A stretch of 64,000 bases of DNA, from the NCBI RefSeq assembly GCF_014204715.1, contig NZ_JACHLY010000002.1, positions 310,001 through 374,000 of the forward strand, written 5' to 3'. The notes beneath the pieces are model-generated. The model was not told the DNA's origin and did no database searches. It saw only the letters and a list, made by a program, of their open reading frames with translations. The position numbers were made by a program, and so were the translations under genes. Numbering within the stretch: position 1 is the stretch's first letter; every line of letters starts with the position of its first letter. The stretch is from Streptomonospora salina. Its GTDB lineage: Bacteria > Actinomycetota > Actinomycetes > Streptosporangiales > Streptosporangiaceae. This document shows positions 1 to 64,000 of the stretch, one piece after another.

Positions 1-1
1 C

Positions 2-1273
2 CCGCGGCGGCGCGTGTGCGCCGCCGACCCCCGCAGGCCCGGCACCGCCCATTGGCGCGAGGCGGTCGGCGAGGACCCCGGGGCGGTCCTGGACGGTTTC
101 GCCGCGACGGGCAGCGCCGAGTTCCCCGAGCTGCTCGTGGCCCGCACCCGGCTGGGCATCAGCGAGCTCACCGCCCACGGCGCCGACGGCCGCCTCCTGC
201 GCCGGATCGACCTGCCGGGCGAGGGCATGGCCACCCGCCTGGAGTCGGACGGCCGGGGCGGCGCCCACCTGTGCTACGCCGACGTCGCCACCCAGCAGTG
301 CGTCCTGGCGCTGGACGCCGGCGGCACCCGGCCGCGCCCGTGGCCGCCGGGGTCGCAGCCGCACCCGCCCGTAACGGTCCGGCGCCGCACCCTGCACTGC
401 CGCTCGGCCGACGGCACGCGCGTGCCCGTCACCCTGTTCCGGGCCGGCGGCGGCCCGGTCGGGGACGCCTCCTCCGCCGCCGTCCCCGACGACCCCGCGG
501 AGCCGGGCCCGACCGTCCTGCACGCCTACGGCGGGTTCGGCCGGCCACGGCAGTTCGGGTTCAGCGCGACGGTACTGGCCTGGCTGCTGGCCGGCGGCCG
601 CTACGCGGTGGCCCACGTCCGCGGCGGCGGCGACTTCGGGCAGGGATGGCACCTGCGCGGCGCCCGCCGCGACAAGCCCCGCTCGGTCGAGGACCTCACC
701 GCCGCGGGCGATGCGCTCGTCGAGGCGGGCGTGTGCCGGCGCGAACAGCTGTGCCTGTCAGGCGGGTCCGCCGGCGGTCTGCTGGTCCTGGCCGCCGCGG
801 CGCAGCGCCCGGACCTGTGCTCGGCCGTCATCGCCTCGGCTCCGCTGGCCGATATGGCGCGGTTCGAACGGCTGGGGCTGGGCCCCATGTGGATCCGCGA
901 GTTCGGCACCGCCGCCGACCCCGAGGACTTCGCCGCGCTGATGTCCTACTCGCCCTACCACCGCGTCCTGGACGACGGCGCCCGCGCACGGCCCGCGGTG
1001 CTGCTGACCGGTTTCCACGGCGACACCCGCACCGACGCCGCGCACCCGCGCAAGATGTGCGCGGCGCTGCTGCACCACGGCGGCGGGACGCGCCCGGCGC
1101 TGCTTCGCTACGAGCACGACGTCGGCCACGGCCCCCGCGCGGTGACCAAAGCGATCGAGCTCGCGGCCGACGCCCACGCCTTCGCCGCCGCCGAGACCGG
1201 TCTCGCCTTCCCGCGGGAGCCGGCGGCCGCGCCGGAGGGCGCCCGGCTGCTGCGGCGGTGGGAGCAGGCGTGA
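2..1273 (+). CDS. Prolyl oligopeptidase family (S9) peptidase, 5' end outside window
   Basis: The reading frame is open from the first bases of the window, so the start and much of the N-terminal beta-propeller are missing. The visible part is the end of the propeller plus a full C-terminal alpha/beta-hydrolase domain. It has the S9 hallmarks: HAYGGFG oxyanion region, VRGGGDFGQGWH, nucleophile elbow GGSAGG (Ser codon 767-769), an Asp in the TGFHGDTRTD stretch, and the catalytic His in HDVGHG. The family cleaves peptides after Pro or basic residues. It lies 169 bp upstream of a small acidic peptide gene. S9 peptidases are known to act on some RiPP precursors (FlaP in class III lanthipeptides), so a maturation role is possible; an ordinary oligopeptidase role is equally allowed. 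The family call is firm, the role is inference. Confidence 0.85.
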   Translation, partial: PRRRVCAADPRRPGTAHWREAVGEDPGAVLDGFAATGSAEFPELLVARTRLGISELTAHGADGRLLRRIDLPGEGMATRLESDGRGGAHLCYADVATQQCVLALDAGGTRPRPWPPGSQPHPPVTVRRRTLHCRSADGTRVPVTLFRAGGGPVGDASSAAVPDDPAEPGPTVLHAYGGFGRPRQFGFSATVLAWLLAGGRYAVAHVRGGGDFGQGWHLRGARRDKPRSVEDLTAAGDALVEAGVCRREQLCLSGGSAGGLLVLAAAAQRPDLCSAVIASAPLADMARFERLGLGPMWIREFGTAADPEDFAALMSYSPYHRVLDDGARARPAVLLTGFHGDTRTDAAHPRKMCAALLHHGGGTRPALLRYEHDVGHGPRAVTKAIELAADAHAFAAAETGLAFPREPAAAPEGARLLRRWEQA

Positions 1274-1432
1274 CCGCCGCAGAACCCCAGGCATGCGGCC
1301 GCCGCACCCGCGGCCGCACCCGCGCGCACCGCGCGGGTCCGGCGCCTCCCCCTCCCGGGGGTGGCGGTGCCCCGCCCCGCGCCCGCGTGCGCGGCCGGTA
1401 GGCACCGAACGGCACATCCGCGAACACGAGTC

Positions 1433-1437
1433 AGGAG
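1433..1437 (+). promoter_or_regulatory. Ribosome binding site of the small peptide gene
   Basis: AGGAG sits five bases before the ATG at 1443. This is a strong signal and supports the small open reading frame being translated. Confidence 0.6.
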
Positions 1438-1442
1438 ACGCC

Positions 1443-1556
1443 ATGGACCACGACGAGTTCGACATCGAGGTCGAGGAGCTGGGCGAGGTCACCTCGCGCG
1501 ACACCACCGCCGGCGGCGACAACGACGGCACCGACTCCAGCTCCGACTTCATCTGA
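1443..1556 (+). CDS. Putative RiPP precursor-like acidic peptide, 37 aa
   Basis: Encodes a 37-residue peptide with a strong ribosome binding site. The N-terminal part contains DEFDIEVEELGEV, similar in style to FNLD/FxLD-type recognition boxes in leaders of class I lanthipeptides, FxLD peptides and thiopeptides. The C-terminal part is Ser/Thr/Asp/Gly-rich (TSRDTTAGGDNDGT then DSSSDFI) and ends in Phe-Ile. It contains no Cys and no Pro, so it is not a lanthionine or thiazole precursor. It sits between a prolyl-oligopeptidase-family protease and a JmjC/cupin oxygenase, and a perfect hairpin follows its stop, as often seen where a precursor must be made in excess over its enzymes. The gene call is reasonable. 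The RiPP interpretation is inference: possible modifications are Asp/Ser/Thr hydroxylation or side-chain crosslinks. It could instead be a short acidic protein of unknown role. Confidence 0.6.
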   Translation: MDHDEFDIEVEELGEVTSRDTTAGGDNDGTDSSSDFI

Positions 1557-1595
1557 CCGACGCCGCCGGAATGATCCACCCGTCACCGACCGGTC

Positions 1596-1622
1596 GCCGG
1601 AGGCGCGCCGCGCGCCTCCGGC
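1596..1622 (+). terminator. Perfect 12-bp hairpin between peptide gene and JmjC gene (partial terminator/attenuator)
   Basis: GCCGGAGGCGCG pairs exactly with CGCGCCTCCGGC across a 3-base loop. There is no T tract. It begins 39 bases after the peptide stop and ends before the preferred GTG start of the next gene. Such hairpins can protect an upstream precursor mRNA or reduce read-through into downstream enzyme genes. Confidence 0.55.
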
Positions 1623-1660
1623 GGCCCGCCGCCGCAACCGCCGCCGTGGAGGCCCCCGTC

Positions 1661-2839
1661 GTGACCGAACGCCTGTTCACCGAGACGCTGCCGGCCGCCG
1701 TGGGCGAGGACCTCCTCTCCACGCGGCTGTCCACCGACGTCGTCTTCGCCGATCTCGGCGCCGAGACGGTCCGCCCGCTGCTGACCTTCGACGCGCTCAA
1801 CGACATCCTGTCCCGCTGCGCGCTGGAGCCCCCGCGCCTGCGGCTGCACCGCGAAGGCGCACCGGTGCCGCCTGCGCGCTACACCGACGCGGGCACCGGT
1901 TCGGGGGCCGACCGTTCGGTGATCCGGCCCGACGGCCTCTACCGCGAGCTGCGCGGGGGCGCGAGCCTGGTGCTGGACGCCGTCGACCGGCTGCACGCCC
2001 CCGTACAGGAGGCCACCGACGACCTGATGCGGCTCGTACGCGAACGGGCGCAGGTGAACCTGTACCTGATCTGGGGCGACTCGCACGGCTTCGACACCCA
2101 TTGGGACGACCACGACACCTTCGTCGTCCAGGTCGAGGGGACCAAGTCCTGGAAGGTCCACGGCCCCGGGAGCCGCCCGCACCCGATGAAGGTCGACTCC
2201 GACCACGGCCACACGCCGCCCGAGGGCACCGTGTGGGAGGGCGTCCTCTCGCCGGGCCACGTCCTGCACGTGCCGCGCGGGTGGTGGCACACGGTCGCGG
2301 GCACCGGCGACGTCAGCATGCACCTGACGTTCGGTTTCACCCGCGCTACGGGCATCGATTGGGCGCGTTCGCTCCTGGAGCGCCTTTACGACGTAGATTT
2401 CTTTCGGACCGATCTGCCGCGGTTCGGTTCAGCCGAGGAGCGGCGCAAGCACCGGCACGAACTGGTCCGCCGGCTCGCCGACGCGGCCGAGCAGCACGAC
2501 CTCGACGGCTTCCTGGACGAGCACGACTCCCGCTTCCCCCGGCGGCAGTCCTTCGCCCTGCCCTGGGCGGTCGACGGCACCGCACCGCAGGCCGGCACGC
2601 AGGTGGAGTTCGTGCCGATCCTGCCTCCACCCCTGCAGCGCGAGGACGGCCGGGTCGCGGTCACGGTCTCGGGCAAGCGCTACCGGCTGCCCGCGGCCGC
2701 CGAGCCGGTCCTGGCCGAGCTCGCCCGCAAACCGCACACGACGGCCGGCGAACTGGCCGACGACTCCGGCACCCCGCTGGAGACCACGGCGGCGGTCCTG
2801 CAGGCGCTGGTGCGCCACCAGCTGGTCCTGCTGCGGTGA
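1661..2839 (+). CDS. JmjC/cupin-4 family Fe(II)/2-oxoglutarate oxygenase with C-terminal winged-helix or PqqD-like domain
   Basis: A 392-aa protein from the GTG at 1661, chosen because GGAGG (1648-1652) lies eight bases upstream; an in-frame ATG at 1571 would read through the hairpin and lacks a good site. The fold carries the iron facial triad: His147 and Asp149 in THWDDHD and His210 in VPRGWWHTV. The LYLIWGDSHGFDTHWDDHD and VVQVEGTKSWKVHGP segments are typical of cupin-4/JmjC ribosomal-oxygenase relatives such as YcfD/ROX. Residues about 325-392 (GKRYRLPAAAEPVLAELARK onward) look like a winged helix of the ROX type or a PqqD-like peptide-binding domain. The family hydroxylates Arg, His, Asp or Asn side chains of peptides and proteins. 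Its place next to the acidic peptide suggests that peptide as substrate, but a ribosomal-protein substrate cannot be excluded. Confidence 0.85.
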   Translation: MTERLFTETLPAAVGEDLLSTRLSTDVVFADLGAETVRPLLTFDALNDILSRCALEPPRLRLHREGAPVPPARYTDAGTGSGADRSVIRPDGLYRELRGGASLVLDAVDRLHAPVQEATDDLMRLVRERAQVNLYLIWGDSHGFDTHWDDHDTFVVQVEGTKSWKVHGPGSRPHPMKVDSDHGHTPPEGTVWEGVLSPGHVLHVPRGWWHTVAGTGDVSMHLTFGFTRATGIDWARSLLERLYDVDFFRTDLPRFGSAEERRKHRHELVRRLADAAEQHDLDGFLDEHDSRFPRRQSFALPWAVDGTAPQAGTQVEFVPILPPPLQREDGRVAVTVSGKRYRLPAAAEPVLAELARKPHTTAGELADDSGTPLETTAAVLQALVRHQLVLLR

Positions 2840-2843
2840 TGCC

Positions 2844-2885
2844 GGGTGGGGCCGCGGTCGCGGCGCCGCGGTCGCGGCCCCACCC
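2844..2885 (+). terminator. Long GC-rich hairpin just after the JmjC gene
   Basis: GGGTGGGGCCGCG (2844-2856) pairs perfectly with CGCGGCCCCACCC (2873-2885), a 13-bp stem that starts four bases after the stop codon. There is no T run. It is the likely 3' end of the transcript. Confidence 0.6.
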
Positions 2886-2986
2886 GCCGGACGCCCCCGC
2901 CCGCGGCGCCGCCCGTCTCCGGCGCCGAACCGTCGCCCGGCCGGCACCCCCGCCGTGGCGAAGCCCCGCGATAGGCGATGCCGCGG

Positions 2987-3000
2987 GGTAAGCGCTTTCC
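2987..3000 (+). promoter_or_regulatory. Candidate LacI-family operator, site 1
   Basis: GGTAAGCGCTTTCC contains the central palindrome AAGCGCTT with GG...CC flanks, the form typical of LacI/GalR-family operators with a central CG. The second site about 308 bp downstream has almost the same sequence on the opposite strand, a spacing compatible with looping. No LacI gene is visible in this window. Confidence 0.45.
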
Positions 3001-3294
3001 GCACGTTCGCACGCGCCCTGCCCCCGATCCGAGCAGGACGGGCGCGCCGACCGGACCGCGGGGCGGCGGAGCACCGGTCAGGCACACGGCTGGAATACGG
3101 GTTTCCCGGATACCGTCGGCGCCGCGGGACGGTGCCGCGGGCCGCAGGGCCTTGGCCCGTCGGCGGGCCCGACTGCCGGTCGCTCGCAGGGTGGCCGGCA
3201 GCACCGGGGATCGGCGCCGCTCGGGGGCGGCACCGGAAAGGGAAAACCTGTCACCCCGAATCCGCAGAGATCGCCCGACCACCCCTCTTTACCT

Positions 3295-3308
3295 GGAAAG
3301 CGCTTGCC
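3295..3308 (-). promoter_or_regulatory. Candidate LacI-family operator, site 2
   Basis: GGAAAGCGCTTGCC is the reverse complement of GGCAAGCGCTTTCC, matching site 1 at 13 of 14 positions. It lies 122 bp before the hydrolase start, where an operator would be expected. Confidence 0.45.
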
Positions 3309-3430
3309 GGAACAATTCGAGAGGCCCGCCACGCACGGACAACGGGCCTGCACCAAGAGTTCTCCCGGCACCGCACCGGTGCTGCGGCCGGCCCGGGACG
3401 GGCCCCTGCGAACGATAGGACGGACCGCCG

Positions 3431-4558
3431 ATGCCGGAAAACCCTTCCCACCTGGGGAGCTTCCACGACTGGGTGGAGCTGGCCCGCAGCAGCCACGGGC
3501 TGTTCGGCTCCGGCGGCAGCGGACCCGACCCCGCGCGGCTGCGTGCGGTGCTGGGGCTGCTCGCCCCGCCCGAGGACGTGTACCTGCGCGAGGGCCGCAC
3601 ATGGCGCCGCGACGGCGTCGACGGCCGGGAGGTGTCGTGGTGGCCCGGCTTCGGCCCGCGCACGCGCGCCTGGGTCCTGAGGCCGGCCGGCGCGACGGAA
3701 CCGCTGCCGGGCCTCCTCACGCTGCACTGCGACGCCGGTGTCAAGCACCTCGGACGCGAGCGGCTCGCCGACGGCCCCGACGGCCCGGCACCCGCCTCGG
3801 CCCGGCTGCGTACCGACCTCTACGCCGGCCGGGCCGTCGCCGACGATCTGGCGCGGCAGGGCTTCACCGTGCTGTGCCACGACGCCTTCTCCTGGGGCAG
3901 CCGGGGCTTCGAGGCCGCGGCCATGCCCGAGCGGGTACTGCGCGACGCCGAAGCCGAACTCGCCGCCCGCCCCGGCCCTCCCCCCGGCGCGGCGGAGCGC
4001 TACGACGCCGCCGCCCGCCACCACGAGCACACCCTCGCCAAGTACTGCACGCTGCTGGGCACCTCGTTTGCGGGAATGGTGGTGCGCGAGGACATCCTGG
4101 CGCTGGACCACCTGGCCGCCCGGCCCGACGTGCGCACCGACGCGATCGGCTGTGTGGGCCTGTCGGGCGGCGGGTGGCGGGCGACGCTGCTGCACGCGCT
4201 CGACGCCCGGATCCGCGCCGGGGCGGTGGCCGCCATGATGTCGACCTTCGCCCAGTTGCCGGCGCGGCACGTCGACCCGCACACGTGGATGCTGCTGCCG
4301 CCGGGACTGAGCCGCGAATGCGACTGGCCCGAGCTGGCTGCCGCCCGCGCCCCCGCGCCGCTGCTGGTGCAGTACGCCGAGCAGGACCACCTGTTCACCC
4401 CCGAAGGGATGCGCGGCGCCGACGCCGTGCTGCGGGCCCGCTACACCGCGGCCCGCCACCCGTCCGGCTACCGGGGGAGCTTCCACCCCGGCGGGCACGC
4501 CTTCTCGGAGCCGATGCAGCGAGAGGCGGCGGAGTGGCTGCGCGAGCATCTCGGTTGA
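3431..4558 (+). CDS. Alpha/beta hydrolase, acetyl-xylan-esterase / dienelactone-hydrolase-like
   Basis: A 375-aa protein without a signal peptide. The nucleophile elbow is GLSGGGW (CVGLSGGGWRATLLHAL), the acid is likely the Asp in YAEQDHLFTP, and the base is the His in HPGGHAFSEP close to the C-terminus. The N-terminal part (LPGLLTLHCDAGVKHLG, then AVADDLARQGFTVLCHDAF) fits large bacterial hydrolases annotated as acetyl xylan esterase or alpha/beta hydrolase. The substrate is unknown. Two LacI-like sites upstream suggest sugar-responsive control. The neighbouring peptide/oxygenase genes make a role in peptide maturation a less likely alternative. The ATG at 3431 is preceded by AGGA at ten bases spacing. 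Confidence 0.75.
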   Translation: MPENPSHLGSFHDWVELARSSHGLFGSGGSGPDPARLRAVLGLLAPPEDVYLREGRTWRRDGVDGREVSWWPGFGPRTRAWVLRPAGATEPLPGLLTLHCDAGVKHLGRERLADGPDGPAPASARLRTDLYAGRAVADDLARQGFTVLCHDAFSWGSRGFEAAAMPERVLRDAEAELAARPGPPPGAAERYDAAARHHEHTLAKYCTLLGTSFAGMVVREDILALDHLAARPDVRTDAIGCVGLSGGGWRATLLHALDARIRAGAVAAMMSTFAQLPARHVDPHTWMLLPPGLSRECDWPELAAARAPAPLLVQYAEQDHLFTPEGMRGADAVLRARYTAARHPSGYRGSFHPGGHAFSEPMQREAAEWLREHLG

Positions 4559-4670
4559 CTTCCGCTCCCCGGCATGGAGACCGGGGATTCCTACGGCGGT
4601 CGGCCGACCGTCGCGGCGGGTTCCCGCTTCGTCGCGCTGCGCCGGACCGGAGCCCGGTCGTACCTGCGCT

Positions 4671-4790
4671 CCCCCTACTGTGCGAGCTCCGCAAGCTCCG
4701 CATATTCGCCTCCCCTACTGTGCGAGCTCCGCAAGCTCCGCATATTCGCCTCCCCTACTGTGCGAGCTCCGCAAGCTCCGCATATTCGCA
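4671..4790. repeat. Three tandem 40-bp direct repeats
   Basis: Units start at 4671, 4711 and 4751 and differ only in the first or last base. The core reads CTACTGTGCGAGCTCCGCAA followed by GCTCCGCATATTCGC. Inside each unit TGCGAGCT can pair with AGCTCCGCA (one bulge) to form a small hairpin. There are no spacers, so this is not a CRISPR array. The function is unknown. Confidence 0.9.
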
Positions 4791-4872
4791 CAGCGGGGGC
4801 CCAGCGGGGGCCCACAGGCCGGCACCGCCGGTCCGGCGGCCGTCGGGGCACTCGTTGCCCTGTGATCACCTA

Positions 4873-4891
4873 TTAGGGTAGCCTCATCTAA
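4873..4891 (+). promoter_or_regulatory. Iron box (DmdR/IdeR-type operator) upstream of the fhuF-like gene
   Basis: TTAGGGTAGCCTCATCTAA matches 15 of 19 positions of the actinobacterial iron box TTAGGTTAGGCTAACCTAA. It predicts Fe(II)-dependent repression of the downstream reductase. Confidence 0.8.
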
Positions 4892-4997
4892 AGAGCGGGG
4901 CGATGCCCCGTCGCGCATCCCGGTCGGCATCCGGTCCGCGTAGCACGCACCGAAGCCGCACTCTCCGACGCGGTGCAGAAAGGTTGACTGAGGCAGA

Positions 4998-5864
4998 ATG
5001 GCCCCTGCGCAGACCCCGCTACAGGCGGTGATCGACGCCTGCGGGCCGCTGAAGTTCGCGCCGCTGCCCGACGTGCGCACCGCCTCGGTGCGATCCTTCC
5101 GCGAGCACCCGGCCGCCGAGCACTGGTACCGCACCGACCTCATGGTCGCCGAGGGGGCGGTGGGTCCGCTGTTCGACCGGCTCACCACCCGGCACGGACC
5201 CGCCCACAAGCTGCCGGGCGCCACCAGCTTCATGCGCTCGCTCCTGCGCGAGCCCGTCTTCCTGGTCTCGGCGGGCATCTACCTGACCGGGCGCGCGGCA
5301 TTGCTGGACGAGCGCCGCCTGTGGTTCCCGTGGCTGTCCACCGCGGAGTTCGGCGCACCCACCGTCACCAGCGCCCGCATGGCGGTACTGCCCGACGACC
5401 CGGCGGCCGGCCACCCCGACGCGGTCGTGGTGGCCGACGAGGACGCCCTCAACGCCGTCGCCGCCCGCCACCTGGTGGGTGCGTTCTCCCCGATCATCGA
5501 CGCCCTGCACCAGCACACGCGCATCGGCCTGCGCACACTGTGGGGCTGGGTGCTCGACACCCAGCACTTCTACATGCTGAACCCGGCGCGCTTCCTCGGC
5601 TGCGACGCCGAGGCCGCATGGCACCGCGCCGGCGCCCTGGGCGAAGCGCTGATCGAGGCGGGCGCGGTCACCCGGGCGCGTCCGCGGCTGTTCCCCTTCT
5701 ACGAGGACCACCCGCGCGGCACCTGGGCCGTGCGGGGCACGTGCTGCTTCGACTACAAGGGCGACCCCGAGCACGGCTTCTGCACCACCTGCCCCCTCAA
5801 ATGCGACGGCGACCGCCGCGCCGAGCTGCAGGAGTGGATCCGCAACCCGGCTCTGGCGCCGTAG
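4998..5864 (+). CDS. fhuF: FhuF-like siderophore-iron reductase ([2Fe-2S] protein)
   Basis: A 288-aa protein ending with the FhuF-type cysteine signature: Cys249-Cys250 in RGTCCFDYKG and Cys262/Cys265 in FCTTCPL, which bind an unusual [2Fe-2S] cluster. The N-terminal helical domain is typical for (2Fe-2S)-binding ferric iron reductases. The family reduces ferric hydroxamate-type siderophores in the cytoplasm to release Fe(II). GAGG at 4990-4993 precedes the ATG closely. An iron box upstream and the siderophore cluster downstream suggest that it releases iron from the siderophore made here. It is the only siderophore-related gene on the + strand, so it is a separate transcription unit. Confidence 0.88.
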   Translation: MAPAQTPLQAVIDACGPLKFAPLPDVRTASVRSFREHPAAEHWYRTDLMVAEGAVGPLFDRLTTRHGPAHKLPGATSFMRSLLREPVFLVSAGIYLTGRAALLDERRLWFPWLSTAEFGAPTVTSARMAVLPDDPAAGHPDAVVVADEDALNAVAARHLVGAFSPIIDALHQHTRIGLRTLWGWVLDTQHFYMLNPARFLGCDAEAAWHRAGALGEALIEAGAVTRARPRLFPFYEDHPRGTWAVRGTCCFDYKGDPEHGFCTTCPLKCDGDRRAELQEWIRNPALAP

Positions 5865-6026
5865 GGGCAGCAGGCGGGCGACCGGGCGGACCCACACGCC
5901 GCGCGCATCGGCCCCGTGTCCGCGTCCTCGCGGGGCCTGGCCGCGTAGTGCCCGGACGGTTCCTCCACCCCCGCCGGGGCGACCGCCGCGCCGATCCCGG
6001 ATCCGCCCGCCGTGCGCACCGGAAAC

Positions 6027-6845
6027 CTAGCGGGCGCTCCACCCGTCCAGGCGCACGACCGCGGGTTTGCGGCCGGAGGTGAAGTCGCTCAGGCGCAGGG
6101 CGGCGGGGCGGCTGCCCGGCGGGACGTCGAAGACCAGACCGCCGCGGACCCGGGCGCCCGGGGCGAGGCCGCCGAACAGTTCGTCGGGGTTGCCCGCGCG
6201 CAGGCCGGCGGTGTTGTCGGGGCGGTGCCGGGCGCCGTCGGCGTCGACGAGGCGCTGGTCGGCGTCGGTGAAGAACGCGGGCTCGTCGGCGACGTTGCGC
6301 ACGGTGACGCGGGCGACCACGAAGCTGCCCTGGGCCCGCTCGCCCTGGACCGCGCCGCCGACGTGGTCCAGTCCGGTGTGCACGCCGGTGACGGTGAATT
6401 CGAAGGCGCCCGAGGAGACGGGATCGCCGACGCGGCCCCAGGAGCCGTCGTCGGGCGGCCGTTCGGGCTGGGCGCTGGGAGCGGGCATGCGGGCCGCCAC
6501 ACCGCCGATGGTGGACGGACCGCCGCCGGCCAGAGCGGCGGCGGCCGCGCCGCCGATCAGGGCCGCCGCGCCGAGAGCGGCCGCGATTCTCGGCCACCTC
6601 CGCCGCCGGGGAACCGGTTCCGCCGCGGAGGCGCCGGGGCCGCCCCCGGCGGGCTCGGCGGCCGCATCCGGGGTGGTGCCTGCGTCACCACCGGAGTCGT
6701 GGTGCGGCACATGCGCGGTGTCCGACCGCGCGGACTCGTCCGCCGGCCCGCACACCCCGTCCCCGGGCTCGGCCGCGATGGCGCCGGCATGCTGCGGGTC
6801 GGCGCCGTCGGCGCCGGTTCTCGCTGCCGCCTCACGGTCATCCAC
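6027..6845 (-). CDS. Membrane-anchored DUF4352-like protein
   Basis: A 272-aa protein from a GTG with AAGGAG five bases upstream, preferred over longer in-frame starts. A long Pro/Ala/Gly/Asp-rich cytoplasmic part is followed by PRRRRWPRIAAALGAAALIG and a single hydrophobic helix, so the C-terminal part is outside. The external domain has the DUF4352 pattern: GDPVSSGAFEFTVTGVHTG, then FVVARVTVRNVADEP, FTDADQRLVDADGARH, a segment with GNPDELFGGLAPGARVRGGLVFDVP, and a final beta strand. Such immunoglobulin-like domains occur in many actinobacterial surface proteins of unknown role. It converges with the fhuF-like gene and has no obvious link to it. Confidence 0.75.
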   Translation of the reverse strand: MDDREAAARTGADGADPQHAGAIAAEPGDGVCGPADESARSDTAHVPHHDSGGDAGTTPDAAAEPAGGGPGASAAEPVPRRRRWPRIAAALGAAALIGGAAAAALAGGGPSTIGGVAARMPAPSAQPERPPDDGSWGRVGDPVSSGAFEFTVTGVHTGLDHVGGAVQGERAQGSFVVARVTVRNVADEPAFFTDADQRLVDADGARHRPDNTAGLRAGNPDELFGGLAPGARVRGGLVFDVPPGSRPAALRLSDFTSGRKPAVVRLDGWSAR

Positions 6846-7322
6846 GCCGACTCCTTCGCGGGGTGCCACACACGACGCACGGACGGTAACGCCCGTTGGG
6901 CACACTACTGTCCGGACGCCGGAGGAACACGCAGGTGACGGGGCGTTTCACTAACCTCGGACATCACTGTGCGTCACGTGCGCGCACGTCGGCGCGGGCG
7001 GGGCCGTGCGGCTCCGGTGATCGCGCGGGCTCCGCCCGGCGCCGCCGGGAACCAGCCCGGACTCGGCCCGAAGCGCCACGTGCGGCGGGTTCCGGCGGGC
7101 TGCGGAGCTCACGAGCGGCGGCTCCGAAACGGCGCCGCCGGAAGCCGCCATCACCGCTGCGGGCGTGCGCACACGCGCTCCGGTCCGTGCGCGGACGGGC
7201 CGCGGCGGATACGCGGAACGCGCCGAGCACGGGGGGCGAGCGCGGATCCGGCGCCGCTCCCCCCGCTGCGCGCAGCGGACCGCCGCGGGAACCTCCGCCG
7301 CGGCCCGCTCGCTCCGGAGCGG
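6846..7322. other. 477-bp gap, no gene recognised
   Basis: Open frames here have shadow-like composition (very rich in Arg, Ala, Gly and Pro). It contains the perfect 16-bp palindrome CCGCTGCGCGCAGCGG at 7263-7278 and a terminator-like hairpin next to the hydrolase stop. Confidence 0.5.
7305..7322 (-). terminator. Hairpin directly after the hydrolase stop
   Basis: CCGCTC and GAGCGG form a 6-bp stem with a 6-base loop, abutting the stop codon of the - strand hydrolase gene. No T run. A second palindrome at 7263-7278 lies just beyond. Confidence 0.4.
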
Positions 7323-8303
7323 CTAGCCGGTACCGCCCAGCCATCGGGCGACGGCACGGCGGGGTTCCTCTCGGGTTACGACCCCGAAGTGCGACGCGCC
7401 GTCGACGATGCGCACCTCGGCCGATGTGTGCTCGTCGAGAAGCGGCCTGTAGGCGTCGGCCCGGAAGCTCTCGTCGTCGGCGCCGGCCACGACGAGCGTC
7501 GCGTCCGCCAGGGCCGCTAGGTCCTTTTCATAATCATCGCGCGGGTGCATCGACGTCTGCAGGTCATAGCTGTAGGACAGCGTCTCTGTTCCGTCGCGCA
7601 TTTCCGCGGGCATATTGAACGATATGACGTCCCGGTCGTTGAATGCCGTGATTCCTACAGTGTTCATCATCTGCAGCCCCGCGATGCGCGGGACATTGAC
7701 GTTGCTCCACCCGGAGTCTGCGCGATAGGTGGGGGACTCGTGGTGAATATAGGGCGCCAGGAGAACATAGCCGTCCACGGCTGCGTTGCCGCTTCCACCG
7801 GCGAATCGGATCGCGGTTCCGCCGCCGCTGGAATGGCCGCCGAGGAATACGTCGCCGTACTCGGGCCCGATCTCGCGGATGAAATCGGAGACATCGTCTT
7901 CGAGCTGGCCGACGTAGTCGACATCGCCGCGGTTCTCCGCCTGCGGTCCGTGGCCCCGCAGATCCGGCGTGTAGACGGTGGCGGCGTCCTGGTCGGCGAC
8001 GGTGCGGGCCAGCGGCGCGAGGTAGGCGCTGTGGTAGCCGGAACCGTGCAGCAGCACCAGCGCGTCGTCGGAGTCGGACGGGTAGGTGCGGTACGGCAGA
8101 TCCGTTCCGTCGCGCGCCGTGTACGAACGCAGTCCGGGAGGGCCGGCCGCCGGCTCCGATGCGAGGTCGCCGAAGGCGAGGGTGCCGGAATCGCCGTCGG
8201 GGGGATCCGTCCCGCTGAACACCACGATCCCCGTGACGACGAGACAGAACGCTATCGCCGAAGCGGATACGGAAACTCCGGATATGAGTATCGACTTTTT
8301 CAT
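7323..8303 (-). CDS. Membrane-anchored or secreted alpha/beta hydrolase (lysophospholipase-like)
   Basis: A 326-aa protein beginning MKKSILISGVSVSASAIAF, a signal-anchor or uncleaved signal peptide, so the enzyme faces outside. The fold has ALVLLHGSGYHS (oxyanion), TPDLRGHG, nucleophile elbow GGHSSGGG, an acid in VVAGADDESFRAD, and His in DGASHFGVV. This is the serine aminopeptidase/monoglyceride lipase type of hydrolase; the substrate is unknown. The ATG at 8303 was chosen because it opens the signal sequence; longer frames upstream have no sensible N-terminus. GC content is locally lower than in the neighbours, which may indicate a different origin. No operon partner is evident. Confidence 0.8.
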   Translation of the reverse strand: MKKSILISGVSVSASAIAFCLVVTGIVVFSGTDPPDGDSGTLAFGDLASEPAAGPPGLRSYTARDGTDLPYRTYPSDSDDALVLLHGSGYHSAYLAPLARTVADQDAATVYTPDLRGHGPQAENRGDVDYVGQLEDDVSDFIREIGPEYGDVFLGGHSSGGGTAIRFAGGSGNAAVDGYVLLAPYIHHESPTYRADSGWSNVNVPRIAGLQMMNTVGITAFNDRDVISFNMPAEMRDGTETLSYSYDLQTSMHPRDDYEKDLAALADATLVVAGADDESFRADAYRPLLDEHTSAEVRIVDGASHFGVVTREEPRRAVARWLGGTG

Positions 8304-8457
8304 TTGCCCGGCATCGTATGCGCGCCGCACGGCGCCGGTCAACGCGCCGCCGAATTGCTGCGGGGAATCCCCGGCCCGCGGCGGCCCCGGATCCTCCGAA
8401 CCGGAACACCGCCGCCACTCGCGGTGACCGCGCGATCGGCGGAATTCCGGAGAGCGA

Positions 8458-8697
8458 TCATCCGCTCCCGTGACGCCAGCGCAGGAATCCGTGCTCACGT
8501 TCCACGCGGCGCATCTCGGCGTAGAGGGCGTCGGCGTCGACGCCCGAGACCACGGCGCCGCCCCGGGGGACGGGCCAGCGCGCATACGCCCAGAAGCGGC
8601 GGGTGTAGGAGCCCCACAGCACGAGCCACACTCCCTGCTTCTGCCACTCGATGTGGGCTGCGGCCTCGTGCCGGTCGTCGTCTTCGCCGTCGTCCAT
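8458..8697 (-). CDS. Small conserved actinobacterial protein, 79 aa
   Basis: The product starts MDDGEDDDRHEAAAHIEWQK and contains WLVLWGSYTRRFWAYARWPV, then DADALYAEMRRVEREH. Short proteins with this WGxYxRxFWA pattern are common in actinobacteria and have no assigned function. No signal peptide or membrane segment is seen. The next start upstream lacks support. Confidence 0.65.
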   Translation of the reverse strand: MDDGEDDDRHEAAAHIEWQKQGVWLVLWGSYTRRFWAYARWPVPRGGAVVSGVDADALYAEMRRVEREHGFLRWRHGSG

Positions 8698-8826
8698 AGC
8701 GAGGGGCTCATACCCGGCCCGATATCTCCCGATCGGGCCGGATGTGGTCACCTCGGAGGTCTGGACATCGGGGACACGCACACCCCGGGAGCGCACACGC
8801 GTTCCGTCCGCCCCGCAGGGTGTCCC

Positions 8827-8849
8827 GGGGCCGCCGCGGCGGCGGCCCC
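8827..8849. terminator. GC hairpin between panD and the small conserved gene
   Basis: GGGGCCGCCG and CGGCGGCCCC form a perfect 10-bp stem around a 3-base loop, about 150 bp beyond the panD stop on its strand. It may end panD transcription. Confidence 0.4.
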
Positions 8850-8996
8850 CGCTCCCCCGCGGACGGGTCGCGCCTTCCAGGACGCTTCCCGGCCATAGGC
8901 CGGGGTCCGACGGCGGTGGCGCGCGCTACAGGTGCCGGCCCCGGCGGTTCGGGCCCGCCGGGGCCGTCCGGACGCGCGCCGGCCGCTGCCGGTGCC

Positions 8997-9416
8997 TCAG
9001 GCGCCCGCCAGAGCCGTGCCCGGAACCAGATCCGAGCCCGGGACCGGCTCGGCGGGGTCGCTGCCCAGGGACACGATGCGGTTGGCGGAGTCGACGTGGA
9101 CCACGCGCGGCTCGTGGCGGGAGCGCTCGGACTCCTCCAGTTCCACGTACGACATGATGATGGCCAGGTCGCCCGGGTCGACCAGGTGGGCGGCGGCGCC
9201 GTTGATGCCGATCACGCCGCTGCCGCGCTCCCCGGCGATGGTGTAGGTGACCAGGCGGTTTCCGTTGTCGATGTCGACGACGTGGACCTGCTCGCCCTCG
9301 ACGATGTCGGCCGCCTCCAGCAGGTCGGCGTCGATGGTGATCGATCCCACGTAGTGCAGATCGGCCTGAGTGACCGTCGCGCGGTGGATCTTGCCGTGGA
9401 ACAGGGTGCGGCGCAC
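8997..9416 (-). CDS. panD: Aspartate 1-decarboxylase
   Basis: A 139-aa protein with the full PanD pattern: [20 protein letters not shown], the self-cleavage site Gly24-Ser25 in HYVGSITID (Ser25 becomes the pyruvoyl group), Lys9, [20 protein letters not shown] and the [12 protein letters not shown] segment. It makes beta-alanine for pantothenate and CoA from aspartate. The length matches the family. It stands alone here, without other pan genes and with no link to the siderophore genes. Confidence 0.97.
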
Positions 9417-9758
9417 GATCTCCTACCTCGTTTCCCTCACTGCGATATGACTACAGGCCCTGATGCGGGTCCCGTGCACGCTCGTGGCGGCGTCCGAAGC
9501 ACCGCGGCGGCGCGAGGGTGCTGACGATTGGGCGAACGCCCCTGATACACGCCGAATTCCGCGATCGACCCCGAGGGTAGTGTGCGCCGGATCGCCCGCG
9601 TGCACCGGGGGCCGTGCAGGTGCATCCGCCGGGACCGCAGGAGCCGTCCGGCAGGCGGGACCGCCCCGGCGGGGAACGCGCCGACACCCCCGCGGGGGTC
9701 CGCGCCGGCGACCGGGTCCGGGGCTCCGGAGGGGGTTCCCGCGCTTTCGGGAGTGCGC
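9417..9758. other. 342-bp gap upstream of panD
   Basis: No gene is seen. It should hold the panD promoter at its left end and the 3' end of the siderophore-interacting-protein transcript at its right end. A perfect ACCCCCGCGGGGGT palindrome near 9687 could act as a terminator. Confidence 0.4.
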
Positions 9759-10574
9759 CTACTCCGCGTCGTCGTGGTGGTCGTGGTTGCTGGTGCCGCG
9801 ACGCCAGTATCCGTCGACGTCGAAGCCCGTTCCGCGCTCGAATCCCAGGTCCTTGAGGTGGCGGCGGACGGGTTTGAGGGTGCCGGCCTCGCCCGCGCAC
9901 CAGGCGAACCCGCGGCCCGCGGGCAACTCGGCGCCGCGGAAGGCGCGCTCCAGCAGGTCCGTGGTCCCGGGGGCGGCGCCGTCGCGGTGCAGCCAGGTGA
10001 CGGCGGCGCCCGCGGGCACGTCCAGGTCCTGCTCCTCACCGGCGTCGGCGACCTCGAGGAACGCCAGCACGCGCGCGTCGCGCGGCAGTTCCCGCTCCAG
10101 CCAGCGGGCGGCGGCGGGCAGAGCGGTCTCGTCGGCGCCGACGAGGTAGTAGTCGAAGCCGTAGTCCATGTGGTGGGTGCCGCGCGGGCCGAGGACGCCG
10201 AGCCGGTCCCCGGGGCGGGCGCGCGCCGCCCAGCGGCCGCCGGGGCCGTGGTCGTGGGCGACGAGGTCGACGGTCAGCTCGCCGGCGGCGGCGTCGAAGC
10301 GCCGGACCGTGTAGTCGCGGTAGATCAGCTCCGGCGCGCGCATGTTCCACCGGCCGTTGTCGTCGAAGTGCGGCAGGTGGAGCTCGCCGGTCTCCTCGTC
10401 GGGGAAGAACAGCTTCACGTGGTCGGTGAAGTTGTCGCTGCGGAAGCCCGCGATGTCGTCGCCGGCGAGGACGACGCGGATCATGCCGGGGGTGAGGCGC
10501 TCGGCCGTGCGCACCTGGAGGGTCCGGGAGCGCAGGGGGTAGAACTCCACGCGGGGGTCGCGGACGGTGGTCAT
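9759..10574 (-). CDS. Siderophore-interacting protein, FAD-dependent ferric-siderophore reductase
   Basis: A 271-aa SIP/ViuB-family protein. The N-terminal FAD-binding barrel includes RDYTVRRFDAAAGELTVDLV and HGPGGRWAARARPGD; the C-terminal NAD(P)H-binding half includes YYLVGADETALPAAARWLER and RGFAWCAGEAGTLKPVRRHL. The family reduces ferric-siderophores, mainly catecholates, inside the cell. The ATG at 10574 was chosen as the start of the conserved region (MTTVRDPRVEFY). An iron box at 10661-10679 lies directly upstream, so the gene has its own iron-regulated promoter although it follows the MFS gene in the same direction. Together with the FhuF-like protein, the locus has two different iron-release enzymes. 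Confidence 0.9.
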   Translation of the reverse strand: MTTVRDPRVEFYPLRSRTLQVRTAERLTPGMIRVVLAGDDIAGFRSDNFTDHVKLFFPDEETGELHLPHFDDNGRWNMRAPELIYRDYTVRRFDAAAGELTVDLVAHDHGPGGRWAARARPGDRLGVLGPRGTHHMDYGFDYYLVGADETALPAAARWLERELPRDARVLAFLEVADAGEEQDLDVPAGAAVTWLHRDGAAPGTTDLLERAFRGAELPAGRGFAWCAGEAGTLKPVRRHLKDLGFERGTGFDVDGYWRRGTSNHDHHDDAE

Positions 10575-10660
10575 GGGCGCATCACTCCTGATCGACTCGG
10601 GCGCGGCCGCGGGGGCGGCCGGGTCCGGTTCCCGGCTGCGAACCGGACCCGGGGCGCACT

Positions 10661-10679
10661 TTAGCTTAGGCTTGGCTAA
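10661..10679 (-). promoter_or_regulatory. Iron box upstream of the siderophore-interacting protein
   Basis: TTAGCTTAGGCTTGGCTAA matches 15 of 19 consensus positions and is itself nearly palindromic. It overlaps the last codons of the upstream MFS gene. Confidence 0.8.
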
Positions 10680-12037
10680 CTCGATAGTCCGGGTTCGTGC
10701 GGATCGCCGCCGCCGTCGCCGCCGGGGCGGGCCGCCGGGGCGGCCGCGCGCGGCGGCGCGGGCGGCGCCGCGCCCGAGCCCGCGCCGTCTGCGCGCCCGG
10801 CCCGGCGCAGGCCGGGAGCGGCAGCGGCCAGAACGGCCACCAGGACCACGGTCGCCGCGCCGCCGGCCGCCACGGCCGCACCGGCACCGATCAGCGGCGC
10901 CAGCGATCCCAGAACGAGCGCTCCCAGCGCCCCGCCCGCGGTGTTCTGCGCGCTCCAGACGCTGTTGACCCGGCCGCGCAGCGCATCGGGGGTGTGCGAC
11001 TGCAGCAGCGCGAAGCGCAGGATCTCCTCGACGATCTCGGCGAAGCCGAGCACCACCAGCGCCGCGGCGGCCAGGGCCACGGCGCCCGAAGCCCCGAAGG
11101 CGGCCGAAGCGGCGCCGCAGCCGGCCACCGCGACCAGCAGCACCGCGCCGCTGCGGCGCACGGTACGGGTCCACCCGCTGGTCACCGAGGCCAGGACCGC
11201 GCCGAGCGCGGATGCGGAGTAGAGGAGTCCGGCGACGGTCTCGCCGGCGTGCAGCACGGTGTCGGTGAACTCGGGCACGAGTACGTAGGGCGTGGCCAGC
11301 AGCAGCTGGACGAATCCGAGCAGCAGCAGCGGCCCGACGGTGCGGTGCCGGGCGGCGAAGCGGAGGCCGTCGGCCGCCGCAGCTGCGATCCTCCGCCGGC
11401 CGCCGCCGTGCGCCGCCTCGGGGACCAGCGGCGGCAGCCGCAGGACGAGAACGGTGGTGAGCGCGCTGACAGCGGCGGTGATGCCGAAGACCGCGGGATA
11501 GCCCCACGCCGCGATGACGGCGCCGCCCAGCGCGGGTGCTGCGACCGAGCCGAGCTGGCCGGTCAGCGCCAGCAGCGCCCCGGCTGCGGGCAGCCGCTCG
11601 CGCGGAAGCAGCCCGGGCACGGCCGCCTGCAGGGCCACGGTGCTGAACGTGCCGACGAAACCGTTCAGCGCCGCGCAGGCGCAGATCACCGCGAAGCCCG
11701 CGGCGGCGCCGCCGCTGTGGGCCCACACCGCGTTGAGGGCGAGTCCGGTGAAGGCGGCCGTGGCGGCGGCGCGCCCCGCCGCGATCAGCCGGCGGCGGGG
11801 GAACCGGTCGGCCAGCACTCCCCCGACCAGCGTGCCGGAGAACACGGCGGCCCCGGTGACCGCGCTGACGACGGCGACCAGGGTCGAGGACCCGGTCGCC
11901 GAGTAGACCTGCATCGGCAGCGCCACCAGGGCGAACCCGAGTCCGAAGACCGAGATCAGCCGCGCGGTGAACACCACCCGGAACGCGGGGCTGACCCGCA
12001 GCGGGGTGAGGTCGATCAGCGCCGTGCGCAGTTTCAC
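10676..12037 (-). CDS. MFS transporter, EntS-like siderophore exporter (1)
   Basis: A 453-aa MFS_3 family protein with about 12 hydrophobic segments. The opening DLTPLRVSPAFRVVFTARLI and the segment LVGGVLADRFPRRRLI match the enterobactin-exporter type, and RFALLQSHTPDALRGRVNSV is a conserved loop also present in the second exporter. The GTG start has GGAGG eight bases upstream and lies 43 bp after mbtH, so the two are co-transcribed. The predicted role is export of the finished apo-siderophore. The C-terminal tail is very rich in Ala, Pro, Gly and Arg. Confidence 0.85.
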   Translation of the reverse strand: MKLRTALIDLTPLRVSPAFRVVFTARLISVFGLGFALVALPMQVYSATGSSTLVAVVSAVTGAAVFSGTLVGGVLADRFPRRRLIAAGRAAATAAFTGLALNAVWAHSGGAAAGFAVICACAALNGFVGTFSTVALQAAVPGLLPRERLPAAGALLALTGQLGSVAAPALGGAVIAAWGYPAVFGITAAVSALTTVLVLRLPPLVPEAAHGGGRRRIAAAAADGLRFAARHRTVGPLLLLGFVQLLLATPYVLVPEFTDTVLHAGETVAGLLYSASALGAVLASVTSGWTRTVRRSGAVLLVAVAGCGAASAAFGASGAVALAAAALVVLGFAEIVEEILRFALLQSHTPDALRGRVNSVWSAQNTAGGALGALVLGSLAPLIGAGAAVAAGGAATVVLVAVLAAAAPGLRRAGRADGAGSGAAPPAPPRAAAPAARPGGDGGGDPHEPGLSS

Positions 12038-12080
12038 CGGCCCGCCTCCCGGCGGTCGCCGGAGCGGGGGCCGCCGGGCC

Positions 12081-12293
12081 TCACACCTCTCCCATCGCGG
12101 CCCGCAGGCTGCGCGGCCGAAGGTCGGTCCAGTTCTCCTCGACGTAGGCCAGTGCGGCCTCGCGGTCCACCGGGCCGTGCACCTGCCGCCAGCCGTCGGG
12201 CACCGCTGCGAACTCCGGCCACAGGGAGTGCTGGTCTTCGTCGTTGACCAGGACCAGGAAGCGGCCCTCGGGGTCGTCGAAGGGGTTGCTCAT
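12081..12293 (-). CDS. mbtH: MbtH-like protein, NRPS adenylation-domain partner
   Basis: A 70-aa protein with the MbtH signature: [20 protein letters not shown], then [14 protein letters not shown] and a C-terminal TDLRPRSL with the conserved WTDLRP. MbtH proteins bind adenylation domains and increase their activity or solubility. AAGGA eight bases before the ATG and an iron box just upstream support this start. It is the first gene of a short mbtH-exporter operon and the only MbtH in the window, so it should serve both NRPSs. Confidence 0.95.
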
Positions 12294-12311
12294 ACCGAGA
12301 TTCCTTTCTCA

Positions 12312-12330
12312 TTAGGGTAGGCTAAACTTA
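12312..12330 (-). promoter_or_regulatory. Iron box upstream of mbtH
   Basis: TTAGGGTAGGCTAAACTTA matches 16 of 19 consensus positions, the best match in the window. It lies 19 bp before the mbtH start and abuts the stop of the upstream exporter gene. Confidence 0.85.
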
Positions 12331-13605
12331 TCAAGTTGTCCGGTCGCCGCGAAGGGGCGGCGCGACGCCGCGGGTGGCCAGCAGCCCCGGCGCCGTCACA
12401 GCGATCGCGCCGACCAGGGCCGCCCCCGCCGCTCCGGCCGCCACCAGCGCGGCCGCCGTGCCCAGGACGGCGGCGAGCCCGCCCATGAGCGACGCGCCCA
12501 GCGACCCGCCGACCGTGGCCTGGGCCAGCCACGCGCTGTTGACCCGCCCCCGCAGCGCATCGGGGGTGTGCGCCTGGATCAGGGAGTAGCGCAGGATCTC
12601 CTCGACCGCCTGGAAGCAGCCCAGCAGCACCAGCGCGGCCAGCGCGAGCGCCGCACTGCGGGCGGCGCCCAGCAGCGCCACCGAAACCCCGCACATCGCC
12701 ACCGCCGCGGGCACGACCGCCCCGGTGCGGGCGATGCGGCCGGTCCACCCGCTGGTCAGCGACGCCGCCAGGGCACCGGCCGCCGGGGCGGTATAGAGCA
12801 GCCCCGCCAGGGCGGCGTCGCCGCCCAGCACGCGGTCGGTGAACTCGGGGACCAGCACGGTGGGCATCGTGAACAGCACCTGGGTGAAGCCGAGCAGCAG
12901 CAGCGGGCGCACCACCGGGTTGCGCGCCACGAACGCCAGACCGTCGGCGACGGCGCGCAGCGCGGTGGCGCCCGCTGCGGGCGATTCCGCGGGTGCGGCC
13001 GGCACGAACCACACCGCCGCTGTGGCGACGGCGGCGATCGCGCAGGTGGCGAGGTATCCGGCGGCCACACCGCCCAGCGAGATCAGCGCACCGCCCAGGG
13101 CCGGCGCGGCCACCGCGCCCAGCTGGGCGGTCACCGCGAACAGCGCACCGGCGGCGGGCAGCCGGCCGGGGCCCACCAGCGCGGGGACCATGGACTGCTG
13201 GGCGATCAGCCCCATGGTGCCGATGACGCCGTTGACGGTGGCGCACACGTAGATCACGGCCAGCAGCGGACCGCCCGGAAGGACGGTGTTGGCCGCGAAC
13301 ATACCCACGACCAGCGTCTCCACCCCGAGGCTGACCAGCATGAGCCGCCGCCGGTCCAGTTTGTCGGCCAGCAGCCCGCCCAGCACGGTGCCGGCGAAGC
13401 TCGCCAGCCCGTTGACGACGCTGACGCTGGCCACCAGCGCCGACGATCCGGTCATGGCATAGACCTGCATCGGCAGGGCGACGAGGCGGAACCCGCCGCC
13501 GAACAGCGAGATCAGCCGGACCGCGAAGACGATCCGGAACCCCCTGCCGCTGCGCAGCGGACTCAGATCGATGACCAGGCCCTGCAGGGCCGGCCTCGCG
13601 GTCAC
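12331..13605 (-). CDS. MFS transporter, EntS-like siderophore exporter (2)
   Basis: A 424-aa MFS_3 protein, similar to the exporter at 10676-12037 over its length (shared DLSPLRSGRGFRIVF, VLGGLLADKLDRRRLM and QAHTPDALRGRVNSAW motifs) with about 12 membrane segments. The GTG start is preceded by AAGGGGGAG. It follows the GNAT gene by 49 bp in the same direction, so it likely belongs to the binding protein-GNAT-exporter unit. Two related exporters side by side suggest tandem duplication followed by divergence. Confidence 0.85.
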   Translation of the reverse strand: MTARPALQGLVIDLSPLRSGRGFRIVFAVRLISLFGGGFRLVALPMQVYAMTGSSALVASVSVVNGLASFAGTVLGGLLADKLDRRRLMLVSLGVETLVVGMFAANTVLPGGPLLAVIYVCATVNGVIGTMGLIAQQSMVPALVGPGRLPAAGALFAVTAQLGAVAAPALGGALISLGGVAAGYLATCAIAAVATAAVWFVPAAPAESPAAGATALRAVADGLAFVARNPVVRPLLLLGFTQVLFTMPTVLVPEFTDRVLGGDAALAGLLYTAPAAGALAASLTSGWTGRIARTGAVVPAAVAMCGVSVALLGAARSAALALAALVLLGCFQAVEEILRYSLIQAHTPDALRGRVNSAWLAQATVGGSLGASLMGGLAAVLGTAAALVAAGAAGAALVGAIAVTAPGLLATRGVAPPLRGDRTT

Positions 13606-13654
13606 CCCCTCCCCCTTCCGCCGCCGTGCTCGGGGGCCGGGCGGCCGGCCGCCG

Positions 13655-14365
13655 TCACTCCCGCGCCCGGGCGAACAGCGCCGCCCGCTTGTGCGGCAGT
13701 TCGGCCTCGGCGAGGAATTCGAGTCCGGCCTTGCGGGCCGCGCGGCAGGCCGCGGCGTTGCCGGAGTCGGGATCCATGAGGATGCGCCGGCAGTGCGGGT
13801 CGGCGGCGAAGACGGCGGGGGCGACCGCGGCGAGGATCTCCGCGGCCAGGCCGCGCCCCGTCCGGCCCGGATCGCCGATGGCGATGTGGAATCCGACGTC
13901 GTGGGGGCGGGCGTCGCAGTGCGGCGCGATGACGTCGCGCGCGGCGCGGTACAGCTCTACGTAGGCGGTGTCGGTGCCGTCGCGGCTGACGATCAGCGGC
14001 CGCGAGAAGGTGCCGCCCAGTTGGGCGGAGAGCTCCTCGGCCCAGCGCTCGCGGCTCCAGGCCTGGTCGTAGAAGGGGGCCACGTGCGGCAGGTGCATCC
14101 ACGTGTGCACGGTCGCCAGATCGGCGCCGTGCGGCTGGGCCGGGCGCGCGGCGAAGGGCGCAGCGAGGTCGGGGGTCGGCGGCGGACCGGCGGCCAGCAC
14201 GTCGGCGCCGGCGGGGATCTCGCGGGGAGAAGGGCGGTGCGCCGCCGGGGACGCGTCGGTGTCGGTCGGTTCGGGCACGGGCACGTGCGTCACCTCCGGG
14301 TCGCGCCCCGCTGGCGGGGCGGTGTGCGGGCGGAATGGGGCGGTGTGCGGGTCGCGGGCGGTCAC
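13655..14365 (-). CDS. GNAT N-acyltransferase, siderophore hydroxamate type (IucB/MbtK-like)
   Basis: A 236-aa protein of the Acetyltransf_8 type. Conserved stretches are VHTWMHLPHVAPFYDQAW, SRPLIVSRDGTDTAYVELY, HDVGFHIAIGDPGRTGRGLA (acyl-CoA binding) and RILMDPDSGNAAACRAARKA. Relatives acylate N-hydroxy-lysine or N-hydroxy-ornithine to make a hydroxamate. The first 40 or so residues are low-complexity, so a shorter start (GTG at 14293) is possible; the GTG at 14365 is chosen because it overlaps the stop of the binding protein gene (GTGA), which suggests translational coupling. With the N-hydroxylase at 39119-40468 it would supply N-acyl-N-hydroxyornithine to the NRPS. Confidence 0.8.
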   Translation of the reverse strand: MTARDPHTAPFRPHTAPPAGRDPEVTHVPVPEPTDTDASPAAHRPSPREIPAGADVLAAGPPPTPDLAAPFAARPAQPHGADLATVHTWMHLPHVAPFYDQAWSRERWAEELSAQLGGTFSRPLIVSRDGTDTAYVELYRAARDVIAPHCDARPHDVGFHIAIGDPGRTGRGLAAEILAAVAPAVFAADPHCRRILMDPDSGNAAACRAARKAGLEFLAEAELPHKRAALFARARE

Positions 14366-15333
14366 AGGTCCTGCAGGACCCGCTCCTCCAGCTGGTCGAA
14401 GAGGTCCAGGCCGGTGGTATAGCTCATCGCCCCCAACTGCGGGACGGGGTAGACGCGGTCGCCGCCGACCGGTTCCAGGTCCTGCCACGGCCCCTGGTCC
14501 ATGACCTCCTGGATGGCTTCGGTGGGCTCGCCCTGGGCGTCGGCGCGGGTGAGGACGGCGTCGTACTCGTTCAGCCGGTCCAGGTTCTCCAGCGGCAGGG
14601 ACTCGCTGAAGCCGCCGTCGTCGGATTCGGGGGTGAAGCGCAGGCCGGCGTCGGCGGGCACGGTGGTGCCGTGCGAGCCCTGGTGCTCCAGGGTCCACTT
14701 GCCGTCGCCGTAGGCGTCGACGGAGACGAACACGGTGTCGGCGAGGACCTCGGAGTACTCCTCGCCGAGTTCGGCCGCCCGCGTGTCGTAGGAGTCGATC
14801 AGCGCGGAGTGGGCGTCGGAGACACCGGCGGCGTCGGCGATGCGCCGGTTCATGTCCTTCCACTCCGAGGGGATGTTCATCGCGGCGACCGCGACGGGGG
14901 CGATCCGCTCCAGCTCGGAGTAGTCGAACTCCATGGCGGCGGGCAGGCCGGAGACGACCAGGTCGGGCTCCAGCTCGGCGACCTTCTCGACGTCGATCTC
15001 CAGGTCGCGGCCCACCTGCGGGAGGCCCTGGGCCTTCTCCAGCTCCTCAGGGGTCATGCCGCTGTCGTGGGTGCCGCTGGACACCCCGACGAGACCGGCC
15101 TCCTCCACCGAGATCAGCGGGGTCACGGCCCAGCCGATGGCGACGATGCGCTGGGGATCTCGGGGGATCTCCACCGGCTGATCGGCGTGGTCGCTGGTGA
15201 ACTCGCGCGTGGGAGCGGACTCGGACCCGCTCTCGTCGCCCTCGGCGCCGCCGGTGCAGCCGGTGAGTGTGAGGGCCGCCGCGGCGATCAGGCCGATGCC
15301 CCATCGGGGGATCGGGGCGCGGTATCGGTTCAT
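14362..15333 (-). CDS. Siderophore-binding lipoprotein of an ABC importer (FecB/FhuD-like)
   Basis: A 323-aa protein with a lipoprotein signal: LIAAAALTLTGC, lipobox Cys around residue 26. The mature part has the periplasmic-binding pattern PVEIPRDPQRIVAIGWAVTP, VGRDLEIDVEKVAELEPDLV, and a C-terminal GDRVYPVPQLGAMSYTTGLD. It should capture the ferric-siderophore at the cell surface. GGAG five bases before the ATG supports the start, and an iron box lies upstream. No permease or ATPase gene lies beside it, which is unusual; these must be elsewhere. Confidence 0.9.
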   Translation of the reverse strand: MNRYRAPIPRWGIGLIAAAALTLTGCTGGAEGDESGSESAPTREFTSDHADQPVEIPRDPQRIVAIGWAVTPLISVEEAGLVGVSSGTHDSGMTPEELEKAQGLPQVGRDLEIDVEKVAELEPDLVVSGLPAAMEFDYSELERIAPVAVAAMNIPSEWKDMNRRIADAAGVSDAHSALIDSYDTRAAELGEEYSEVLADTVFVSVDAYGDGKWTLEHQGSHGTTVPADAGLRFTPESDDGGFSESLPLENLDRLNEYDAVLTRADAQGEPTEAIQEVMDQGPWQDLEPVGGDRVYPVPQLGAMSYTTGLDLFDQLEERVLQDL

Positions 15334-15353
15334 GGGGACTCCAGACGTTCATG

Positions 15354-15372
15354 AAAGGTGAGGCTTACCTTA
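15354..15372 (-). promoter_or_regulatory. Iron box upstream of the siderophore-binding protein gene
   Basis: AAAGGTGAGGCTTACCTTA matches 14 of 19 consensus positions and keeps the AGGT...ACCT symmetry. It lies 21 bp before the start codon, between NRPS2 and the binding protein. Confidence 0.75.
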
Positions 15373-15424
15373 TTGGATCGGTGCGAGGGTGCGGCAAGCG
15401 GGTCGCGGCCGCCGGGTGCGCGCG

Positions 15425-18400
15425 TCACCCGGAGCGGTCCGCGGGCGCGGCGAGGCGGGCGGCGAGTGCGGGGCCGATGACCGCCAAGCCCGCCGAGGTG
15501 AGCAGATCGTCGTGGGCGGCGGGGACCTCGTGGTGCTCGATTCCGCCGTCGATGCCGTGCTCCCAGGCGCGGGCGGCGCCGGCGGGGGCGTCCTCGGCCG
15601 TGAAGCAGAGCGCATCGCCCTTGTAGCGCGGCTGCTCCTGCCCGGCGGAGGCGGCCAGGACCTCGGCGGCCCAGCGGCGGTTGGCCTCGGCCATGCCCGC
15701 ATCGCCGCGTTCGGCGCCGATCCGGGCGGCCAGGGCGCCGCCGGCATCGGCCGGCCGCTCCGCTTCCTCCTCCGCTCCGGTGGCGCAGGCGCCGCGCCGG
15801 GCGTGCCACGGCGCCGGGTAGGCGTCCAGCAGCGCGAGCAGCTCGACGTCCGCGCCGTCCTGCGCCAGCTCGGCCGCCACGGCCTGGGCCAGGGTTCCGC
15901 CGAAGGACCACCCGGCGATCCGGTAGGGACCGTGCGGGTGAGCGCGGCGGATGCGCCGGGCGTAGACACCGGCGAGGGCGGCGACGGTGCCGGCGGCGGT
16001 GGCCGCCGCCGGCGCCTCCACGCCCAGGATCGGCACGTCGGAACCGAGGTGGCGGCGCAGTCCGACGAAGGACCAGCTGAACCCGCTCGCGGGGTGCAGG
16101 CAGAACAGCGGTGCCTGCTCGCCGCCCGAGCGCAGCACGACGACGCCGGGTTCGCCGGGGGCGTCCTGCGGCGCCGCGGCCCCGACCCGGCCGGCGCGGC
16201 CCTCCGGCCGCGCGCCGAGTGCGGCCAGGTGCGCGGCCAGCGCGGCCGGCGACGGGTTGGCGAACAGGTCGGCGATCGCCGCACGTGCGCCGGTCTCGGC
16301 TTCGACCCGGGAGCGCAGCCGCACCAGCAGCATCGAGTGGCCGCCCAGGTCGAAGAAGTCGTCGTCGGCGCCGACCCGGGCGGCGCCCAGCACCTCGGCG
16401 AAGACCTCGCACAGCACCGCCTCGGCGGCGCCGCGCGGCTCGCGCCCGGGAGCCGGGGCGAACTCGGCCGGGTCGGGCACCGGAAGCGCGCTCCGGTCCA
16501 GCTTGCCGTGGGCGGTCAGCGGGAGCGCGTGCAGCGGCAGGAACGCCGCCGGCACCATGTAGTCGGGCAGCCGGGCGGCCAGGTGGGCGCGCAGCTCGGC
16601 GGTGCCGGGACCGCCGCCGCCCCGGGGCGCGTCGGCGTCGCCGCCGGGTCCCGGTCCTCGATCCGGCGGAACCGCCCCGGCGGCGCCGTGGCGCTGCGCC
16701 GTGGCGACGATGTAGGCCGCCAGTCGCCGGTCCCCCGGCGCGGCCTCCCACGTGTCGACGACCGCCTGGTCGACGGCGGGGTGCTCGCTCAGCGCCGCGG
16801 CGATCTCGCCGGGCTCGATGCGGAAGCCGCGCACCTTCACCTGGTCGTCGGCGCGGCCGACGTAGTCCACCGACCCGTCGGGCATGCGCCGCACCAGGTC
16901 GCCGGTGCGGTACATGCGGGCGCCGGGCGCGCCGGACGGGTCGGCGACGAACCGGTCGGCGGTGAGCCCGTAGCGTCCGAGGTAGCCGCGGGCGAGACCG
17001 GCCCCGCCGAGGTACAGCTCGCCGACCACGCCCGGCGGGACCGGATTCAGCCGCGCGTCGAGCACGTAGGCGGCCGTGTTGGCCGTGGGGTGCCCGATGA
17101 CCGGGCGGACGTGGGCGCCGGCGCGCGCCGCCAGAGCGTCGACCGTGGTCTCGGTGGGGCCGTAGAGGTTGACGGCGACGGTGCCGCGCTCCTCCCACTC
17201 GCCCAGCCGCCTCCACAGCGACGCCGGCACCGCCTCGCCGCCCACGCCCAGCGTCAGCGGGATGTGGGTGCCCGGTTCGCCCAACCCGGCGCGCATCAGC
17301 TGCTGCAGGTGCGAGGGGGCCACTTCGATGAAGTCGAGGCGGTCGGCGCGGATCCGCTCGACCAGCAGCGCCGGGTCGTGCATGGCCTCTTCGGTGACGA
17401 TGTGCACGGCGTGGCCGTCCAGCAGCCACAGCTGCGGCTGCCAGGCGGCGTCGAAGGAGAACGACCAGGCGTGGCCCGCGCGCAGCCGGTCGCGGCCGGC
17501 GCGGTGCCGGGCGGGCCGGTGCAGCGTCTCGCGGTGACTGTGGAACAGGTTGGCGAGGCTGCGGTGGGTGACCGCCACGCCCTTGGGACGGCCGGTGGAA
17601 CCGGAGGTGTAGATGACGTAGGCGGGGTGGTCGGGGTGCAGCGGGGCGGTGCGGTCGGCGTCGGCCGGGTCGGTCGCGGGCCGCTCGTCCGGGCCCGCGG
17701 GGTCCGGAGGGAGGGTCGCGCGGGCGCCGAGCGCGGCGGCGCGCTCCCGCAGCCCGGGGGTGGCGACGGTGAGCAGCGGTGCGGCGTCGGTCAGCATGTG
17801 GGCGACGCGGTCGTCGGGGTAGGCCGGGTCGACGGGCAGGTAGGCGGCGCCGGCCTTGAGCACCGCCAGCATCGCCACCAGGGTGTCGGCCGAGCGCGGA
17901 AGCAGCAGCGCGACGACGGTTTCGGGACCGGCTCCGTGCGCGATGAGTTCGTGGGCCAGTCGGTTGGCGCGCCGGTTCAGCTCGGCGAACGTGTGGCTTC
18001 GGCCCTCGCAGACCAGCGCCGGGTGGTCGGGGCCGCCGGCGGCCGCTGCCTCGAACAGGGCGGGCACGGTCGCCGGGTCGGGCACCGCCACGCTCGGCCC
18101 CCGGGCGTCGCGGGTGATCCGGTCGGACTCCTCGGCGGTGAGCAGGTCCAGCCGGCCGATGGCGGCGGAGGGGTCGTCGGCGGCGGCCGCCAGCAGCCGC
18201 TCCATCCGCAGGGCGACGTTGCGCACCGTCGCGTCGTCGAACAGGTCGCGGCTGTAGTCGACGACGCACCGCACGGCTCCGGCCGCGGGGTCGGCGGCGT
18301 TCTCGCCGGGGTCGCGGAACTCGAAGGCCAGGTCGAACTTGCCGCCGGGAGCGGCCACCGGCTCGCGTTCGGCCTGCAGGCCCTCCATCTCCAGGCGCGG

Positions 18401-21400
18401 ACCGGCGCCGCTCTGGTAGGCCAGCATCACCTGGAACAGCGGGTGGCGGCTCGTCGACCGGGCGGGGTTGACGACCTCCACCAGGTGTTCGAACGGGATG
18501 TCGGAGTTGTCGTAGGCGGCCAGGTTGGCGTCGCGCACCCGCGCCAGCAGCTCGGTGAAGGCCGGGTCGCCGGAGGTGTCGGTGCGCAGCACCAGCGTGT
18601 TGACGAAGAACCCGACGAGGTCGTCGAGCGCGGCGTCGTCGCGTCCGGCCACCGGCGAGCCGACCGGGATGTCGGTGCCCGCGCCCAGCCGGGTCAGCAG
18701 GGCGGCCAGCGCCGCCTGCAGCACCATGAACACGCTGGTGTCGTTGGTGCGCGCCAGCGCGCGCAGCCGCGCGCTCAGCTCGGCCGGCAGCGCCAGTTCG
18801 ACGGAGCCGCCGCGGCCGGCCGCGGCGGCCGGCCGCGGGCGGTCGGTGGGCAGGGCGAGTTCCTCGGGCAGGCCGCGCAGCGCCTCGCGCCAGTAGGCGG
18901 CCTGGGCGTGGACGGCGCTGTGGGGGTCGTCCTCGGTGCCCAGCACGGCGCGCTGGTGCAGCCCGTAGTCGGCGTACTGGACGGGCAGCGGCGCCCAGGC
19001 GGGGGCGCGGCCGCTGCGGCGGGCGGTGTAGGCCGTGCCGATGTCGCGCAGCAGCGGGCGGGCCGACCAGCCGTCACCGGCGATGTGGTGCAGCAGGACC
19101 AGCAGCACGTGCTCGTCTTCGGCGGTGCGGAACAGGCGGGCGCGCAGCGGCGGTTCCGCGTCCAGCCGGAATCCGTGGGCCGCGGCCTCGGCGAGCGCGC
19201 CGGGCAGCGCGTCCTCGCCGGTGTCGGTGAGCGGCACGTCGGGGCGGGCCTGCTCGGGCGCCAGGATGTGCTGGTAGGGCACGCCGTCGTCGTCGGGGAA
19301 GACGGTGCGCAGGCTTTCGTGGCGGGCGGTGACGTCGGCCAGCGCCTCGGCCAGGGCGGCGCGGTCCAGCGGGCCGCGCAGCCGTGCGCAGAAGGGGATG
19401 TTGTAGGTGGGGCGCGGACCGTCCAGCCGGTAGAGGAACCACATGCGCTGCTGGGCGTAGGACAGCGGGGGCCGCTCGGGGCGCGGGGCCGGGCGCAGCG
19501 GGGGGCGGGCGCCGGCGGGGCGCAGCCGCTCGGCGATCCCGGCGACCGTGGGCGCGTCGAAGACGGTGCGCAGCTCGACGTCGCGGCCCAGGACGGTGCG
19601 GATGCGGGTGACCAGCCGGGTGGCCAGCAGCGAATGGCCGCCCATCGCGAAGAAGTCGTCGTCGATGCCGGCGTCGGGCACGTCCAGGATCTCGCGGTAG
19701 AGCCCGCACAGCAGTTCCTCGACCTGGTTGCGCGGCGGGCGGCCGCCGGCGTCCGCGGCGAGGTCGGGGGCGGGCAGTGCGGAGCGGTCGGTCTTGCCGT
19801 TGGGCAGGACGGGCATCGCGTCGAGCGGCACCACGGCTGCGGGGAGCATGGCCGTGGGCAGGCGCGCCGCGACGTGGTCGCGCAGCGCCCGCGGATCGAC
19901 GGTGCGGCCGCCGAGCGGGGCGGCGTAGGCGACGAGGGCGTCGGAGCCCGCGTCGTCGCGGTGCACGGCGGCGGCGCAGGCGGCGACGTCGGGGTGGGCG
20001 GCCAGGGCGGCCTCGACGTCGCCGAGTTCGACGCGCATTCCGCGGATCTTGACCTGGTCGTCGGTGCGGCCGAGGAACTCCAGCTCGCCCCGGGCGTTGG
20101 CCAGGACGCGGTCGCCGGTGCGGTACATGCGCGCCCCGGGCGCGCCGAAGGGGTCGGCGACGAACCGGGCCGCGGTCAGCCCGTGGCGTCCGAGGTAGCC
20201 GCGGGCGAGACCGGCCCCGCCGAGGTAGAGCTCGCCGGACACGCCGGCGGGCACGGGCCGCAGCAGGGAGTCGAGCACGTAGGCGCGCACCCCGGGGTCG
20301 GGGAGGCCGATGGGCACCCGGTCGCCGGCCGCGTCGGGGCGGCACCGGCCCAGTGTGGCGTTGACCGTGGCCTCGGTGGGGCCGTAGCAGTTGAACATGG
20401 CGCGCCCGTCGGAGGCGAAGCGGCGCACGAGGGCGCCGGGGACGGCTTCGGTTCCGGCGAGCACCGTCATACCGGGGGGCAGTTCGGCGTCGTCGGGCAG
20501 CGCCGCCAGCAGCGCGGGCGGCAGGCCGACGTGGGTGGCGCCCCGTTCGCGCAGGTAGTCGGTCAGCGGCGGACCGGGCACACGGCGCTCGGGCGGCACG
20601 ACCACGAGCCGGCCGCCGGAGAGAACACCCATGGCGAACTCCCAGAAGGCGACGTCGAAGCTGGGCGAGCCGAGCTGGGCGACGCGGCTGTCGGCGCCGA
20701 CGCCGAGGCGGCGGGCGGCGGTGGCCACGAGCTTGGCGACGCCCGCGTGGCTGACGACGACGCCCTTGGGGCGGCCGGTGGAGCCCGAGGTGTAGACGAG
20801 GTAGGCGGCGCTGCCGGGCGCCAGACCGGCACCGCGGTCGGCGTCGGTGACCGGTCCGGGCGCGGCGGAGGCGATCGCGGCGGCGGTGGCGGGGTCGCCG
20901 GGCTCCACGCGATCGGCGCCGGTGAGGGCGGCGACGCGCGCGCTGAGGCCGTCCGCGGTGACGACGCAGGCCGGGCGGGCGTCGGCGAGCATGTGGGCGA
21001 GCCGGTCGTCGGGGTAGTCCGGATCGAGCGCGAGGTAGGCCGATCCGGACTTGAGGACCGCCAGTAGCGCCACGATCAGCTCCGCGGAGCGGGGGACGGC
21101 GAGCGCGACCACGCGCTCGGGCCCGGCGCCGCGCTCCAGCAGGACCCGCGCCAGCCGGTTGGCCTGCGCGTCGGCTTCGGCGGCGGTGAGGACGGCGTCC
21201 TCGTCCTCGACGAGCACCGAGTGGGGGGATTCGGCTACCCGGCGGGCGAACAGCTCGGGGAAGGCGGCTTCGCGCAGGGCGTCGGCTTCGGCCGCCTCCT
21301 CGGCCTTGTGCAGTCCGGGTTCCGGGCCGGCGGCGCCGGCGGGCTCGGAGGTGCGGGTGACCGCGTCGTGGGCGGCCGTGCGGTGGGCGGCGAGCGCGGC

Positions 21401-22798
21401 GGTGGGGGCCGGCACGTGGTGGGGCGGCAGGACGGGCAGCCGGGCGAGGGGCGTGTGCGGCGCGTCCGCCATGGCCTGCAGGACGGCGGTGAGGGTGTCG
21501 GCGACCAGTTCCGCCCGCTCTTCGGGGACGGTGTCGGGGCGGTAGCCCAGGGTCAGGCGCAGCCGCGGGTTCTGTGCGTCCGGCCGCGGGGGCGCGACCG
21601 CCAGGGACAGGGGGTAGTGCGTCGCGTCGGTGGAGCCCAGCACCCGGGCGTGCAGGCCGGGCACGTCGGCGGCGGGGTCGGTGCCCTCGACGGGGTAGTT
21701 CTCGACCGCCATCAGCGTGTCGAACAGCTCGCCGGCTCCGGCCGCGCGCTGGATCTCGGCGAGGCCGACGTGGCCGTGGTCGAGCAGGGCGGCCTGCTCG
21801 TCGCGCAGGCGGGCGAGCAGGCCGGCGGCGGTTTCGCCCGGGTGCGCGCGTACCCGCACCGGCACGGTGTTGACGAACAGCCCGACCATGTCGGGGGCGC
21901 CCTCCAGGCTGTGGGGGCGTCCGGAGACGGCGGTGCCGAAGACGACGTCGCGGCTGTCGAGGAGGTGGCCCAGCACCGTCGCCCACGCCGCCTGGAGGAC
22001 GGTGCTGAGCGTGACGCCCTGGGCGCGCGCGAGGTCGCGGACCGCGGCGGTGCGTTCGGCGGGCACGTCGCGGGTGAGGCCGCGGGGTTCGGCGGCCCCG
22101 TCCTCCGGGGCCGGGGGATCGCCCGCCCGGTCGGGGCGGTCGGAGCGGGAGGCGGCGAACGCGTCGGCGACGCGTGTGGGGCCCGCGACGCCCGCCAGCG
22201 CGGTGCGCCAGGCCTCCAGCGCCGCGCCGGTGTCCTGGCGGCCGAGCCAGGACAGGTAGTCGCGGAACGGAGCGGGGCGCGGCAGCGGGGCGCCGTCGGC
22301 GGCGTAGAGCCGGAACAGGTCGCGCACCAGCAGCGGCAGCGACCAGCCGTCGAGCAGGATGTGGTGGTGGGTGAGCACCAGCACGTGGTCGCGGGGCGCC
22401 CGGCGCACCAGCACGAACCGGACCAGCGGCGGGTGGGCGAGGTCGAAGCGCCGGCGGCGCTGCTCGTCGCGCAGGCGCGCCAGCTCGGCTTCCTGCCCGG
22501 CGGTGTCGAGGCCGGTCAGGTCGGTGCGGGACCAGTCGGCGGGCACGTCGGCGCCCACGAGCGCGGCCGCCTGCCCGTTCTTGCGGCGCCGGAACGCGGC
22601 GCGGACGTTGGGATGGCGCCGCAGCAGGGCGTCGGCGGCCGCGCGCAGCCGCTCGGGATCCAGACCGCCGTGCAGTTCCAGGGCGACCTGGACGTTGTAG
22701 ACGTCGGCGCCGGCGGCGTCGAGTTGGCTCTGGAACAGCAGCCCTTCCTGGAGCGGCGTCAGCGGCAGGATGTCCTCCAGGCCGGATGCGTTGCTCAC
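15425..22798 (-). CDS. NRPS2: two-module siderophore synthetase, C-A-T-C-A-T-TE
   Basis: A 2457-aa protein. Approximate layout: C domain 5-440 (opening [16 protein letters not shown], His motif HHILLDGWS near 146); A 530-1010 ([11 protein letters not shown] near 668); T with [10 protein letters not shown] near 1053; C 1105-1540 (HHIAGDGWS near 1238); A 1570-2080; T with [10 protein letters not shown] near 2153; TE 2200-2457 (GWSFGG near 2298). The first C domain has the LTPLQEG form of domains that accept a D-residue, fitting the epimerization domain at the end of NRPS1. Specificity codes read by eye: first A DVWGLGCVNK (unassigned; shares L, G and N with hydroxyornithine codes); second A DAQEGGLVDK (acidic pocket, so a basic residue such as Orn or Lys is likely). 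The GTG start overlaps the NRPS1 stop (GTGA). TE releases or cyclizes the product. Confidence 0.93.
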
Positions 22799-25700
22799 GG
22801 GAGCCTCCACTCTGCTTCGAATGCCTCGATCTCGTCCTGATCGAGGTCGGTCAGGGACAGGTCGGAGGGGGTGTGTCCGCCCGCCCCCGAGGAGTCGGTA
22901 TGGGCGACGAGCCCGCCGAGCTGGGCGAACCAGGCGTCGGCGAACTCGCGCACGTCGGTTTCGGCCAGCAGCCGCTGCGGCCAGGCCCAGGTGGCGGTCA
23001 GCTCCGGGCCTTCGGCGCCGTCGCGGGTGAGGACGTTGAGCTCCAGGGGGTGGCGCACGGGCATGCGGGGGTCGATGCCGGGCGGCAGCGCGCCGGTTTC
23101 GGGGGCCACGGCCCAGGGCTCGTACTCGCCGGCGACCGCGACGCGCCCGAGGTAGTTGAACAGCAGCGGCGGTTCGGGGTCGGCGGCCAGCGGCGCGGCG
23201 GTATCGGAGTTGAGGTGGCGCAGCAGTCCGTAGCCGATACCGCCGTCCGCGGGTCGGGTGCGCAGCTGCTCCTTGACCCGTTTGAGTGCGTCGCCGGCGT
23301 CCGCCCCGCCGGTGCGGGCCCGGGCCGGATCGAGGCCGGCGACGTCCAGGCGCGCGGGGTGGACGGCGGTGAACCAACCGACGGTGCCCGAGACGTCGGT
23401 TCCGCCGAACAGGTGCTGTTCGCGGCCGTGGCTTTCCAGGGCGAGCCGCAGCACCCCGCCGGTACCGCCGGAGCGGGAGGCGCGCCATTCGGCGGCGGCC
23501 AGGGCGAGCGCGGACAGCAGCACGTCCTCGATACCGGTGTGGAACGCCTCGGGGACGCGGGTGAGCAGCGCTTCGGTGTCGGCCGCGGGCAGCGTCACGG
23601 TGATCCGGCGCAGGGTCGCGGCGGTATCGCGCTCAGGGTCGCAGGGCCCGAACTCCTCCGTGCCGCCGTCGGCGGCGGTGATCTCCCGCCAGGCGGGGAG
23701 TTCGGCGGTGCGGTGCCGGGAGCGGGCTTCGGTTCGCAGCTCCCGCGACCAGCGCGCGTAGGAGGTGTGCGGCGCCGGCGGTGCGGGTGGGCGGCCGCGG
23801 GAGGCGTCGCGCCAGGCGGCGGCGAGCCCGGCACGCAGGATGTGCCAGGATACGCCGTCGACGGCGAGATGGTGGACCACCAGCAGCAGTCGGCCGGGCC
23901 GGCCGGGACCGCGGTCCAGCCACACGGCCCGCACCATCGCCCCGGCGCAGGGGTCGAGCCGGCCCTGGGCGGCGTCGGCCTCCTCGGCGGCGGCCCGTGC
24001 CAGACCGGCGGCGTCCAGCCCGGCGGCGTCGCGCCGGGTGAGCACGTCGGCGGCCGTGACCGCGCCGGGTTCGGCGGCGTGCAGCCGCCAACCGTCGGCA
24101 GCCGTGCGCAGCCGGGCGCGCAGCATGGCGTGGGTGTCCAGCACCGCCTGGAGGGCGGCGGTCAGGCCGGCGGTGTCGGCGCCGTCGGGGGTGTGCACGA
24201 CGGTGGCCTGGCTGTAGCGCGCGATGGGGCCGCCGCGTTCACGCAGCCAGTGCATGACGGGGGTCGGTTCGATGTCGCCGGTGCCGTCGTCGGGGCCGTG
24301 GCGGGTGCCGGTGCCGCCGGGGGCGTCGGCGGGAGCGGCGGCCAGGGCGAGGCGCTGCGGGGTCTGCTCGGTGACGACGTCGGCGGGGGTCAGTTCCAAA
24401 CCGCCGGCGCGGGCGTTGCCGACGAGCCGGATGGCGAGGATGCTGTCGCCGCCGAGGGAGAAGAAGCCGTCGTCGGCGCCGACGTGCTCCAGCCCGAGCA
24501 GCTCGGCGAACAGCCCGGCGAGCAGCTCCTCCCGGAAGCCCCGGGCCTCCCGCCCGGCCGCGGTGCGCGCTCCGGGGTCGGGGGCGGGCAGGGCGGCGCG
24601 GTCGAGCTTGCCGTTGGCGGTCAGCGGGAACGCGTCGAGCACCGTGATCGCGGCGGGGACCATGTGCTCCGGCAGCCGCGCCGCGAGCCGGCGCACCAGC
24701 GCATCGGGATCCGGGGCGGCGGCGCCGGCGGGGGTGACGTAGCCGGCGAGCCGGTCGGCGCCCGCGGCGGTGCGGTCGGCGGTGACGACGGCACCGGCGA
24801 CCCCGGGCGCAGTGGTGAGCGCGTGTTCGATCTCGCCGGGTTCGATGCGCATCCCGCGCACCTTCACCTGGAAGTCCGAGCGCCCCGCGAACACCAGCCG
24901 CCCCCCGGCGTCCCACCGCACGAGGTCGCCGGTGCGATACATCCGCGCCCCCGGGCCGCCGAACGGATCGGCGACGAACCGCTCCGCCGACAGCCCCGGC
25001 CGGTTCGCATACCCCCGCGCCAGCTGCACCCCGGACAGATACAGTTCGCCCTCCACGCCCGCGGGGACCGGCGCCAAGCGGCCGTCGAGCACGTAGACGC
25101 CCGTGTTCCACACCGGACGCCCGATCGGCACCCCCGCACCGGAGAACTCCTCGGCGCCGGCGTCGAAGGCGGTCACGTCCACCGCCGCCTCCGTGGGCCC
25201 GTACAGGTTCGCCGGCGCCGCCCGCGGCAGCACAGCCCGGACCCGGCGGGCGGTGCCGGCGCCGAGCGCCTCGCCCGAGGCGAAGACCCGGCGCAGCGAC
25301 GTGCACCGCGCGGCCTGCGGCTCCTCGACGAAGAGCCGCAGCATCGAGGGGACGAAGTGGCACACCGTGACACCGGCCTCGTGGATCAGCCCGGCCAGGT
25401 AGGCGGGGTCGCGGTGCCCGCCCGGTGCGGCCACCACCTGCGACGCCCCAGCGGCGAAGGGCCAGAACAGCTCCCACACCGACACGTCGAAGGACACCGG
25501 CGTCTTCAGCAGCACCCGATCCGCCCGCTCCAGCCCGTAGGCGTCCTGCATCCACGCCAACCGGTTCACGATCGCCGCATGAGCGACCACCACACCCTTG
25601 GGCCGGCCCGTCGACCCCGACGTGTACAGCACATAAGCCGGATGTTCCGGAAGCAGCGCAGCGGCCCGATCCGCGTCGCTCACCGGCTCCGCCGAACGAT

Positions 25701-28700
25701 CGGCCAGGCGGGGCGCGGTCGCGGCCGCGTCCAGTACGAGCCGGGGCACGGCGGGCTCGGCGGGCAGGTCGGCGGTGTCGGCGTCGCGGCACAGCAGCAG
25801 TGCCGGACGCGCGTCCTCCAGCACGAACGCGACCCGCTCGCCGGGCTGCTCGGTCTCCACCGGCAGATACGCCCCGCCCGCACACACCACCGCGTGCAGC
25901 GCCACCACCAGCTCCACCGACCGCGGCAGCGCCACCGCCACCACACTCTCCGGCCCCACACCACGCGCGATCAGCTCCCGCGCCAACCGGTGCACCCGCG
26001 CATCGAACTCCGCGCGGGAGACAGAGGTGGTGTCGGACACCAGCGCGAGCGCCGAACCGCCACCGGTTTCCGCGCCGCGGGCCACCAGCTCCGGCAGCGT
26101 CCGCTCGGCCACCGCACGCGGCGCGGTGCCCGCGCCCCACTCCCCCAGCAGCCGCTCCCGCTCACCCTCCCCCAACAGCGGAAGGCCGGCCACGGGCCGC
26201 TCCGGGTCGGCGGTTCCCGCGGAGAGCAGGCGCAGCAGCCGCTCGCCGAGGGCGTGCGCGGTCGCGTCGTCGAACCGTTCGGCCGAGAACCGTACGGCGG
26301 CCTCGGCGCCGTCGTCGCCGGGGCGTTCGATGAACTCGAACTCCAGGTCGAAGCGAGCGGCGGGCGGGGCCACGGCGTCGTCGACGGCCGCCTGGGCGGC
26401 CGCCAGGCCCGCACGCGGCTCGGGTCGCCGCTGGTGGCTGACCATCACCTGGAACAGCGGGTTGCGTCCGGCCGCGCGCGGCGGATTGAGCGCCTCGACC
26501 ACGCGGTCGAAGGGCAGTTCGGCGTTGGCGTAGGCGGAAGCGGCGAACGTGCGGGCGCGGTCGACGACGCCGCCGAAACCGGGCTCGCCCGACAGGTCGG
26601 TGCGCAGCACCAGGGTGTTGAGGAACATGCCGACCGCGTCGTGCAGCGCCTCGTCGGGGCGGTCGGCGACCGGCGTGCCCAGGGGCACGTCGGTTCCGGC
26701 GCCCATGCGGTGCAGCAGCACGGCCACCGCCGATTGCAGGACGACGAACGGGGTGGCGCCGCGTTCGCGGGCCAGCCGGGTGAGGGCGCGCATGAGGCCG
26801 GCGGGGATCGCCAGCGCCACGGTTCCGGCCGCGTCGGCGGGTGCGGCGGGACGGGGCCGGTCGGCGGGTAGCGCGATCTCCTCGGGCAGGCCGGCCAGCG
26901 CTTCCCGCCAGAACCCCCGCTGGCGGGCCGCCCGGCTCTGCGGATCCTCCGGCGATCCCAGCAGCTCGCGCTGCCACAGCGCGTAATCCCCGTAGGACAC
27001 CGGCAGCGGCGCCCACTCCGGCGCCCGGCCCGCGCACCGCGCCCGGTAGGCGGCGTCCAGATCCCGCAGGAACGGCTCCTGCGACCACTCGTCCACCGCG
27101 ATGTGATGGAACAGGTTGAGCAGGACGTGCTCACCGGAGTCGGCGGCGAAGAGGACCGGCCGGTAGGCGGGTTCGGATTCCAGATCGAAGGGGCGCCGGG
27201 CGGCGGCGGCCACCAGCCCGTCCGGATCGGCGTCGCCGGTACGCACCACCCGCAGGGGGTCGCGCGTGTGCGGGGTGTCCAGGACCTGCTGGCGGGGCTC
27301 TGCGCCGGAGCGGGGGTAGGCGGTGCGCAGGACGGCGTGGCGGGCCGTGACATCGGCGACGGCGGCGCGCAGCGCTTCGGTGTCGACGCCGCCGCCCAGC
27401 CGCAGCACCCAGGCGACGTTGTAGGCCGCCTCCGCGCCGGGCACCTGGGCTCCGGCCCACATCCCGCGCTGGGCGGCCGAGAGCGGAGGGGCCGCGTCGG
27501 ATTCGGCGGCGGCTCCGGGGCGCAGCGGAGGCCGGGGGTCCTGGCGCGCGGCGATGCGTGCGGCCAGTTCCGCCGGGGTGGGGGCGTCGAACAGGTCCGC
27601 CACGCCCACCTCCGCGCCGAGGCGGGTGCGCAGCGCGTTGACCAGTCGTGCGCCGGCCAGGGAGGTACCGCCGAGGGAGAAGAAGCCGTCGTCGGCGCCG
27701 ACGTGCTCCAGCCCCAGGAGGTCGGCGTAGAGCGCGCAGACCAGTTGTTCGCGCGGCCCGCTCGCGGCGCGGCCGGTGCCCGGGCCGGCGGTGCCCGGGC
27801 CGGGATCGGGCAGGGCGGCGCGGTCGAGCTTGCCGTTGGCGGTCAGCGGGAAAGCGTCCATGGCGACCAGCGCCTCGGGCACCATGTGCGCGGGCAGGCG
27901 GGCGGCCAACTCGGTACGCAGTCCGCCGGTGCCGGCGCCGTGCGGGGTTGCGGGGACGACGTAGCCGACCAGGCGGGTGTCGCCGGCGGCGTCGGGCCGG
28001 GCCAGGACCGCTGCGTCGGCCACGTCCGGGCGCGAGGCCAGGGCGTGTGCGATCTCGCCGGGTTCGATGCGCATCCCGCGCACCTTCACCTGGAAGTCCG
28101 AACGTCCCACGAACACCAGCCGTCCGGCGCGGTCCCAGCGCACCACGTCGCCGGTGCGATACATCCGCGCGCCGGGCGCACCGAAGGGATCGGCCGTGAA
28201 CCGCTCCGCCGACAGCCCCGGCCGGTTCGCATACCCCCGCGCCAGCTGCGCCCCCGACAGGTACAGCTCCCCTTCGACGCCGGCGGGCACCGGCGCCAGC
28301 CGCTCATCCAGGACGTAGACGCCCGTGTTCCACACCGGACGCCCGATCGGCACCCCCGCACCGGAGAACTCCTCGGCGCCGGCGTCGAAGGCGGTCACGT
28401 CCACCGCCGCCTCCGTGGGCCCGTACAGGTTCGCCAGCGCGGCCTGGGGCAGGAGCGCGCGGAAGCGTTCCGCGGTGCCGGCGCCGAGCGCCTCGCCCGA
28501 GGCGAAGACCCGGCGCAGCGACGTGCACGCCGACGCGCCGGGAGCGTCGGCGAACACCCGCAGCATCGAGGGGACGAAGTGGCACACCGTGACCCCGTTG
28601 GCGGTGACCGCCTCGGCCAGGTAGGCGGGGTCGCGGTGCCCGCCCGGTGCGGCCACCACCTGCGACGCCCCCGCGGCGAAGGGCCAGAACAGCTCCCACA

Positions 28701-31700
28701 CCGACACGTCGAAGGACACCGGCGTCTTCAGCAGCACCCGGTCATCGGTCCCAAGCCGATAGGCGCCCTGCATCCACGCCAACCGGTTCACGATCGCCGC
28801 ATGAGAGACCACCACACCCTTGGGCCGGCCCGTGGAACCGGAGGTGTAGAGCACATAGGCCGGGTGCCCGCCCCGCAGCGGCGCCCGTCGATCGGCGTCG
28901 GAGACGGGGCCGGCCGGGTGCTCGGCGATGCGCGCCGCGGTCTCCGGCGCGTCGAGCGCGACAGTCTCGACACCGTCGACCCGCGGCAGATCGGCGGCGT
29001 CCGCTCCGCGGCACAGCAGCAGTGCCGGACGCGCGTCCTCCAGCACGAACGCGACCCGCTCACCGGGCTCGTCGGTCTCCACCGGCAGATACGCCCCGCC
29101 CGCACACACCACCGCGTGCAGCGCCACCACCAGCTCCACCGACCGCGGCAGCGCCACCGCCACCACACTCTCCGGCCCCACACCACGCGCGATCAGCTCC
29201 CGCGCCAACCGGTGCACCCGCGCATCGAACTCCGCGCGGGAGACAGAGGTGGTGTCGGACACCAGCGCGAGCGCCGAACCGCCACCGGTTTCCGCGCCGC
29301 GGGCCACCAGCTCCGGCAGCGTCCGCTCGGCCACCGCACGCGGCGCGGTGCCCGCGCCCCACTCCCCCAGCAGCCGCTCCCGCTCACCCTCCCCCAACAG
29401 CGGAAGGCCGGCGACCGGCCGATCGGGATCGTCCAGGGCGGCGCGGAGCAGCAGGGTGAACCGCCGGGTCAGGTCGGCGACGGTGGTGCGGTCGAACCGG
29501 TCGGCGGAGTAGCGCACCGCCGCGTCCAGCTCCTCGGCGCCGGGCCGCTCGATGAACACGACCTCCAGGTCGAACTTCGCGGTGTCGATCACCCGGTCGT
29601 CCAGCCGGGTGCGCAGGCCCAGTAGACCGTCGGTGCCCTCGGGCCGCCTCTGGTGGCTGACCATGACCTGGAACAGGGGGTTGCGCCCGGTAGCACGCAC
29701 GGGGTTGAGCTCCTCGACGACGTCGTCGAAGGGCAGCTCGGCGTTGGCGAACGCGGCGAGATCGGAGTCGCGCACACGCTCCAGCAGCGTGCGGAAGCCG
29801 GGGGCGCCCGTCAGGTCGGTGCGCAGCACCAGGGTGTTGAGGAACATGCCGACCGCCTCGTGCAGCGCCTCATCGGCGCGATTGGCCGCCGGCGTGCCCA
29901 GCGGGACGTCGGGGCCGGCGCCCATCCGGTACAGCAGCACGGCCACCGCGGCCCGCAGCACCATGAAGCGCGTGGTGCGGGTCTGCTCGGCGATCCGCTC
30001 GACGTCCGCGGCCACGTCCGCGGGCAACGCGAAGCGCACCAGTCCGCCGCTGCCGCTCGCGGCCCGCGGGCGGGGCCGGTCGGCGGGCAGGGGGATCTCC
30101 TCGGGCAGCCCCGCCAGGGCCTCCCGCCAGAAACCGCGCTGACGCGATGCCCTGCTGCCCGGATCCTCCGGCGAACCCAGCAGCTCGCGCTGCCACAGCG
30201 CGTAATCCCCGTAGGACACCGGCAGCGGCGCCCACTCCGGAACCCCGCCGGCCGCACGCGCCCGATAAGCCGCATCCAGATCACGCAGGAACGGCTCCTG
30301 CGACCACTCGTCCACCGCGATGTGGTGGAACACGGCCAGCAGCACGTGCTCTGCGTCCCCGACGAACAGCCGGAAGCGCGCCGGCAGGCCGCCGGCCAGG
30401 TCGAAGGGTTCGCACGCGGCACGGTCCAGCCGCTCCTCGGAGACGCCGGGCACGGCCTCCCGTTCCAGCAGCGGTCGCGGCAGGTCGGCGACGCCGACGA
30501 CGCGCTGCTGGGGCTCGCCGCCGGCGCCTGCGGGGAAACGGGTGCGCAGGACCTCGTGGCGGGCGAGGACGTCGCCCAGCGCATCCTCCAGCGCGGCGCT
30601 GTCGAGGGGGCCGCGGATGCGCAGTGCCCAGGGCACGTTGTAGGCGCCGCCGGTGGCAGCGCCGGCGGACTCCAGCAGCCACAGCCGCCGCTGCTCGGCG
30701 GCGAGGGGAACACGCGCGGGCCGGGGGCGCGCGGTCAGCGCCGGCCGCGCCGCGGCGGCGTCTCCCGCACGCTCGGTGATCCGCGCGGCGATGCCGACCG
30801 GTGTGGCCGCCTGGAACACGTCGCCCACGCCGACCTCGGAGCCGAGCCGGGCACGCAGCAGGTTGGCGACGCGGGCGGCGGCCAGCGAGTGCCCGCCCAG
30901 CGCGAAGAAGTCGTCGCCGCCGCCGACGGAGCCGGTGCCCAGGACCTCGCCGATCGCGGCGCAGACGGCTTCCTCCTGCGGGGTACCCGGCGCGCGGCGG
31001 ACGGCCTCGCGGGCGGCGGTGGCGGGCGCGGGCAGCGCGGCGCGGTCGATCTTGCCGTTGGCGGTCAGCGGGAACTCCTCCAGCACCACCACGACCGAAG
31101 GGACCATGTAGTCGGGCAGGTGCTCCGCGGCACCCGCGCGCACCGTGTCTCCGTCGAGCGCTCCGGCCCCCGGCTCGGCGACGACGTAGCCGGTGATCGC
31201 GCCGTCGGCGCCGCCGTCGGCGCGCACTGTCGCGACCGCCTGGCCGACGCCGGACCGGCGCGCCAGGGCCGCCTCGATCTCGCCGAGCTCGATGCGGAAC
31301 CCGCGGACCTTCACCTGGAAGTCGGAGCGGCCCAGGTAGTCCAGGCTCCCCGTACTGTCCCAGCGCACGACATCGCCGGTGCGGTACATGCGCGATCCGG
31401 CGGGGCCGAACGGGTCGGCGACGAACCGCTCCGCGCTCAGGCCCGGGCGGCCGCGGTAACCGCGAGCCACACCCTCGCCGGCGATGTAGAGCTCGCCGGC
31501 CGTGCCCGGCGGTACCGGGCGCAGCCCCGCGTCGAGCACGTGCACCCGGGTGTTGGCGATCGGGGCGCCGACGGTGACCGGGCGCCCGGGCTCCACCGGT
31601 GCGGCGGTGGACCAGATCGTGGTCTCGGTGGGCCCGTAGAGATTCACCACCTCCCGGGCGCGTGCGGCCAGCGTCTGGGCCAGGGACTCGGGCAGCGCCT

Positions 31701-34700
31701 CACCGCCCGCCAGCACCCGCAACCCGGCCACCGCCCCGGGATCCTCCTCGACCAGCGCCCGCCACAGGCTCGGGGTGGCCTGCATGACCGAAGCCCCCGA
31801 AGAGGAGACGAGCCGGGCGAGCGCGGCCGGGTCACGCACCGTGTCCCGATCCGCCAGCACCGCCGTCGCCCCCGCCAGCAGCGGCAGATACAGCTCCAGC
31901 GCGGAAATGTCGAAACCGACCGTGGTCACCGCCAGCAGCCGCTCCCCCGGCACCAGCGGGAACCGCCCGCCCATATCGGCCAGGAAATTACCCAGAGCCC
32001 CATAAGAGACCACCACACCCTTGGGCCGCCCCGTCGACCCGGACGTGTACAGCACATAGGCGGCGCTGTCCGGCGCGGGAACCGCCGCGCCGGCGCCGGC
32101 CGGGGCGGGCTCGGGCCAGGTAGCCGGATCGTCCACCAGCAGCCGGCGCGGCCCCTCGGGCAGATGCGCCCCGGTCACGGCATCGGTCACCAGCACCCGC
32201 GCACCCGAATCGGCCAGCATGAACGCGATCCGCTCAGCGGGAAACCCCGGATCCACCGGCAGATACGCCGCACCCGCACGCCCCACCGCCAACAGCGCCA
32301 CCACCAGCTCCACCGACCGCGGAAGCGCCACCGCCACCACACACTCCGGCCCCGCACCCGCCCCGCGCAACCGCTCCGCCAACACATCGACACGCTCCGA
32401 CAACTCGGCAAAAGCCACCGAAACACCACCCGCCTCCACTGCGATGCGGTCGGGATGCTCGGCGGCGGCGCGGGCGATGCCCTCGGGAAGCAGCGGGCGT
32501 CGGACGGGCAGCTCGGTCGCGTTGGCGCGCGCCAGCATGCGCCGTTCGTCCGGGGTGCGCACGTCGATGGCGGACACGCTGCGCGCGGGGTCGCCCGTCA
32601 TCGCCTCCAGCACCAGGCGCAACCGTTCGACCAGGCGCTCGGCCGTCACGCGGTCGAACCGGGCGGTGGCATAGCGCAGCGTGCCCGCGAGCCCGTCGGT
32701 GCCCGGTCGTTCGGCGAAGGCGAACTCCAGGTCGAGCTTGGCCGCCCGCATGTCGACCGAGTGGGCGGCGGATTCGGTGCCCAGCAGCGTGGGCCGGTCG
32801 GGGTCGCGCCGGTAGGTCAGCATGACCTGGAAGAGCGGGTGACGCGCCAGCGAGGCCGGGGCGTCGCACTCCTGCACGACCCGGTCGAAGGGCGCGTCGG
32901 CGTTGGCGAAGGCGGCGACGTCGGCTGCGCGCACCCGCGCCAGCAGTTCGCCGGCGGCGGGACCTCCGGAGAGGTCGGTGCGCAGGGTCAGCATGTTCAG
33001 GAACATGCCGACGGTGTCGTGCAGGGCGGTGTCGTCGCGGTTGGCGGCGGGCGTACCCACGGTGATGTCGTCGCCGGCTCCCGTGCGGTGCAGCAGCACG
33101 GCCACCGCGGCGTGCAGCACCATGAACGGGGTGGCCCCCTGCCGTTCGGCCAGCTCCAGCAGCGCGCGGTGCTCGGCGGGGCCGAGGGTGAACGCGACGG
33201 AGGCGCCCGCGCCGTCGGCCGCGGCGGGGCGCGGCCGGTCGGCGGGCAGGTCGAGTTCGGCCGGCGCGCCGGCGAGCGTGCCGCGCCAGAACGCGAGTTG
33301 GCGCGCCATCGGACCGGCGGGATCGTCGGCCGCGCCCAGCCAGTCGCGCTGCCAGACCGCGAAGTCGCCGTAGTCGGCCGCCGGCGGCTCCCACCGCGGG
33401 GCGCTCCCGGCGCGGCGTGCGGCGTAGGCGGCGTCGAGGTCGCGGATGAACGGCGCCTCGGACCACTCGTCGGTGGCGATGTGCGGGAAGGCGAACGCGA
33501 GTACGGCGTCGTCGGGTGCGGTGCGCAGCAGCGCGGCGCGCACGGCGGTGTCGCGGGCGAGGTCGAAGGGCCGGTGCAGTACCTCGTGCAGGTGCCCGTC
33601 CAGGTCGGCGGGGGCGGTGTCGGACACCTCCACCAGGTCGCCGATCTCGTCGGGGTCCAGGACGCGCTGGTGCGCGGCGCCCTCGCCGGGGGTGTCGGCG
33701 GGAGCGTAGACGGTGCGCAGGATCGCGTGGCGCAGCACGACGTCGCGCAGGGCGGCGGCGAGCGCGTCCGTGTCGACGGTGCCGCGCAGCCGGAAGGCCA
33801 GCGGGACGTTGTAAACGGCGCCGGGACCGTGCAGCCGGTCCAGGAACCACAGGCGCTGTTGGGCGTAGGACAGCGGCACGGGCGCGTCGGGGTCGGGGCG
33901 GCGGGTGAGCGGCGGCCGGGCGGCGGGGCGCGCGGCGAGCAGGACGGCGAGTGCGGCGGGCGTGGGGGCGTCGAACAGGTCGCGCACACGCGCGTCCACA
34001 CCCAGCTCGGCGCGGATCCGGTTGGCGGCGCGGGTGGCGGTCAGCGAGTGCCCGCCCAGGGCGAAGAAGTCGTCGCCGCCGCCGACGGCACCGGTGTCCA
34101 GCACCGCGGCGAGGACGCTGCGCAAGCGCGCTTCGAACGGGCCGGCGGGCGTGTCGGGATCGCCGGAGGCGGCGGGTCCGGGTGCGGGCAGTGCGGCGCG
34201 GTCGATCTTGCCGTTGGCGGTCAGCGGGAACTCCTCCAGCACCACCACGGCCGAGGGCACCATGTAGTCGGGCAGGCGCAGCGCCAGGGCGCTGCGCAGG
34301 GATTCCGGATCGGGAGCGGCGCCGGGTCCGGGACGCACGTAGCCGACGAGGCGGGGGCCTGCGCCGGTGTCGTCGCGGGCGGCGGCGACGGCGTGGGAGA
34401 CTCCGTCGCCTTCGGCGAGGGCGGTCTCGATCTCGCCGAGTTCGATGCGGAACCCGCGGACCTTCACCTGGAAGTCGGAGCGGCCGATGTAGGCCGGCGT
34501 TCCGTCGGCCTCGCGGCGGACGAGGTCGCCGGTGCGGTACATGCGCGATCCGGCGGGGCCGAACGGGTCGGCGACGAACCGCTCCGCGCTCAGGCCCGGG
34601 CGGCCGCGGTAGCCGCGGGCGAGCCCGGCGCCGGCGATGTAGAGCTCGCCGGCCGTGCCCGAGGGCACGGGGCGCAGCGCCGCGTCGAGCACGTAGAGGC

Positions 34701-37095
34701 GGGTCGCGGCGATCGGCGCACCGATGGGGGCGGCCGCGGCGGCCGGGCGGTCGCGGCCCGGTCCGATCGGTGCGGCGGTGGACCAGATCGTGGTCTCGGT
34801 GGGCCCGTAGAGATTCACCACCTCCCGGGCGCGTGCGGCCAGCGTCTGGGCCAGGGACTCGGGCAGCGCCTCACCGCCCGCCAGCACCCGCAACCCGGCC
34901 ACCGCCCCGGGATCCTCCTCGACCAGCGCCCGCCACAGGCTCGGGGTGGCCTGCATGACCGAAGCCCCCGAAGAGGAGACGAGCCGGGCGAGCGCGGCCG
35001 GGTCACGCACCGTGTCCCGATCCGCCAGCACCGCCGTCGCCCCCGCCAGCAGCGGCAGATACAGCTCCAGCGCGGAAATGTCGAAACCGACCGTGGTCAC
35101 CGCCAGCAGCCGCTCCCCCGGCACCAGCGGGAACCGCCCGCCCATATCGGCCAGGAAATTACCCAGAGCCCCATAAGAGACCACCACACCCTTGGGCCGC
35201 CCCGTCGACCCGGACGTGTACAGCACATAGGCGGCGCTGTCCGGCGCGGGAACCGCCGCGCCGGCGCCGGCCGGGGCGGGCTCGGGCCAGGTAGCCGGAT
35301 CGTCCACCAGCAGCCGGCGCGGCCCCTCGGGCAGATGCGCCCCGGTCACGGCATCGGTCACCAGCACCCGCGCACCCGAATCGGCCAGCATGAACGCGAT
35401 CCGCTCAGCGGGAAACCCCGGATCCACCGGCAGATACGCCGCACCCGCACGCCCCACCGCCAACAGCGCCACCACCAGCTCCACCGACCGCGGAAGCGCC
35501 ACCGCCACCACACACTCCGGCCCCGCACCCGCCCCGCGCAACCGCTCCGCCAACACATCGACACGCTCCGACAACTCGGCAAAAGCCACCGAAACACCAC
35601 CCGCCTCCACGGCCACCGCGCCGGGGACGCGGCGGGCGGTGGCGGCGATCCGGTCGGCGACCGGGTCGCCGGGCGCGTCGCCCGCCGGTCCCGAGGCAGC
35701 TGCGGTGCCGGCGTCGGCGATGTCGAGGGTGCCCAGCGGCCGGCGCCGGGCCTCCCCGGGTGCGGTGCCGGCGTCGGCGGTCCCCTGCAGCAGCCGGCCG
35801 AACTCCGCCAGCAGCGTGTCCAGGTCCGCGCGGGTGTAGCGGGCGGCGTTGCCGTTGAGTTCGAAGCGCAGCCCGCCGTCGGTGCCGTCGCGGTAGACCG
35901 ACAGCGACACGTCGTCGACCGGCCCTTCCGACAGGGTGCGGGCGGTGCCGCGTGCTCCGGCGAAATCCAAGTCGTAGTCGAAGGCCTTGATGTTGACCAC
36001 CGGCCCGTGCAGCGCGGTGCCGCGCCCCACCAGGTTGAGGTCGCGGCGCACGTCTTCGGCGCGGTAGCGCTGGTGGGCGCGCAGCTCGCGCAGGCGCCCC
36101 GTGGTGCCGGCGAGCAGATCGGCGACGGTGTCGGCGGGGCGCAGCCGCAGGCGCAGCGGCAGCACGTTGACCACCATCGCGGGAGTGCGCAGGGCGGCCG
36201 AGCCCAGACGTCCCATGGCGGGTATGCCGAGCACGACGTCGCGGGCGCCGGTGCGGCGGTGCACGTAGCAGCCGAAGGCGGCGACGACGGTCTCGGCCCA
36301 GCTGGCGCCGGAACGCTCGCCCAGTTCGGCCAGGCGCCCGGCGGTCGCCGCGTCCAGTGCGCCGTGCGCCGTGACCACCGCCGGGGCGGGCGCGGGCAGC
36401 GCGCCGCCGAGCAGCACCGGTTCCGGACGGTCGGCCAGCAGATCGCTCCAGTACGCGCGGTCGGCGGCGCGGCGGTCGGAGGCGGCGTAGTCCTCCTCTT
36501 CGGACACCACCGCGGCCAGGTCGCCGAACCGGCGCTCGGGCGTGCTGCCGCCGGCGAGCGCGGTGCAGACCTCCGCGACGCGGCGGGTGAACGTGGTGAT
36601 GGCGTAGGCGTCGGCGACGATGTGGTGGAAACGCTGGTACCACAGGCGGTGGTCGTCGCCGATGCGGTAGAGCACGAAGCGGTGCAGCGGCCCCGCGGAC
36701 AGCTCGACCGGAGCCGCCATGTCGGCGTGCATCAGTTCCAGCGCGGCGGCGCGCGGATCGGCCTCGCCGCGCAGGTCGGCCTCCTCCAACAGGGGCCGGT
36801 CCCCGGGCAGGTCCGGGTAGAGGGCCTGGCGGGGCGCGCCGTCCTCGCCGCGGTGCCGGTCGGGTTCTTCGACGAGGATGCGCAGCGTGTCGGTTTCGGC
36901 GACGACGTGTTCCAGCGCCGACCGCAGCAGCGCGGGGTCCGGGCCGTGCGGCATATCGATGTACTGGCCCACGTTGAAGCGCCCTGCGGCGGGGTCGGCG
37001 CCGCCGGGCGCGACGTGGTGGGCGTAGTAGACGCCGCGCTGGGCACCGGTGAGTGCCAGGGACACGGGGGTGCGGGTGGGGCGGGTCCGGCTCAT
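22795..37095 (-). CDS. NRPS1: four-module siderophore synthetase, (C-A-T)x4-E
   Basis: A 4766-aa protein. It opens with a condensation domain ([10 protein letters not shown] near residue 157) that should accept the aryl group from the stand-alone carrier. A domains have [11 protein letters not shown] near 625, 1682, 2750 and 3825; carriers ([36 protein letters not shown]) lie near 1012, 2067, 3142 and 4215. Residues about 4280-4750 are an epimerization domain ([39 protein letters not shown]). Codes read by eye: A1 and A2 DILQLGLIWK, the Gly code; A3 and A4 DVWHFSLVDK, the Ser code; module 4 should therefore give D-Ser. A1 and A2 contain an apparently identical 843-bp DNA block, and A3/A4 share a shorter one. 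The second C domain has PHIATDEW instead of HHxxxDxW. The predicted role is DHB-Gly-Gly-Ser-D-Ser on NRPS1, passed to NRPS2. Confidence 0.95.
25851..26190 (-). repeat. Shared block A4 (about 340 bp, pairs with 29073-29412)
   Basis: Coding DNA in the fourth module that appears to match 29073-29412 in the third module at a constant offset of 3222 bp, with one or two differences near its left end. It covers the junction from C domain end to the start of the A domain. This fits duplication or gene conversion between the two Ser modules. Confidence 0.75.
29073..29412 (-). repeat. Shared block A3 (pairs with 25851-26190)
   Basis: Third-module partner of the block at 25851-26190. Further short near-identical stretches follow around 28320-28440 and 25100-25210. 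Confidence 0.75.
31597..32439 (-). repeat. Perfect 843-bp duplicated block in A2 (pairs with 34768-35610)
   Basis: By eye the DNA appears identical, including third codon positions, to 34768-35610 at a constant offset of 3171 bp. It covers the A-domain start through the code residues up to STAAP. Identity stops abruptly on both sides. This forces the same substrate code in A1 and A2. Confidence 0.85.
34768..35610 (-). repeat. Perfect 843-bp duplicated block in A1 (pairs with 31597-32439)
   Basis: Partner of the block in A2. Codon choice inside (for example AAAGCC, ACACCACC) appears slightly richer in A than in the flanking NRPS DNA, which may hint at the direction or source of the exchange. 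Confidence 0.85.
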
Positions 37096-37202
37096 GGTGG
37101 GGCGCTGCCTTCGGAGAAACGTGGCCTACGGGGCGGTGTCGAGGGAACGGGAGGAGGGGCGGCCCGCGCCCGGGGGCGCAGGCCGTAGGGCGGTCTGTGC
37201 GG

Positions 37203-38702
37203 TCAGGCCGGGGCGGTGCCGGGTTCGGCCCAGCTGCGGCCGTCGGCTGTCGGCACCAATCCGCCCTCCAGCAGCGGTGCCTCGGCGGCCGGCCCGGCGG
37301 CGCCGCGCCGCTGGATGCGGTTCATCTCCGACATGACGTCGGCCACCACGGGTGCGCGGAACAGTTCGGTCATCCGTTCGCCGCTGTCGGTGCGGGCCGC
37401 GCCGGTGCGTTCCACCGCCCCGGTGAGCTCGGCGGAGGCGGAGCTGAACCGCCGGGTGAGCGCGTCGGCGCCCACCAGCGCGGTTTCGGCGGAGGAGGCA
37501 CCGGCGACCAGGGTGGCGAAGGCCTGCACGTCGTCGGTGGCCATGTCGGTGACCTTGCGGGCGTGCCAGAAGTAGGTCTCCTCGCGCTGGCGCATGTCGT
37601 AGAAGGCGGCGAGGAACTCGTAGAAGACCGCGTATTCGCGGCGGTAGCGGCCCTCGAACTCGCCGAAGGCCCGCTCTTCGCTCAGCTCGCCGGCGAGGAC
37701 GCTGTTGACCGAGCGTGCGGCGAGCAGCCCGCTGTAGGTGGCCAGGTGCACTCCGGTGGAGAAGACCGGGTCGATGAAGCAGGCGGCGTCGCCGATCAGG
37801 GTGATGCCGGGCGCCCAGAACCGGGTGTCGGCGTAGGAGTAGTCGCGGCGCACGCGGACGCGTCCGTACGTGCCCTCGGTGATGCGCTCGGTGTCGCCGA
37901 GCAGGTCGCGCACGATGTCGCAGCGCTGGATGGACTCGTACAGCGTGCCTTCGCGGTCTGCCTGGATGCGGGCGGCCTGGTCGTGGTGGAGGACGGCGCC
38001 GACGCTGGTGAGGTCCTCGCGCAGCGGGATGTACCACAGCCAGCCTTCGTCGAAGGCGGCGCAGAGGATGTTGCCGGCGTCGGGCTCGGGCATGCGGCCG
38101 CCGCCGGAGAAGTAGCCGAACACGGCGAGGTTGCGGAAGAACTCGGAGTGGCGCCGGGTGCCGCCGGCGGCCGCGTGCAGCCGGCCGGTGCTGCCGGACG
38201 CGTCGACGACGTGGGCGGCGGCGAGTTCGCGGCGGGTTCCGGAGGGGTCGCTGTAGACGACGCCGGTGACGCGTCCGCCGGTGGTGACCGCGTCCAGCGC
38301 GGCCGACTCCTCGCGCACGTCGACGCCGTGGCGGGCGGCGTTGCGCAGCAGGATGTCGTCGAAGGTCATCCGGTCGACCTGGTAGGCGTAGGAGGTCGGT
38401 CCGGAGAGTTCGGGCGACAGCGCGAACAGGAAGTTCCACGGGTCCGGGCTGGTGCCCCACCGGAAGCTGCCGCCCCGTTTGGCCGTGAAGCCGGCGTCGT
38501 GGATCTCTTCGTCGGCGCCGAGCAGGCGGCATACGCCGTGCACGGTGGCCGGCAGCAGCGATTCACCGATCTGGTAGCGGGGGAAGCGCTCTTTCTCCAG
38601 GAGCACGACGCGGTGCCCCCGGTCGGCGATCAGGGTGGCGGCGGTGGAACCGGCGGGGCCGCCTCCGACGACGATGACATCGAATTCCTCTGGGGCGCTC
38701 AT
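37203..38702 (-). CDS. FAD-dependent halogenase acting on carrier-bound aromatic (PltA/CmlS-like)
   Basis: A 499-aa flavoprotein. It has the FAD dinucleotide motif DVIVVGGGPAGSTAATLI, RFPRYQIGESLLPAT, the halogenase motif GWLWYIPL (WxWxIP), a candidate catalytic Lys in FTAKRGGSFRWG, and GDAACFIDPVFSTGVHLA. The WxWxIP motif separates flavin halogenases from monooxygenases. This type usually chlorinates phenols or pyrroles tethered to a carrier protein. Its neighbours are the aryl carrier protein (upstream) and NRPS1 (downstream), so chlorination of carrier-bound DHB is the most likely reaction, as in chlorocatechol siderophores. The ATG at 38702 is preferred because AGGAG lies eight bases upstream; an ATG at 38735 is also in frame. 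Confidence 0.88.
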   Translation of the reverse strand: MSAPEEFDVIVVGGGPAGSTAATLIADRGHRVVLLEKERFPRYQIGESLLPATVHGVCRLLGADEEIHDAGFTAKRGGSFRWGTSPDPWNFLFALSPELSGPTSYAYQVDRMTFDDILLRNAARHGVDVREESAALDAVTTGGRVTGVVYSDPSGTRRELAAAHVVDASGSTGRLHAAAGGTRRHSEFFRNLAVFGYFSGGGRMPEPDAGNILCAAFDEGWLWYIPLREDLTSVGAVLHHDQAARIQADREGTLYESIQRCDIVRDLLGDTERITEGTYGRVRVRRDYSYADTRFWAPGITLIGDAACFIDPVFSTGVHLATYSGLLAARSVNSVLAGELSEERAFGEFEGRYRREYAVFYEFLAAFYDMRQREETYFWHARKVTDMATDDVQAFATLVAGASSAETALVGADALTRRFSSASAELTGAVERTGAARTDSGERMTELFRAPVVADVMSEMNRIQRRGAAGPAAEAPLLEGGLVPTADGRSWAEPGTAPA

Positions 38703-38762
38703 GCTCGCGGCTCCTGGTCTGGGACGGTCGTGCACGGGGCGGGGCGGGTCGGGGCCGGCGGG

Positions 38763-39023
38763 TCAGGTGTCGAGCAGCATCCGGGTCCAGGCGGCGACGG
38801 TGGGTTCTTCGGCCAGAGTGATGAAGTCGGTCTCCACGCCCGCGGAGCGCCAGCTTTCGACCAGGCTCATCAGGCGGATGGAGTCCATTCCGCGGTCGAG
38901 CAGGTTGTCGTGTTCGCCCAGGGTGTCGGCGGGCTCGCCCAGTACCTGTTCGACGTCGGCGCGCAGGCGCCGGGCCGTCAGTCCGGTGTCGGTGGAGGCG
39001 TCGGCGGCGGGGTTTTCGGACAC
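38763..39023 (-). CDS. Stand-alone aryl carrier protein (ArCP)
   Basis: An 86-aa protein with the EntB-type carrier motif LLDRGMDSIRLMSLVESW, in which the Ser takes the phosphopantetheine arm. The C-terminal TDFITLAEEPTVAAWTRML also matches EntB carrier domains. It would be loaded with 2,3-dihydroxybenzoate by the DHB-AMP ligase and present it to the halogenase and NRPS1. The GTG start has GAGGAG nine bases upstream. In enterobactin-type clusters this domain is usually fused to the isochorismatase; here it is separate. Confidence 0.9.
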   Translation of the reverse strand: MSENPAADASTDTGLTARRLRADVEQVLGEPADTLGEHDNLLDRGMDSIRLMSLVESWRSAGVETDFITLAEEPTVAAWTRMLLDT

Positions 39024-39118
39024 GGCGGTGTTCTCCTCGGATCGCAGGCGTTCGGGTCGGGTGGGGCGTTTCGGTCTCGGGGCGGGCGGCGGCGGGCGGG
39101 CGTGCCCGGCCGGCCGGG

Positions 39119-40468
39119 TCAGCGTCCGGAGACCGCAGCTTCGGCAGGGGCCGCGGCGGTGCCGGTGCGGGCGCCGATCGCGTCGAGGATCTCGCCGACG
39201 CGCACGGCGACGTTGGACAGCAGCGACGACGAGATCCCGTGGGTGTGCTCGGTGCCGCCTTGCAGGTACAGGCCGCAGGTGACCTCGTCGGTGGTGGCCA
39301 GCCGGTAGTCGCGCTCGACGGCGGGCCGGCCCCGGGCGTCGCTGGCGACGTGCTCGGCCACCTCGCCGAGCAGGTCGCGCGGGTCCGCCGCGTCGTAGCC
39401 GGTGGCGTAGACGAGGTAGTCGGCTTCGACGGCGGTGTGCTTGCCGCCGACCAGGTCCTCCACGATCGCGGTGACGCCGCCGGGGCCGTCGTGCACGTCG
39501 GCCACGCGGGAGGTGTTGTGGATCCGCATGCGCTCGGCGCCGTTGACCTTGTCCTGGTAGGCGGCCTGGTAGAGGGTGTCGATCAGGTCGGGGTCGACCA
39601 CCGAGTAGTTGGTGTTGCGGTGGTATCCCATGATGTCGGCCTTGGTCGCGGCGGAGGCGCTGTAGAAGTCGTCGACGGCCTCGGGATCGAAGATGCGGTT
39701 GGCGAAGGGGCTGTCGTCGGACGGGCTGTAGCCGTAGCGGGAGAACACGGCGTGCACCCGGGCGCGCGGGAAGCGGCGGTAGAGGTGCTCGACGCACTCG
39801 GCTGCGCTCTGCCCGGCACCCACGACGACGAAGGAGCGGGGATCGGCGCCGGCGTCCAGCCCCTCCAGGCTCTGCAGCAGGTACTCGTTGTGCCAGACGC
39901 GCGCGCTCAGCCGCGCCCCTTCGGGCAGGCGCGGGGTGAGCCCGGGGGCGAAGACGACGTTGCGGCCGCGGCGGCGCTGCAGGGCGCCGTCGGAGGTGCG
40001 CGCGAGGACGTCGAGCTGGGCGATGCGCCCGGCTTCGTCGCGGACGGGCTCCACGCCCACCGCCTCGGCGCCGTAGCTCACCTGGTCGCCGACGCGTCCG
40101 GCGCACCAGGCGAGGTAGTCGTGGAACTCCGTGCGCAGCGGAAACAGCGTCTTGTGGTTGATGAAGTCGTGCAGCCGGCCCACGGAGTGCAGATAGGACA
40201 GGAAGCCGAAGTCGCTCGCGGGGTTGCGGGTGGTCACCAGGTCCTTGAGGAAGGAGACCTGCATGGTGGCGTCGTCCAGCAGCATGCCGCGGTGCCACCC
40301 GAACTCGGCTTGGCGTTCGAGGAAGATTCCGCTCAGCGGAGGCGTGGCGGGATCGGCGGCGGCGCACTCGCGCTGCTCGCGCAGGCCGATGGCCAGCGCG
40401 ACGTTGGAGGGCCCGAAGCCGACCCCCACCAGGTCGTGGGAGGGCGGGGGCTGCGGCGTGTCGGTCAC
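39119..40468 (-). CDS. L-ornithine/L-lysine N-hydroxylase (SidA/PvdA/IucD family)
   Basis: A 449-aa flavin monooxygenase. Motifs: FAD-binding DLVGVGFGPSNVALAIGL, NADPH-binding VVGAGQSAAECVEHL, and YLVYATGYDAADP near the C-terminus. WHRGMLLDDATMQVSFLKDL is typical of ornithine/lysine N-hydroxylases. The product, N5-hydroxyornithine or N6-hydroxylysine, gives a hydroxamate after acylation, which the GNAT at 13655-14365 could do. AAGGA six bases before the GTG supports the start. It lies between dhbB and the ArCP gene in the same operon. Ornithine is the more common substrate in actinobacteria, but the sequence alone does not settle it. Confidence 0.92.
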   Translation of the reverse strand: MTDTPQPPPSHDLVGVGFGPSNVALAIGLREQRECAAADPATPPLSGIFLERQAEFGWHRGMLLDDATMQVSFLKDLVTTRNPASDFGFLSYLHSVGRLHDFINHKTLFPLRTEFHDYLAWCAGRVGDQVSYGAEAVGVEPVRDEAGRIAQLDVLARTSDGALQRRRGRNVVFAPGLTPRLPEGARLSARVWHNEYLLQSLEGLDAGADPRSFVVVGAGQSAAECVEHLYRRFPRARVHAVFSRYGYSPSDDSPFANRIFDPEAVDDFYSASAATKADIMGYHRNTNYSVVDPDLIDTLYQAAYQDKVNGAERMRIHNTSRVADVHDGPGGVTAIVEDLVGGKHTAVEADYLVYATGYDAADPRDLLGEVAEHVASDARGRPAVERDYRLATTDEVTCGLYLQGGTEHTHGISSSLLSNVAVRVGEILDAIGARTGTAAAPAEAAVSGR

Positions 40469-40519
40469 GGGGATCCTTTCACTCGCCGGGACGGGTTCCG
40501 GGTGGGGCAGGGGCGGTGT

Positions 40520-41182
40520 TCACACGTGCGGGTCGAGCGCGGGGTCCTGCGCCAGCGCTTCGACGGCCCGGCGGGTCGACAGCGCGACCCCGCAGCGGCG
40601 GGCCACGTAGCCCAGCGCCGAGCGGTGGTCCTCGGCGCTGAAGTCGGCAGTGGCGTCGGCGATCAGGAACGGCTGAACGTCGCGCATGAACGCGTCGGCG
40701 GCGGTCAGCAGGCAGCCGATGTGCGCGTAGACGCCGGTGATCAGCAGCTGGTCGCGGCCCCGGCGCTCCAGCCGTTCGGCCAGGTCGGTGCCGACGAACG
40801 CGCTGTAGCGGCGCTTGGTGACCAGCGTGTCGCCTTCGCGGGGCTGCAGTGCAGCGGTGATCGCGGTGTGCTCGGGGTCGGCGCGCATGCCCGCGCCCCA
40901 GAAGTCGCCTTCGAGGCCGCGGACGTCGGGCGGCATGCCGCCGGGCTTGGCGGTGTAGACGACGGGCACGCCGGCGGCGCGGGCCCGCTCGCTCAAGGCC
41001 GCGATGTTGGCCAGCGCGTGCGCGAGCGGCGGCGCGCCGGTGCGGTAGGGGCGCAGGAAGTAGTGCTGCATGTCGTGGACGAGCAGCACCGCCCGCGCGG
41101 GGTCGGGGCGCCAGTCCGCGCGGTTGGGCGGCAGCCGGTCCGGGTCGGGCAGCTCGTAGGGGTCGATGTGCGCAAGCGGCAT
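40520..41182 (-). CDS. dhbB: Isochorismatase (2,3-dihydro-2,3-dihydroxybenzoate synthase), no carrier domain
   Basis: A 220-aa EntB/DhbB-type isochorismatase. It has the catalytic Asp in AVLLVHDMQHYFLRPY, Lys in VVYTAKPGGM, and GVYAHIGCLLTAADAFMRDV. It converts isochorismate to 2,3-dihydro-2,3-dihydroxybenzoate and pyruvate. The usual C-terminal carrier domain of EntB is absent; the chain ends soon after the isochorismatase fold and a separate ArCP gene lies two genes downstream. It is 59 bp after dhbE, in one operon. Confidence 0.93.
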   Translation of the reverse strand: MPLAHIDPYELPDPDRLPPNRADWRPDPARAVLLVHDMQHYFLRPYRTGAPPLAHALANIAALSERARAAGVPVVYTAKPGGMPPDVRGLEGDFWGAGMRADPEHTAITAALQPREGDTLVTKRRYSAFVGTDLAERLERRGRDQLLITGVYAHIGCLLTAADAFMRDVQPFLIADATADFSAEDHRSALGYVARRCGVALSTRRAVEALAQDPALDPHV

Positions 41183-41241
41183 CGGGGGTCCGTTCGACGG
41201 TTCGGGGGCGCGCCCGCGGGTGGCGGGCGTGTGCGGCGGCG

Positions 41242-42924
41242 TCACGGCTGCGGGGGCGCGGCCGGGGCGGGCGGCGGGGCGTGGGCGTCGGGAGCGTGGG
41301 CGGCCCGGACGGCCTCGCGCAGTTCGCGCCGGCTGACCTTGCCCACACCCGTGGCGGGGAAGGCGTCGACGGCCTCCACGCGGTCGGGGATCTTGTAGGC
41401 GGCCAGTCCGCGCTCGCGCAGGAACCCCGCCAGCTCGCCTCGGGCGGGTCCGGCGCCGCGCGGGACGATGTAGGCGCAGGTGCGCTCGCCCAGGAACGGG
41501 TCGGGCACGGCGACGACGGCGGCGTCGTGCACACCGGGGTGGCCCAGCAGGTGGTCCTCGACCTCGTCGGGGGCGACTTTCTCGCCGCCGCGGTTGATCT
41601 GGTCCTTGGCGCGGCCTTCGACGACGAGATGGCCGGTGGGGGTGGTGCGGACGAGGTCGCCGGTCCGGTAGAAGCCGTCGGCGGTGAACGCCTCGGCGTT
41701 GTGCTCGGGGGCGCGGTAGTAGCCGCGGACGGTGTAGGGGCCGCGCGTCTGCAGTTCGCCGAGCGCGCCGGGGGGCACGTCGGTCCCGTCGCTGTCGACG
41801 ACGCGGATCTCGTCGTCGGGCGAGGCGGGCCGGCCTTGGGTGGTGGCGACGGTCTCGGCGGGGTCGTCGTCGCGCGTGTAGTTGACCAGCCCTTCGGCCA
41901 TGCCGAAGACCTGCTGCAGCGCGCAGCCCAGGACCGGGCGCACGCGGCGCGCGGCCTCGGGGGCGAACTTGGCGCCCCCGACCTGCAGCACGCGCAGCGA
42001 CGACAGGTCGCGGTGGGCCTGGGATCCCCCGTCGACGGCGTCCAGCCACAGCATCGCCGCGGGCGGCACGAGCGCGGTGTGGGTGATGGCCTCCTCCTCG
42101 ATCAGTGCCAGGCAGGTCGCGGGTCCGGGGTCCGGTGCCAGCACGACGGTGCCGCCGGCGCTGAAGACGCCGAGGAATCCGGGCGAGCTCATCGGGAAGT
42201 TGTGCACGGCCGGGAGCGCGGCGAGGTAGACGGTGCCGGTGTCCAGCGCGCAGATCTCGGCGCTGGCGCGTACGGAGTAGAGGTAGTCGTCATGGGTGCG
42301 CGGGATGAGCTTGGGCAGTCCGGTGGTGCCGCCGGAGAGCTGGAGGAACGCGACGTCGGCGGGGTCGGGATCGGCGGTGGCGCCGGGGCCGGCGCCGCCC
42401 TGCTCGCGGACGCGCTCCAGCGGGGTGAGGCCGGGGCGGCCGCCGGTGTCGCCGACGACGAGGACGTGTTCGGGGCCGCCGGTCTCGGCGCGCACCTGCA
42501 GGGCCATGTCGCGGTAGTCGAACCCGGCGCGGGTGTCGGCGACGACCAGTGCGGCGGCGTCGGTGAACGAGCACAGGTAGGAGATCTCGGCGCGGCGGTG
42601 GGCGGGCAGCGCGTACACGGGCAGGGCGCCCAGGCGGAACAGGGCGAAGGCGACTTCGACGACTTCGCAGACGTTGGGCAGCTGGACCACGACGCGGTCG
42701 CCGGCGCCGATGCCCAGCCGGGCCAGCCCGGCTGCGGTCCGGTCGGCGCGGGTGTCGAGTTCGGCGTAGCTCCAGCGCCGGTCTGCGTCGACGAGGGCGG
42801 TGCGTTCGGCGAAGCGGTGCGCGCGGTCGCGAAGGAACGCGCCGAGGGTCTCGCCCGTCCAGTAGCCCCGCTCGCGGTAGCGGTCGGCGAATTCCGGGGG
42901 CCAGGGGGTGCATCCGGCGAGCAT
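41242..42924 (-). CDS. dhbE: 2,3-dihydroxybenzoate-AMP ligase
   Basis: A 560-aa EntE/DhbE-type adenylating enzyme. Motifs: [20 protein letters not shown] (P-loop), [13 protein letters not shown] whose Asn is the DHB-recognising residue, [38 protein letters not shown] and [20 protein letters not shown]. It activates DHB as the adenylate and loads the ArCP. A Pro/Ala-rich tail of about 30 residues extends beyond the family. It lies between dhbC and dhbB. Confidence 0.95.
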
Positions 42925-42980
42925 GGCGGTGGGCGCTTCCTTCCGGTCGGTGTCGGCGGCTGGTGCGCGGTGCGGGCGGG

Positions 42981-44174
42981 TCAGTGCTGCGGCCCGGCGT
43001 CCGGCGGTTCCACGCCCAGGGCGAGCAGCAGGGTGCGCAGTTTGGCGGAGGTTTCGGCGAGCTCGGCGTCGGGGTCGGAGTCGCCGACGATGCCGCCGCC
43101 GGCGAACAGGCCGAGGGTGTCGCCGGCGACATCGGCGCAGCGGATGGAGACGATCCACTCGCCGTCGCCGCGGGCGTCGGTGTAGCCGACGGCGCCGGTG
43201 TAGAAGCCGCGGTCGAAGGGCTCGGTCTCGGCGATGGCCGCGCGGGCGGCGCCGGTGGGCGTGCCGCATACGGCGGGGGTGGGGTGCAGGGCGGCGGCGA
43301 GCACCGGAGAGGGGGTTTCGGGGTCGCGCAGCTCGCCGGTGACGGAGGTGGACAGGTGCCACAGGGTGGGGGTCCGGGCGAGCTCGGGCTCGGGGACCTC
43401 CAGGGTGCGGCAGTAGGGGCGCAGCGCCTCGGTCACCGCTTCGACGACGACGGCGTGCTCGTGGCGGTCCTTGGCCGACCGGAGCAGTTCCGCGGCGCTG
43501 AACCGGTCCTGGTCGGGGTCGGCGCTGCGCGGTGCCGACCCGGCCAGCGGGTTGGAGAACGCACGGCCGCCGCGTTTGGCCACGAGCAGTTCGGGGCTGG
43601 CGCCGACGAGGGTGCGCGGCGCGGATGCGGCGGCGGGCAGGTCGGCGGCGAACGTGTAGGCGCCCGGGTCGCGCCAGGCGAGGTTGCCCAGCAGCCGGCC
43701 GACGTCGACCGGTCCGGGGCCGCGCAGCCGCAGCGACCGGGCGAGCACGATCTTGGCGGGGCCGTGGTCGCCGGCGCCCCGGGCCAGCAGCGTGCGGACG
43801 CGCTCGACTCCGGCGGCGTGCTCGGCGGGTTCGGGCACGGGGAGCCGGTCCCACGGTCCGGGCAGCGGGCGCTGCACGCGGCCGCTCAGTCCGCATTCGG
43901 CCAGCGGGGGCGCGGTGCGCACGGTGGCCGGAACGACGAGGCGTCCGGGGGAAGCGGTATCGAACGGGATCGCGCCGATCGCGACGGGGCCGGCGGGAGA
44001 GTCGGCGGTGCCCCGGGCCAGCAGGTCGCCGACGTCCTCCAGGCGCTGGGCCGTCGCTACGGTGCCCTGGCCCAGGATCGCGCCGCTCGGGGCGGCGAGG
44101 AAGGCGTCCCCGGGGCGGTAAGCGTCGAGGAGGTCGCCGGCCGCGGCGGCGGGGGCGCTGTGCTGGTGGAACAC
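42981..44174 (-). CDS. dhbC: Isochorismate synthase
   Basis: A 397-aa EntC/DhbC-family enzyme. Typical parts: [67 protein letters not shown] and [18 protein letters not shown] (Mg/chorismate binding). It turns chorismate into isochorismate, the first step to DHB. The GTG at 44174 with AAGAGA nine bases upstream gives the usual family N-terminus (FHQHSAPA); an ATG at 44225 would add 17 residues. Confidence 0.93.
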
Positions 44175-44288
44175 CGGCAGGTCTCTTTCTGTCCGGCACC
44201 GGCCGGGTTCGGGCGCGGAGCCCACTGATCCGGTCGGTGAAGTGTGGAATCAGCGCGGACTGGGATGAACGGGGGGCTTCTGGGCGGG

Positions 44289-45071
44289 TCAGGCCCGCAG
44301 CGTCGCGCCCCCGTCGACGTAGAGGTCGTGCATGGTGATGTGCCGGGCGGAGGAGGAGGCGAGGAAGCACACGGCTTCGGCGATGTCGTCGGGCTCGGCG
44401 ATGCGGCCCAGCGGAACGCCGACACGGAACCGCTCGGGCGCTCCGGCGATCACTCCGCCTGCGCCGTCGCCGTCCCACAGGCCGCGCTGCATGGGGGTGT
44501 CGGTCGAGCCGGGCGAGACGACGTTGCAGCGGATACCGCGCGGAGCGAGTTCGAGGCCGAGGGATTTGGTGAACATGGCCGCCGCGGCTTTGGAGGCGCC
44601 GTAGGCGGCCATCCCGGAGCGGGGCACACCGGCGGCGTTGGAGCCCACGGTCGTGATGGTGCCCGCGCCCCGCGGGCCCATGCGCCGGGCGGCGGCGCGG
44701 GCTGCGTGGAAGACGCCGGAGGTGTTGACGGCGAAGACGCGTTCCCAGTCGGCGTCGGGGGTGTCGGCGACGTCGCCGGTGGTGAGCACGCCGGCGACGC
44801 TGACGGCGTGGTCGATCGGACCGAGGTCGCGCTCGACGGCGTCGAACAGCGACTCCACGGCCGCGGAGTCGCGCACGTCGACGGTGTGGCCCGCGGCTCC
44901 GCGCCCGTCCGCGTGCACGTCGGCCACCAGCGAGGCGAGCCCGTCGGTGTCGACGTCGACGGCCGCGACGGCGGCCCCCTCTGCGGCGAGCCGCAGGGCC
45001 ACGGACCGCCCGATGCCGCGGGCGGCGCCGGTCACCAGGGCGACGGTCCCCGCGATCCCGGTATGGGACAC
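44289..45071 (-). CDS. dhbA: 2,3-dihydro-2,3-dihydroxybenzoate dehydrogenase
   Basis: A 260-aa short-chain dehydrogenase of EntA/DhbA type. It has [20 protein letters not shown] (NAD binding), [15 protein letters not shown], the catalytic YGASKAA and [20 protein letters not shown], the last being typical of DhbA. It forms 2,3-dihydroxybenzoate. The GTG start has AAGGAG at close spacing. It is the first gene of the long operon dhbA-C-E-B, N-hydroxylase, ArCP, halogenase, NRPS1, NRPS2, and an iron box lies 42 bp upstream. Confidence 0.93.
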
Positions 45072-45112
45072 GTCTCTCCTTCCGCAGATGAACAAGGATA
45101 AGCAAACCTCAC

Positions 45113-45131
45113 TAAGGCAATGCTTACCTTA
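45113..45131 (-). promoter_or_regulatory. Iron box upstream of the dhbA operon
   Basis: TAAGGCAATGCTTACCTTA matches 13 of 19 consensus positions, with TAAGG/CCTTA symmetry. The adjacent stretch toward dhbA (GATAAGCAAACCTCACTAAG) looks like a weaker, partly overlapping second site. It should control the whole biosynthetic operon. Confidence 0.65.
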
Positions 45132-45468
45132 GCGACTATCCGTCAGTCTTGACCGGCAGAGCGCATCGTGTCAACCCTGGAAACTCGGACAGTTCAGACA
45201 AAAGAGACAGATGAGGATGAGGGTGGTGCACCGGTGCCCTCTCCCCCGCCGGCCGGAATCCGCTGACCGGCGCGGGGCGCGCGGCGCCGCGAACGGGGAA
45301 GACCACTGTGACGTCGGCGACAGGTGTTTCGGGTACGAACGCCGCATCCGCTTCGGCCGCCGAAAGGAGCTGCGAAGGCGGCACCGCACCCGTGCACGGC
45401 GCTGTTCAGGTCACGGCGGCGCCAGGCGGGACCGGGGCGCCCCGCGGCCCCGCGACCGGCCGGCGCGG
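45132..45468. other. 337-bp gap between the dhbA promoter and the third exporter
   Basis: An 82-codon open frame on the - strand (45136-45384) exists but has no family features or ribosome binding site, so it is not called. The rest is GC-rich with several short palindromes and probably contains the 3' end of the exporter transcript. Confidence 0.4.
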
Positions 45469-46704
45469 TTACGGTGCCGGTTCGGCGCGCCGCAGGCCGG
45501 GCAGCGCCACCGCCACGGCGGCCACGGCGCCCGTGCAGACCAGGCCGCCGACGACGACGGCGGCCGCGGGTCCCAGTGCCTGGGCCAGGCCACCGGCCAG
45601 CGCGCCGCCCCCGGCGGGGCCCGCGGTGGCCAGCACCAGCCAGAACGAGCTGACGCGGCCCAGCAGTGCGCTGGGCGTGTACCGCTGCAGCAGCGCGCGC
45701 TGCAGGATCTCGGCGGTGACCATCGCCATGCCCGCCAGCCCCAGCAGCACCAGCGCCGCCGGCAGGCTCGGGACGGCGCCGAATCCCGCCATCGCCGCGC
45801 CCCACAGCAGGCCGGCGGCGAGCAGCGCCCCTCCCGGGCGGCGGATGCGCCCGGCCCAGCCGCTGAACAGCGCACCGAGGAAGGCGCCCACCGCCGGCGC
45901 CGAGTAGAGCAGGCCGACCGTGCGCGCGTCGCCCGCGAGCACCCGCTCCCCCATAGCGGGGAAGACGGCGTAGGGCAGGGCGAACAGCCCGCCGCACAGC
46001 TCCACCAGCAGCAGTCCGGCGACGACGCGGTGGCTCCGGACGAACCGCCAGGCCTGCGCCAGCGCGCGCAGCGGGTGCCGGGCCTGCTCCTCCTCCGGCC
46101 CGGCGGCCGCGGGCAGGCGCGGAAGCCCCAGCATCAGCGCCACCTGGGCGACCGTGGCGGCGCAGGTCACGGCGTAGCAGGCCGCCACGCCCGGTCCAGC
46201 CGCGACGAGCCCGGCGACCGACGGGCCCACCATGGTGGCCAGCTGCGTGGTGATGGCCGTCAGAGCGCCGGCGGCGGCCAACTGGTCGGCGCGCACGAGC
46301 TCGGGGGTCACCGTCACCAGGGCTGTCTCGCCGACGCCGTCCACGACGCCCAGGACGGCCGCGCACGCGTAGACGGCCAGCATGCCGGGACGATCGGAGG
46401 CCGCGTTGAGCGCGAGGACGGCGAACACGCCCGCGGCGGCGGCGCGCGCGATCAGCAGCAGCGCACGCCGCTCCAACCGGTCGGCCAGCACGCCGCCCAG
46501 CAGCGTCCCGGCGACCAGGGTCGTGCCCGCGACGGCGTTGACCGTTCCCACGGCCAGCGACGATCCCGTCAGATCGTAGGCCTGGACCGACAACGCGACC
46601 AGGGTGAGGCTCACCCCGATCAGGGCGACCGCCCGGGAGACGAACAGCACCCGGAACGGGCGGCTGGACCGCAGCGGACCGAGGTCCAGCATGACTCCGG
46701 GCAC
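45469..46704 (-). CDS. MFS transporter, EntS-like siderophore exporter (3)
   Basis: A 411-aa MFS_3 protein with about 12 membrane segments. It shares the DLGPLRSSRPFRVLFVSRAV opening, LLGGVLADRLERRALL and LLQRYTPSALLGRVSSFWLV loops with the two exporters at 10676-13605 but is more distant. The GTG at 46704 is chosen because AGGAG lies eight bases upstream. It lies upstream of the dhbA promoter with no iron box directly in front. The role is inferred from family and location. Confidence 0.8.
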   Translation of the reverse strand: MPGVMLDLGPLRSSRPFRVLFVSRAVALIGVSLTLVALSVQAYDLTGSSLAVGTVNAVAGTTLVAGTLLGGVLADRLERRALLLIARAAAAGVFAVLALNAASDRPGMLAVYACAAVLGVVDGVGETALVTVTPELVRADQLAAAGALTAITTQLATMVGPSVAGLVAAGPGVAACYAVTCAATVAQVALMLGLPRLPAAAGPEEEQARHPLRALAQAWRFVRSHRVVAGLLLVELCGGLFALPYAVFPAMGERVLAGDARTVGLLYSAPAVGAFLGALFSGWAGRIRRPGGALLAAGLLWGAAMAGFGAVPSLPAALVLLGLAGMAMVTAEILQRALLQRYTPSALLGRVSSFWLVLATAGPAGGGALAGGLAQALGPAAAVVVGGLVCTGAVAAVAVALPGLRRAEPAP

Positions 46705-46930
46705 TGCGGCGCTCCTGACGATCCGACGAAACGGGACGAGCGGCCGGATCCGGCCGCCGACCGGCCCGAGGGGCCGCAGCGGGCCACCTGCCCGGCGCCC
46801 CCGTGCGCGGTCCGGGGCCACGTTAGCCCCCGAAGCGGGACGGCGCCGGAACGGGCCCCGATCGTGGGCCGGGTTCCGGTTCAGCGCCGGGATCGGCGCC
46901 GCGCGCGCCACCGGTGCGCGCGGCGCGGTC

Positions 46931-47254
46931 TCATTCCAGCGGGGCGCGGATGTCCATGGCGCTCTTCAACCCGCTGTAGTGGAAGATGCGGTCGATCTTG
47001 CCCGGCGGGACGACGACGGTGCAGGCGCCGCCGGTGCGGACGAGGCGGCGGTGCAACCGGGCCAGGGCACCCAGGCCGACGGAGTCGATGAAGGACAGCC
47101 CGGTGAGGTCGACGGTCATGCGGGGGCCGTAGACGATCTCGGCGGTGCCGGCGGTCTGCTCGAAGCGGTCGACGGCGGCGATGTCCAACTCCCCTCTCAG
47201 GTGCATGACGGTACGTCCGTCGCGGTCGCTGAATCGCACGTCCAATTGGCACAT
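46931..47254 (-). CDS. STAS-domain protein, anti-sigma factor antagonist-like
   Basis: A 107-aa single STAS domain: GRTVMHLRGELDIAAVDRF, RMTVDLTGLSFIDSVGLGAL and TVVVPPGKIDRIFHYSGLKS. The Ser in LSFIDSVGLGAL is at the position phosphorylated by anti-sigma kinases in SpoIIAA/RsbV-like proteins. It would bind and release an anti-sigma factor; no anti-sigma or sigma gene is beside it. The ATG at 47254 is the best start because upstream frames are low-complexity. Confidence 0.85.
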   Translation of the reverse strand: MCQLDVRFSDRDGRTVMHLRGELDIAAVDRFEQTAGTAEIVYGPRMTVDLTGLSFIDSVGLGALARLHRRLVRTGGACTVVVPPGKIDRIFHYSGLKSAMDIRAPLE

Positions 47255-47477
47255 CACGGCCCGTCCACGCACTGCGCTCGCACCCGCGGGCGGCGCGAGC
47301 GGCCCGCCGGGTCCTTCCGGTCTTCGATCCGGACCCATTTTCCAGGCATCGGAACCGCGGGGAGCCGGAACGCCGACACGCGCCTGTGCGCTGCTGCGGT
47401 TGTCGGACCGGCCCCCGCTCCGCGGCAGGGGGCGGCGGCAGGCGCGGTCCGGGCCGCCCCTCTGGCAGGGTGATGCC

Positions 47478-47648
47478 ATGGACGACATGCGCGACGCCCT
47501 CCTCGTCAAGTTCGACGCGGCGTGCACCACCACCTGCCACTACTGCCCCTGCCCGCTGCCGCCCGAGACGGTGCGCTGCCGGCTCTGCGGCCGGCTGCAG
47601 GAGCGGGGCGCCGCGCCGGACGGGGAGCGCGAGCTCGGGCAGGCGTAG
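47478..47648 (+). CDS. Cys-rich mini-protein, 56 aa, CX3CX2C motif
   Basis: The peptide begins MDDMRDALLVKFDAACTTTC and continues HYCPCPLPPETVRCRLCGR. Cysteines are at 16, 20, 23, 25, 34 and 37, with His21. Cys16-x3-Cys20-x2-Cys23 is the spacing used by radical SAM enzymes for a [4Fe-4S] cluster, followed by a CxC and a CxxC knuckle. At 56 residues it is far too small for a radical SAM barrel, so a zinc ribbon or small Fe-S protein is more likely. AGGGTGA lies five bases before the ATG. It is divergent from the STAS gene. No function is assigned. Confidence 0.55.
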   Translation: MDDMRDALLVKFDAACTTTCHYCPCPLPPETVRCRLCGRLQERGAAPDGERELGQA

Positions 47649-47845
47649 GCTCCGCCGGGCGCTGCGGGCTCCCGGCCGCACCGGTCCGCCTCCGGCGGGG
47701 CGTGCCTCGGCGCCGCGCCGCCGGGGTCCGCGACACTCCGCATCCGTTTCCCGGGAAACCCCGGCAGAACGCGCTGCACCGCGATTCAATTGCTCTGTGC
47801 AATGAATCGGTCGCGGGGCGTTACCGCCCCGCCTGAGGAGGCAAC

Positions 47846-48295
47846 ATGCGGAAACGACGCACACCGGTGCTTCTCGGCCTGGTCGCCGGACTGGCGGCCA
47901 TGGCTCCGGCCGCGCACGCCGAGGAGGCCTCCGCCGCGTCCTCGGCCGGGGAGGCGGCGCGGGCGGCGCAGATGCCCGACTCCGTGATGCGGCTGTCGGT
48001 GGCCGTTCCGAACGAACGCACGGTCGACAGCACCACGCTGCACTGCAGCCCGTCCGGCGGATCCCACCCGCGCGCCGAGCAGGCCTGCACCGCGCTTGAG
48101 GGCGCCGAGGGGGACTTCCAGACCCTGGGCGAGCGGTCCCAGCAGGCGACGATGTGCACGATGCAGTACGCGCCGGTGCGGCTGAGCGCCGACGGCGTGT
48201 GGCGCGGGGCACCGGTGGACTACAGCGAGACGTTCAGCAACGCCTGTGTCGCCCACGCGGAGACCGGAGGGGTCTTCGCTTTCGAGCCCCGGTAG
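47846..48295 (+). CDS. Subtilisin-inhibitor-like (SSI) secreted protease inhibitor
   Basis: A 149-aa protein with a Sec signal peptide (RKRRTPVLLGLVAGLAAMAP, cleavage after AHA). The mature part has the SSI pattern: TLHCSPSGGSHPRAEQAC, GDFQTLGE, reactive loop MCTMQYAPV and YSETFSNAC, with four Cys for two disulfides and a C-terminal VFAFEP. The P1 residue is Met, as in classical SSI. It should inhibit extracellular subtilisin-like proteases. AGGAGG is the ribosome binding site. SSI proteins are typical of filamentous actinomycetes, which supports the host assignment. Confidence 0.92.
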   Translation: MRKRRTPVLLGLVAGLAAMAPAAHAEEASAASSAGEAARAAQMPDSVMRLSVAVPNERTVDSTTLHCSPSGGSHPRAEQACTALEGAEGDFQTLGERSQQATMCTMQYAPVRLSADGVWRGAPVDYSETFSNACVAHAETGGVFAFEPR

Positions 48296-48366
48296 AACGG
48301 AGGCACCGGCCGCGCCCGGGCACCCCCGCGCAGGGTGCCCGGGATTCCCGGTGGCGGCCCGTTCGA

Positions 48367-49119
48367 CTACTCGTAGGGGTCGGGCGGGTTGTCGACCTCC
48401 TCCATGGCCGCCACGGAGAACCGGTGGTCGCGGACGCTCCGCAGGTCGCCCTCGGGCGGCTGCCAGGTGCCCTCGACGCGCCACCAGCTGTCCTCCGGCG
48501 GCTCCGGGCGGTCGGTGATCAGCACCCGGTTCACGATCGCGTCCGCCGCGCAGCAGGCCATCTGCAGCCGCGCCAGATACCAGCCCTCCCCCTCGGGGGC
48601 GGGCACGGCGAACCCGGTCAGGCGCACGGTCATCCCCTCCATCGACCGTTCCTCGTCGGTCCAGGCGCGCGCGATGAACTCCTGGATCTCCATCTCGGCC
48701 GGGCCCCCGGATTCGGCCTCGCCGAGCTCGTCGTAGGAGCCGCCCTCGCTCGGCGGCTCCCCCGTGGAAGCGTTCTCGGCGGTGTAGGAGCCCAGGGCCG
48801 GCGGCGCGACGACGAAGACCGCCAAGACCGGCAGGAGCAGCAGCCAGGCCACGCGCGGGGCGCCGTGCCCGTGCCCGCCGGATTCGTCGTGTCCGGGACC
48901 GCACCCGGCCGGTTCGGCGGGCGCGTCGCCGCGGAGCGCCGACCGCGCCTCGGCGGCGACCACGATCGCCCCCAAAGCGATCAGCACGGCGCCGGCCGCA
49001 ATCAGGAAGGGGCGGAACCCGGCCTGGACGTAGTTGAGGTAGAGGTCGGTGGACACGGTGCTGCCAAGCGCTCCGGCGCCCAGCAGCACCAGCACGATGC
49101 CCTGCGCGATCCTGTTCAC
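48367..49119 (-). CDS. TIGR03943-type (DUF1980) membrane protein
   Basis: A 250-aa protein with two N-terminal membrane helices, a His/Gly-rich loop (HDESGGHGHGAPR), a third helix and an external domain containing TVRLTGFAVPAP, ARLQMACCAADA and EGTWQPPEGD. It is the usual partner of the DUF318 permease encoded immediately upstream; the GTG start overlaps that gene's stop (GTGA). The pair is widespread in Gram-positives. A metal-related role is often suggested but not established. The His-rich loop and CC pair would fit metal binding. Confidence 0.8.
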   Translation of the reverse strand: MNRIAQGIVLVLLGAGALGSTVSTDLYLNYVQAGFRPFLIAAGAVLIALGAIVVAAEARSALRGDAPAEPAGCGPGHDESGGHGHGAPRVAWLLLLPVLAVFVVAPPALGSYTAENASTGEPPSEGGSYDELGEAESGGPAEMEIQEFIARAWTDEERSMEGMTVRLTGFAVPAPEGEGWYLARLQMACCAADAIVNRVLITDRPEPPEDSWWRVEGTWQPPEGDLRSVRDHRFSVAAMEEVDNPPDPYE

Positions 49120-50189
49120 AGCAGCAGCCCTCCGATCAGGAACGTGGAAACGAGCGCGGCCGCCAGGGTCAGCGGGACGAAACGGCGTACGAACGTCCAC
49201 CCGAAGGTGCCGCCTTGCAGCGCGATCAGCTTGATGTCGACCATCGGTCCCACGACCATGAACGCCAGCTTGGCGGTCGGCGAGAACTCGGTGAGGCTGA
49301 CGGCGACGAACGCGTCGGCCTCCGAGCAGATCGACAGCACGACGGCGAACAGCGCGAGTACCAGCACCGAGACGACGGGCATGTCGGCCAGCGCGGACAC
49401 CCACGCGCGGGGCACGGCCACGTTGACCGTCGCCGCGGCGAGCGCGCCCAGGACCAGGAACCCGCCGGCGTGCATCAGATCGTGCAGCATCGACTCGCGG
49501 AAGGCCTGCCAGCGGGACGCGCCGGGGCCGTGGAGGGCGCGGGGCGGGCGCAGCCAGTCGGTGCGGCCCATGCGCGCCCACACCCAGCCCACCGCCACGG
49601 CGGCGCCGAACGACGCGGCCAGCCGCGCCAGCACCATCTCGGGCTGCCCGGCGAAGGCGACGGCGGTGGCCACCAGCACGACCGGGTTGACGGCGGGTGC
49701 GGCCAGCAGGAACGTGAGTGCCGCCGCCGGCGCCACCCCGCGCTTGATCAGCCCGCCGGCGACCGGGACCGACGCGCACTCGCATCCCGGCAGCACCATG
49801 CCGGCCGTGCCCGCGGCGGGCACCGCGGCGAACGGGTTGGCGGGCATGACACGCCGGTAGAACGATGCGGGCACGAACGCGGTCAGCGCGGCCGACAGCG
49901 CGACGCCGAACACCAGGAACGGCAGCGCCTGCAGGCTGATGGCGGTGAAGACGGTGGCCCAGGCCAGAAACGCCTCGCCGATCAGCCGGTCCGACAGCCA
50001 GGCGTTGCCGGCGGCCAGCGCCAGCGTGAACAGCGCGAACATCCAGACGGTGGCCAGCCGCCGCGGGCCGCGGCTCCGGCCCCAGTCGGGCGGCGGAAGC
50101 TCGCCGTCGGGCTCGTCCCATCCGGGGGCGAGGGAATCGCCCAAGGACGCCTGGGCGGGCGGGGCGGGTCCCGTCGGACGTTGGGGCAC
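49116..50189 (-). CDS. DUF318/COG0701 permease
   Basis: A 357-aa membrane protein with about eight helices. Conserved stretches: PAAGTAGMVLPGCECASVPV, FLLAAPAVNPVVLVATAV, LCSICSEADAFVAVSL-like segment (VVLSICSEADAFVA) and FMVVGPMVDIKLIALQ. The Cys in PGCECAS and the second Cys in SICSEAD are the family signature. The GTG at 50189 (GGAG nine bases upstream) is preferred over the ATG at 50294, because the latter would place a strong operator-like inverted repeat inside the coding region. The substrate is unknown. Confidence 0.8.
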   Translation of the reverse strand: MPQRPTGPAPPAQASLGDSLAPGWDEPDGELPPPDWGRSRGPRRLATVWMFALFTLALAAGNAWLSDRLIGEAFLAWATVFTAISLQALPFLVFGVALSAALTAFVPASFYRRVMPANPFAAVPAAGTAGMVLPGCECASVPVAGGLIKRGVAPAAALTFLLAAPAVNPVVLVATAVAFAGQPEMVLARLAASFGAAVAVGWVWARMGRTDWLRPPRALHGPGASRWQAFRESMLHDLMHAGGFLVLGALAAATVNVAVPRAWVSALADMPVVSVLVLALFAVVLSICSEADAFVAVSLTEFSPTAKLAFMVVGPMVDIKLIALQGGTFGWTFVRRFVPLTLAAALVSTFLIGGLLL

Positions 50190-50258
50190 GCTGGTACTCC
50201 GTGAGGGCTCGTGGGCGGGATGCGCCGCGCATGCGGCGGCGGGCACGCGACGTGGTCG

Positions 50259-50288
50259 ACCGTTCCCGGAAATGATACCGGGAACGGT
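50259..50288 (-). promoter_or_regulatory. 11-bp perfect inverted repeat upstream of the permease operon (operator candidate)
   Basis: ACCGTTCCCGG and CCGGGAACGGT flank AAATGATA. It starts 70 bp before the preferred start. The AT core ATGATA recalls Zur/Fur-type sites, but the arms do not match a known consensus that I can name. A regulator-binding site is the best guess. Confidence 0.5.
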
Positions 50289-50447
50289 TTTCATCGCATG
50301 CGCAGAATCCCGGCGGCGCCCGCGGCCCGCTGCGGCACGGCACGGAAAAGGGCGGACCCCCGTTGCCGGGAGTCCGCCCCTGTCCGTGTCCGCCGCCGGC
50401 GGGCGCCGCGCTCGCGCGCCCGTCCGGCCGGACGGGCGCGCTGTCGG

Positions 50448-51833
<1,386 letters not shown>

Positions 51834-52129
51834 GTGACGTAAACCTTCCTCATCGATCGGCGGCGTTTCGAGGAAGGCTCCGCCCTTGCGGAGAGATCGC
51901 CCAAACGCGCCGGATAACGCGACTCGGGGATCGTCGGGGGTCCCCGGTGCCTGGCGGCCCGGCGCGCCGGATGCGCGCAGCACGGAACGACCGCCTCGTG
52001 CAGCGTACTAGCTCGCGCTCGCGATCCGTGCACGACGCGGGTTGTCAGGACGGTGATTCGGATCGCATCCGACGGCCCCGGCGGCCCGCCGGGCCTCCCG
52101 CCGCGGGGAGGCCCGGCGGTCGGCCGGAC

Positions 52130-52954
52130 TCAGCCGCGGGTTTCGGCGGCTTGGGCGGCGAGCGCCCTGAGCCGGCCGGCCTGCGTGCGGCGCTCGGCGG
52201 CGGCCTGCTCCTGCAGCGTTCGCGCGGATGCGCCCTGCAGCAGGCCCTTGGTTGCCGATGCGGCCTCGCGGGGCACCGCCAGGAGCGCAGCGGCCAGGTC
52301 GTCGACGGCACCGTCGAGCTCGGCGTCCTCGACGACGAGCTCGGCCAGGCGCAATTCGCGGGCTTCGGCGGCCGAGACGGAGCGCGCGGTCAGGCACAGC
52401 TCCATGGCGCGGCTGGGCCCGACCAGGTCGACCAGCGGCTTGGTGCCGGTGAGGTCGGGCACCAGGCCCAGCGCGGGCTCCTTCATGCACAGCTGCGCAT
52501 CGTCGGTGAGGACGCGCAGGTCGCAGGAGAGGGCGAGTTGGAACCCGGCCCCGATGGCGTGGCCGCGCACGGCGGCCACGGAGACGATGTCGGGCCGGCG
52601 CAGCCAGGTGAAGCCCTCCTGGTAGTCGGCGATGACCCGGTCCAGCTCCGCGTCGTCGGCGCTGCCGTCGGCGACGCGGTCCATGAGCGAGGTCTCGCCC
52701 GCGACTCCGCCGGGCCGGAACATGTTGAGGTCGATGCCCGAGGAGAACGTGGATCCTTCGCCCCTGACGATGACAATACGGACAGCCTCGGGCAGCATCT
52801 GGCCGACATGGGCCAGTGCCTGCCAGGTGTGCCCCGTCATCGCGTTGCGGCGCTCGGGACGCGCCAGGGTGACCGTGGCGACTTCGCCGGCCACCGACAG
52901 CCGCAGCCCCGCCTTCTCCAGATCGCCGCCGGCGAACCCGTCCGCCTCAGCCAT
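52130..52954 (-). CDS. Enoyl-CoA hydratase/isomerase family protein
   Basis: A 274-aa crotonase-fold protein: VATVTLARPERRNAMTGHTW, GEGSTFSSGIDLNMFRPGG (oxyanion hole), RRPDIVSVAAVRGHAIGAGF and CDLRVLTDDAQLCMKEPALG with LGLVPDLTGTKPL. The catalytic Glu expected in PALGLVPD is not obvious from sequence, so hydratase rather than isomerase activity is uncertain. GGAGG six bases before the ATG supports the start. It stands alone, so the acyl-CoA pathway is unknown. Confidence 0.88.
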   Translation of the reverse strand: MAEADGFAGGDLEKAGLRLSVAGEVATVTLARPERRNAMTGHTWQALAHVGQMLPEAVRIVIVRGEGSTFSSGIDLNMFRPGGVAGETSLMDRVADGSADDAELDRVIADYQEGFTWLRRPDIVSVAAVRGHAIGAGFQLALSCDLRVLTDDAQLCMKEPALGLVPDLTGTKPLVDLVGPSRAMELCLTARSVSAAEARELRLAELVVEDAELDGAVDDLAAALLAVPREAASATKGLLQGASARTLQEQAAAERRTQAGRLRALAAQAAETRG

Positions 52955-53275
52955 GCGCACCTCCGCACCTCGTCGTCCCGCGGCGCGGCGGCCGCGGGCA
53001 CCCGTATGTGACGCCGGCCAGCCTAAGCGCGGGCGGGGGCGGCCGGCGCGCGGGGCTCGTCCGGGGCGGGCAGCGCCCTCCGCGGGGCGCCGTGCGAAAA
53101 CAGGGGGCATTCCCGTGCGTTCCCGCCGGGGCCGGGGCAGGCCCGTGCGGTGATGGGCGGGGACGCGGTTCGCGGTGGCGGGCGCCGCGCGGAGGGGCGA
53201 TCGGCTGCGCCGGAGCGCTCGGGCCGGTGAGCGGCCCGGTCGTCCGTCCGACGGGGTCCGGAGGGTGCGGCGGCG
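52955..53275. other. 321-bp gap, no gene recognised
   Basis: Only shadow-like open frames are present. It should hold the promoter of the enoyl-CoA hydratase gene and the 3' end of the HTH gene. Confidence 0.4.
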
Positions 53276-53482
53276 CTAGCCGCGGCGGGTGGCGCCTCCG
53301 CGGCCGCGGAGGGTGACCCCGGCCTCGGTCAGCAACCGGTGCACGAAGCCGTAGGAGCGGCCTGTAGCGGCCGCCAGCGAGCGGATGCTTTCGCCATCGT
53401 CGTAACGTCTCTTGAGCTCGCTCGCCAGCTCCGAGCGTTCCGTGCCGGTCACGCGGGTGCCCTTTTTCAGGGTCTCGGCCAC
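53276..53482 (-). CDS. Small helix-turn-helix protein, 68 aa
   Basis: The product starts MAETLKKGTRVTGTERSELA and continues to a helix-turn-helix with SIRSLAAATGRSYGFVHRLL, ending in VTLRGRGGATRRG. Short proteins with this exact layout are widespread and well conserved in actinobacteria; the SYGFVHRLL helix is the recognition helix. The function is not established to my knowledge. It is not in an operon with its neighbours. Confidence 0.85.
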   Translation of the reverse strand: MAETLKKGTRVTGTERSELASELKRRYDDGESIRSLAAATGRSYGFVHRLLTEAGVTLRGRGGATRRG

Positions 53483-53693
53483 AGCTTCCTCCCGTGCTCG
53501 TGGTGATCAACGCGACAGTGAAATGCCCATGATCAGCCATGCGGGGGCCGGTGGCTACCCGCAACCGCCGGGGCGGCCCCGCCGCGGAGCGCGTCGCCGT
53601 TTTCGGTCGGACCCAATACGCGACCGAAACCACGTGCACGACAACCGCGGCCCCGGGGCGTGCGTCCCGGCGGCCGCCGCAGCGCACCGCGGC

Positions 53694-55292
53694 TCAGGCG
53701 AGCGTGATCAGTTCGGCGAACTCAGAGCTCCACAGGTCCTCGGTCCCGTCCGGCAGCATGATGACCCGCTCGGGCGAAAGCGCCTCGACGGCGCCTTCGT
53801 CGTGGGTGACCAGAACGATGGCGCCCTTGTAGCTGCGCAGCGCGTTGAGGATCTCTTCGCGGCTGGCGGGGTCCAGGTTGTTGGTGGGCTCGTCCAGCAG
53901 CAGCACGTTGGCGCTGGAGACCACCAGCGTGGCCAGCGCCAGCCGGGTCTTCTCGCCGCCGGAGAGGACCGACGCGGGCTTGTCGACGTCGTCGCCGGTG
54001 AACAGGAACGAACCCAGGGTCCGGCGCGCCTCGACCGCGGGCAGGTCGGGGGCCGCGTTCATCATGTTCTCCAGCACCGAGCAGGAGGTGTCCAGCGTCT
54101 CGTGCTCCTGGGCGTAGTAGCCCATCCGCAACCCGTGCCCGGGCACGACCTCGCCGGTGTCGGGCTCTTCCACCCCGCCCAGCAGCCGCAGCAGCGTCGT
54201 CTTGCCCGCACCGTTGAGACCGAGGATGACCACGCGGCTGCCGCGGTCGACCGCCAGGTCCACTCCGGAGAAGATCTCCAGCGACCCGTAGGACTTCGAC
54301 AGCCCCTTGGCCGTCAGCGGGGTGCGCCCGCTGGGCGCCGGATCGGGGAAGCGCAGCTTGGCGACCTTTTCGCTCTGGCGCTCCCCCTGGACCGAGTTGC
54401 GGATGCGCTCGGCCCGGTTGGCCATCTGGTGGGCGGCCCGCGCCTTGGTGGCCTTGGCGCGGAAGCGGTCGGCCTGCTTCTCCAGGGCGCTCGCCTGCTT
54501 CTCGGCGTTGCCGAGTTCACGCTTGCGGCGGCGCTCGTCGGCCTCGCGCTGCACCTGGTAGGCGCGCCAGCCCATGTTGTAGACGTCGATGACGCAGCGG
54601 TTGGCGTCGAGGTAGAAGACCCGGTTGACCACGTCCTCGACCAGTTCGACGTCGTGGCTGATGACCACCAGGCCGCCCTGGTGCTCCTTGAGGAAGTCGC
54701 GCAGCCAGACGATCGAGTCGCCGTCGAGGTGGTTGGTGGGCTCGTCCAGCAGCAGCGTGTCGGCGCCGCTGAAGAGGATCCGGGCGAGCTCGATGCGGCG
54801 CCGCTGGCCGCCGGAGAGCGTGCCCAGCGGCTGGTCCAGCACGCGTTCGTCGAGTTTGAGGCTGCTGGCGATGGAGGCGGCCTCGGCCTCGGCCGCGTAG
54901 CCGCCCATCATGTGCAGGTGCTCCTCGGCCCGGGCGTAGGCGCCCGCGGCCTTTTCCCGGGTCGTGGCGTCGTCGCTGGCCATGCGCTCTTCGGCCCGGC
55001 GCATGCGCCGCACCGCGTCGTCGATGCCGCGGGCCGAGAGGATGCGGTCGCGCGCGAGCTCCTCGGGGTCGGTGGCACGGGGGTCCTGGGGCAGGTAGCC
55101 CACCGATCCGCCGGCGGTGACGTCGCCGGAGGTGGCGGCCTCCTCGCCGGCCAGCACCCTGGTCAGAGTGGTCTTGCCCGCGCCGTTGCGCCCCACCAGC
55201 CCGACGCGGTCGCCGGCGGCGACGCGCAGTGTGGTGGGCTCCAGCAGCAGCCGGGAGCCCACGCGCAGTTCGAGTTCAGAGGCGATCAGCAT
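53694..55292 (-). CDS. ABC-F family ATPase (translation factor or ribosome protection)
   Basis: A 532-aa protein with two ATP-binding cassettes and no membrane domain. First cassette: VGLVGRNGAGKTTLTRVLAG and LSGGQRRRIELARIL with LLDEPTNHLD; second: VVILGLNGAGKTTLLRLLGG and LSGGEKTRLALATL with LLDEPTNNLD. The linker between them is Lys/Arg/Glu-rich (PtIM-like, about residues 230-330). ABC-F proteins act on the ribosome. This one resembles the housekeeping actinobacterial type rather than a clear antibiotic-resistance form, but the sequence by eye cannot decide. Confidence 0.92.
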   Translation of the reverse strand: MLIASELELRVGSRLLLEPTTLRVAAGDRVGLVGRNGAGKTTLTRVLAGEEAATSGDVTAGGSVGYLPQDPRATDPEELARDRILSARGIDDAVRRMRRAEERMASDDATTREKAAGAYARAEEHLHMMGGYAAEAEAASIASSLKLDERVLDQPLGTLSGGQRRRIELARILFSGADTLLLDEPTNHLDGDSIVWLRDFLKEHQGGLVVISHDVELVEDVVNRVFYLDANRCVIDVYNMGWRAYQVQREADERRRKRELGNAEKQASALEKQADRFRAKATKARAAHQMANRAERIRNSVQGERQSEKVAKLRFPDPAPSGRTPLTAKGLSKSYGSLEIFSGVDLAVDRGSRVVILGLNGAGKTTLLRLLGGVEEPDTGEVVPGHGLRMGYYAQEHETLDTSCSVLENMMNAAPDLPAVEARRTLGSFLFTGDDVDKPASVLSGGEKTRLALATLVVSSANVLLLDEPTNNLDPASREEILNALRSYKGAIVLVTHDEGAVEALSPERVIMLPDGTEDLWSSEFAELITLA

Positions 55293-55452
55293 GGAACGGG
55301 AAACCTTCTGGCGGCAGGCGGTGCGGGCGGACGGTGCGGACGATCGGCGGCCGGGCACCGGGCCCGGCCGACCGCACGGAAGCGGGGCGCGGACGATCGC
55401 GCACCCGCCCCAGACTAGTGCCCGTCGCGGGGCAACGTGCTCCGCTGCGCCT

Positions 55453-56850
55453 TCATTCCGACCGCCCCCGCCCGCCGCGGCCCCGCGCGCCCGCGGCACT
55501 CACTCCGGCGGACCCTCGGGCCCGCTCCCGGTCGGCTCCGGCATCCGGCCGGCCCGACGGTGCGGCCCCGGTCGGCTCGCCCGGGGCCGCCTGCGCCCGG
55601 GAGGGATCCGGCTGCGCGGATCCGGCCGGTCCGGACGGGGCCGCCGCGCCTGCGGAGGCGGCCCCGCCGGAGTCGCCGGCCGCGGCCGGGCGGACCAGCG
55701 GGCGGTTGCGCAGCAGTGCGGCCAGCACCGCCACGACCGGGGTGGCCAAGAACATCCCGGCGACACTGCCGATGATCCCGCCGACGGTGATGGCCAGCAG
55801 GACCACCGCGGAGGGAAGGTCCAGCGCCTTGCCGTAGACGCGCGGCGCGAAGACGTGGCTCTCCAGCTGCTGGACGACCACGACGACCGCGACCACCAGG
55901 ACCGCGATGATCCACCCTTCGGTGACCAGGGCGACCATGGCCGCCAGCAGCCCCGTCAGGAAGGCGCCGATGACGGGCAGGAACGCGCCGATGAACGTGA
56001 GCACCACGAGCGGGATGGCCAGTCCCGGATCGATCAGGAAGACCAGGAACAGGCCGATGCCCACCGCGTCGATGAGGCCGACCAGGGCCACACCGCGCAC
56101 ATAGCGCCCCATGACCCCGTAGGCGACCTCGGAGGCGGCCTTGATGGAGACGCGCGACCGGCGCGGGAACAGCGAGCGCACCCACTCCATGAGCAGGTCG
56201 CCGGAGTGCACGAAGTAGACCGTCAGCACGATCATGAGGAGGAGGCCGAACAGGATCTCCAGCGCGGTGGTGCCCGCCACCCAGGCCTGGCTGACCCACT
56301 GCGACCAGTCCTCCTGCATCCGGGAGCGCAGCTCACTCTGGGCCGCCTCGATGGTGGTGCCGGCGAGATCGGGGTTGAGTCCGAACGTCTCCAGATAGCT
56401 GGGCAGGTCGTCGACGGCCTGCTGGACGCTGTCGACCAGCCCGGAGAAGCCGGAGACGGCCGGCTGCACGATCATCGTGATGACGCCGGACAGCACGACC
56501 AGGGCCCCCACGCACGCGACGGCGGTGGAGGAGCCCCGCCCCAGGCCCTTGCGGCGCATCCAGTTGGCGGAGGGCATGAGCAGGGCGGTGACGAACACCG
56601 CCAGGATCACCGGGATGGTGACGATCCTGATGTAGACCAGGCCGTAGAGGATCAGCGCCGCCACGACGCCGATGAGCAGCAGCCGCCAGGACATGTTGCC
56701 CATCCGCACCAGCACCCCGTCGCGCTCGGCGGCGGGCTCGGCCGCGGTCGCCGGCGGCGGGGAAGGCTGCTCGACCGGCGCGGCGGATCCGCCGCGCGGC
56801 TTGCGCCCGCGCTTCAGCAGCGACCATTCCCATGGCCGTGTCACACGCAC
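55453..56850 (-). CDS. AI-2E/PerM family membrane transporter
   Basis: A 465-aa protein with about eight helices. Conserved segments: YIRIVTIPVILAVFVTALLM, VGALVVLSGVITMIV, SGDLLMEWVRSLFPRR, LVFLIDPGLAIPLVVLTFIG, GAFLPVIGAFLTGLLAAMVA and AVVVVVQQLESHVFAPRVYG. The family is named after AI-2 export but members have varied roles, including Na/H antiport. The C-terminal 90 residues are a Pro/Ala/Gly-rich tail. An N-terminal 60-residue cytoplasmic part is Arg/Pro-rich. Confidence 0.88.
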   Translation of the reverse strand: MRVTRPWEWSLLKRGRKPRGGSAAPVEQPSPPPATAAEPAAERDGVLVRMGNMSWRLLLIGVVAALILYGLVYIRIVTIPVILAVFVTALLMPSANWMRRKGLGRGSSTAVACVGALVVLSGVITMIVQPAVSGFSGLVDSVQQAVDDLPSYLETFGLNPDLAGTTIEAAQSELRSRMQEDWSQWVSQAWVAGTTALEILFGLLLMIVLTVYFVHSGDLLMEWVRSLFPRRSRVSIKAASEVAYGVMGRYVRGVALVGLIDAVGIGLFLVFLIDPGLAIPLVVLTFIGAFLPVIGAFLTGLLAAMVALVTEGWIIAVLVVAVVVVVQQLESHVFAPRVYGKALDLPSAVVLLAITVGGIIGSVAGMFLATPVVAVLAALLRNRPLVRPAAAGDSGGAASAGAAAPSGPAGSAQPDPSRAQAAPGEPTGAAPSGRPDAGADRERARGSAGVSAAGARGRGGRGRSE

Positions 56851-57011
56851 ATCGTCCCCCTACTTTCGCTCGGCTGCCGCCGCTGGTCCGCTCCCGTCCG
56901 CCCCGCGCGGCCGGTCAGCCGAAGCTACCGCATCGCGGCGGTCGCGCACCGCCCTTTCGGCACGGGGCCTGTCGGGGCCGGTTCCGGCCCGGAGCACGGG
57001 CGCCGCGGCGT

Positions 57012-57419
57012 TCACAGCTGCCACGGCTCGCGGTACCGGTCGCTTTCCACGATCTCGTTGCCGAAGGGTGCCAGGGCGACGGGGATCATCTTCAGCGACG
57101 CCCACGCCAGGGGGATGCCGATGATCGTCACCGCGAGCCCGATAGCCGCGGCGATATGGCCCAGCGCCAGCCACCATCCGGCGACGATCAGCCAGACCAC
57201 GTTGAGGGCGGTGCTCCCCGCTCCGGCGCCGGGTCTGCGGACGAGGTCCCGACCGAAGGGCCACAGTGCGTAGTTGGCCATGCGGAAGGACGCGACGCCG
57301 AACGGGATCGTGACGACCAGGAGGCAGCAGACGATGCCGGCGACGACGTAGCCCAGGGCCAGCCACAGCCCGGACACGACCAGCCAAACGACGTTCAGGA
57401 GCAGGCGGAGCAGTGCCAC
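57012..57419 (-). CDS. YccF-domain membrane protein
   Basis: A 135-aa protein made of two repeats of the YccF domain: LLLNVVWLVVSGLWLALGYV ... IPFGVASFRMANYALWPFG and ALNVVWLIVAGWWLALGHIA ... IPLAWASLKMIPVALAPFG. Four membrane helices are expected. The function is unknown. The GTG at 57419 begins directly at the first repeat. Confidence 0.85.
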   Translation of the reverse strand: MALLRLLLNVVWLVVSGLWLALGYVVAGIVCCLLVVTIPFGVASFRMANYALWPFGRDLVRRPGAGAGSTALNVVWLIVAGWWLALGHIAAAIGLAVTIIGIPLAWASLKMIPVALAPFGNEIVESDRYREPWQL

Positions 57420-57733
57420 TGGGGGTTCGCATCCCTTCCGGGTCCGTTGCCCGGCAGCCGGGCGGCGGCCGGGGTGTCGACGAGGCCGGGCGGCCTCTCC
57501 CCTACGACGGCCCGCGACCGGCCGCCGTTCCTGCCCGCGGTACCGAAATCCCCGCGCGAGGCCGCCGGGTGGCACGGGCCCGCACGCGACACCCGGGGGC
57601 TGTGCCGGTCGGGCACCGGAATGCGGACCGGCTTTCGGCGAGCCGCCCCGAATGGCGTATGAGCAGGGCGTTCGCCACCGCTCGGGTGCTCCGGTTTGGG
57701 TCGGGGGCGCCCCGACGCGTTAAGATCGGCCTC
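57420..57733. other. 314-bp divergent intergenic region
   Basis: It should hold promoters for the YccF gene (left) and the MBL-fold gene (right). No distinct repeat or operator was seen. Confidence 0.4.
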
Positions 57734-58384
57734 GTGCGTATCACCAAGCTGGGACATTCCTGCGTGCGCCTGGAGCACCGCGGCGCCGCCCTGGTCGTCG
57801 ACCCGGGCGTCTTCAGCGAGCCCGACGCCGCAGTGGGCGCCGACGCCGTCGCTATCACGCACGAGCACCCCGATCACTTCGATCTCGACCGGCTGCGCGC
57901 CGCCGCCTCGGCCAAGCCCGGTCTGGAGATCTACACCCATGCGGGGATCGCCGTCCAGCTGGAGGAACTGCGCGACTCGGGCGCTGCGGTGCACACCGTG
58001 GCCCACGGCGACACGGTGAGCGCGGCCGGGTTCGACGTCCACGTCTACGGCGAGCGCCACGCCGTCATCCATCCCGACATCCCGGTGGTCACCAACGTCG
58101 GATTCCGCGTGGCCGACTCCGAGCGATCCGTGTTCCATCCCGGCGACGCGCTGACCGTGCCCGAGGACCCGGTCGAGACCCTGCTGCTGCCGGTGAACGC
58201 GCCGTGGTCGAAGGTGTCCGAGGTGATCGATTACCTTCGGGAGGTGCACCCGCCCAAGGCGCTGGCCGTGCACGACGGCCTGCTCAACGACGCCGGCGTC
58301 GGCGTCTACGCGAAGAACCTGGAGCGGCTCGTGCCCGGCGTGGCCTATACGCGCGTCGAGCCGGGAACCGCGGACGCGGTCTGA
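57734..58384 (+). CDS. MBL-fold metal-dependent hydrolase (UlaG-like)
   Basis: A 216-aa protein starting RITKLGHSCVRLEHRGAALV, with VVDPGVF, the metal motif THEHPDHFD (HxHxDH), a later VFHPGDAL (His/Asp ligand) and AVHDGLLND. It matches the small UlaG/YycJ-like MBL group common in actinobacteria. The substrate is unknown. The GTG start was chosen because it begins the fold immediately. Confidence 0.88.
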   Translation: MRITKLGHSCVRLEHRGAALVVDPGVFSEPDAAVGADAVAITHEHPDHFDLDRLRAAASAKPGLEIYTHAGIAVQLEELRDSGAAVHTVAHGDTVSAAGFDVHVYGERHAVIHPDIPVVTNVGFRVADSERSVFHPGDALTVPEDPVETLLLPVNAPWSKVSEVIDYLREVHPPKALAVHDGLLNDAGVGVYAKNLERLVPGVAYTRVEPGTADAV

Positions 58385-58917
58385 CCCGCGTCCCCGGCGC
58401 CGGCAGGCGCCGGTGCGCCCGACGGGCCGCGGCCGCGGCGCCGCGGTCGGCGAACGCATGTGCGCGATCTCGACCGTAATGTGATCGGCTCATCACGCCG
58501 CGACCCTAGGCAGGCGCGCCTTCGATCAATACGATGATTGGCATCCGGTTGAACAGACCGGCCCCTCGCGGATCATTACTGAAATCGGACATAAGACCAA
58601 ACTTTGGTCATCCTCGATCGGTTCCGGTAACGGTTGAGCGAGTAATTTCCCCACCCCCCGTGCGCGAGCGGGAGTGGGGATGGCATGATTACGTACCGGC
58701 TCGCAGGGAGGGCGGCACCGCCTCCCCGGCCGTTTCGTGTGAGCGCCCCGCCGGTTTCGGCGGTTCGGCGCCGTGGTCTGCACCACACCGGGGAACACCG
58801 ACGCTACGCATGGCGTTCATGCCGTGCGGGGTTGCTCACGCTTATGACGTATGACTGCTTTTTCTAACCCTGTCTTCCCAACAGCTTACTAGTGATTTCA
58901 GTAGAGGTGGTTCAACC
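58385..58917. other. 533-bp intergenic region upstream of the WhiB-like gene
   Basis: No gene is supported. It is less GC-rich than the rest, as expected for a long regulatory region, and contains the perfect palindrome GACCAAACTTTGGTC at 58595-58609. Confidence 0.55.
58595..58609. promoter_or_regulatory. Perfect 15-bp palindrome upstream of the WhiB-like gene
   Basis: GACCAAA-C-TTTGGTC. Symmetric AT-rich sites in otherwise GC-rich DNA are often operators. It lies 309 bp before the WhiB-like start, so it may serve a distal promoter or be an unrelated site. Confidence 0.4.
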
Positions 58918-59217
58918 ATGTCTCAGGTACGCCGGCAGGCCACGCTGCGCCCCCGCCCGAGCTGGGGGTGGCAGGATGCCGCCGCGTGCCGGGGCGAGGA
59001 CCTTGTGCTCTTCTTCGGCCCCGACGGCGAGCGCCAGCCGGAGCGGGAGATCCGCGAGCGCAAGGCCAAGGAGATCTGTTCCCAGTGCCCGGTCCGTACC
59101 GATTGCCTCGACTACGCGATCTCGCGACCCGAGAAGTACGGCACGTGGGGCGGCCTGAACGAAGACGAGCGCGCGTCCGAGCGCCGGCGCCGCATGCGTC
59201 GCGCGAACGCGGCCTGA
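58918..59217 (+). CDS. WhiB-family [4Fe-4S] transcriptional regulator
   Basis: A 99-aa protein with the four conserved cysteines Cys24, Cys54, Cys57 and Cys63 (ACRGED ... ICSQCPVRTDC), the GTWGGL turn and a basic C-terminal tail (SERRRRMRRANAA) for DNA binding. WhiB proteins work with the major sigma factor and respond to redox or NO. GAGGTGG precedes the ATG. The EKYGTWGGLNEDER segment is clear, but I do not assign a specific Wbl subfamily. Confidence 0.96.
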   Translation: MSQVRRQATLRPRPSWGWQDAAACRGEDLVLFFGPDGERQPEREIRERKAKEICSQCPVRTDCLDYAISRPEKYGTWGGLNEDERASERRRRMRRANAA

Positions 59218-59406
59218 TCCGGTCCCTCCGCCCGTTCCGGGCTGGACTCGAGGCGTACTCCGACCCGAGACGACAGTTCTCTGCAGCGGCCCCCGGCCAC
59301 GCTAACCCGCGGCGCCCCGACGGTTCCCGTCGAGGGCGCCGCGGGTTTGTGCGCTCCCGCGAACCCGCGCGCGGATGTCCGCCGGCGGACGTCCGCGCGG
59401 ACGCGC

Positions 59407-60729
59407 TCACAGGTAGCGGCCGAACCATTCGGCCGCCGCCGAACCGACCTGGCGCCACACGGCGGCTCCGGCGATCAGCCCCTCCGCGCCGGGGGCGTGG
59501 CGGATCTCGCCGGGCCCGCCCAACCGGCCCAGCGACCACTCGGCCAGCTCCCGCACGAAGGAGTCGGACCCCTGCACCAGGGCCAGTACCGGCGCACGCA
59601 CGTCGGCCAGGGCCTCGGCCGCGGAGTCCAGGCGCCCGCCGTCGAGCACCACCGCGGCGATGTCGGCGGGGTTGGCCGCCGCAGCCATGAGCGCCGCGGG
59701 GACGCCCTGCTGCGAACCCAGCACCCCCACCCGCCCCTGCGCGGCCTCGGTCGAGCGGCGCAGCCAGGCCACCGCCGCCGCGAGCCGCTCGGCGGCCTCG
59801 GCCGCCGACACCTCGCCGGTTTCGGAGGCGCCGCCCCCGGAGTCGCGGGCGTCGCGCCGGCGGGCCGCCTCGTCCGGGGTCAGCAGGTCCAGCAGCAGAG
59901 TCGCATATCCCGCTCGGCCCAGCGCATCGGCCAGCGCACGCTGCGCCGGAGCCGCGCAGCCCTGGTCCAGCGCGACGACGACCGTCGCGCACATACCCGG
60001 CGGCGCGCTCAGCTCGGCGTCGAGGCCGACATCGCCGGCGCGGATCCGCACCGCGCGGGTGGGCGGGGCCGGAGTGTCTGCGGATCCGCCGATCAGCGCG
60101 GTCACGTCGTCGTCGGAGAGCTGGTGGAAGTCGCGATACCACTCCCCGACGGCGCGGAAGTTGTCGGGGACGGTGAGCGCGACGATGCGGTCGGCCTCCT
60201 CACCCAGCGCGTCGAGGGCGGACTGGGCGGCCACCGGCGCTCCCAGCAGCAGCCGGGACGGCCCCCGGCGGCGCACGGCGCGCAGGGCGGCTCGGGCCGT
60301 GCCGCCGGTGGCGACGCCGTCGTCGACGACGATGACGTCGCGTCCGCGCAGGTCGAGCGCCGGTTTCGCGCCACGGTAGGCGTCGAGGCGCCGCTCCAGC
60401 TCGCTGCGTTCGGCCGCGACGGTGTCGTCGAGATCGCGCCGGGTCAGCCGCATGCGGGCCAGCGCCCGGTCGTCGTAGCAGACGTGGCCGTCCTCGGCGA
60501 GGGCCCCCACGCCCAGCTCCGGGTGGCCGGGCGCCCCGATCTTGCGCACGACGACGACGTCCAGCGGGATGCGCAGCAGCCGTGCGAGCTCGGCTCCGAC
60601 CGGAACCCCGCCGCGGGGCAGCGCCAGCGCCACCGGATCCTCGGACAGATACGGGCGTGCCCGCTCGGCGAGGCCGCGCCCGGCCTCGGAGCGGTCGGTG
60701 AAGGGCAGTGAAACAGGCAGCGGGCTCAT
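59407..60729 (-). CDS. Phosphoribosyltransferase fused to a degenerate dienelactone-hydrolase-like domain
   Basis: A 440-aa two-domain protein. Residues about 1-215 are a type I phosphoribosyltransferase: VALALPRGGVPVGAELARLL, VVRKIGAPGHPELGVGALAE and the PRPP motif VIVVDDGVATGGTA. Residues about 225-440 are an alpha/beta-hydrolase fold: TVVVALDQGCAAPAQRALAD, GYATLLLDLLTPDEA. At the nucleophile elbow the usual GxSxG is GSQQG (Gln in place of Ser), and the usual His in the final THLF-like motif is Gly (GAEGLIAG), while the Asp in QGSDSFV remains. The hydrolase half may be inactive. Fusions of this kind occur in actinobacteria. GGAG six bases before the ATG supports the start. Confidence 0.82.
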   Translation of the reverse strand: MSPLPVSLPFTDRSEAGRGLAERARPYLSEDPVALALPRGGVPVGAELARLLRIPLDVVVVRKIGAPGHPELGVGALAEDGHVCYDDRALARMRLTRRDLDDTVAAERSELERRLDAYRGAKPALDLRGRDVIVVDDGVATGGTARAALRAVRRRGPSRLLLGAPVAAQSALDALGEEADRIVALTVPDNFRAVGEWYRDFHQLSDDDVTALIGGSADTPAPPTRAVRIRAGDVGLDAELSAPPGMCATVVVALDQGCAAPAQRALADALGRAGYATLLLDLLTPDEAARRRDARDSGGGASETGEVSAAEAAERLAAAVAWLRRSTEAAQGRVGVLGSQQGVPAALMAAAANPADIAAVVLDGGRLDSAAEALADVRAPVLALVQGSDSFVRELAEWSLGRLGGPGEIRHAPGAEGLIAGAAVWRQVGSAAAEWFGRYL

Positions 60730-60913
60730 AAGCTCTCCGGCGCTCCACCTCATCGCCGCCGCGTGGCGGAAACGCCGCTCGTGGTCCGGATCGTGCACCG
60801 CGCACGGCGGAAAGTGCTACAGGCATACCCGCACGCGTTCGTGCGCCAACCTCCCCGGCCGGGCGAATCCCGCCGGCGGCGTTCGCGCGGCCGGTGCCCT
60901 CGGTCGTCCGGAA

Positions 60914-61480
60914 TCAGTCGCCCGCGCCGCGGAATTCGCTTTCTAGCACGGCCATGATCAGGGCGTCGTGGCGGCGCTCGTCCCACAGCAGCGCATCGCG
61001 CAGCCGGCCCTCGACGGTGAAACCGTAGGAGCGGTAGACCGCGATGGCGCGCATGTTGAACGCGTAGACGTTCAGCCAGACGCGGTGCAGCCGGACCCGG
61101 TTGAAGGCGTAGTCCAGCACGAGCCGGGTGGCCTCCTTGCCGATCCCTTGGCCGGTGAACTCGATCGCCGAGAGCGCGATGCGGTAGCCGGCGCTCTGGT
61201 TGTCGACGTCGACGTCCTCCAGCGCCAGGGCGCCCACGAACCGGCCGCCGGGCTCCTCGATGATCGCCAGGTCCAGGCGGTCGAACTGGTCGGCCCGGGT
61301 GGCGCACCACTCCCGGACCTCCTCGTAACCGGGCCGCCGGTGGGATCCGGTGAGTCTGCGGACCTCCTCGTCGCGGGTGGACTCGAAGAAGCCGTCGGCG
61401 TGCTCGGCCGAGATCGGAACCAGGTTGACGCGCTCACCCGCCAAGGTGGGTTTCTCGCGCAACGCGCTCAAGTCGATCAT
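60914..61480 (-). CDS. GNAT family N-acetyltransferase (RimJ/RimL-like)
   Basis: A 188-aa protein: ERVNLVPISAEHADGFFEST, FVGALALEDVDVDNQSAGYR, EFTGQGIGKEATRLVLDYAF (acetyl-CoA loop GQGIGKEA) and NMRAIAVYRSYGFTVEGRLR. It acetylates an amino group of a protein, amino acid or small molecule; the target is unknown. GGGAG eight bases before the ATG supports the start. It is not linked to the siderophore cluster. Confidence 0.88.
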   Translation of the reverse strand: MIDLSALREKPTLAGERVNLVPISAEHADGFFESTRDEEVRRLTGSHRRPGYEEVREWCATRADQFDRLDLAIIEEPGGRFVGALALEDVDVDNQSAGYRIALSAIEFTGQGIGKEATRLVLDYAFNRVRLHRVWLNVYAFNMRAIAVYRSYGFTVEGRLRDALLWDERRHDALIMAVLESEFRGAGD

Positions 61481-61689
61481 CGATAGGGCTCCCGGGGGTC
61501 GTCGGTCGGATGAGCGGTCCCGGCGCGGCCGGTCGGGGCCGCAACGGCCGGGGGCCGGCGGAATCGGCCGGGAGGTCCTATGTAAAGGCGAGAAGGCCCC
61601 CGGCACAACCCCTTCGCATCCGCGACGGGTGGTGGCATAAGCTTCCCGCGGCGCTGGGCGCCCAAAGATCCGATGACGGGGGAGGTTCG

Positions 61690-62964
61690 GTGGCGGTCGA
61701 GCAGACGGCCCGCGGGGCGGACGCGCAGGCGCGCCGGGCACGGTCGGCGGTGGTGGTCCTCTTCCTCGCCAACGGCTTCGCCTACGCCAACATCGTGCCG
61801 TGGCTTCCGGTCATCAAGTCGCAACTGGAGCTGTCCAACACCCAGCTGGGCACCGGGATCGGCGCCATGCCGCTGGGCGCCCTGGCCACCGGAATGCTCG
61901 CGGGTCCGCTCATCGCCCGCTTCGGCAGCGGCCGGATCGCGGTGGCCTCCGGGGCCGTGCTGGCCTGCGTGCTCCCGGTCGTAGCCACAGCGCCGGCCTG
62001 GTGGGTGTTCGCGCTGGGGATGTTCTGCGTCGGCTGGATGGACGCGTGGATGGATTCGGCTATGAACGCCCACGGACTGCGCGTACAGCGCCGCTACGGA
62101 CGCTCCATCATCAACACCTTCCACGGCCTCTGGAGCGTCGCCGCGGTCGGCGGCGGCCTGGTCGGTTCGGCGATGGCCGGATGGGGTGTGCCCGTCGCCG
62201 CCCACATCGCCGCGGTCACCGCCCTGCTGATCGCGGGTGTTCTGACGATCGCGCGACTGCTGCTTCCGGGGCCCGAAGACGACGCCCCCGCCTCCGGAAC
62301 CGGCGAGCGGACCGGGGGTGGGCCCGCCGGTGCGCAGGGCGGCCCCGTCGGCGGCGCGCTCCGCCGGTGGCGCATCCCCGGGCGCTCACTGGCGATGCTG
62401 CTGGTAGTGAGCGTGCTGCTGATGATGGCGGGTGCCGTCGAGGACTCCGCGGCCTCATGGGGTGCGGTCTACATGCGCGACGAACTGGCTGCGCCGCTGC
62501 TCCTGGTCGGCCTCCCGTTCGTCGCCTGCCAGGCGATGATGACGGTCGGGCGACTGACCGGGGACCGCATCACCGACCGGTTCGGCGCGGTGGCGGTGGC
62601 GCGCACCGGCGGCCTGCTGGCCGCGGGGGGCATGGCGCTGGCGCTGCTGACTTCGGCACCTGTAGGCGCCATTGTGGGATTCGGCCTGATGGGGCTGGGT
62701 GTGGCAACGCTCTTCCCGCTCTCCCTGGCGGCCGCAGGGGAGATCCCGGGACTGGCCGGCGGGCACGGCGTGGCGCTGGCGGCGTGGCTGGCCCGTATCG
62801 GCTTTCTGGGGATGCCGCCGCTCATCGGCGTGGTCGCCGACACCGTTTCGCTGACGGCGGGACTGTGGCTGATTCCCGTGGCGGGACTGCTCGCCGCCGT
62901 TCTGGCGACGGGGCTGCGCCCGTCCCGCGGGAACGGCGCGCACGGCCGGGCCGCACCGGCGTGA
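61690..62964 (+). CDS. MFS transporter
   Basis: A 424-aa protein with about 12 helices: VVVLFLANGFAYANIVPWLP, LARFGSGRIAV-like segment (IARFGSGRIAVASG), MDAWMDSAMNAHGLRVQRRY, SIINTFHGLWSVAAVGGGLV and VEDSAASWGAVYMRD. The MNAHGxxVE and FHGLWSxGxxxG motifs are typical of a large MFS group related to YbjJ-like transporters, often linked to sugar or drug export. The GTG at 61690 with GGAGG four bases upstream is chosen over an ATG at 61510. The substrate is unknown. Confidence 0.85.
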   Translation: MAVEQTARGADAQARRARSAVVVLFLANGFAYANIVPWLPVIKSQLELSNTQLGTGIGAMPLGALATGMLAGPLIARFGSGRIAVASGAVLACVLPVVATAPAWWVFALGMFCVGWMDAWMDSAMNAHGLRVQRRYGRSIINTFHGLWSVAAVGGGLVGSAMAGWGVPVAAHIAAVTALLIAGVLTIARLLLPGPEDDAPASGTGERTGGGPAGAQGGPVGGALRRWRIPGRSLAMLLVVSVLLMMAGAVEDSAASWGAVYMRDELAAPLLLVGLPFVACQAMMTVGRLTGDRITDRFGAVAVARTGGLLAAGGMALALLTSAPVGAIVGFGLMGLGVATLFPLSLAAAGEIPGLAGGHGVALAAWLARIGFLGMPPLIGVVADTVSLTAGLWLIPVAGLLAAVLATGLRPSRGNGAHGRAAPA

Positions 62965-63055
62965 AGCCGGGCCGGACGCCGTCGCCGGAGAGCAGGCGCG
63001 GGTCCGCTCCCGCCCCGAGGGGCCGCCGGGCCGGGAGCGGCCGAGCCGTGCGGGG

Positions 63056-63898
63056 CTACTCCACCTGTGCCGGGCGGCGGGTGGCGTAGAGGGTCACCGC
63101 GCCGATACCCGTCGCGACGGCTCCGCCGAGGACGAAGCCGGTCAGGTCGACGCCGGTGGTGGGCAGGTTCCCGCCACCGGCGGCGCCGGAGGAGGCGCTG
63201 TCCGTCGCGGTACCGACGTCGCCACCGGTACTCCCGCCGTCTCCGGCGCCGGTGCCACCGCCGTTTCCGGCGCCGGAGGGCGGATCGCCGGCGTCGCCAC
63301 CGCCGCCATCACCATCGCCGGGGCCCTCACCCCCGCCATCACCATCGCCGGGATCCTCACCCCCGCCATCACCATCGCCGGGGCCCTCACCCCCGCCATC
63401 ACCATCGCCGGGGCCCTCACCCCCGCCATCACCATCGCCGGGGCCCTCACCCCCGCCATCACCATCGCCGGGGCCCTCACCCCCGCCATCACCATCGCCG
63501 GGGCCCTCACCCCCGCCATCACCATCGCCGGGGCCCTCACCCCCGCCATCACCGTCACCGGGGCCCTCACCCCCGCCATCACCATCGCCGGGGCCCTCAC
63601 CCCCGCCATCACCATCGCCGGGGCCCTCACCCCCGCCGCCGGGCTCCGGGTCTTCGTCGGCGGGCTCCGGGGCTTCGTCGGCGGCGCGGGCCGGGACACC
63701 GGCGCCTTCCACCGCACCGACGAGTCCGACCTCCGGCTCGACGACCTGCTCCTCCTGCTCCGCAGTCGGCGGGACGGCCTCCTGCGCGTCGGGGGCCGCA
63801 TCCGCGTCCGCGGTGCCGGCGTAGGCCGGTGCGCCGGCGAAGCCCGCGGCAATCAAGCCGGCCGCGGCCACGCCGATCGCACGTGGTTTCCAGGACAT
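63056..63898 (-). CDS. LPXTG-anchored surface protein with Gly/Asp-rich tandem repeats
   Basis: A 280-aa protein with signal peptide (MSWKPRAIGVAAAGLIAAGF ... AYA), an acidic Ala/Glu/Pro-rich part, eleven repeats of the 10-residue unit GEGPGDGDGG, a linker, the sortase motif LPTTG, a hydrophobic helix (LTGFVLGGAVATGIGAVTLY) and a short basic tail. It should be linked to the cell wall by a sortase. The repeat is extremely flexible and negatively charged, which suggests a stalk or Ca-binding spacer. GGAG five bases before the ATG supports the start. Copy number may vary between strains. Confidence 0.88.
   Translation of the reverse strand: MSWKPRAIGVAAAGLIAAGFAGAPAYAGTADADAAPDAQEAVPPTAEQEEQVVEPEVGLVGAVEGAGVPARAADEAPEPADEDPEPGGGGEGPGDGDGGGEGPGDGDGGGEGPGDGDGGGEGPGDGDGGGEGPGDGDGGGEGPGDGDGGGEGPGDGDGGGEGPGDGDGGGEGPGDGDGGGEDPGDGDGGGEGPGDGDGGGGDAGDPPSGAGNGGGTGAGDGGSTGGDVGTATDSASSGAAGGGNLPTTGVDLTGFVLGGAVATGIGAVTLYATRRPAQVE
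63301..63630. repeat. Eleven tandem 30-bp repeats inside the LPXTG protein gene
   Basis: The + strand unit is CCCCGCCATCACCATCGCCG then GGGCCCTCAC. Copy 2 carries a variant (GGATCC, giving GED), copy 9 has ACCGTCACCG, and copy 1 differs at its first base; the others look identical. It encodes the GEGPGDGDGG repeats. Confidence 0.95.
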
Positions 63899-63924
63899 AT
63901 CGCTCCATTCCGCTTATCAAGGGG

Positions 63925-64000
63925 TTATTCGGGCACGAGGGCGTACAGGTCGCCGTCGGCGACGACGACCGCGCGGCCGCCGAGCAGCCCCCACGGCCGC
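63925..64000 (-). CDS. C-terminal end of a protein cut by the window edge (possibly PQQ-like beta-propeller)
   Basis: On the - strand the frame reads GLLGGRAVVVADGDLYALVP followed by Glu and a stop at 63925-63927, 26 bp upstream of the surface-protein start. The VVVADGDLYAL pattern resembles a blade of PQQ-like beta-propeller repeats. Too little is present to be sure. Confidence 0.4.
   Translation of the reverse strand, partial: RPWGLLGGRAVVVADGDLYALVPE

Follow-up and report, generated by a model that had tools for sequence, protein, structure and literature searches.

A probable RiPP cassette of a small Asp-rich peptide and a JmjC oxygenase with an RRE-like C-terminal domain

The window analyzed in this study (a stretch of 64,000 nucleotides from Streptomonospora salina, contig NZ_JACHLY010000002.1, positions 310,001 to 374,000) opens with genes for an S9 peptidase, a 37-aa peptide and a JmjC oxygenase, which probably constitute a RiPP cassette. 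We infer that the RRE-like C-terminal domain of the oxygenase binds the leader strand FDIEVEEL of the 37-aa precursor, that the Fe(II)/2-oxoglutarate centre hydroxylates at least one invariant core Asp, most likely at the beta-carbon, and that in Nocardiopsidaceae the leader is cut off by the S9 peptidase encoded upstream, perhaps after the invariant Arg19; the peptide product is predicted along with these steps. Side-chain beta-carbons are the positions hydroxylated by ROX-like and FIH-like enzymes. A RiPP class built on a precursor and a JmjC-RRE enzyme, with hydroxylation as its presumed chemistry, is apparently undescribed. We computed the conservation of the precursor and its pairing with the enzyme, the metal ligands of the oxygenase, its RRE-like fold and a wider family of Asp-repeat precursors.

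Gene organization and the oxygenase

The three co-directional genes within 2.8 kb described in an earlier note on this DNA are present, with the edge of the S9 gene and the start of the oxygenase corrected. The features are listed below.

2–1273, + strand: S9 (prolyl oligopeptidase/oligopeptidase-B-like) peptidase, 3' part (PF00326 matched within the window at E 4e-35)
1433–1437, + strand: Shine-Dalgarno-like AGGAG of the peptide gene (direct reading of the sequence)
1443–1556, + strand: precursor peptide P0001, 37 aa (open reading frame, orthologue alignments, codon comparison)
1443–1499, + strand: putative leader M1–R19 with the strand-like box FDIEVEEL (alignment; putative leader/core boundary)
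1500–1553, + strand: putative core D20–I37, with D26-x-D28-G29-x-D31-x-x-S34-D35-F36 (alignment A3)
1595–1623, + strand: hairpin in the gap that separates the peptide gene from the oxygenase gene, 13-bp stem (fold of 1557–1660, z -2.04)
1661–2839, + strand: JmjC oxygenase of 392 aa whose C-terminal domain is RRE-like; GTG start codon after GGAGG (profiles, orthologue starts, models)
2099–2107, + strand: H147-x-D149 of the Fe(II) triad (invariant in 41/41 sequences of alignment A2)
2144–2146, + strand: K162, probable 2-oxoglutarate contact (invariant in 41/41, A2)
2288–2290, + strand: third metal ligand H210 (invariant in 41/41, A2)
2594–2836, + strand: C-terminal region of the oxygenase, residues 312–392 (predicted structures, Foldseek matches)
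4873–4891, + strand: iron-box-like site before the FhuF-like gene (16/19 to an IdeR/DmdR consensus)
4998–5864, + strand: FhuF-like [2Fe-2S] protein, possible partner (PF11575, E 3.2e-6)

Only the 3' part of the S9 gene falls inside the window: the full gene (contig 308964–311273, 769 aa) starts 1037 bp before position 1, and its product contains Peptidase_S9_N (PF02897, E 3e-42) and Peptidase_S9 (PF00326, E 1.3e-34). Of the 51 named window-type loci, 49 have it upstream, and the remaining two, L123 and L140, start at contig ends. In the loci scanned outside this type it is absent, L152 being the exception with a 31% match at a distance of about 2 kb. The S9 peptidase, which the earlier note counted as part of the cassette, was seen in the Nocardiopsidaceae version only. 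Further candidate members were rejected, namely an alpha/beta hydrolase (3431–4558), which among L086–L169 occurs only in L086, and PPTase, GT2 and FtsX, which are absent from several of 20 loci. A siderophore-like NRPS cluster is located downstream in the window. The intergenic hairpin is possibly an attenuator or mRNA stabiliser; in the orthologous gaps the longest stem runs range from 9 to 19 and z is negative in 36/36, many values being weak. An Rfam scan of window positions 1–6000 and PADLOC on five proteins gave no match.

The oxygenase was recognized as a JmjC/cupin enzyme in the earlier note, which its profile bears out (JmjC_2, PF08007, E 4.5e-23). Its probable start is the GTG at 1661, given that most orthologues begin at a matching V/M/L-T-D/E-R. 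The JmjC motif HxD...H (H147, D149, H210) is invariant in 41/41 oxygenase sequences; the metal-ligand and probable 2-oxoglutarate roles of the residues are those typical of the family. The model has a pLDDT of 91.6 and its best whole-length fold matches are NO66, MINA53 and YcfD, which makes this JmjC oxygenase one of the ROX fold. It does not group with RoxA/YcfD, an outcome that the earlier note had set as counting against its proposal: the E. coli RoxA forms a long outgroup (27.6% identity over 152 aa) in a quick tree that includes it as the only ROX. In the same tree the oxygenases cluster by precursor type, the 10 groups needing 11 changes where shuffling gives a mean of 47.4. NCBIfam returned nothing for 41 oxygenases but one weak, irrelevant match in one member.

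The C-terminal domain alone is modelled with a pLDDT of 93.2. Its seven top Foldseek matches are McbB (three entries), TruD, MibB, ThcOx and TbiB1 with its leader, all of which contain RREs; the YcfD winged helix follows at rank 8 and the PbtF RRE at rank nine. For the peptide-binding-like C-terminus proposed earlier, RRE-bearing structures rank first, with weak E-values (0.017 at best and never under 0.001), and ROX/YcfD winged helices have the same fold. Pfam matched HTH_IclR in 15, ROXA-like_wH in 7 and PqqD in 2 of 27 sequences.

Conservation of the peptide and Asp-repeat relatives

The RBS of the small peptide, called strong in the earlier note, is a Shine-Dalgarno-like AGGAG ending five bases before the ATG, and a similar purine-rich site precedes the ATG in most of 36 orthologues. 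Its FDIEVEEL box and Ser/Thr/Asp-rich tail also agree with that description; the core is strongly conserved, but the conserved residue is chiefly Asp and not Ser/Thr. The open reading frame was found in 36/36 orthologous loci examined, the window's own included. Alignment A3 (25 sequences) has 11 invariant columns, seven of which are core residues, and the core D-x-D-G-x-D-x-x-S-D-F is invariant as far as Pseudonocardia. The Arg matching R19 is the sole basic residue in 32/36 orthologues. Pairwise codon differences among the 32 orthologues with a 22-aa core comprise 2352 synonymous and 832 non-synonymous changes; the core is under purifying selection. The window peptide contains no Cys, and NCBIfam returned for it RiPP_CPAC alone, below threshold (E 0.0051; 17 bits, where the cut-off is 60), and no match for eight precursors.

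Peptide and enzyme occur together. Among 297 genomes of the order, the 37-aa peptide was found in 67, every time with the JmjC gene and never without it, while the JmjC gene was found in 68, the single genome without the peptide having this locus at a contig end. A candidate precursor lies upstream of the JmjC gene in 77 of 79 named loci (the best 79 of 474), the other two being interrupted by contig ends, and in 5/5 viral-contig loci; these counts are to be read with recognition criteria that differed by group and were partly the motif itself, and with acidic cores being of low complexity. A short precursor gene beside its putative modifying enzyme, as is typical of RiPPs, and the conservation of the peptide beside homologous oxygenases that the earlier note had made a test of its proposal, are thus both found. 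In L164 (on the same contig as L070) the JmjC open reading frame is only 280 aa long and has no C-terminal domain, with a precursor present. No precursor was recognized in 6/20 more distant JmjC homologues, nor in L210, L211, L212, L215 and L216 among 20 further Actinomycetota loci.

Asp-rich cores also extend beyond the order. The 11 Acidobacteria precursors examined, from 10 loci, contain D.DG[ST]D 45 times in all, where shuffled sequences give a mean of 0.97 and at most 5, with up to seven core repeats per precursor, and DxDGxD was found again in Pseudonocardia precursors. Asp-repeat precursors are present in 13/20 further Actinomycetota loci, ten of which were chosen because such a precursor had already been flagged; the other ten gave three. 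A second, Streptomyces-like precursor type exists among the JmjC loci (10 loci). This wider precursor-JmjC family in other actinobacteria and Acidobacteria suggests uncharacterised modified bacterial peptides, perhaps metal-binding.

Iron-linked neighbours and alternative readings

The usual neighbour of the cassette in the Asp-rich lineages is a [2Fe-2S] protein (FhuF-like or Suc_Fer-like), with an iron box in three lineages, and an iron-binding product is therefore possible. A FhuF-like orthologue (E <= 1e-105) was found in 69/297 genomes, including all 68 cassette genomes. In 46/51 named window-type loci it was found downstream in the same orientation, and in 46/46 of these an iron box begins 89–151 bp before the FhuF match. 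In L164, which represents a separate lineage, FhuF adjoins the JmjC gene with a 17/19 iron box. A Suc_Fer-like gene (PF06999) directly follows the JmjC gene in 11/11 Acidobacteria loci, is divergent and upstream in 3/3 Pseudonocardia loci, with an iron box between it and the precursor in 3/3, and follows in 11/13 Asp-repeat loci (by cluster; four of the 11 Pfam-confirmed). The Streptomyces-like precursor loci, serving as control, have FhuF or Suc_Fer in 0/10. FhuF as a replacement for a missing Suc_Fer was ruled out, as 25/68 cassette genomes have Suc_Fer elsewhere, and the ABC operon downstream in L130 was rejected as an iron transporter, being of sugar type.

Known siderophores bind Fe(III) through beta-hydroxyaspartate, and a hydroxylated Asp-rich peptide might serve as a ribosomal Fe(III) ligand (siderophore or intracellular iron buffer) from which FhuF or Suc_Fer would release iron by reduction. 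This extension of the RiPP explanation, which it does not contradict, we put forward only tentatively. A scan of 50 window-type loci showed no iron box of at least 15/19 ahead of the oxygenase gene, there was none anywhere in L200–L219, and the sole Fur-like site in 11 Acidobacteria loci is distant from the precursor. FhuF could also reflect an inherited neighbourhood, PanD being near the cassette in 13/20 loci and the NRPS cluster downstream; Suc_Fer is common (235/297 genomes), and no universal exporter was recognized. The fullest form, a new RiPP class of Actinomycetota and Acidobacteriota in which JmjC-RRE enzymes would make beta-hydroxyaspartate in D-x-D-G-[ST]-D and the products would be iron(III)-binding peptides (ribosomal siderophores or intracellular iron stores), is speculative and rather doubtful. 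The store is considered because the Nocardiopsidaceae cassette has no iron box and the reductase has one; a FhuF or Suc_Fer reductase induced by iron starvation would then unload it. If the products bind iron, they would be ribosomal counterparts of beta-hydroxyaspartate siderophores, with the ligand spacing readable from the gene sequence.

Calcium-dependent lipopeptide antibiotics also carry the DxDG motif, which looks similar to EF-hand-like loops, and the product may therefore be Ca-dependent, either a ribosomal antibiotic or a matrix peptide. The invariant D-x-D-G-x-D core and the long D-x-D-G-[ST]-D repeats would suit such a peptide, which we nevertheless consider unlikely: no lipid-attaching enzyme or immunity gene was recognized among the neighbours scanned, and the neighbours recurring across lineages are [2Fe-2S] proteins. 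Many antimicrobial RiPPs have less conserved cores, so that an almost invariant core, together with the lack of a recognized lineage-wide exporter or immunity gene, could instead point to a small acidic peptide with a regulatory or chaperone-like role, which would control the oxygenase or the S9 peptidase and not serve as a substrate. The core repeats suit a substrate, and the oxygenase carries an RRE-like domain, making this quite improbable. We give even less credence to the reading that the enzyme is an ordinary ribosomal oxygenase and that the small conserved protein next to it has nothing to do with it. The whole-length fold matches and the ROXA-like_wH matches agree with it; the near-perfect pairing, the several precursor types directly upstream and the position of E. 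coli RoxA far outside the tree argue against it.

Comparison with known systems

Both the tailoring of a RiPP by a JmjC enzyme (biphenomycin) and RRE-JmjC fusions have been published. In fish and algae, proteins that join an RRE-like fold to PF08007 were reported, with the closest bacterial homologues (~30% identity) in RiPP-like contexts (mSystems 2025, PMC12710340). These fusions combine the same pair of domains; the section of that paper describing them does not specify a precursor, a core motif, a lineage of bacteria or the chemistry. The earlier note knew of no RiPP class composed of exactly these parts; RRE-fused PF08007 proteins in RiPP-like contexts are published (PMC12710340), and the class proposed here is apparently undescribed. 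In the literature covered, which left most subscription papers outside its scope, there was no hydroxyaspartate RiPP siderophore and no match joining sucrase ferredoxin and siderophore, and the hydroxyaspartate precursor-peptide matches listed were unrelated by title and start of abstract. The one match for PF06999 was unrelated by its title, as were most of the listed matches joining RiPPs and JmjC, and no match combined even three of precursor peptide, prolyl oligopeptidase, cupin and Nocardiopsis. If our reading is true, encoded peptides are made by a little-described branch of JmjC oxygenases from a two-gene core of precursor and JmjC-RRE enzyme. This would connect the ROX fold with the biology of RREs and might contribute to explaining the RRE-like domain of eukaryotic PF08007 proteins.

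In biphenomycin-type pathways, the JmjC enzyme BipG/BpmG and the cupin-like PbsQ hydroxylate Orn of a RiPP precursor, a tailoring step in clusters that also have aromatic precursors, an MNIO and a B12-radical SAM enzyme (PMC12707348, PMC12257519). Here, in contrast, the JmjC oxygenase is the only modifying enzyme found conserved across lineages, no MNIO or B12-radical SAM gene was seen among the part of the flanking open reading frames given a Pfam scan, and in place of an aromatic FRF core there is the Asp-rich D-x-D-G-x-D-x-x-S-D-F. RoxA/YcfD, NO66 and MINA53 share the JmjC fold, the HxD...H motif and a C-terminal winged helix, but the cassette enzyme is paired with a small upstream peptide gene.

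Class III lanthipeptides of the FlaP type are processed by S9/POP peptidases and likewise have an S9 gene next to a RiPP precursor, whereas the peptide described here contains no Cys and no lanthionine synthetase occurs among the neighbours scanned. Bufferins and methanobactin are ribosomal metallophores made by MNIOs. The likeness to them is that of a ribosomal peptide presumably modified by an iron oxygenase and possibly metal-binding; the difference is that the peptide here is Cys-free and is paired with a JmjC enzyme.

Cassette and peptide conservation

The earlier note had reported a three-gene cassette, and this observation stands: genes for an S9 peptidase, a small peptide and a JmjC oxygenase are present, the first being cut by the window edge. 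The relevant features of the window are the following.

2-1273, + strand: S9 peptidase gene, truncated
1443-1556, + strand: 37-aa precursor peptide, MDHDEFDIEVEELGEVTSRDTTAGGDNDGTDSSSDFI
1661-2839, + strand: JmjC oxygenase, 392 aa (JmjC_2, PF08007)
4672-4789: three perfect 40-bp tandem copies, flanked by hydrolase and FhuF genes
4998-5864, + strand: FhuF-like [2Fe-2S] protein
8997-9416, - strand: PanD (aspartate decarboxylase)
10676-19966 and 44289-45095: siderophore-like cluster with two MFS proteins, a PF01497 binding protein, an NRPS carrying a thioesterase and a short-chain dehydrogenase; iron-box-like sites at 12312, 15354 and 45113

The complete S9 protein (769 aa) combines a beta-propeller with a catalytic domain, both of the prolyl oligopeptidase kind. 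Its part in the window matches oligopeptidase B in NCBIfam at only 91.6 bits where that family's cut-off is 1313, and because of this match cleavage of the peptide after R19 is a plausible guess only. The oxygenase has a 91%-identical relative in Streptomonospora alba, which places the host among Streptomonospora-like Nocardiopsidaceae. The likeliest start of the oxygenase gene is GTG 1661, the position at which the majority of orthologues also begin. A 13-bp hairpin separates peptide and enzyme genes; the longest stem runs in the corresponding gaps of 36/36 orthologues are 9-19, with negative, often modest z-scores. Hairpins of this sort in other RiPP operons restrict read-through into the enzyme genes.

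Among 297 genomes of the host's order, 138 encode some homologue of the oxygenase and 68 a close orthologue (E at most 2.1e-80). An independent peptide-profile search found the peptide in 67 of the 297, and comparison of the two sets gave no case of a peptide without the oxygenase. The sole orthologue without a peptide (genome G070) starts at base 30 of its contig. The conservation of the peptide beside homologous oxygenases, on which the earlier note had made its proposal depend, is thus found in 67 of the 68 cassette genomes. The peptide lies upstream of the oxygenase in all 36 loci read closely, including the window's own (the 30 best oxygenase matches within the order plus six taken from a set of 20 kb loci). 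Pairwise codon differences among the 32 peptides with a 22-residue core are 2352 synonymous and 832 non-synonymous. Eleven columns are invariant in an alignment of 22 such peptides and three from Pseudonocardia (M1, E11, V16, R19 and, in the core, D26, D28, G29, D31, S34, D35, F36), and the Arg in VTSRD is the sole basic residue in 32/36 orthologues. By these comparisons the peptide gene of the window is real.

Candidate precursor types within and beyond the order

A survey of one genome per species (84,980 species) yielded 474 relatives, the best 80 of which represent 79 distinct loci. A candidate precursor lies immediately upstream of JmjC in 77 of these; the two others (L123 and L140) each begin at a contig end.

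Table. Loci with a candidate precursor (among the best 80 of 474 relatives)
Window's type (Nocardiopsidaceae version): 49/51
Pseudonocardia: 3/3
Streptomyces/Kitasatospora type: 4/4
Second Streptomyces-like type: 9/9
Acidobacteriota: 11/11, one cut by a contig end
One Actinomycetota MAG: present

The criteria varied by group: some precursors were recognised by their leader or the VTSRD pattern, some by visual inspection of small ORFs having a Shine-Dalgarno-like site, and others by carrying at least two D.DG. The Acidobacteria precursors (~100-140 aa) carry up to seven D.DG[ST]D each, 45 in 11 precursors from 10 loci, whereas 1000 shuffles of their cores gave 0.97 on average and never more than 5. 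Selection by D.DG biases this set, yet too little to account for 45 repeats; three of the precursors were known before the filter was applied. Viral-contig loci have a candidate precursor in 5/5 cases. Although their cores differ, the precursor types have in common a leader box that is hydrophobic and strand-like (FEVEVEDL, LLLGIEED, LLVAVEEI, LLLSVDPL).

A wider search found a homologue of the oxygenase in 59/396 Actinomycetota genomes, with another, Asp-repeat precursor type at 10/29 loci (leader mostly like L-[ST]-[ED]-[ED]-D-I). It occurs in 13 of 20 opened regions, namely the ten already flagged with it and three of ten others. No precursor was recognised at five of these 20 (L210, L211, L212, L215, L216); L213 and L214 resemble the aldo/keto-reductase type and were left unscored. 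L211, from the same class as the host, has a JmjC and Suc_Fer-like pair with no recognised precursor within 12 kb; its precursor may have disappeared, may lie farther away or may differ from the known types. Within the order, no precursor was recognised for six of 20 more distant homologues (L077, L078, L080, L081, L082, L085).

A second cassette type comprises a 43-49-aa precursor ending like DGGGTGKSDGND, then JmjC, an aldo/keto reductase and an APH-like protein (L042, L043 and L045 on Streptomyces plasmids, L147, L155-L156, L158-L163, and L166 on a viral contig). It is possibly mobile, given its presence on plasmids and a viral-collection contig. The Kitasatospora/Streptomyces type at L139:5706-10622 has a 53-aa precursor (EFPEVEVKVS...MFGDSVK) and JmjC; L139, which also encodes a radical SAM protein and another protein with a JmjC domain, looks like a multi-enzyme RiPP cluster. 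Precursors are also found at L141, L142 and L148. A further type (L071, L074, L079, L083, L167, L169, L168) ends in, e.g., DGENRDLNLPRE or PEGDALNHPA, and its oxygenases form their own clade with support 100 (tree without L168). Two cassettes from records titled Glycomyces fuscus (L108) and Streptomonospora nanhaiensis (L110) are Nocardiopsis-like, the L110 oxygenase grouping with N. alba; both species names may be wrong.

Oxygenase fold, phylogeny and inferred chemistry

H147, D149 and H210 are kept in 41/41 aligned oxygenases. For most of its length the AlphaFold model (pLDDT 91.6) matches ROX enzymes, with NO66 first (E 2.8e-22), followed by MINA53, YcfD and YxbC. The C-terminal 81 residues, modeled separately (pLDDT 93.2), were searched with Foldseek. 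Ranks 1-7 are McbB (three), TruD, MibB, ThcOx and TbiB1 with leader, all of which we take to be RRE-bearing; rank 8 is R. marinus YcfD, rank 9 the PbtF RRE, and from rank 31 on there are MarR-type regulators. Pfam matches among 27 sequences are weak and to winged helices, namely HTH_IclR (15), ROXA-like_wH (7) and PqqD (2). The modeled order of strands (14-17, 20-25, 28-33) and helices (34-45, 51-58, 62-74) is the beta3-alpha3 order given for RREs in PMC12710340. An RRE fold, the one named in the earlier note, is suggested by topology and rank and falls short of proof because all E-values exceed 0.01. The likeliest reading is that ROX winged helix and RRE are variants of one fold, which the present JmjC branch would use to hold the leader. 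The domain is exceptionally missing from L164, where the JmjC ORF is only 280 aa long.

In a quick maximum-likelihood tree, 69 oxygenases group according to their precursors, with 11 label changes for 10 types against a mean of 47.4 after shuffling. E. coli RoxA, the sole ROX included, is a long outgroup, so that the clustering with YcfD/ROX enzymes named as a refutation is not seen. The proposed modification of the peptide by the oxygenase therewith survives both refutation tests.

ROX- and FIH-type JmjC hydroxylases target the beta-carbon of side chains, and Asp at D-x-D spacing is common to the window's type, Pseudonocardia, Acidobacteria and the Asp-repeat type. The simplest reaction would therefore be beta-hydroxylation of Asp. 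The second Streptomyces-like type, in which JmjC is accompanied by an APH-like protein and an aldo/keto reductase in 10/10 loci, must involve further chemistry.

Iron-linked neighbors and relation to known systems

A role in iron metabolism is possible for the cassette product. In 46/51 named window-type loci (among the best 80 of 474), FhuF is encoded downstream in the same orientation, and an iron-box-like site (threshold 15/19, IdeR/DmdR consensus) begins 89-151 bp before the FhuF match in 46/46. Of the five loci where it was missed, four break off no more than 4.3 kb from the oxygenase, and in the fifth (L087, on the same contig as G046:C20) FhuF is 11 kb away. A FhuF orthologue occurs in 69/297 genomes of the order, i.e., all 68 cassette genomes and G224, with common descent as a confounder of this co-occurrence. 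Independent lineages are more informative: FhuF adjoins JmjC at L164 with a 17/19 box, Pseudonocardia has a divergent Suc_Fer-like PF06999 gene in 3/3 loci with a box between it and the precursor, Suc_Fer immediately follows JmjC in 11/11 Acidobacteria, and it does so in 11/13 Asp-repeat Actinomycetota loci (BLAST cluster; four confirmed with Pfam), the others being L208, which stops at a contig end, and L209, which lacks it. Ten shuffles each of five loci gave no box at threshold. The second Streptomyces-like type, as control, has FhuF or Suc_Fer in 0/10 loci.

Against an iron role, no box lies upstream of the oxygenase in 50 window-type loci scanned, none was found anywhere in L200-L219, Suc_Fer is widespread in the order (235/297 genomes), and the downstream siderophore-like NRPS cluster could explain FhuF in the window. 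PanD is likewise near the cassette in 13/20 loci examined, probably as plain synteny.

JmjC tailoring of a RiPP is known from the biphenomycins (PMC12257519 and PMC12707348), and bacterial homologues of RRE-JmjC fusions were remarked in RiPP-like contexts (PMC12710340). Among the matches listed in our literature search, neither a RiPP class with JmjC-RRE as sole conserved enzyme nor Asp-repeat precursors were found. The cassette of the earlier note belongs to a much larger family than the window alone indicated, and this family is probably a new class of RiPP.
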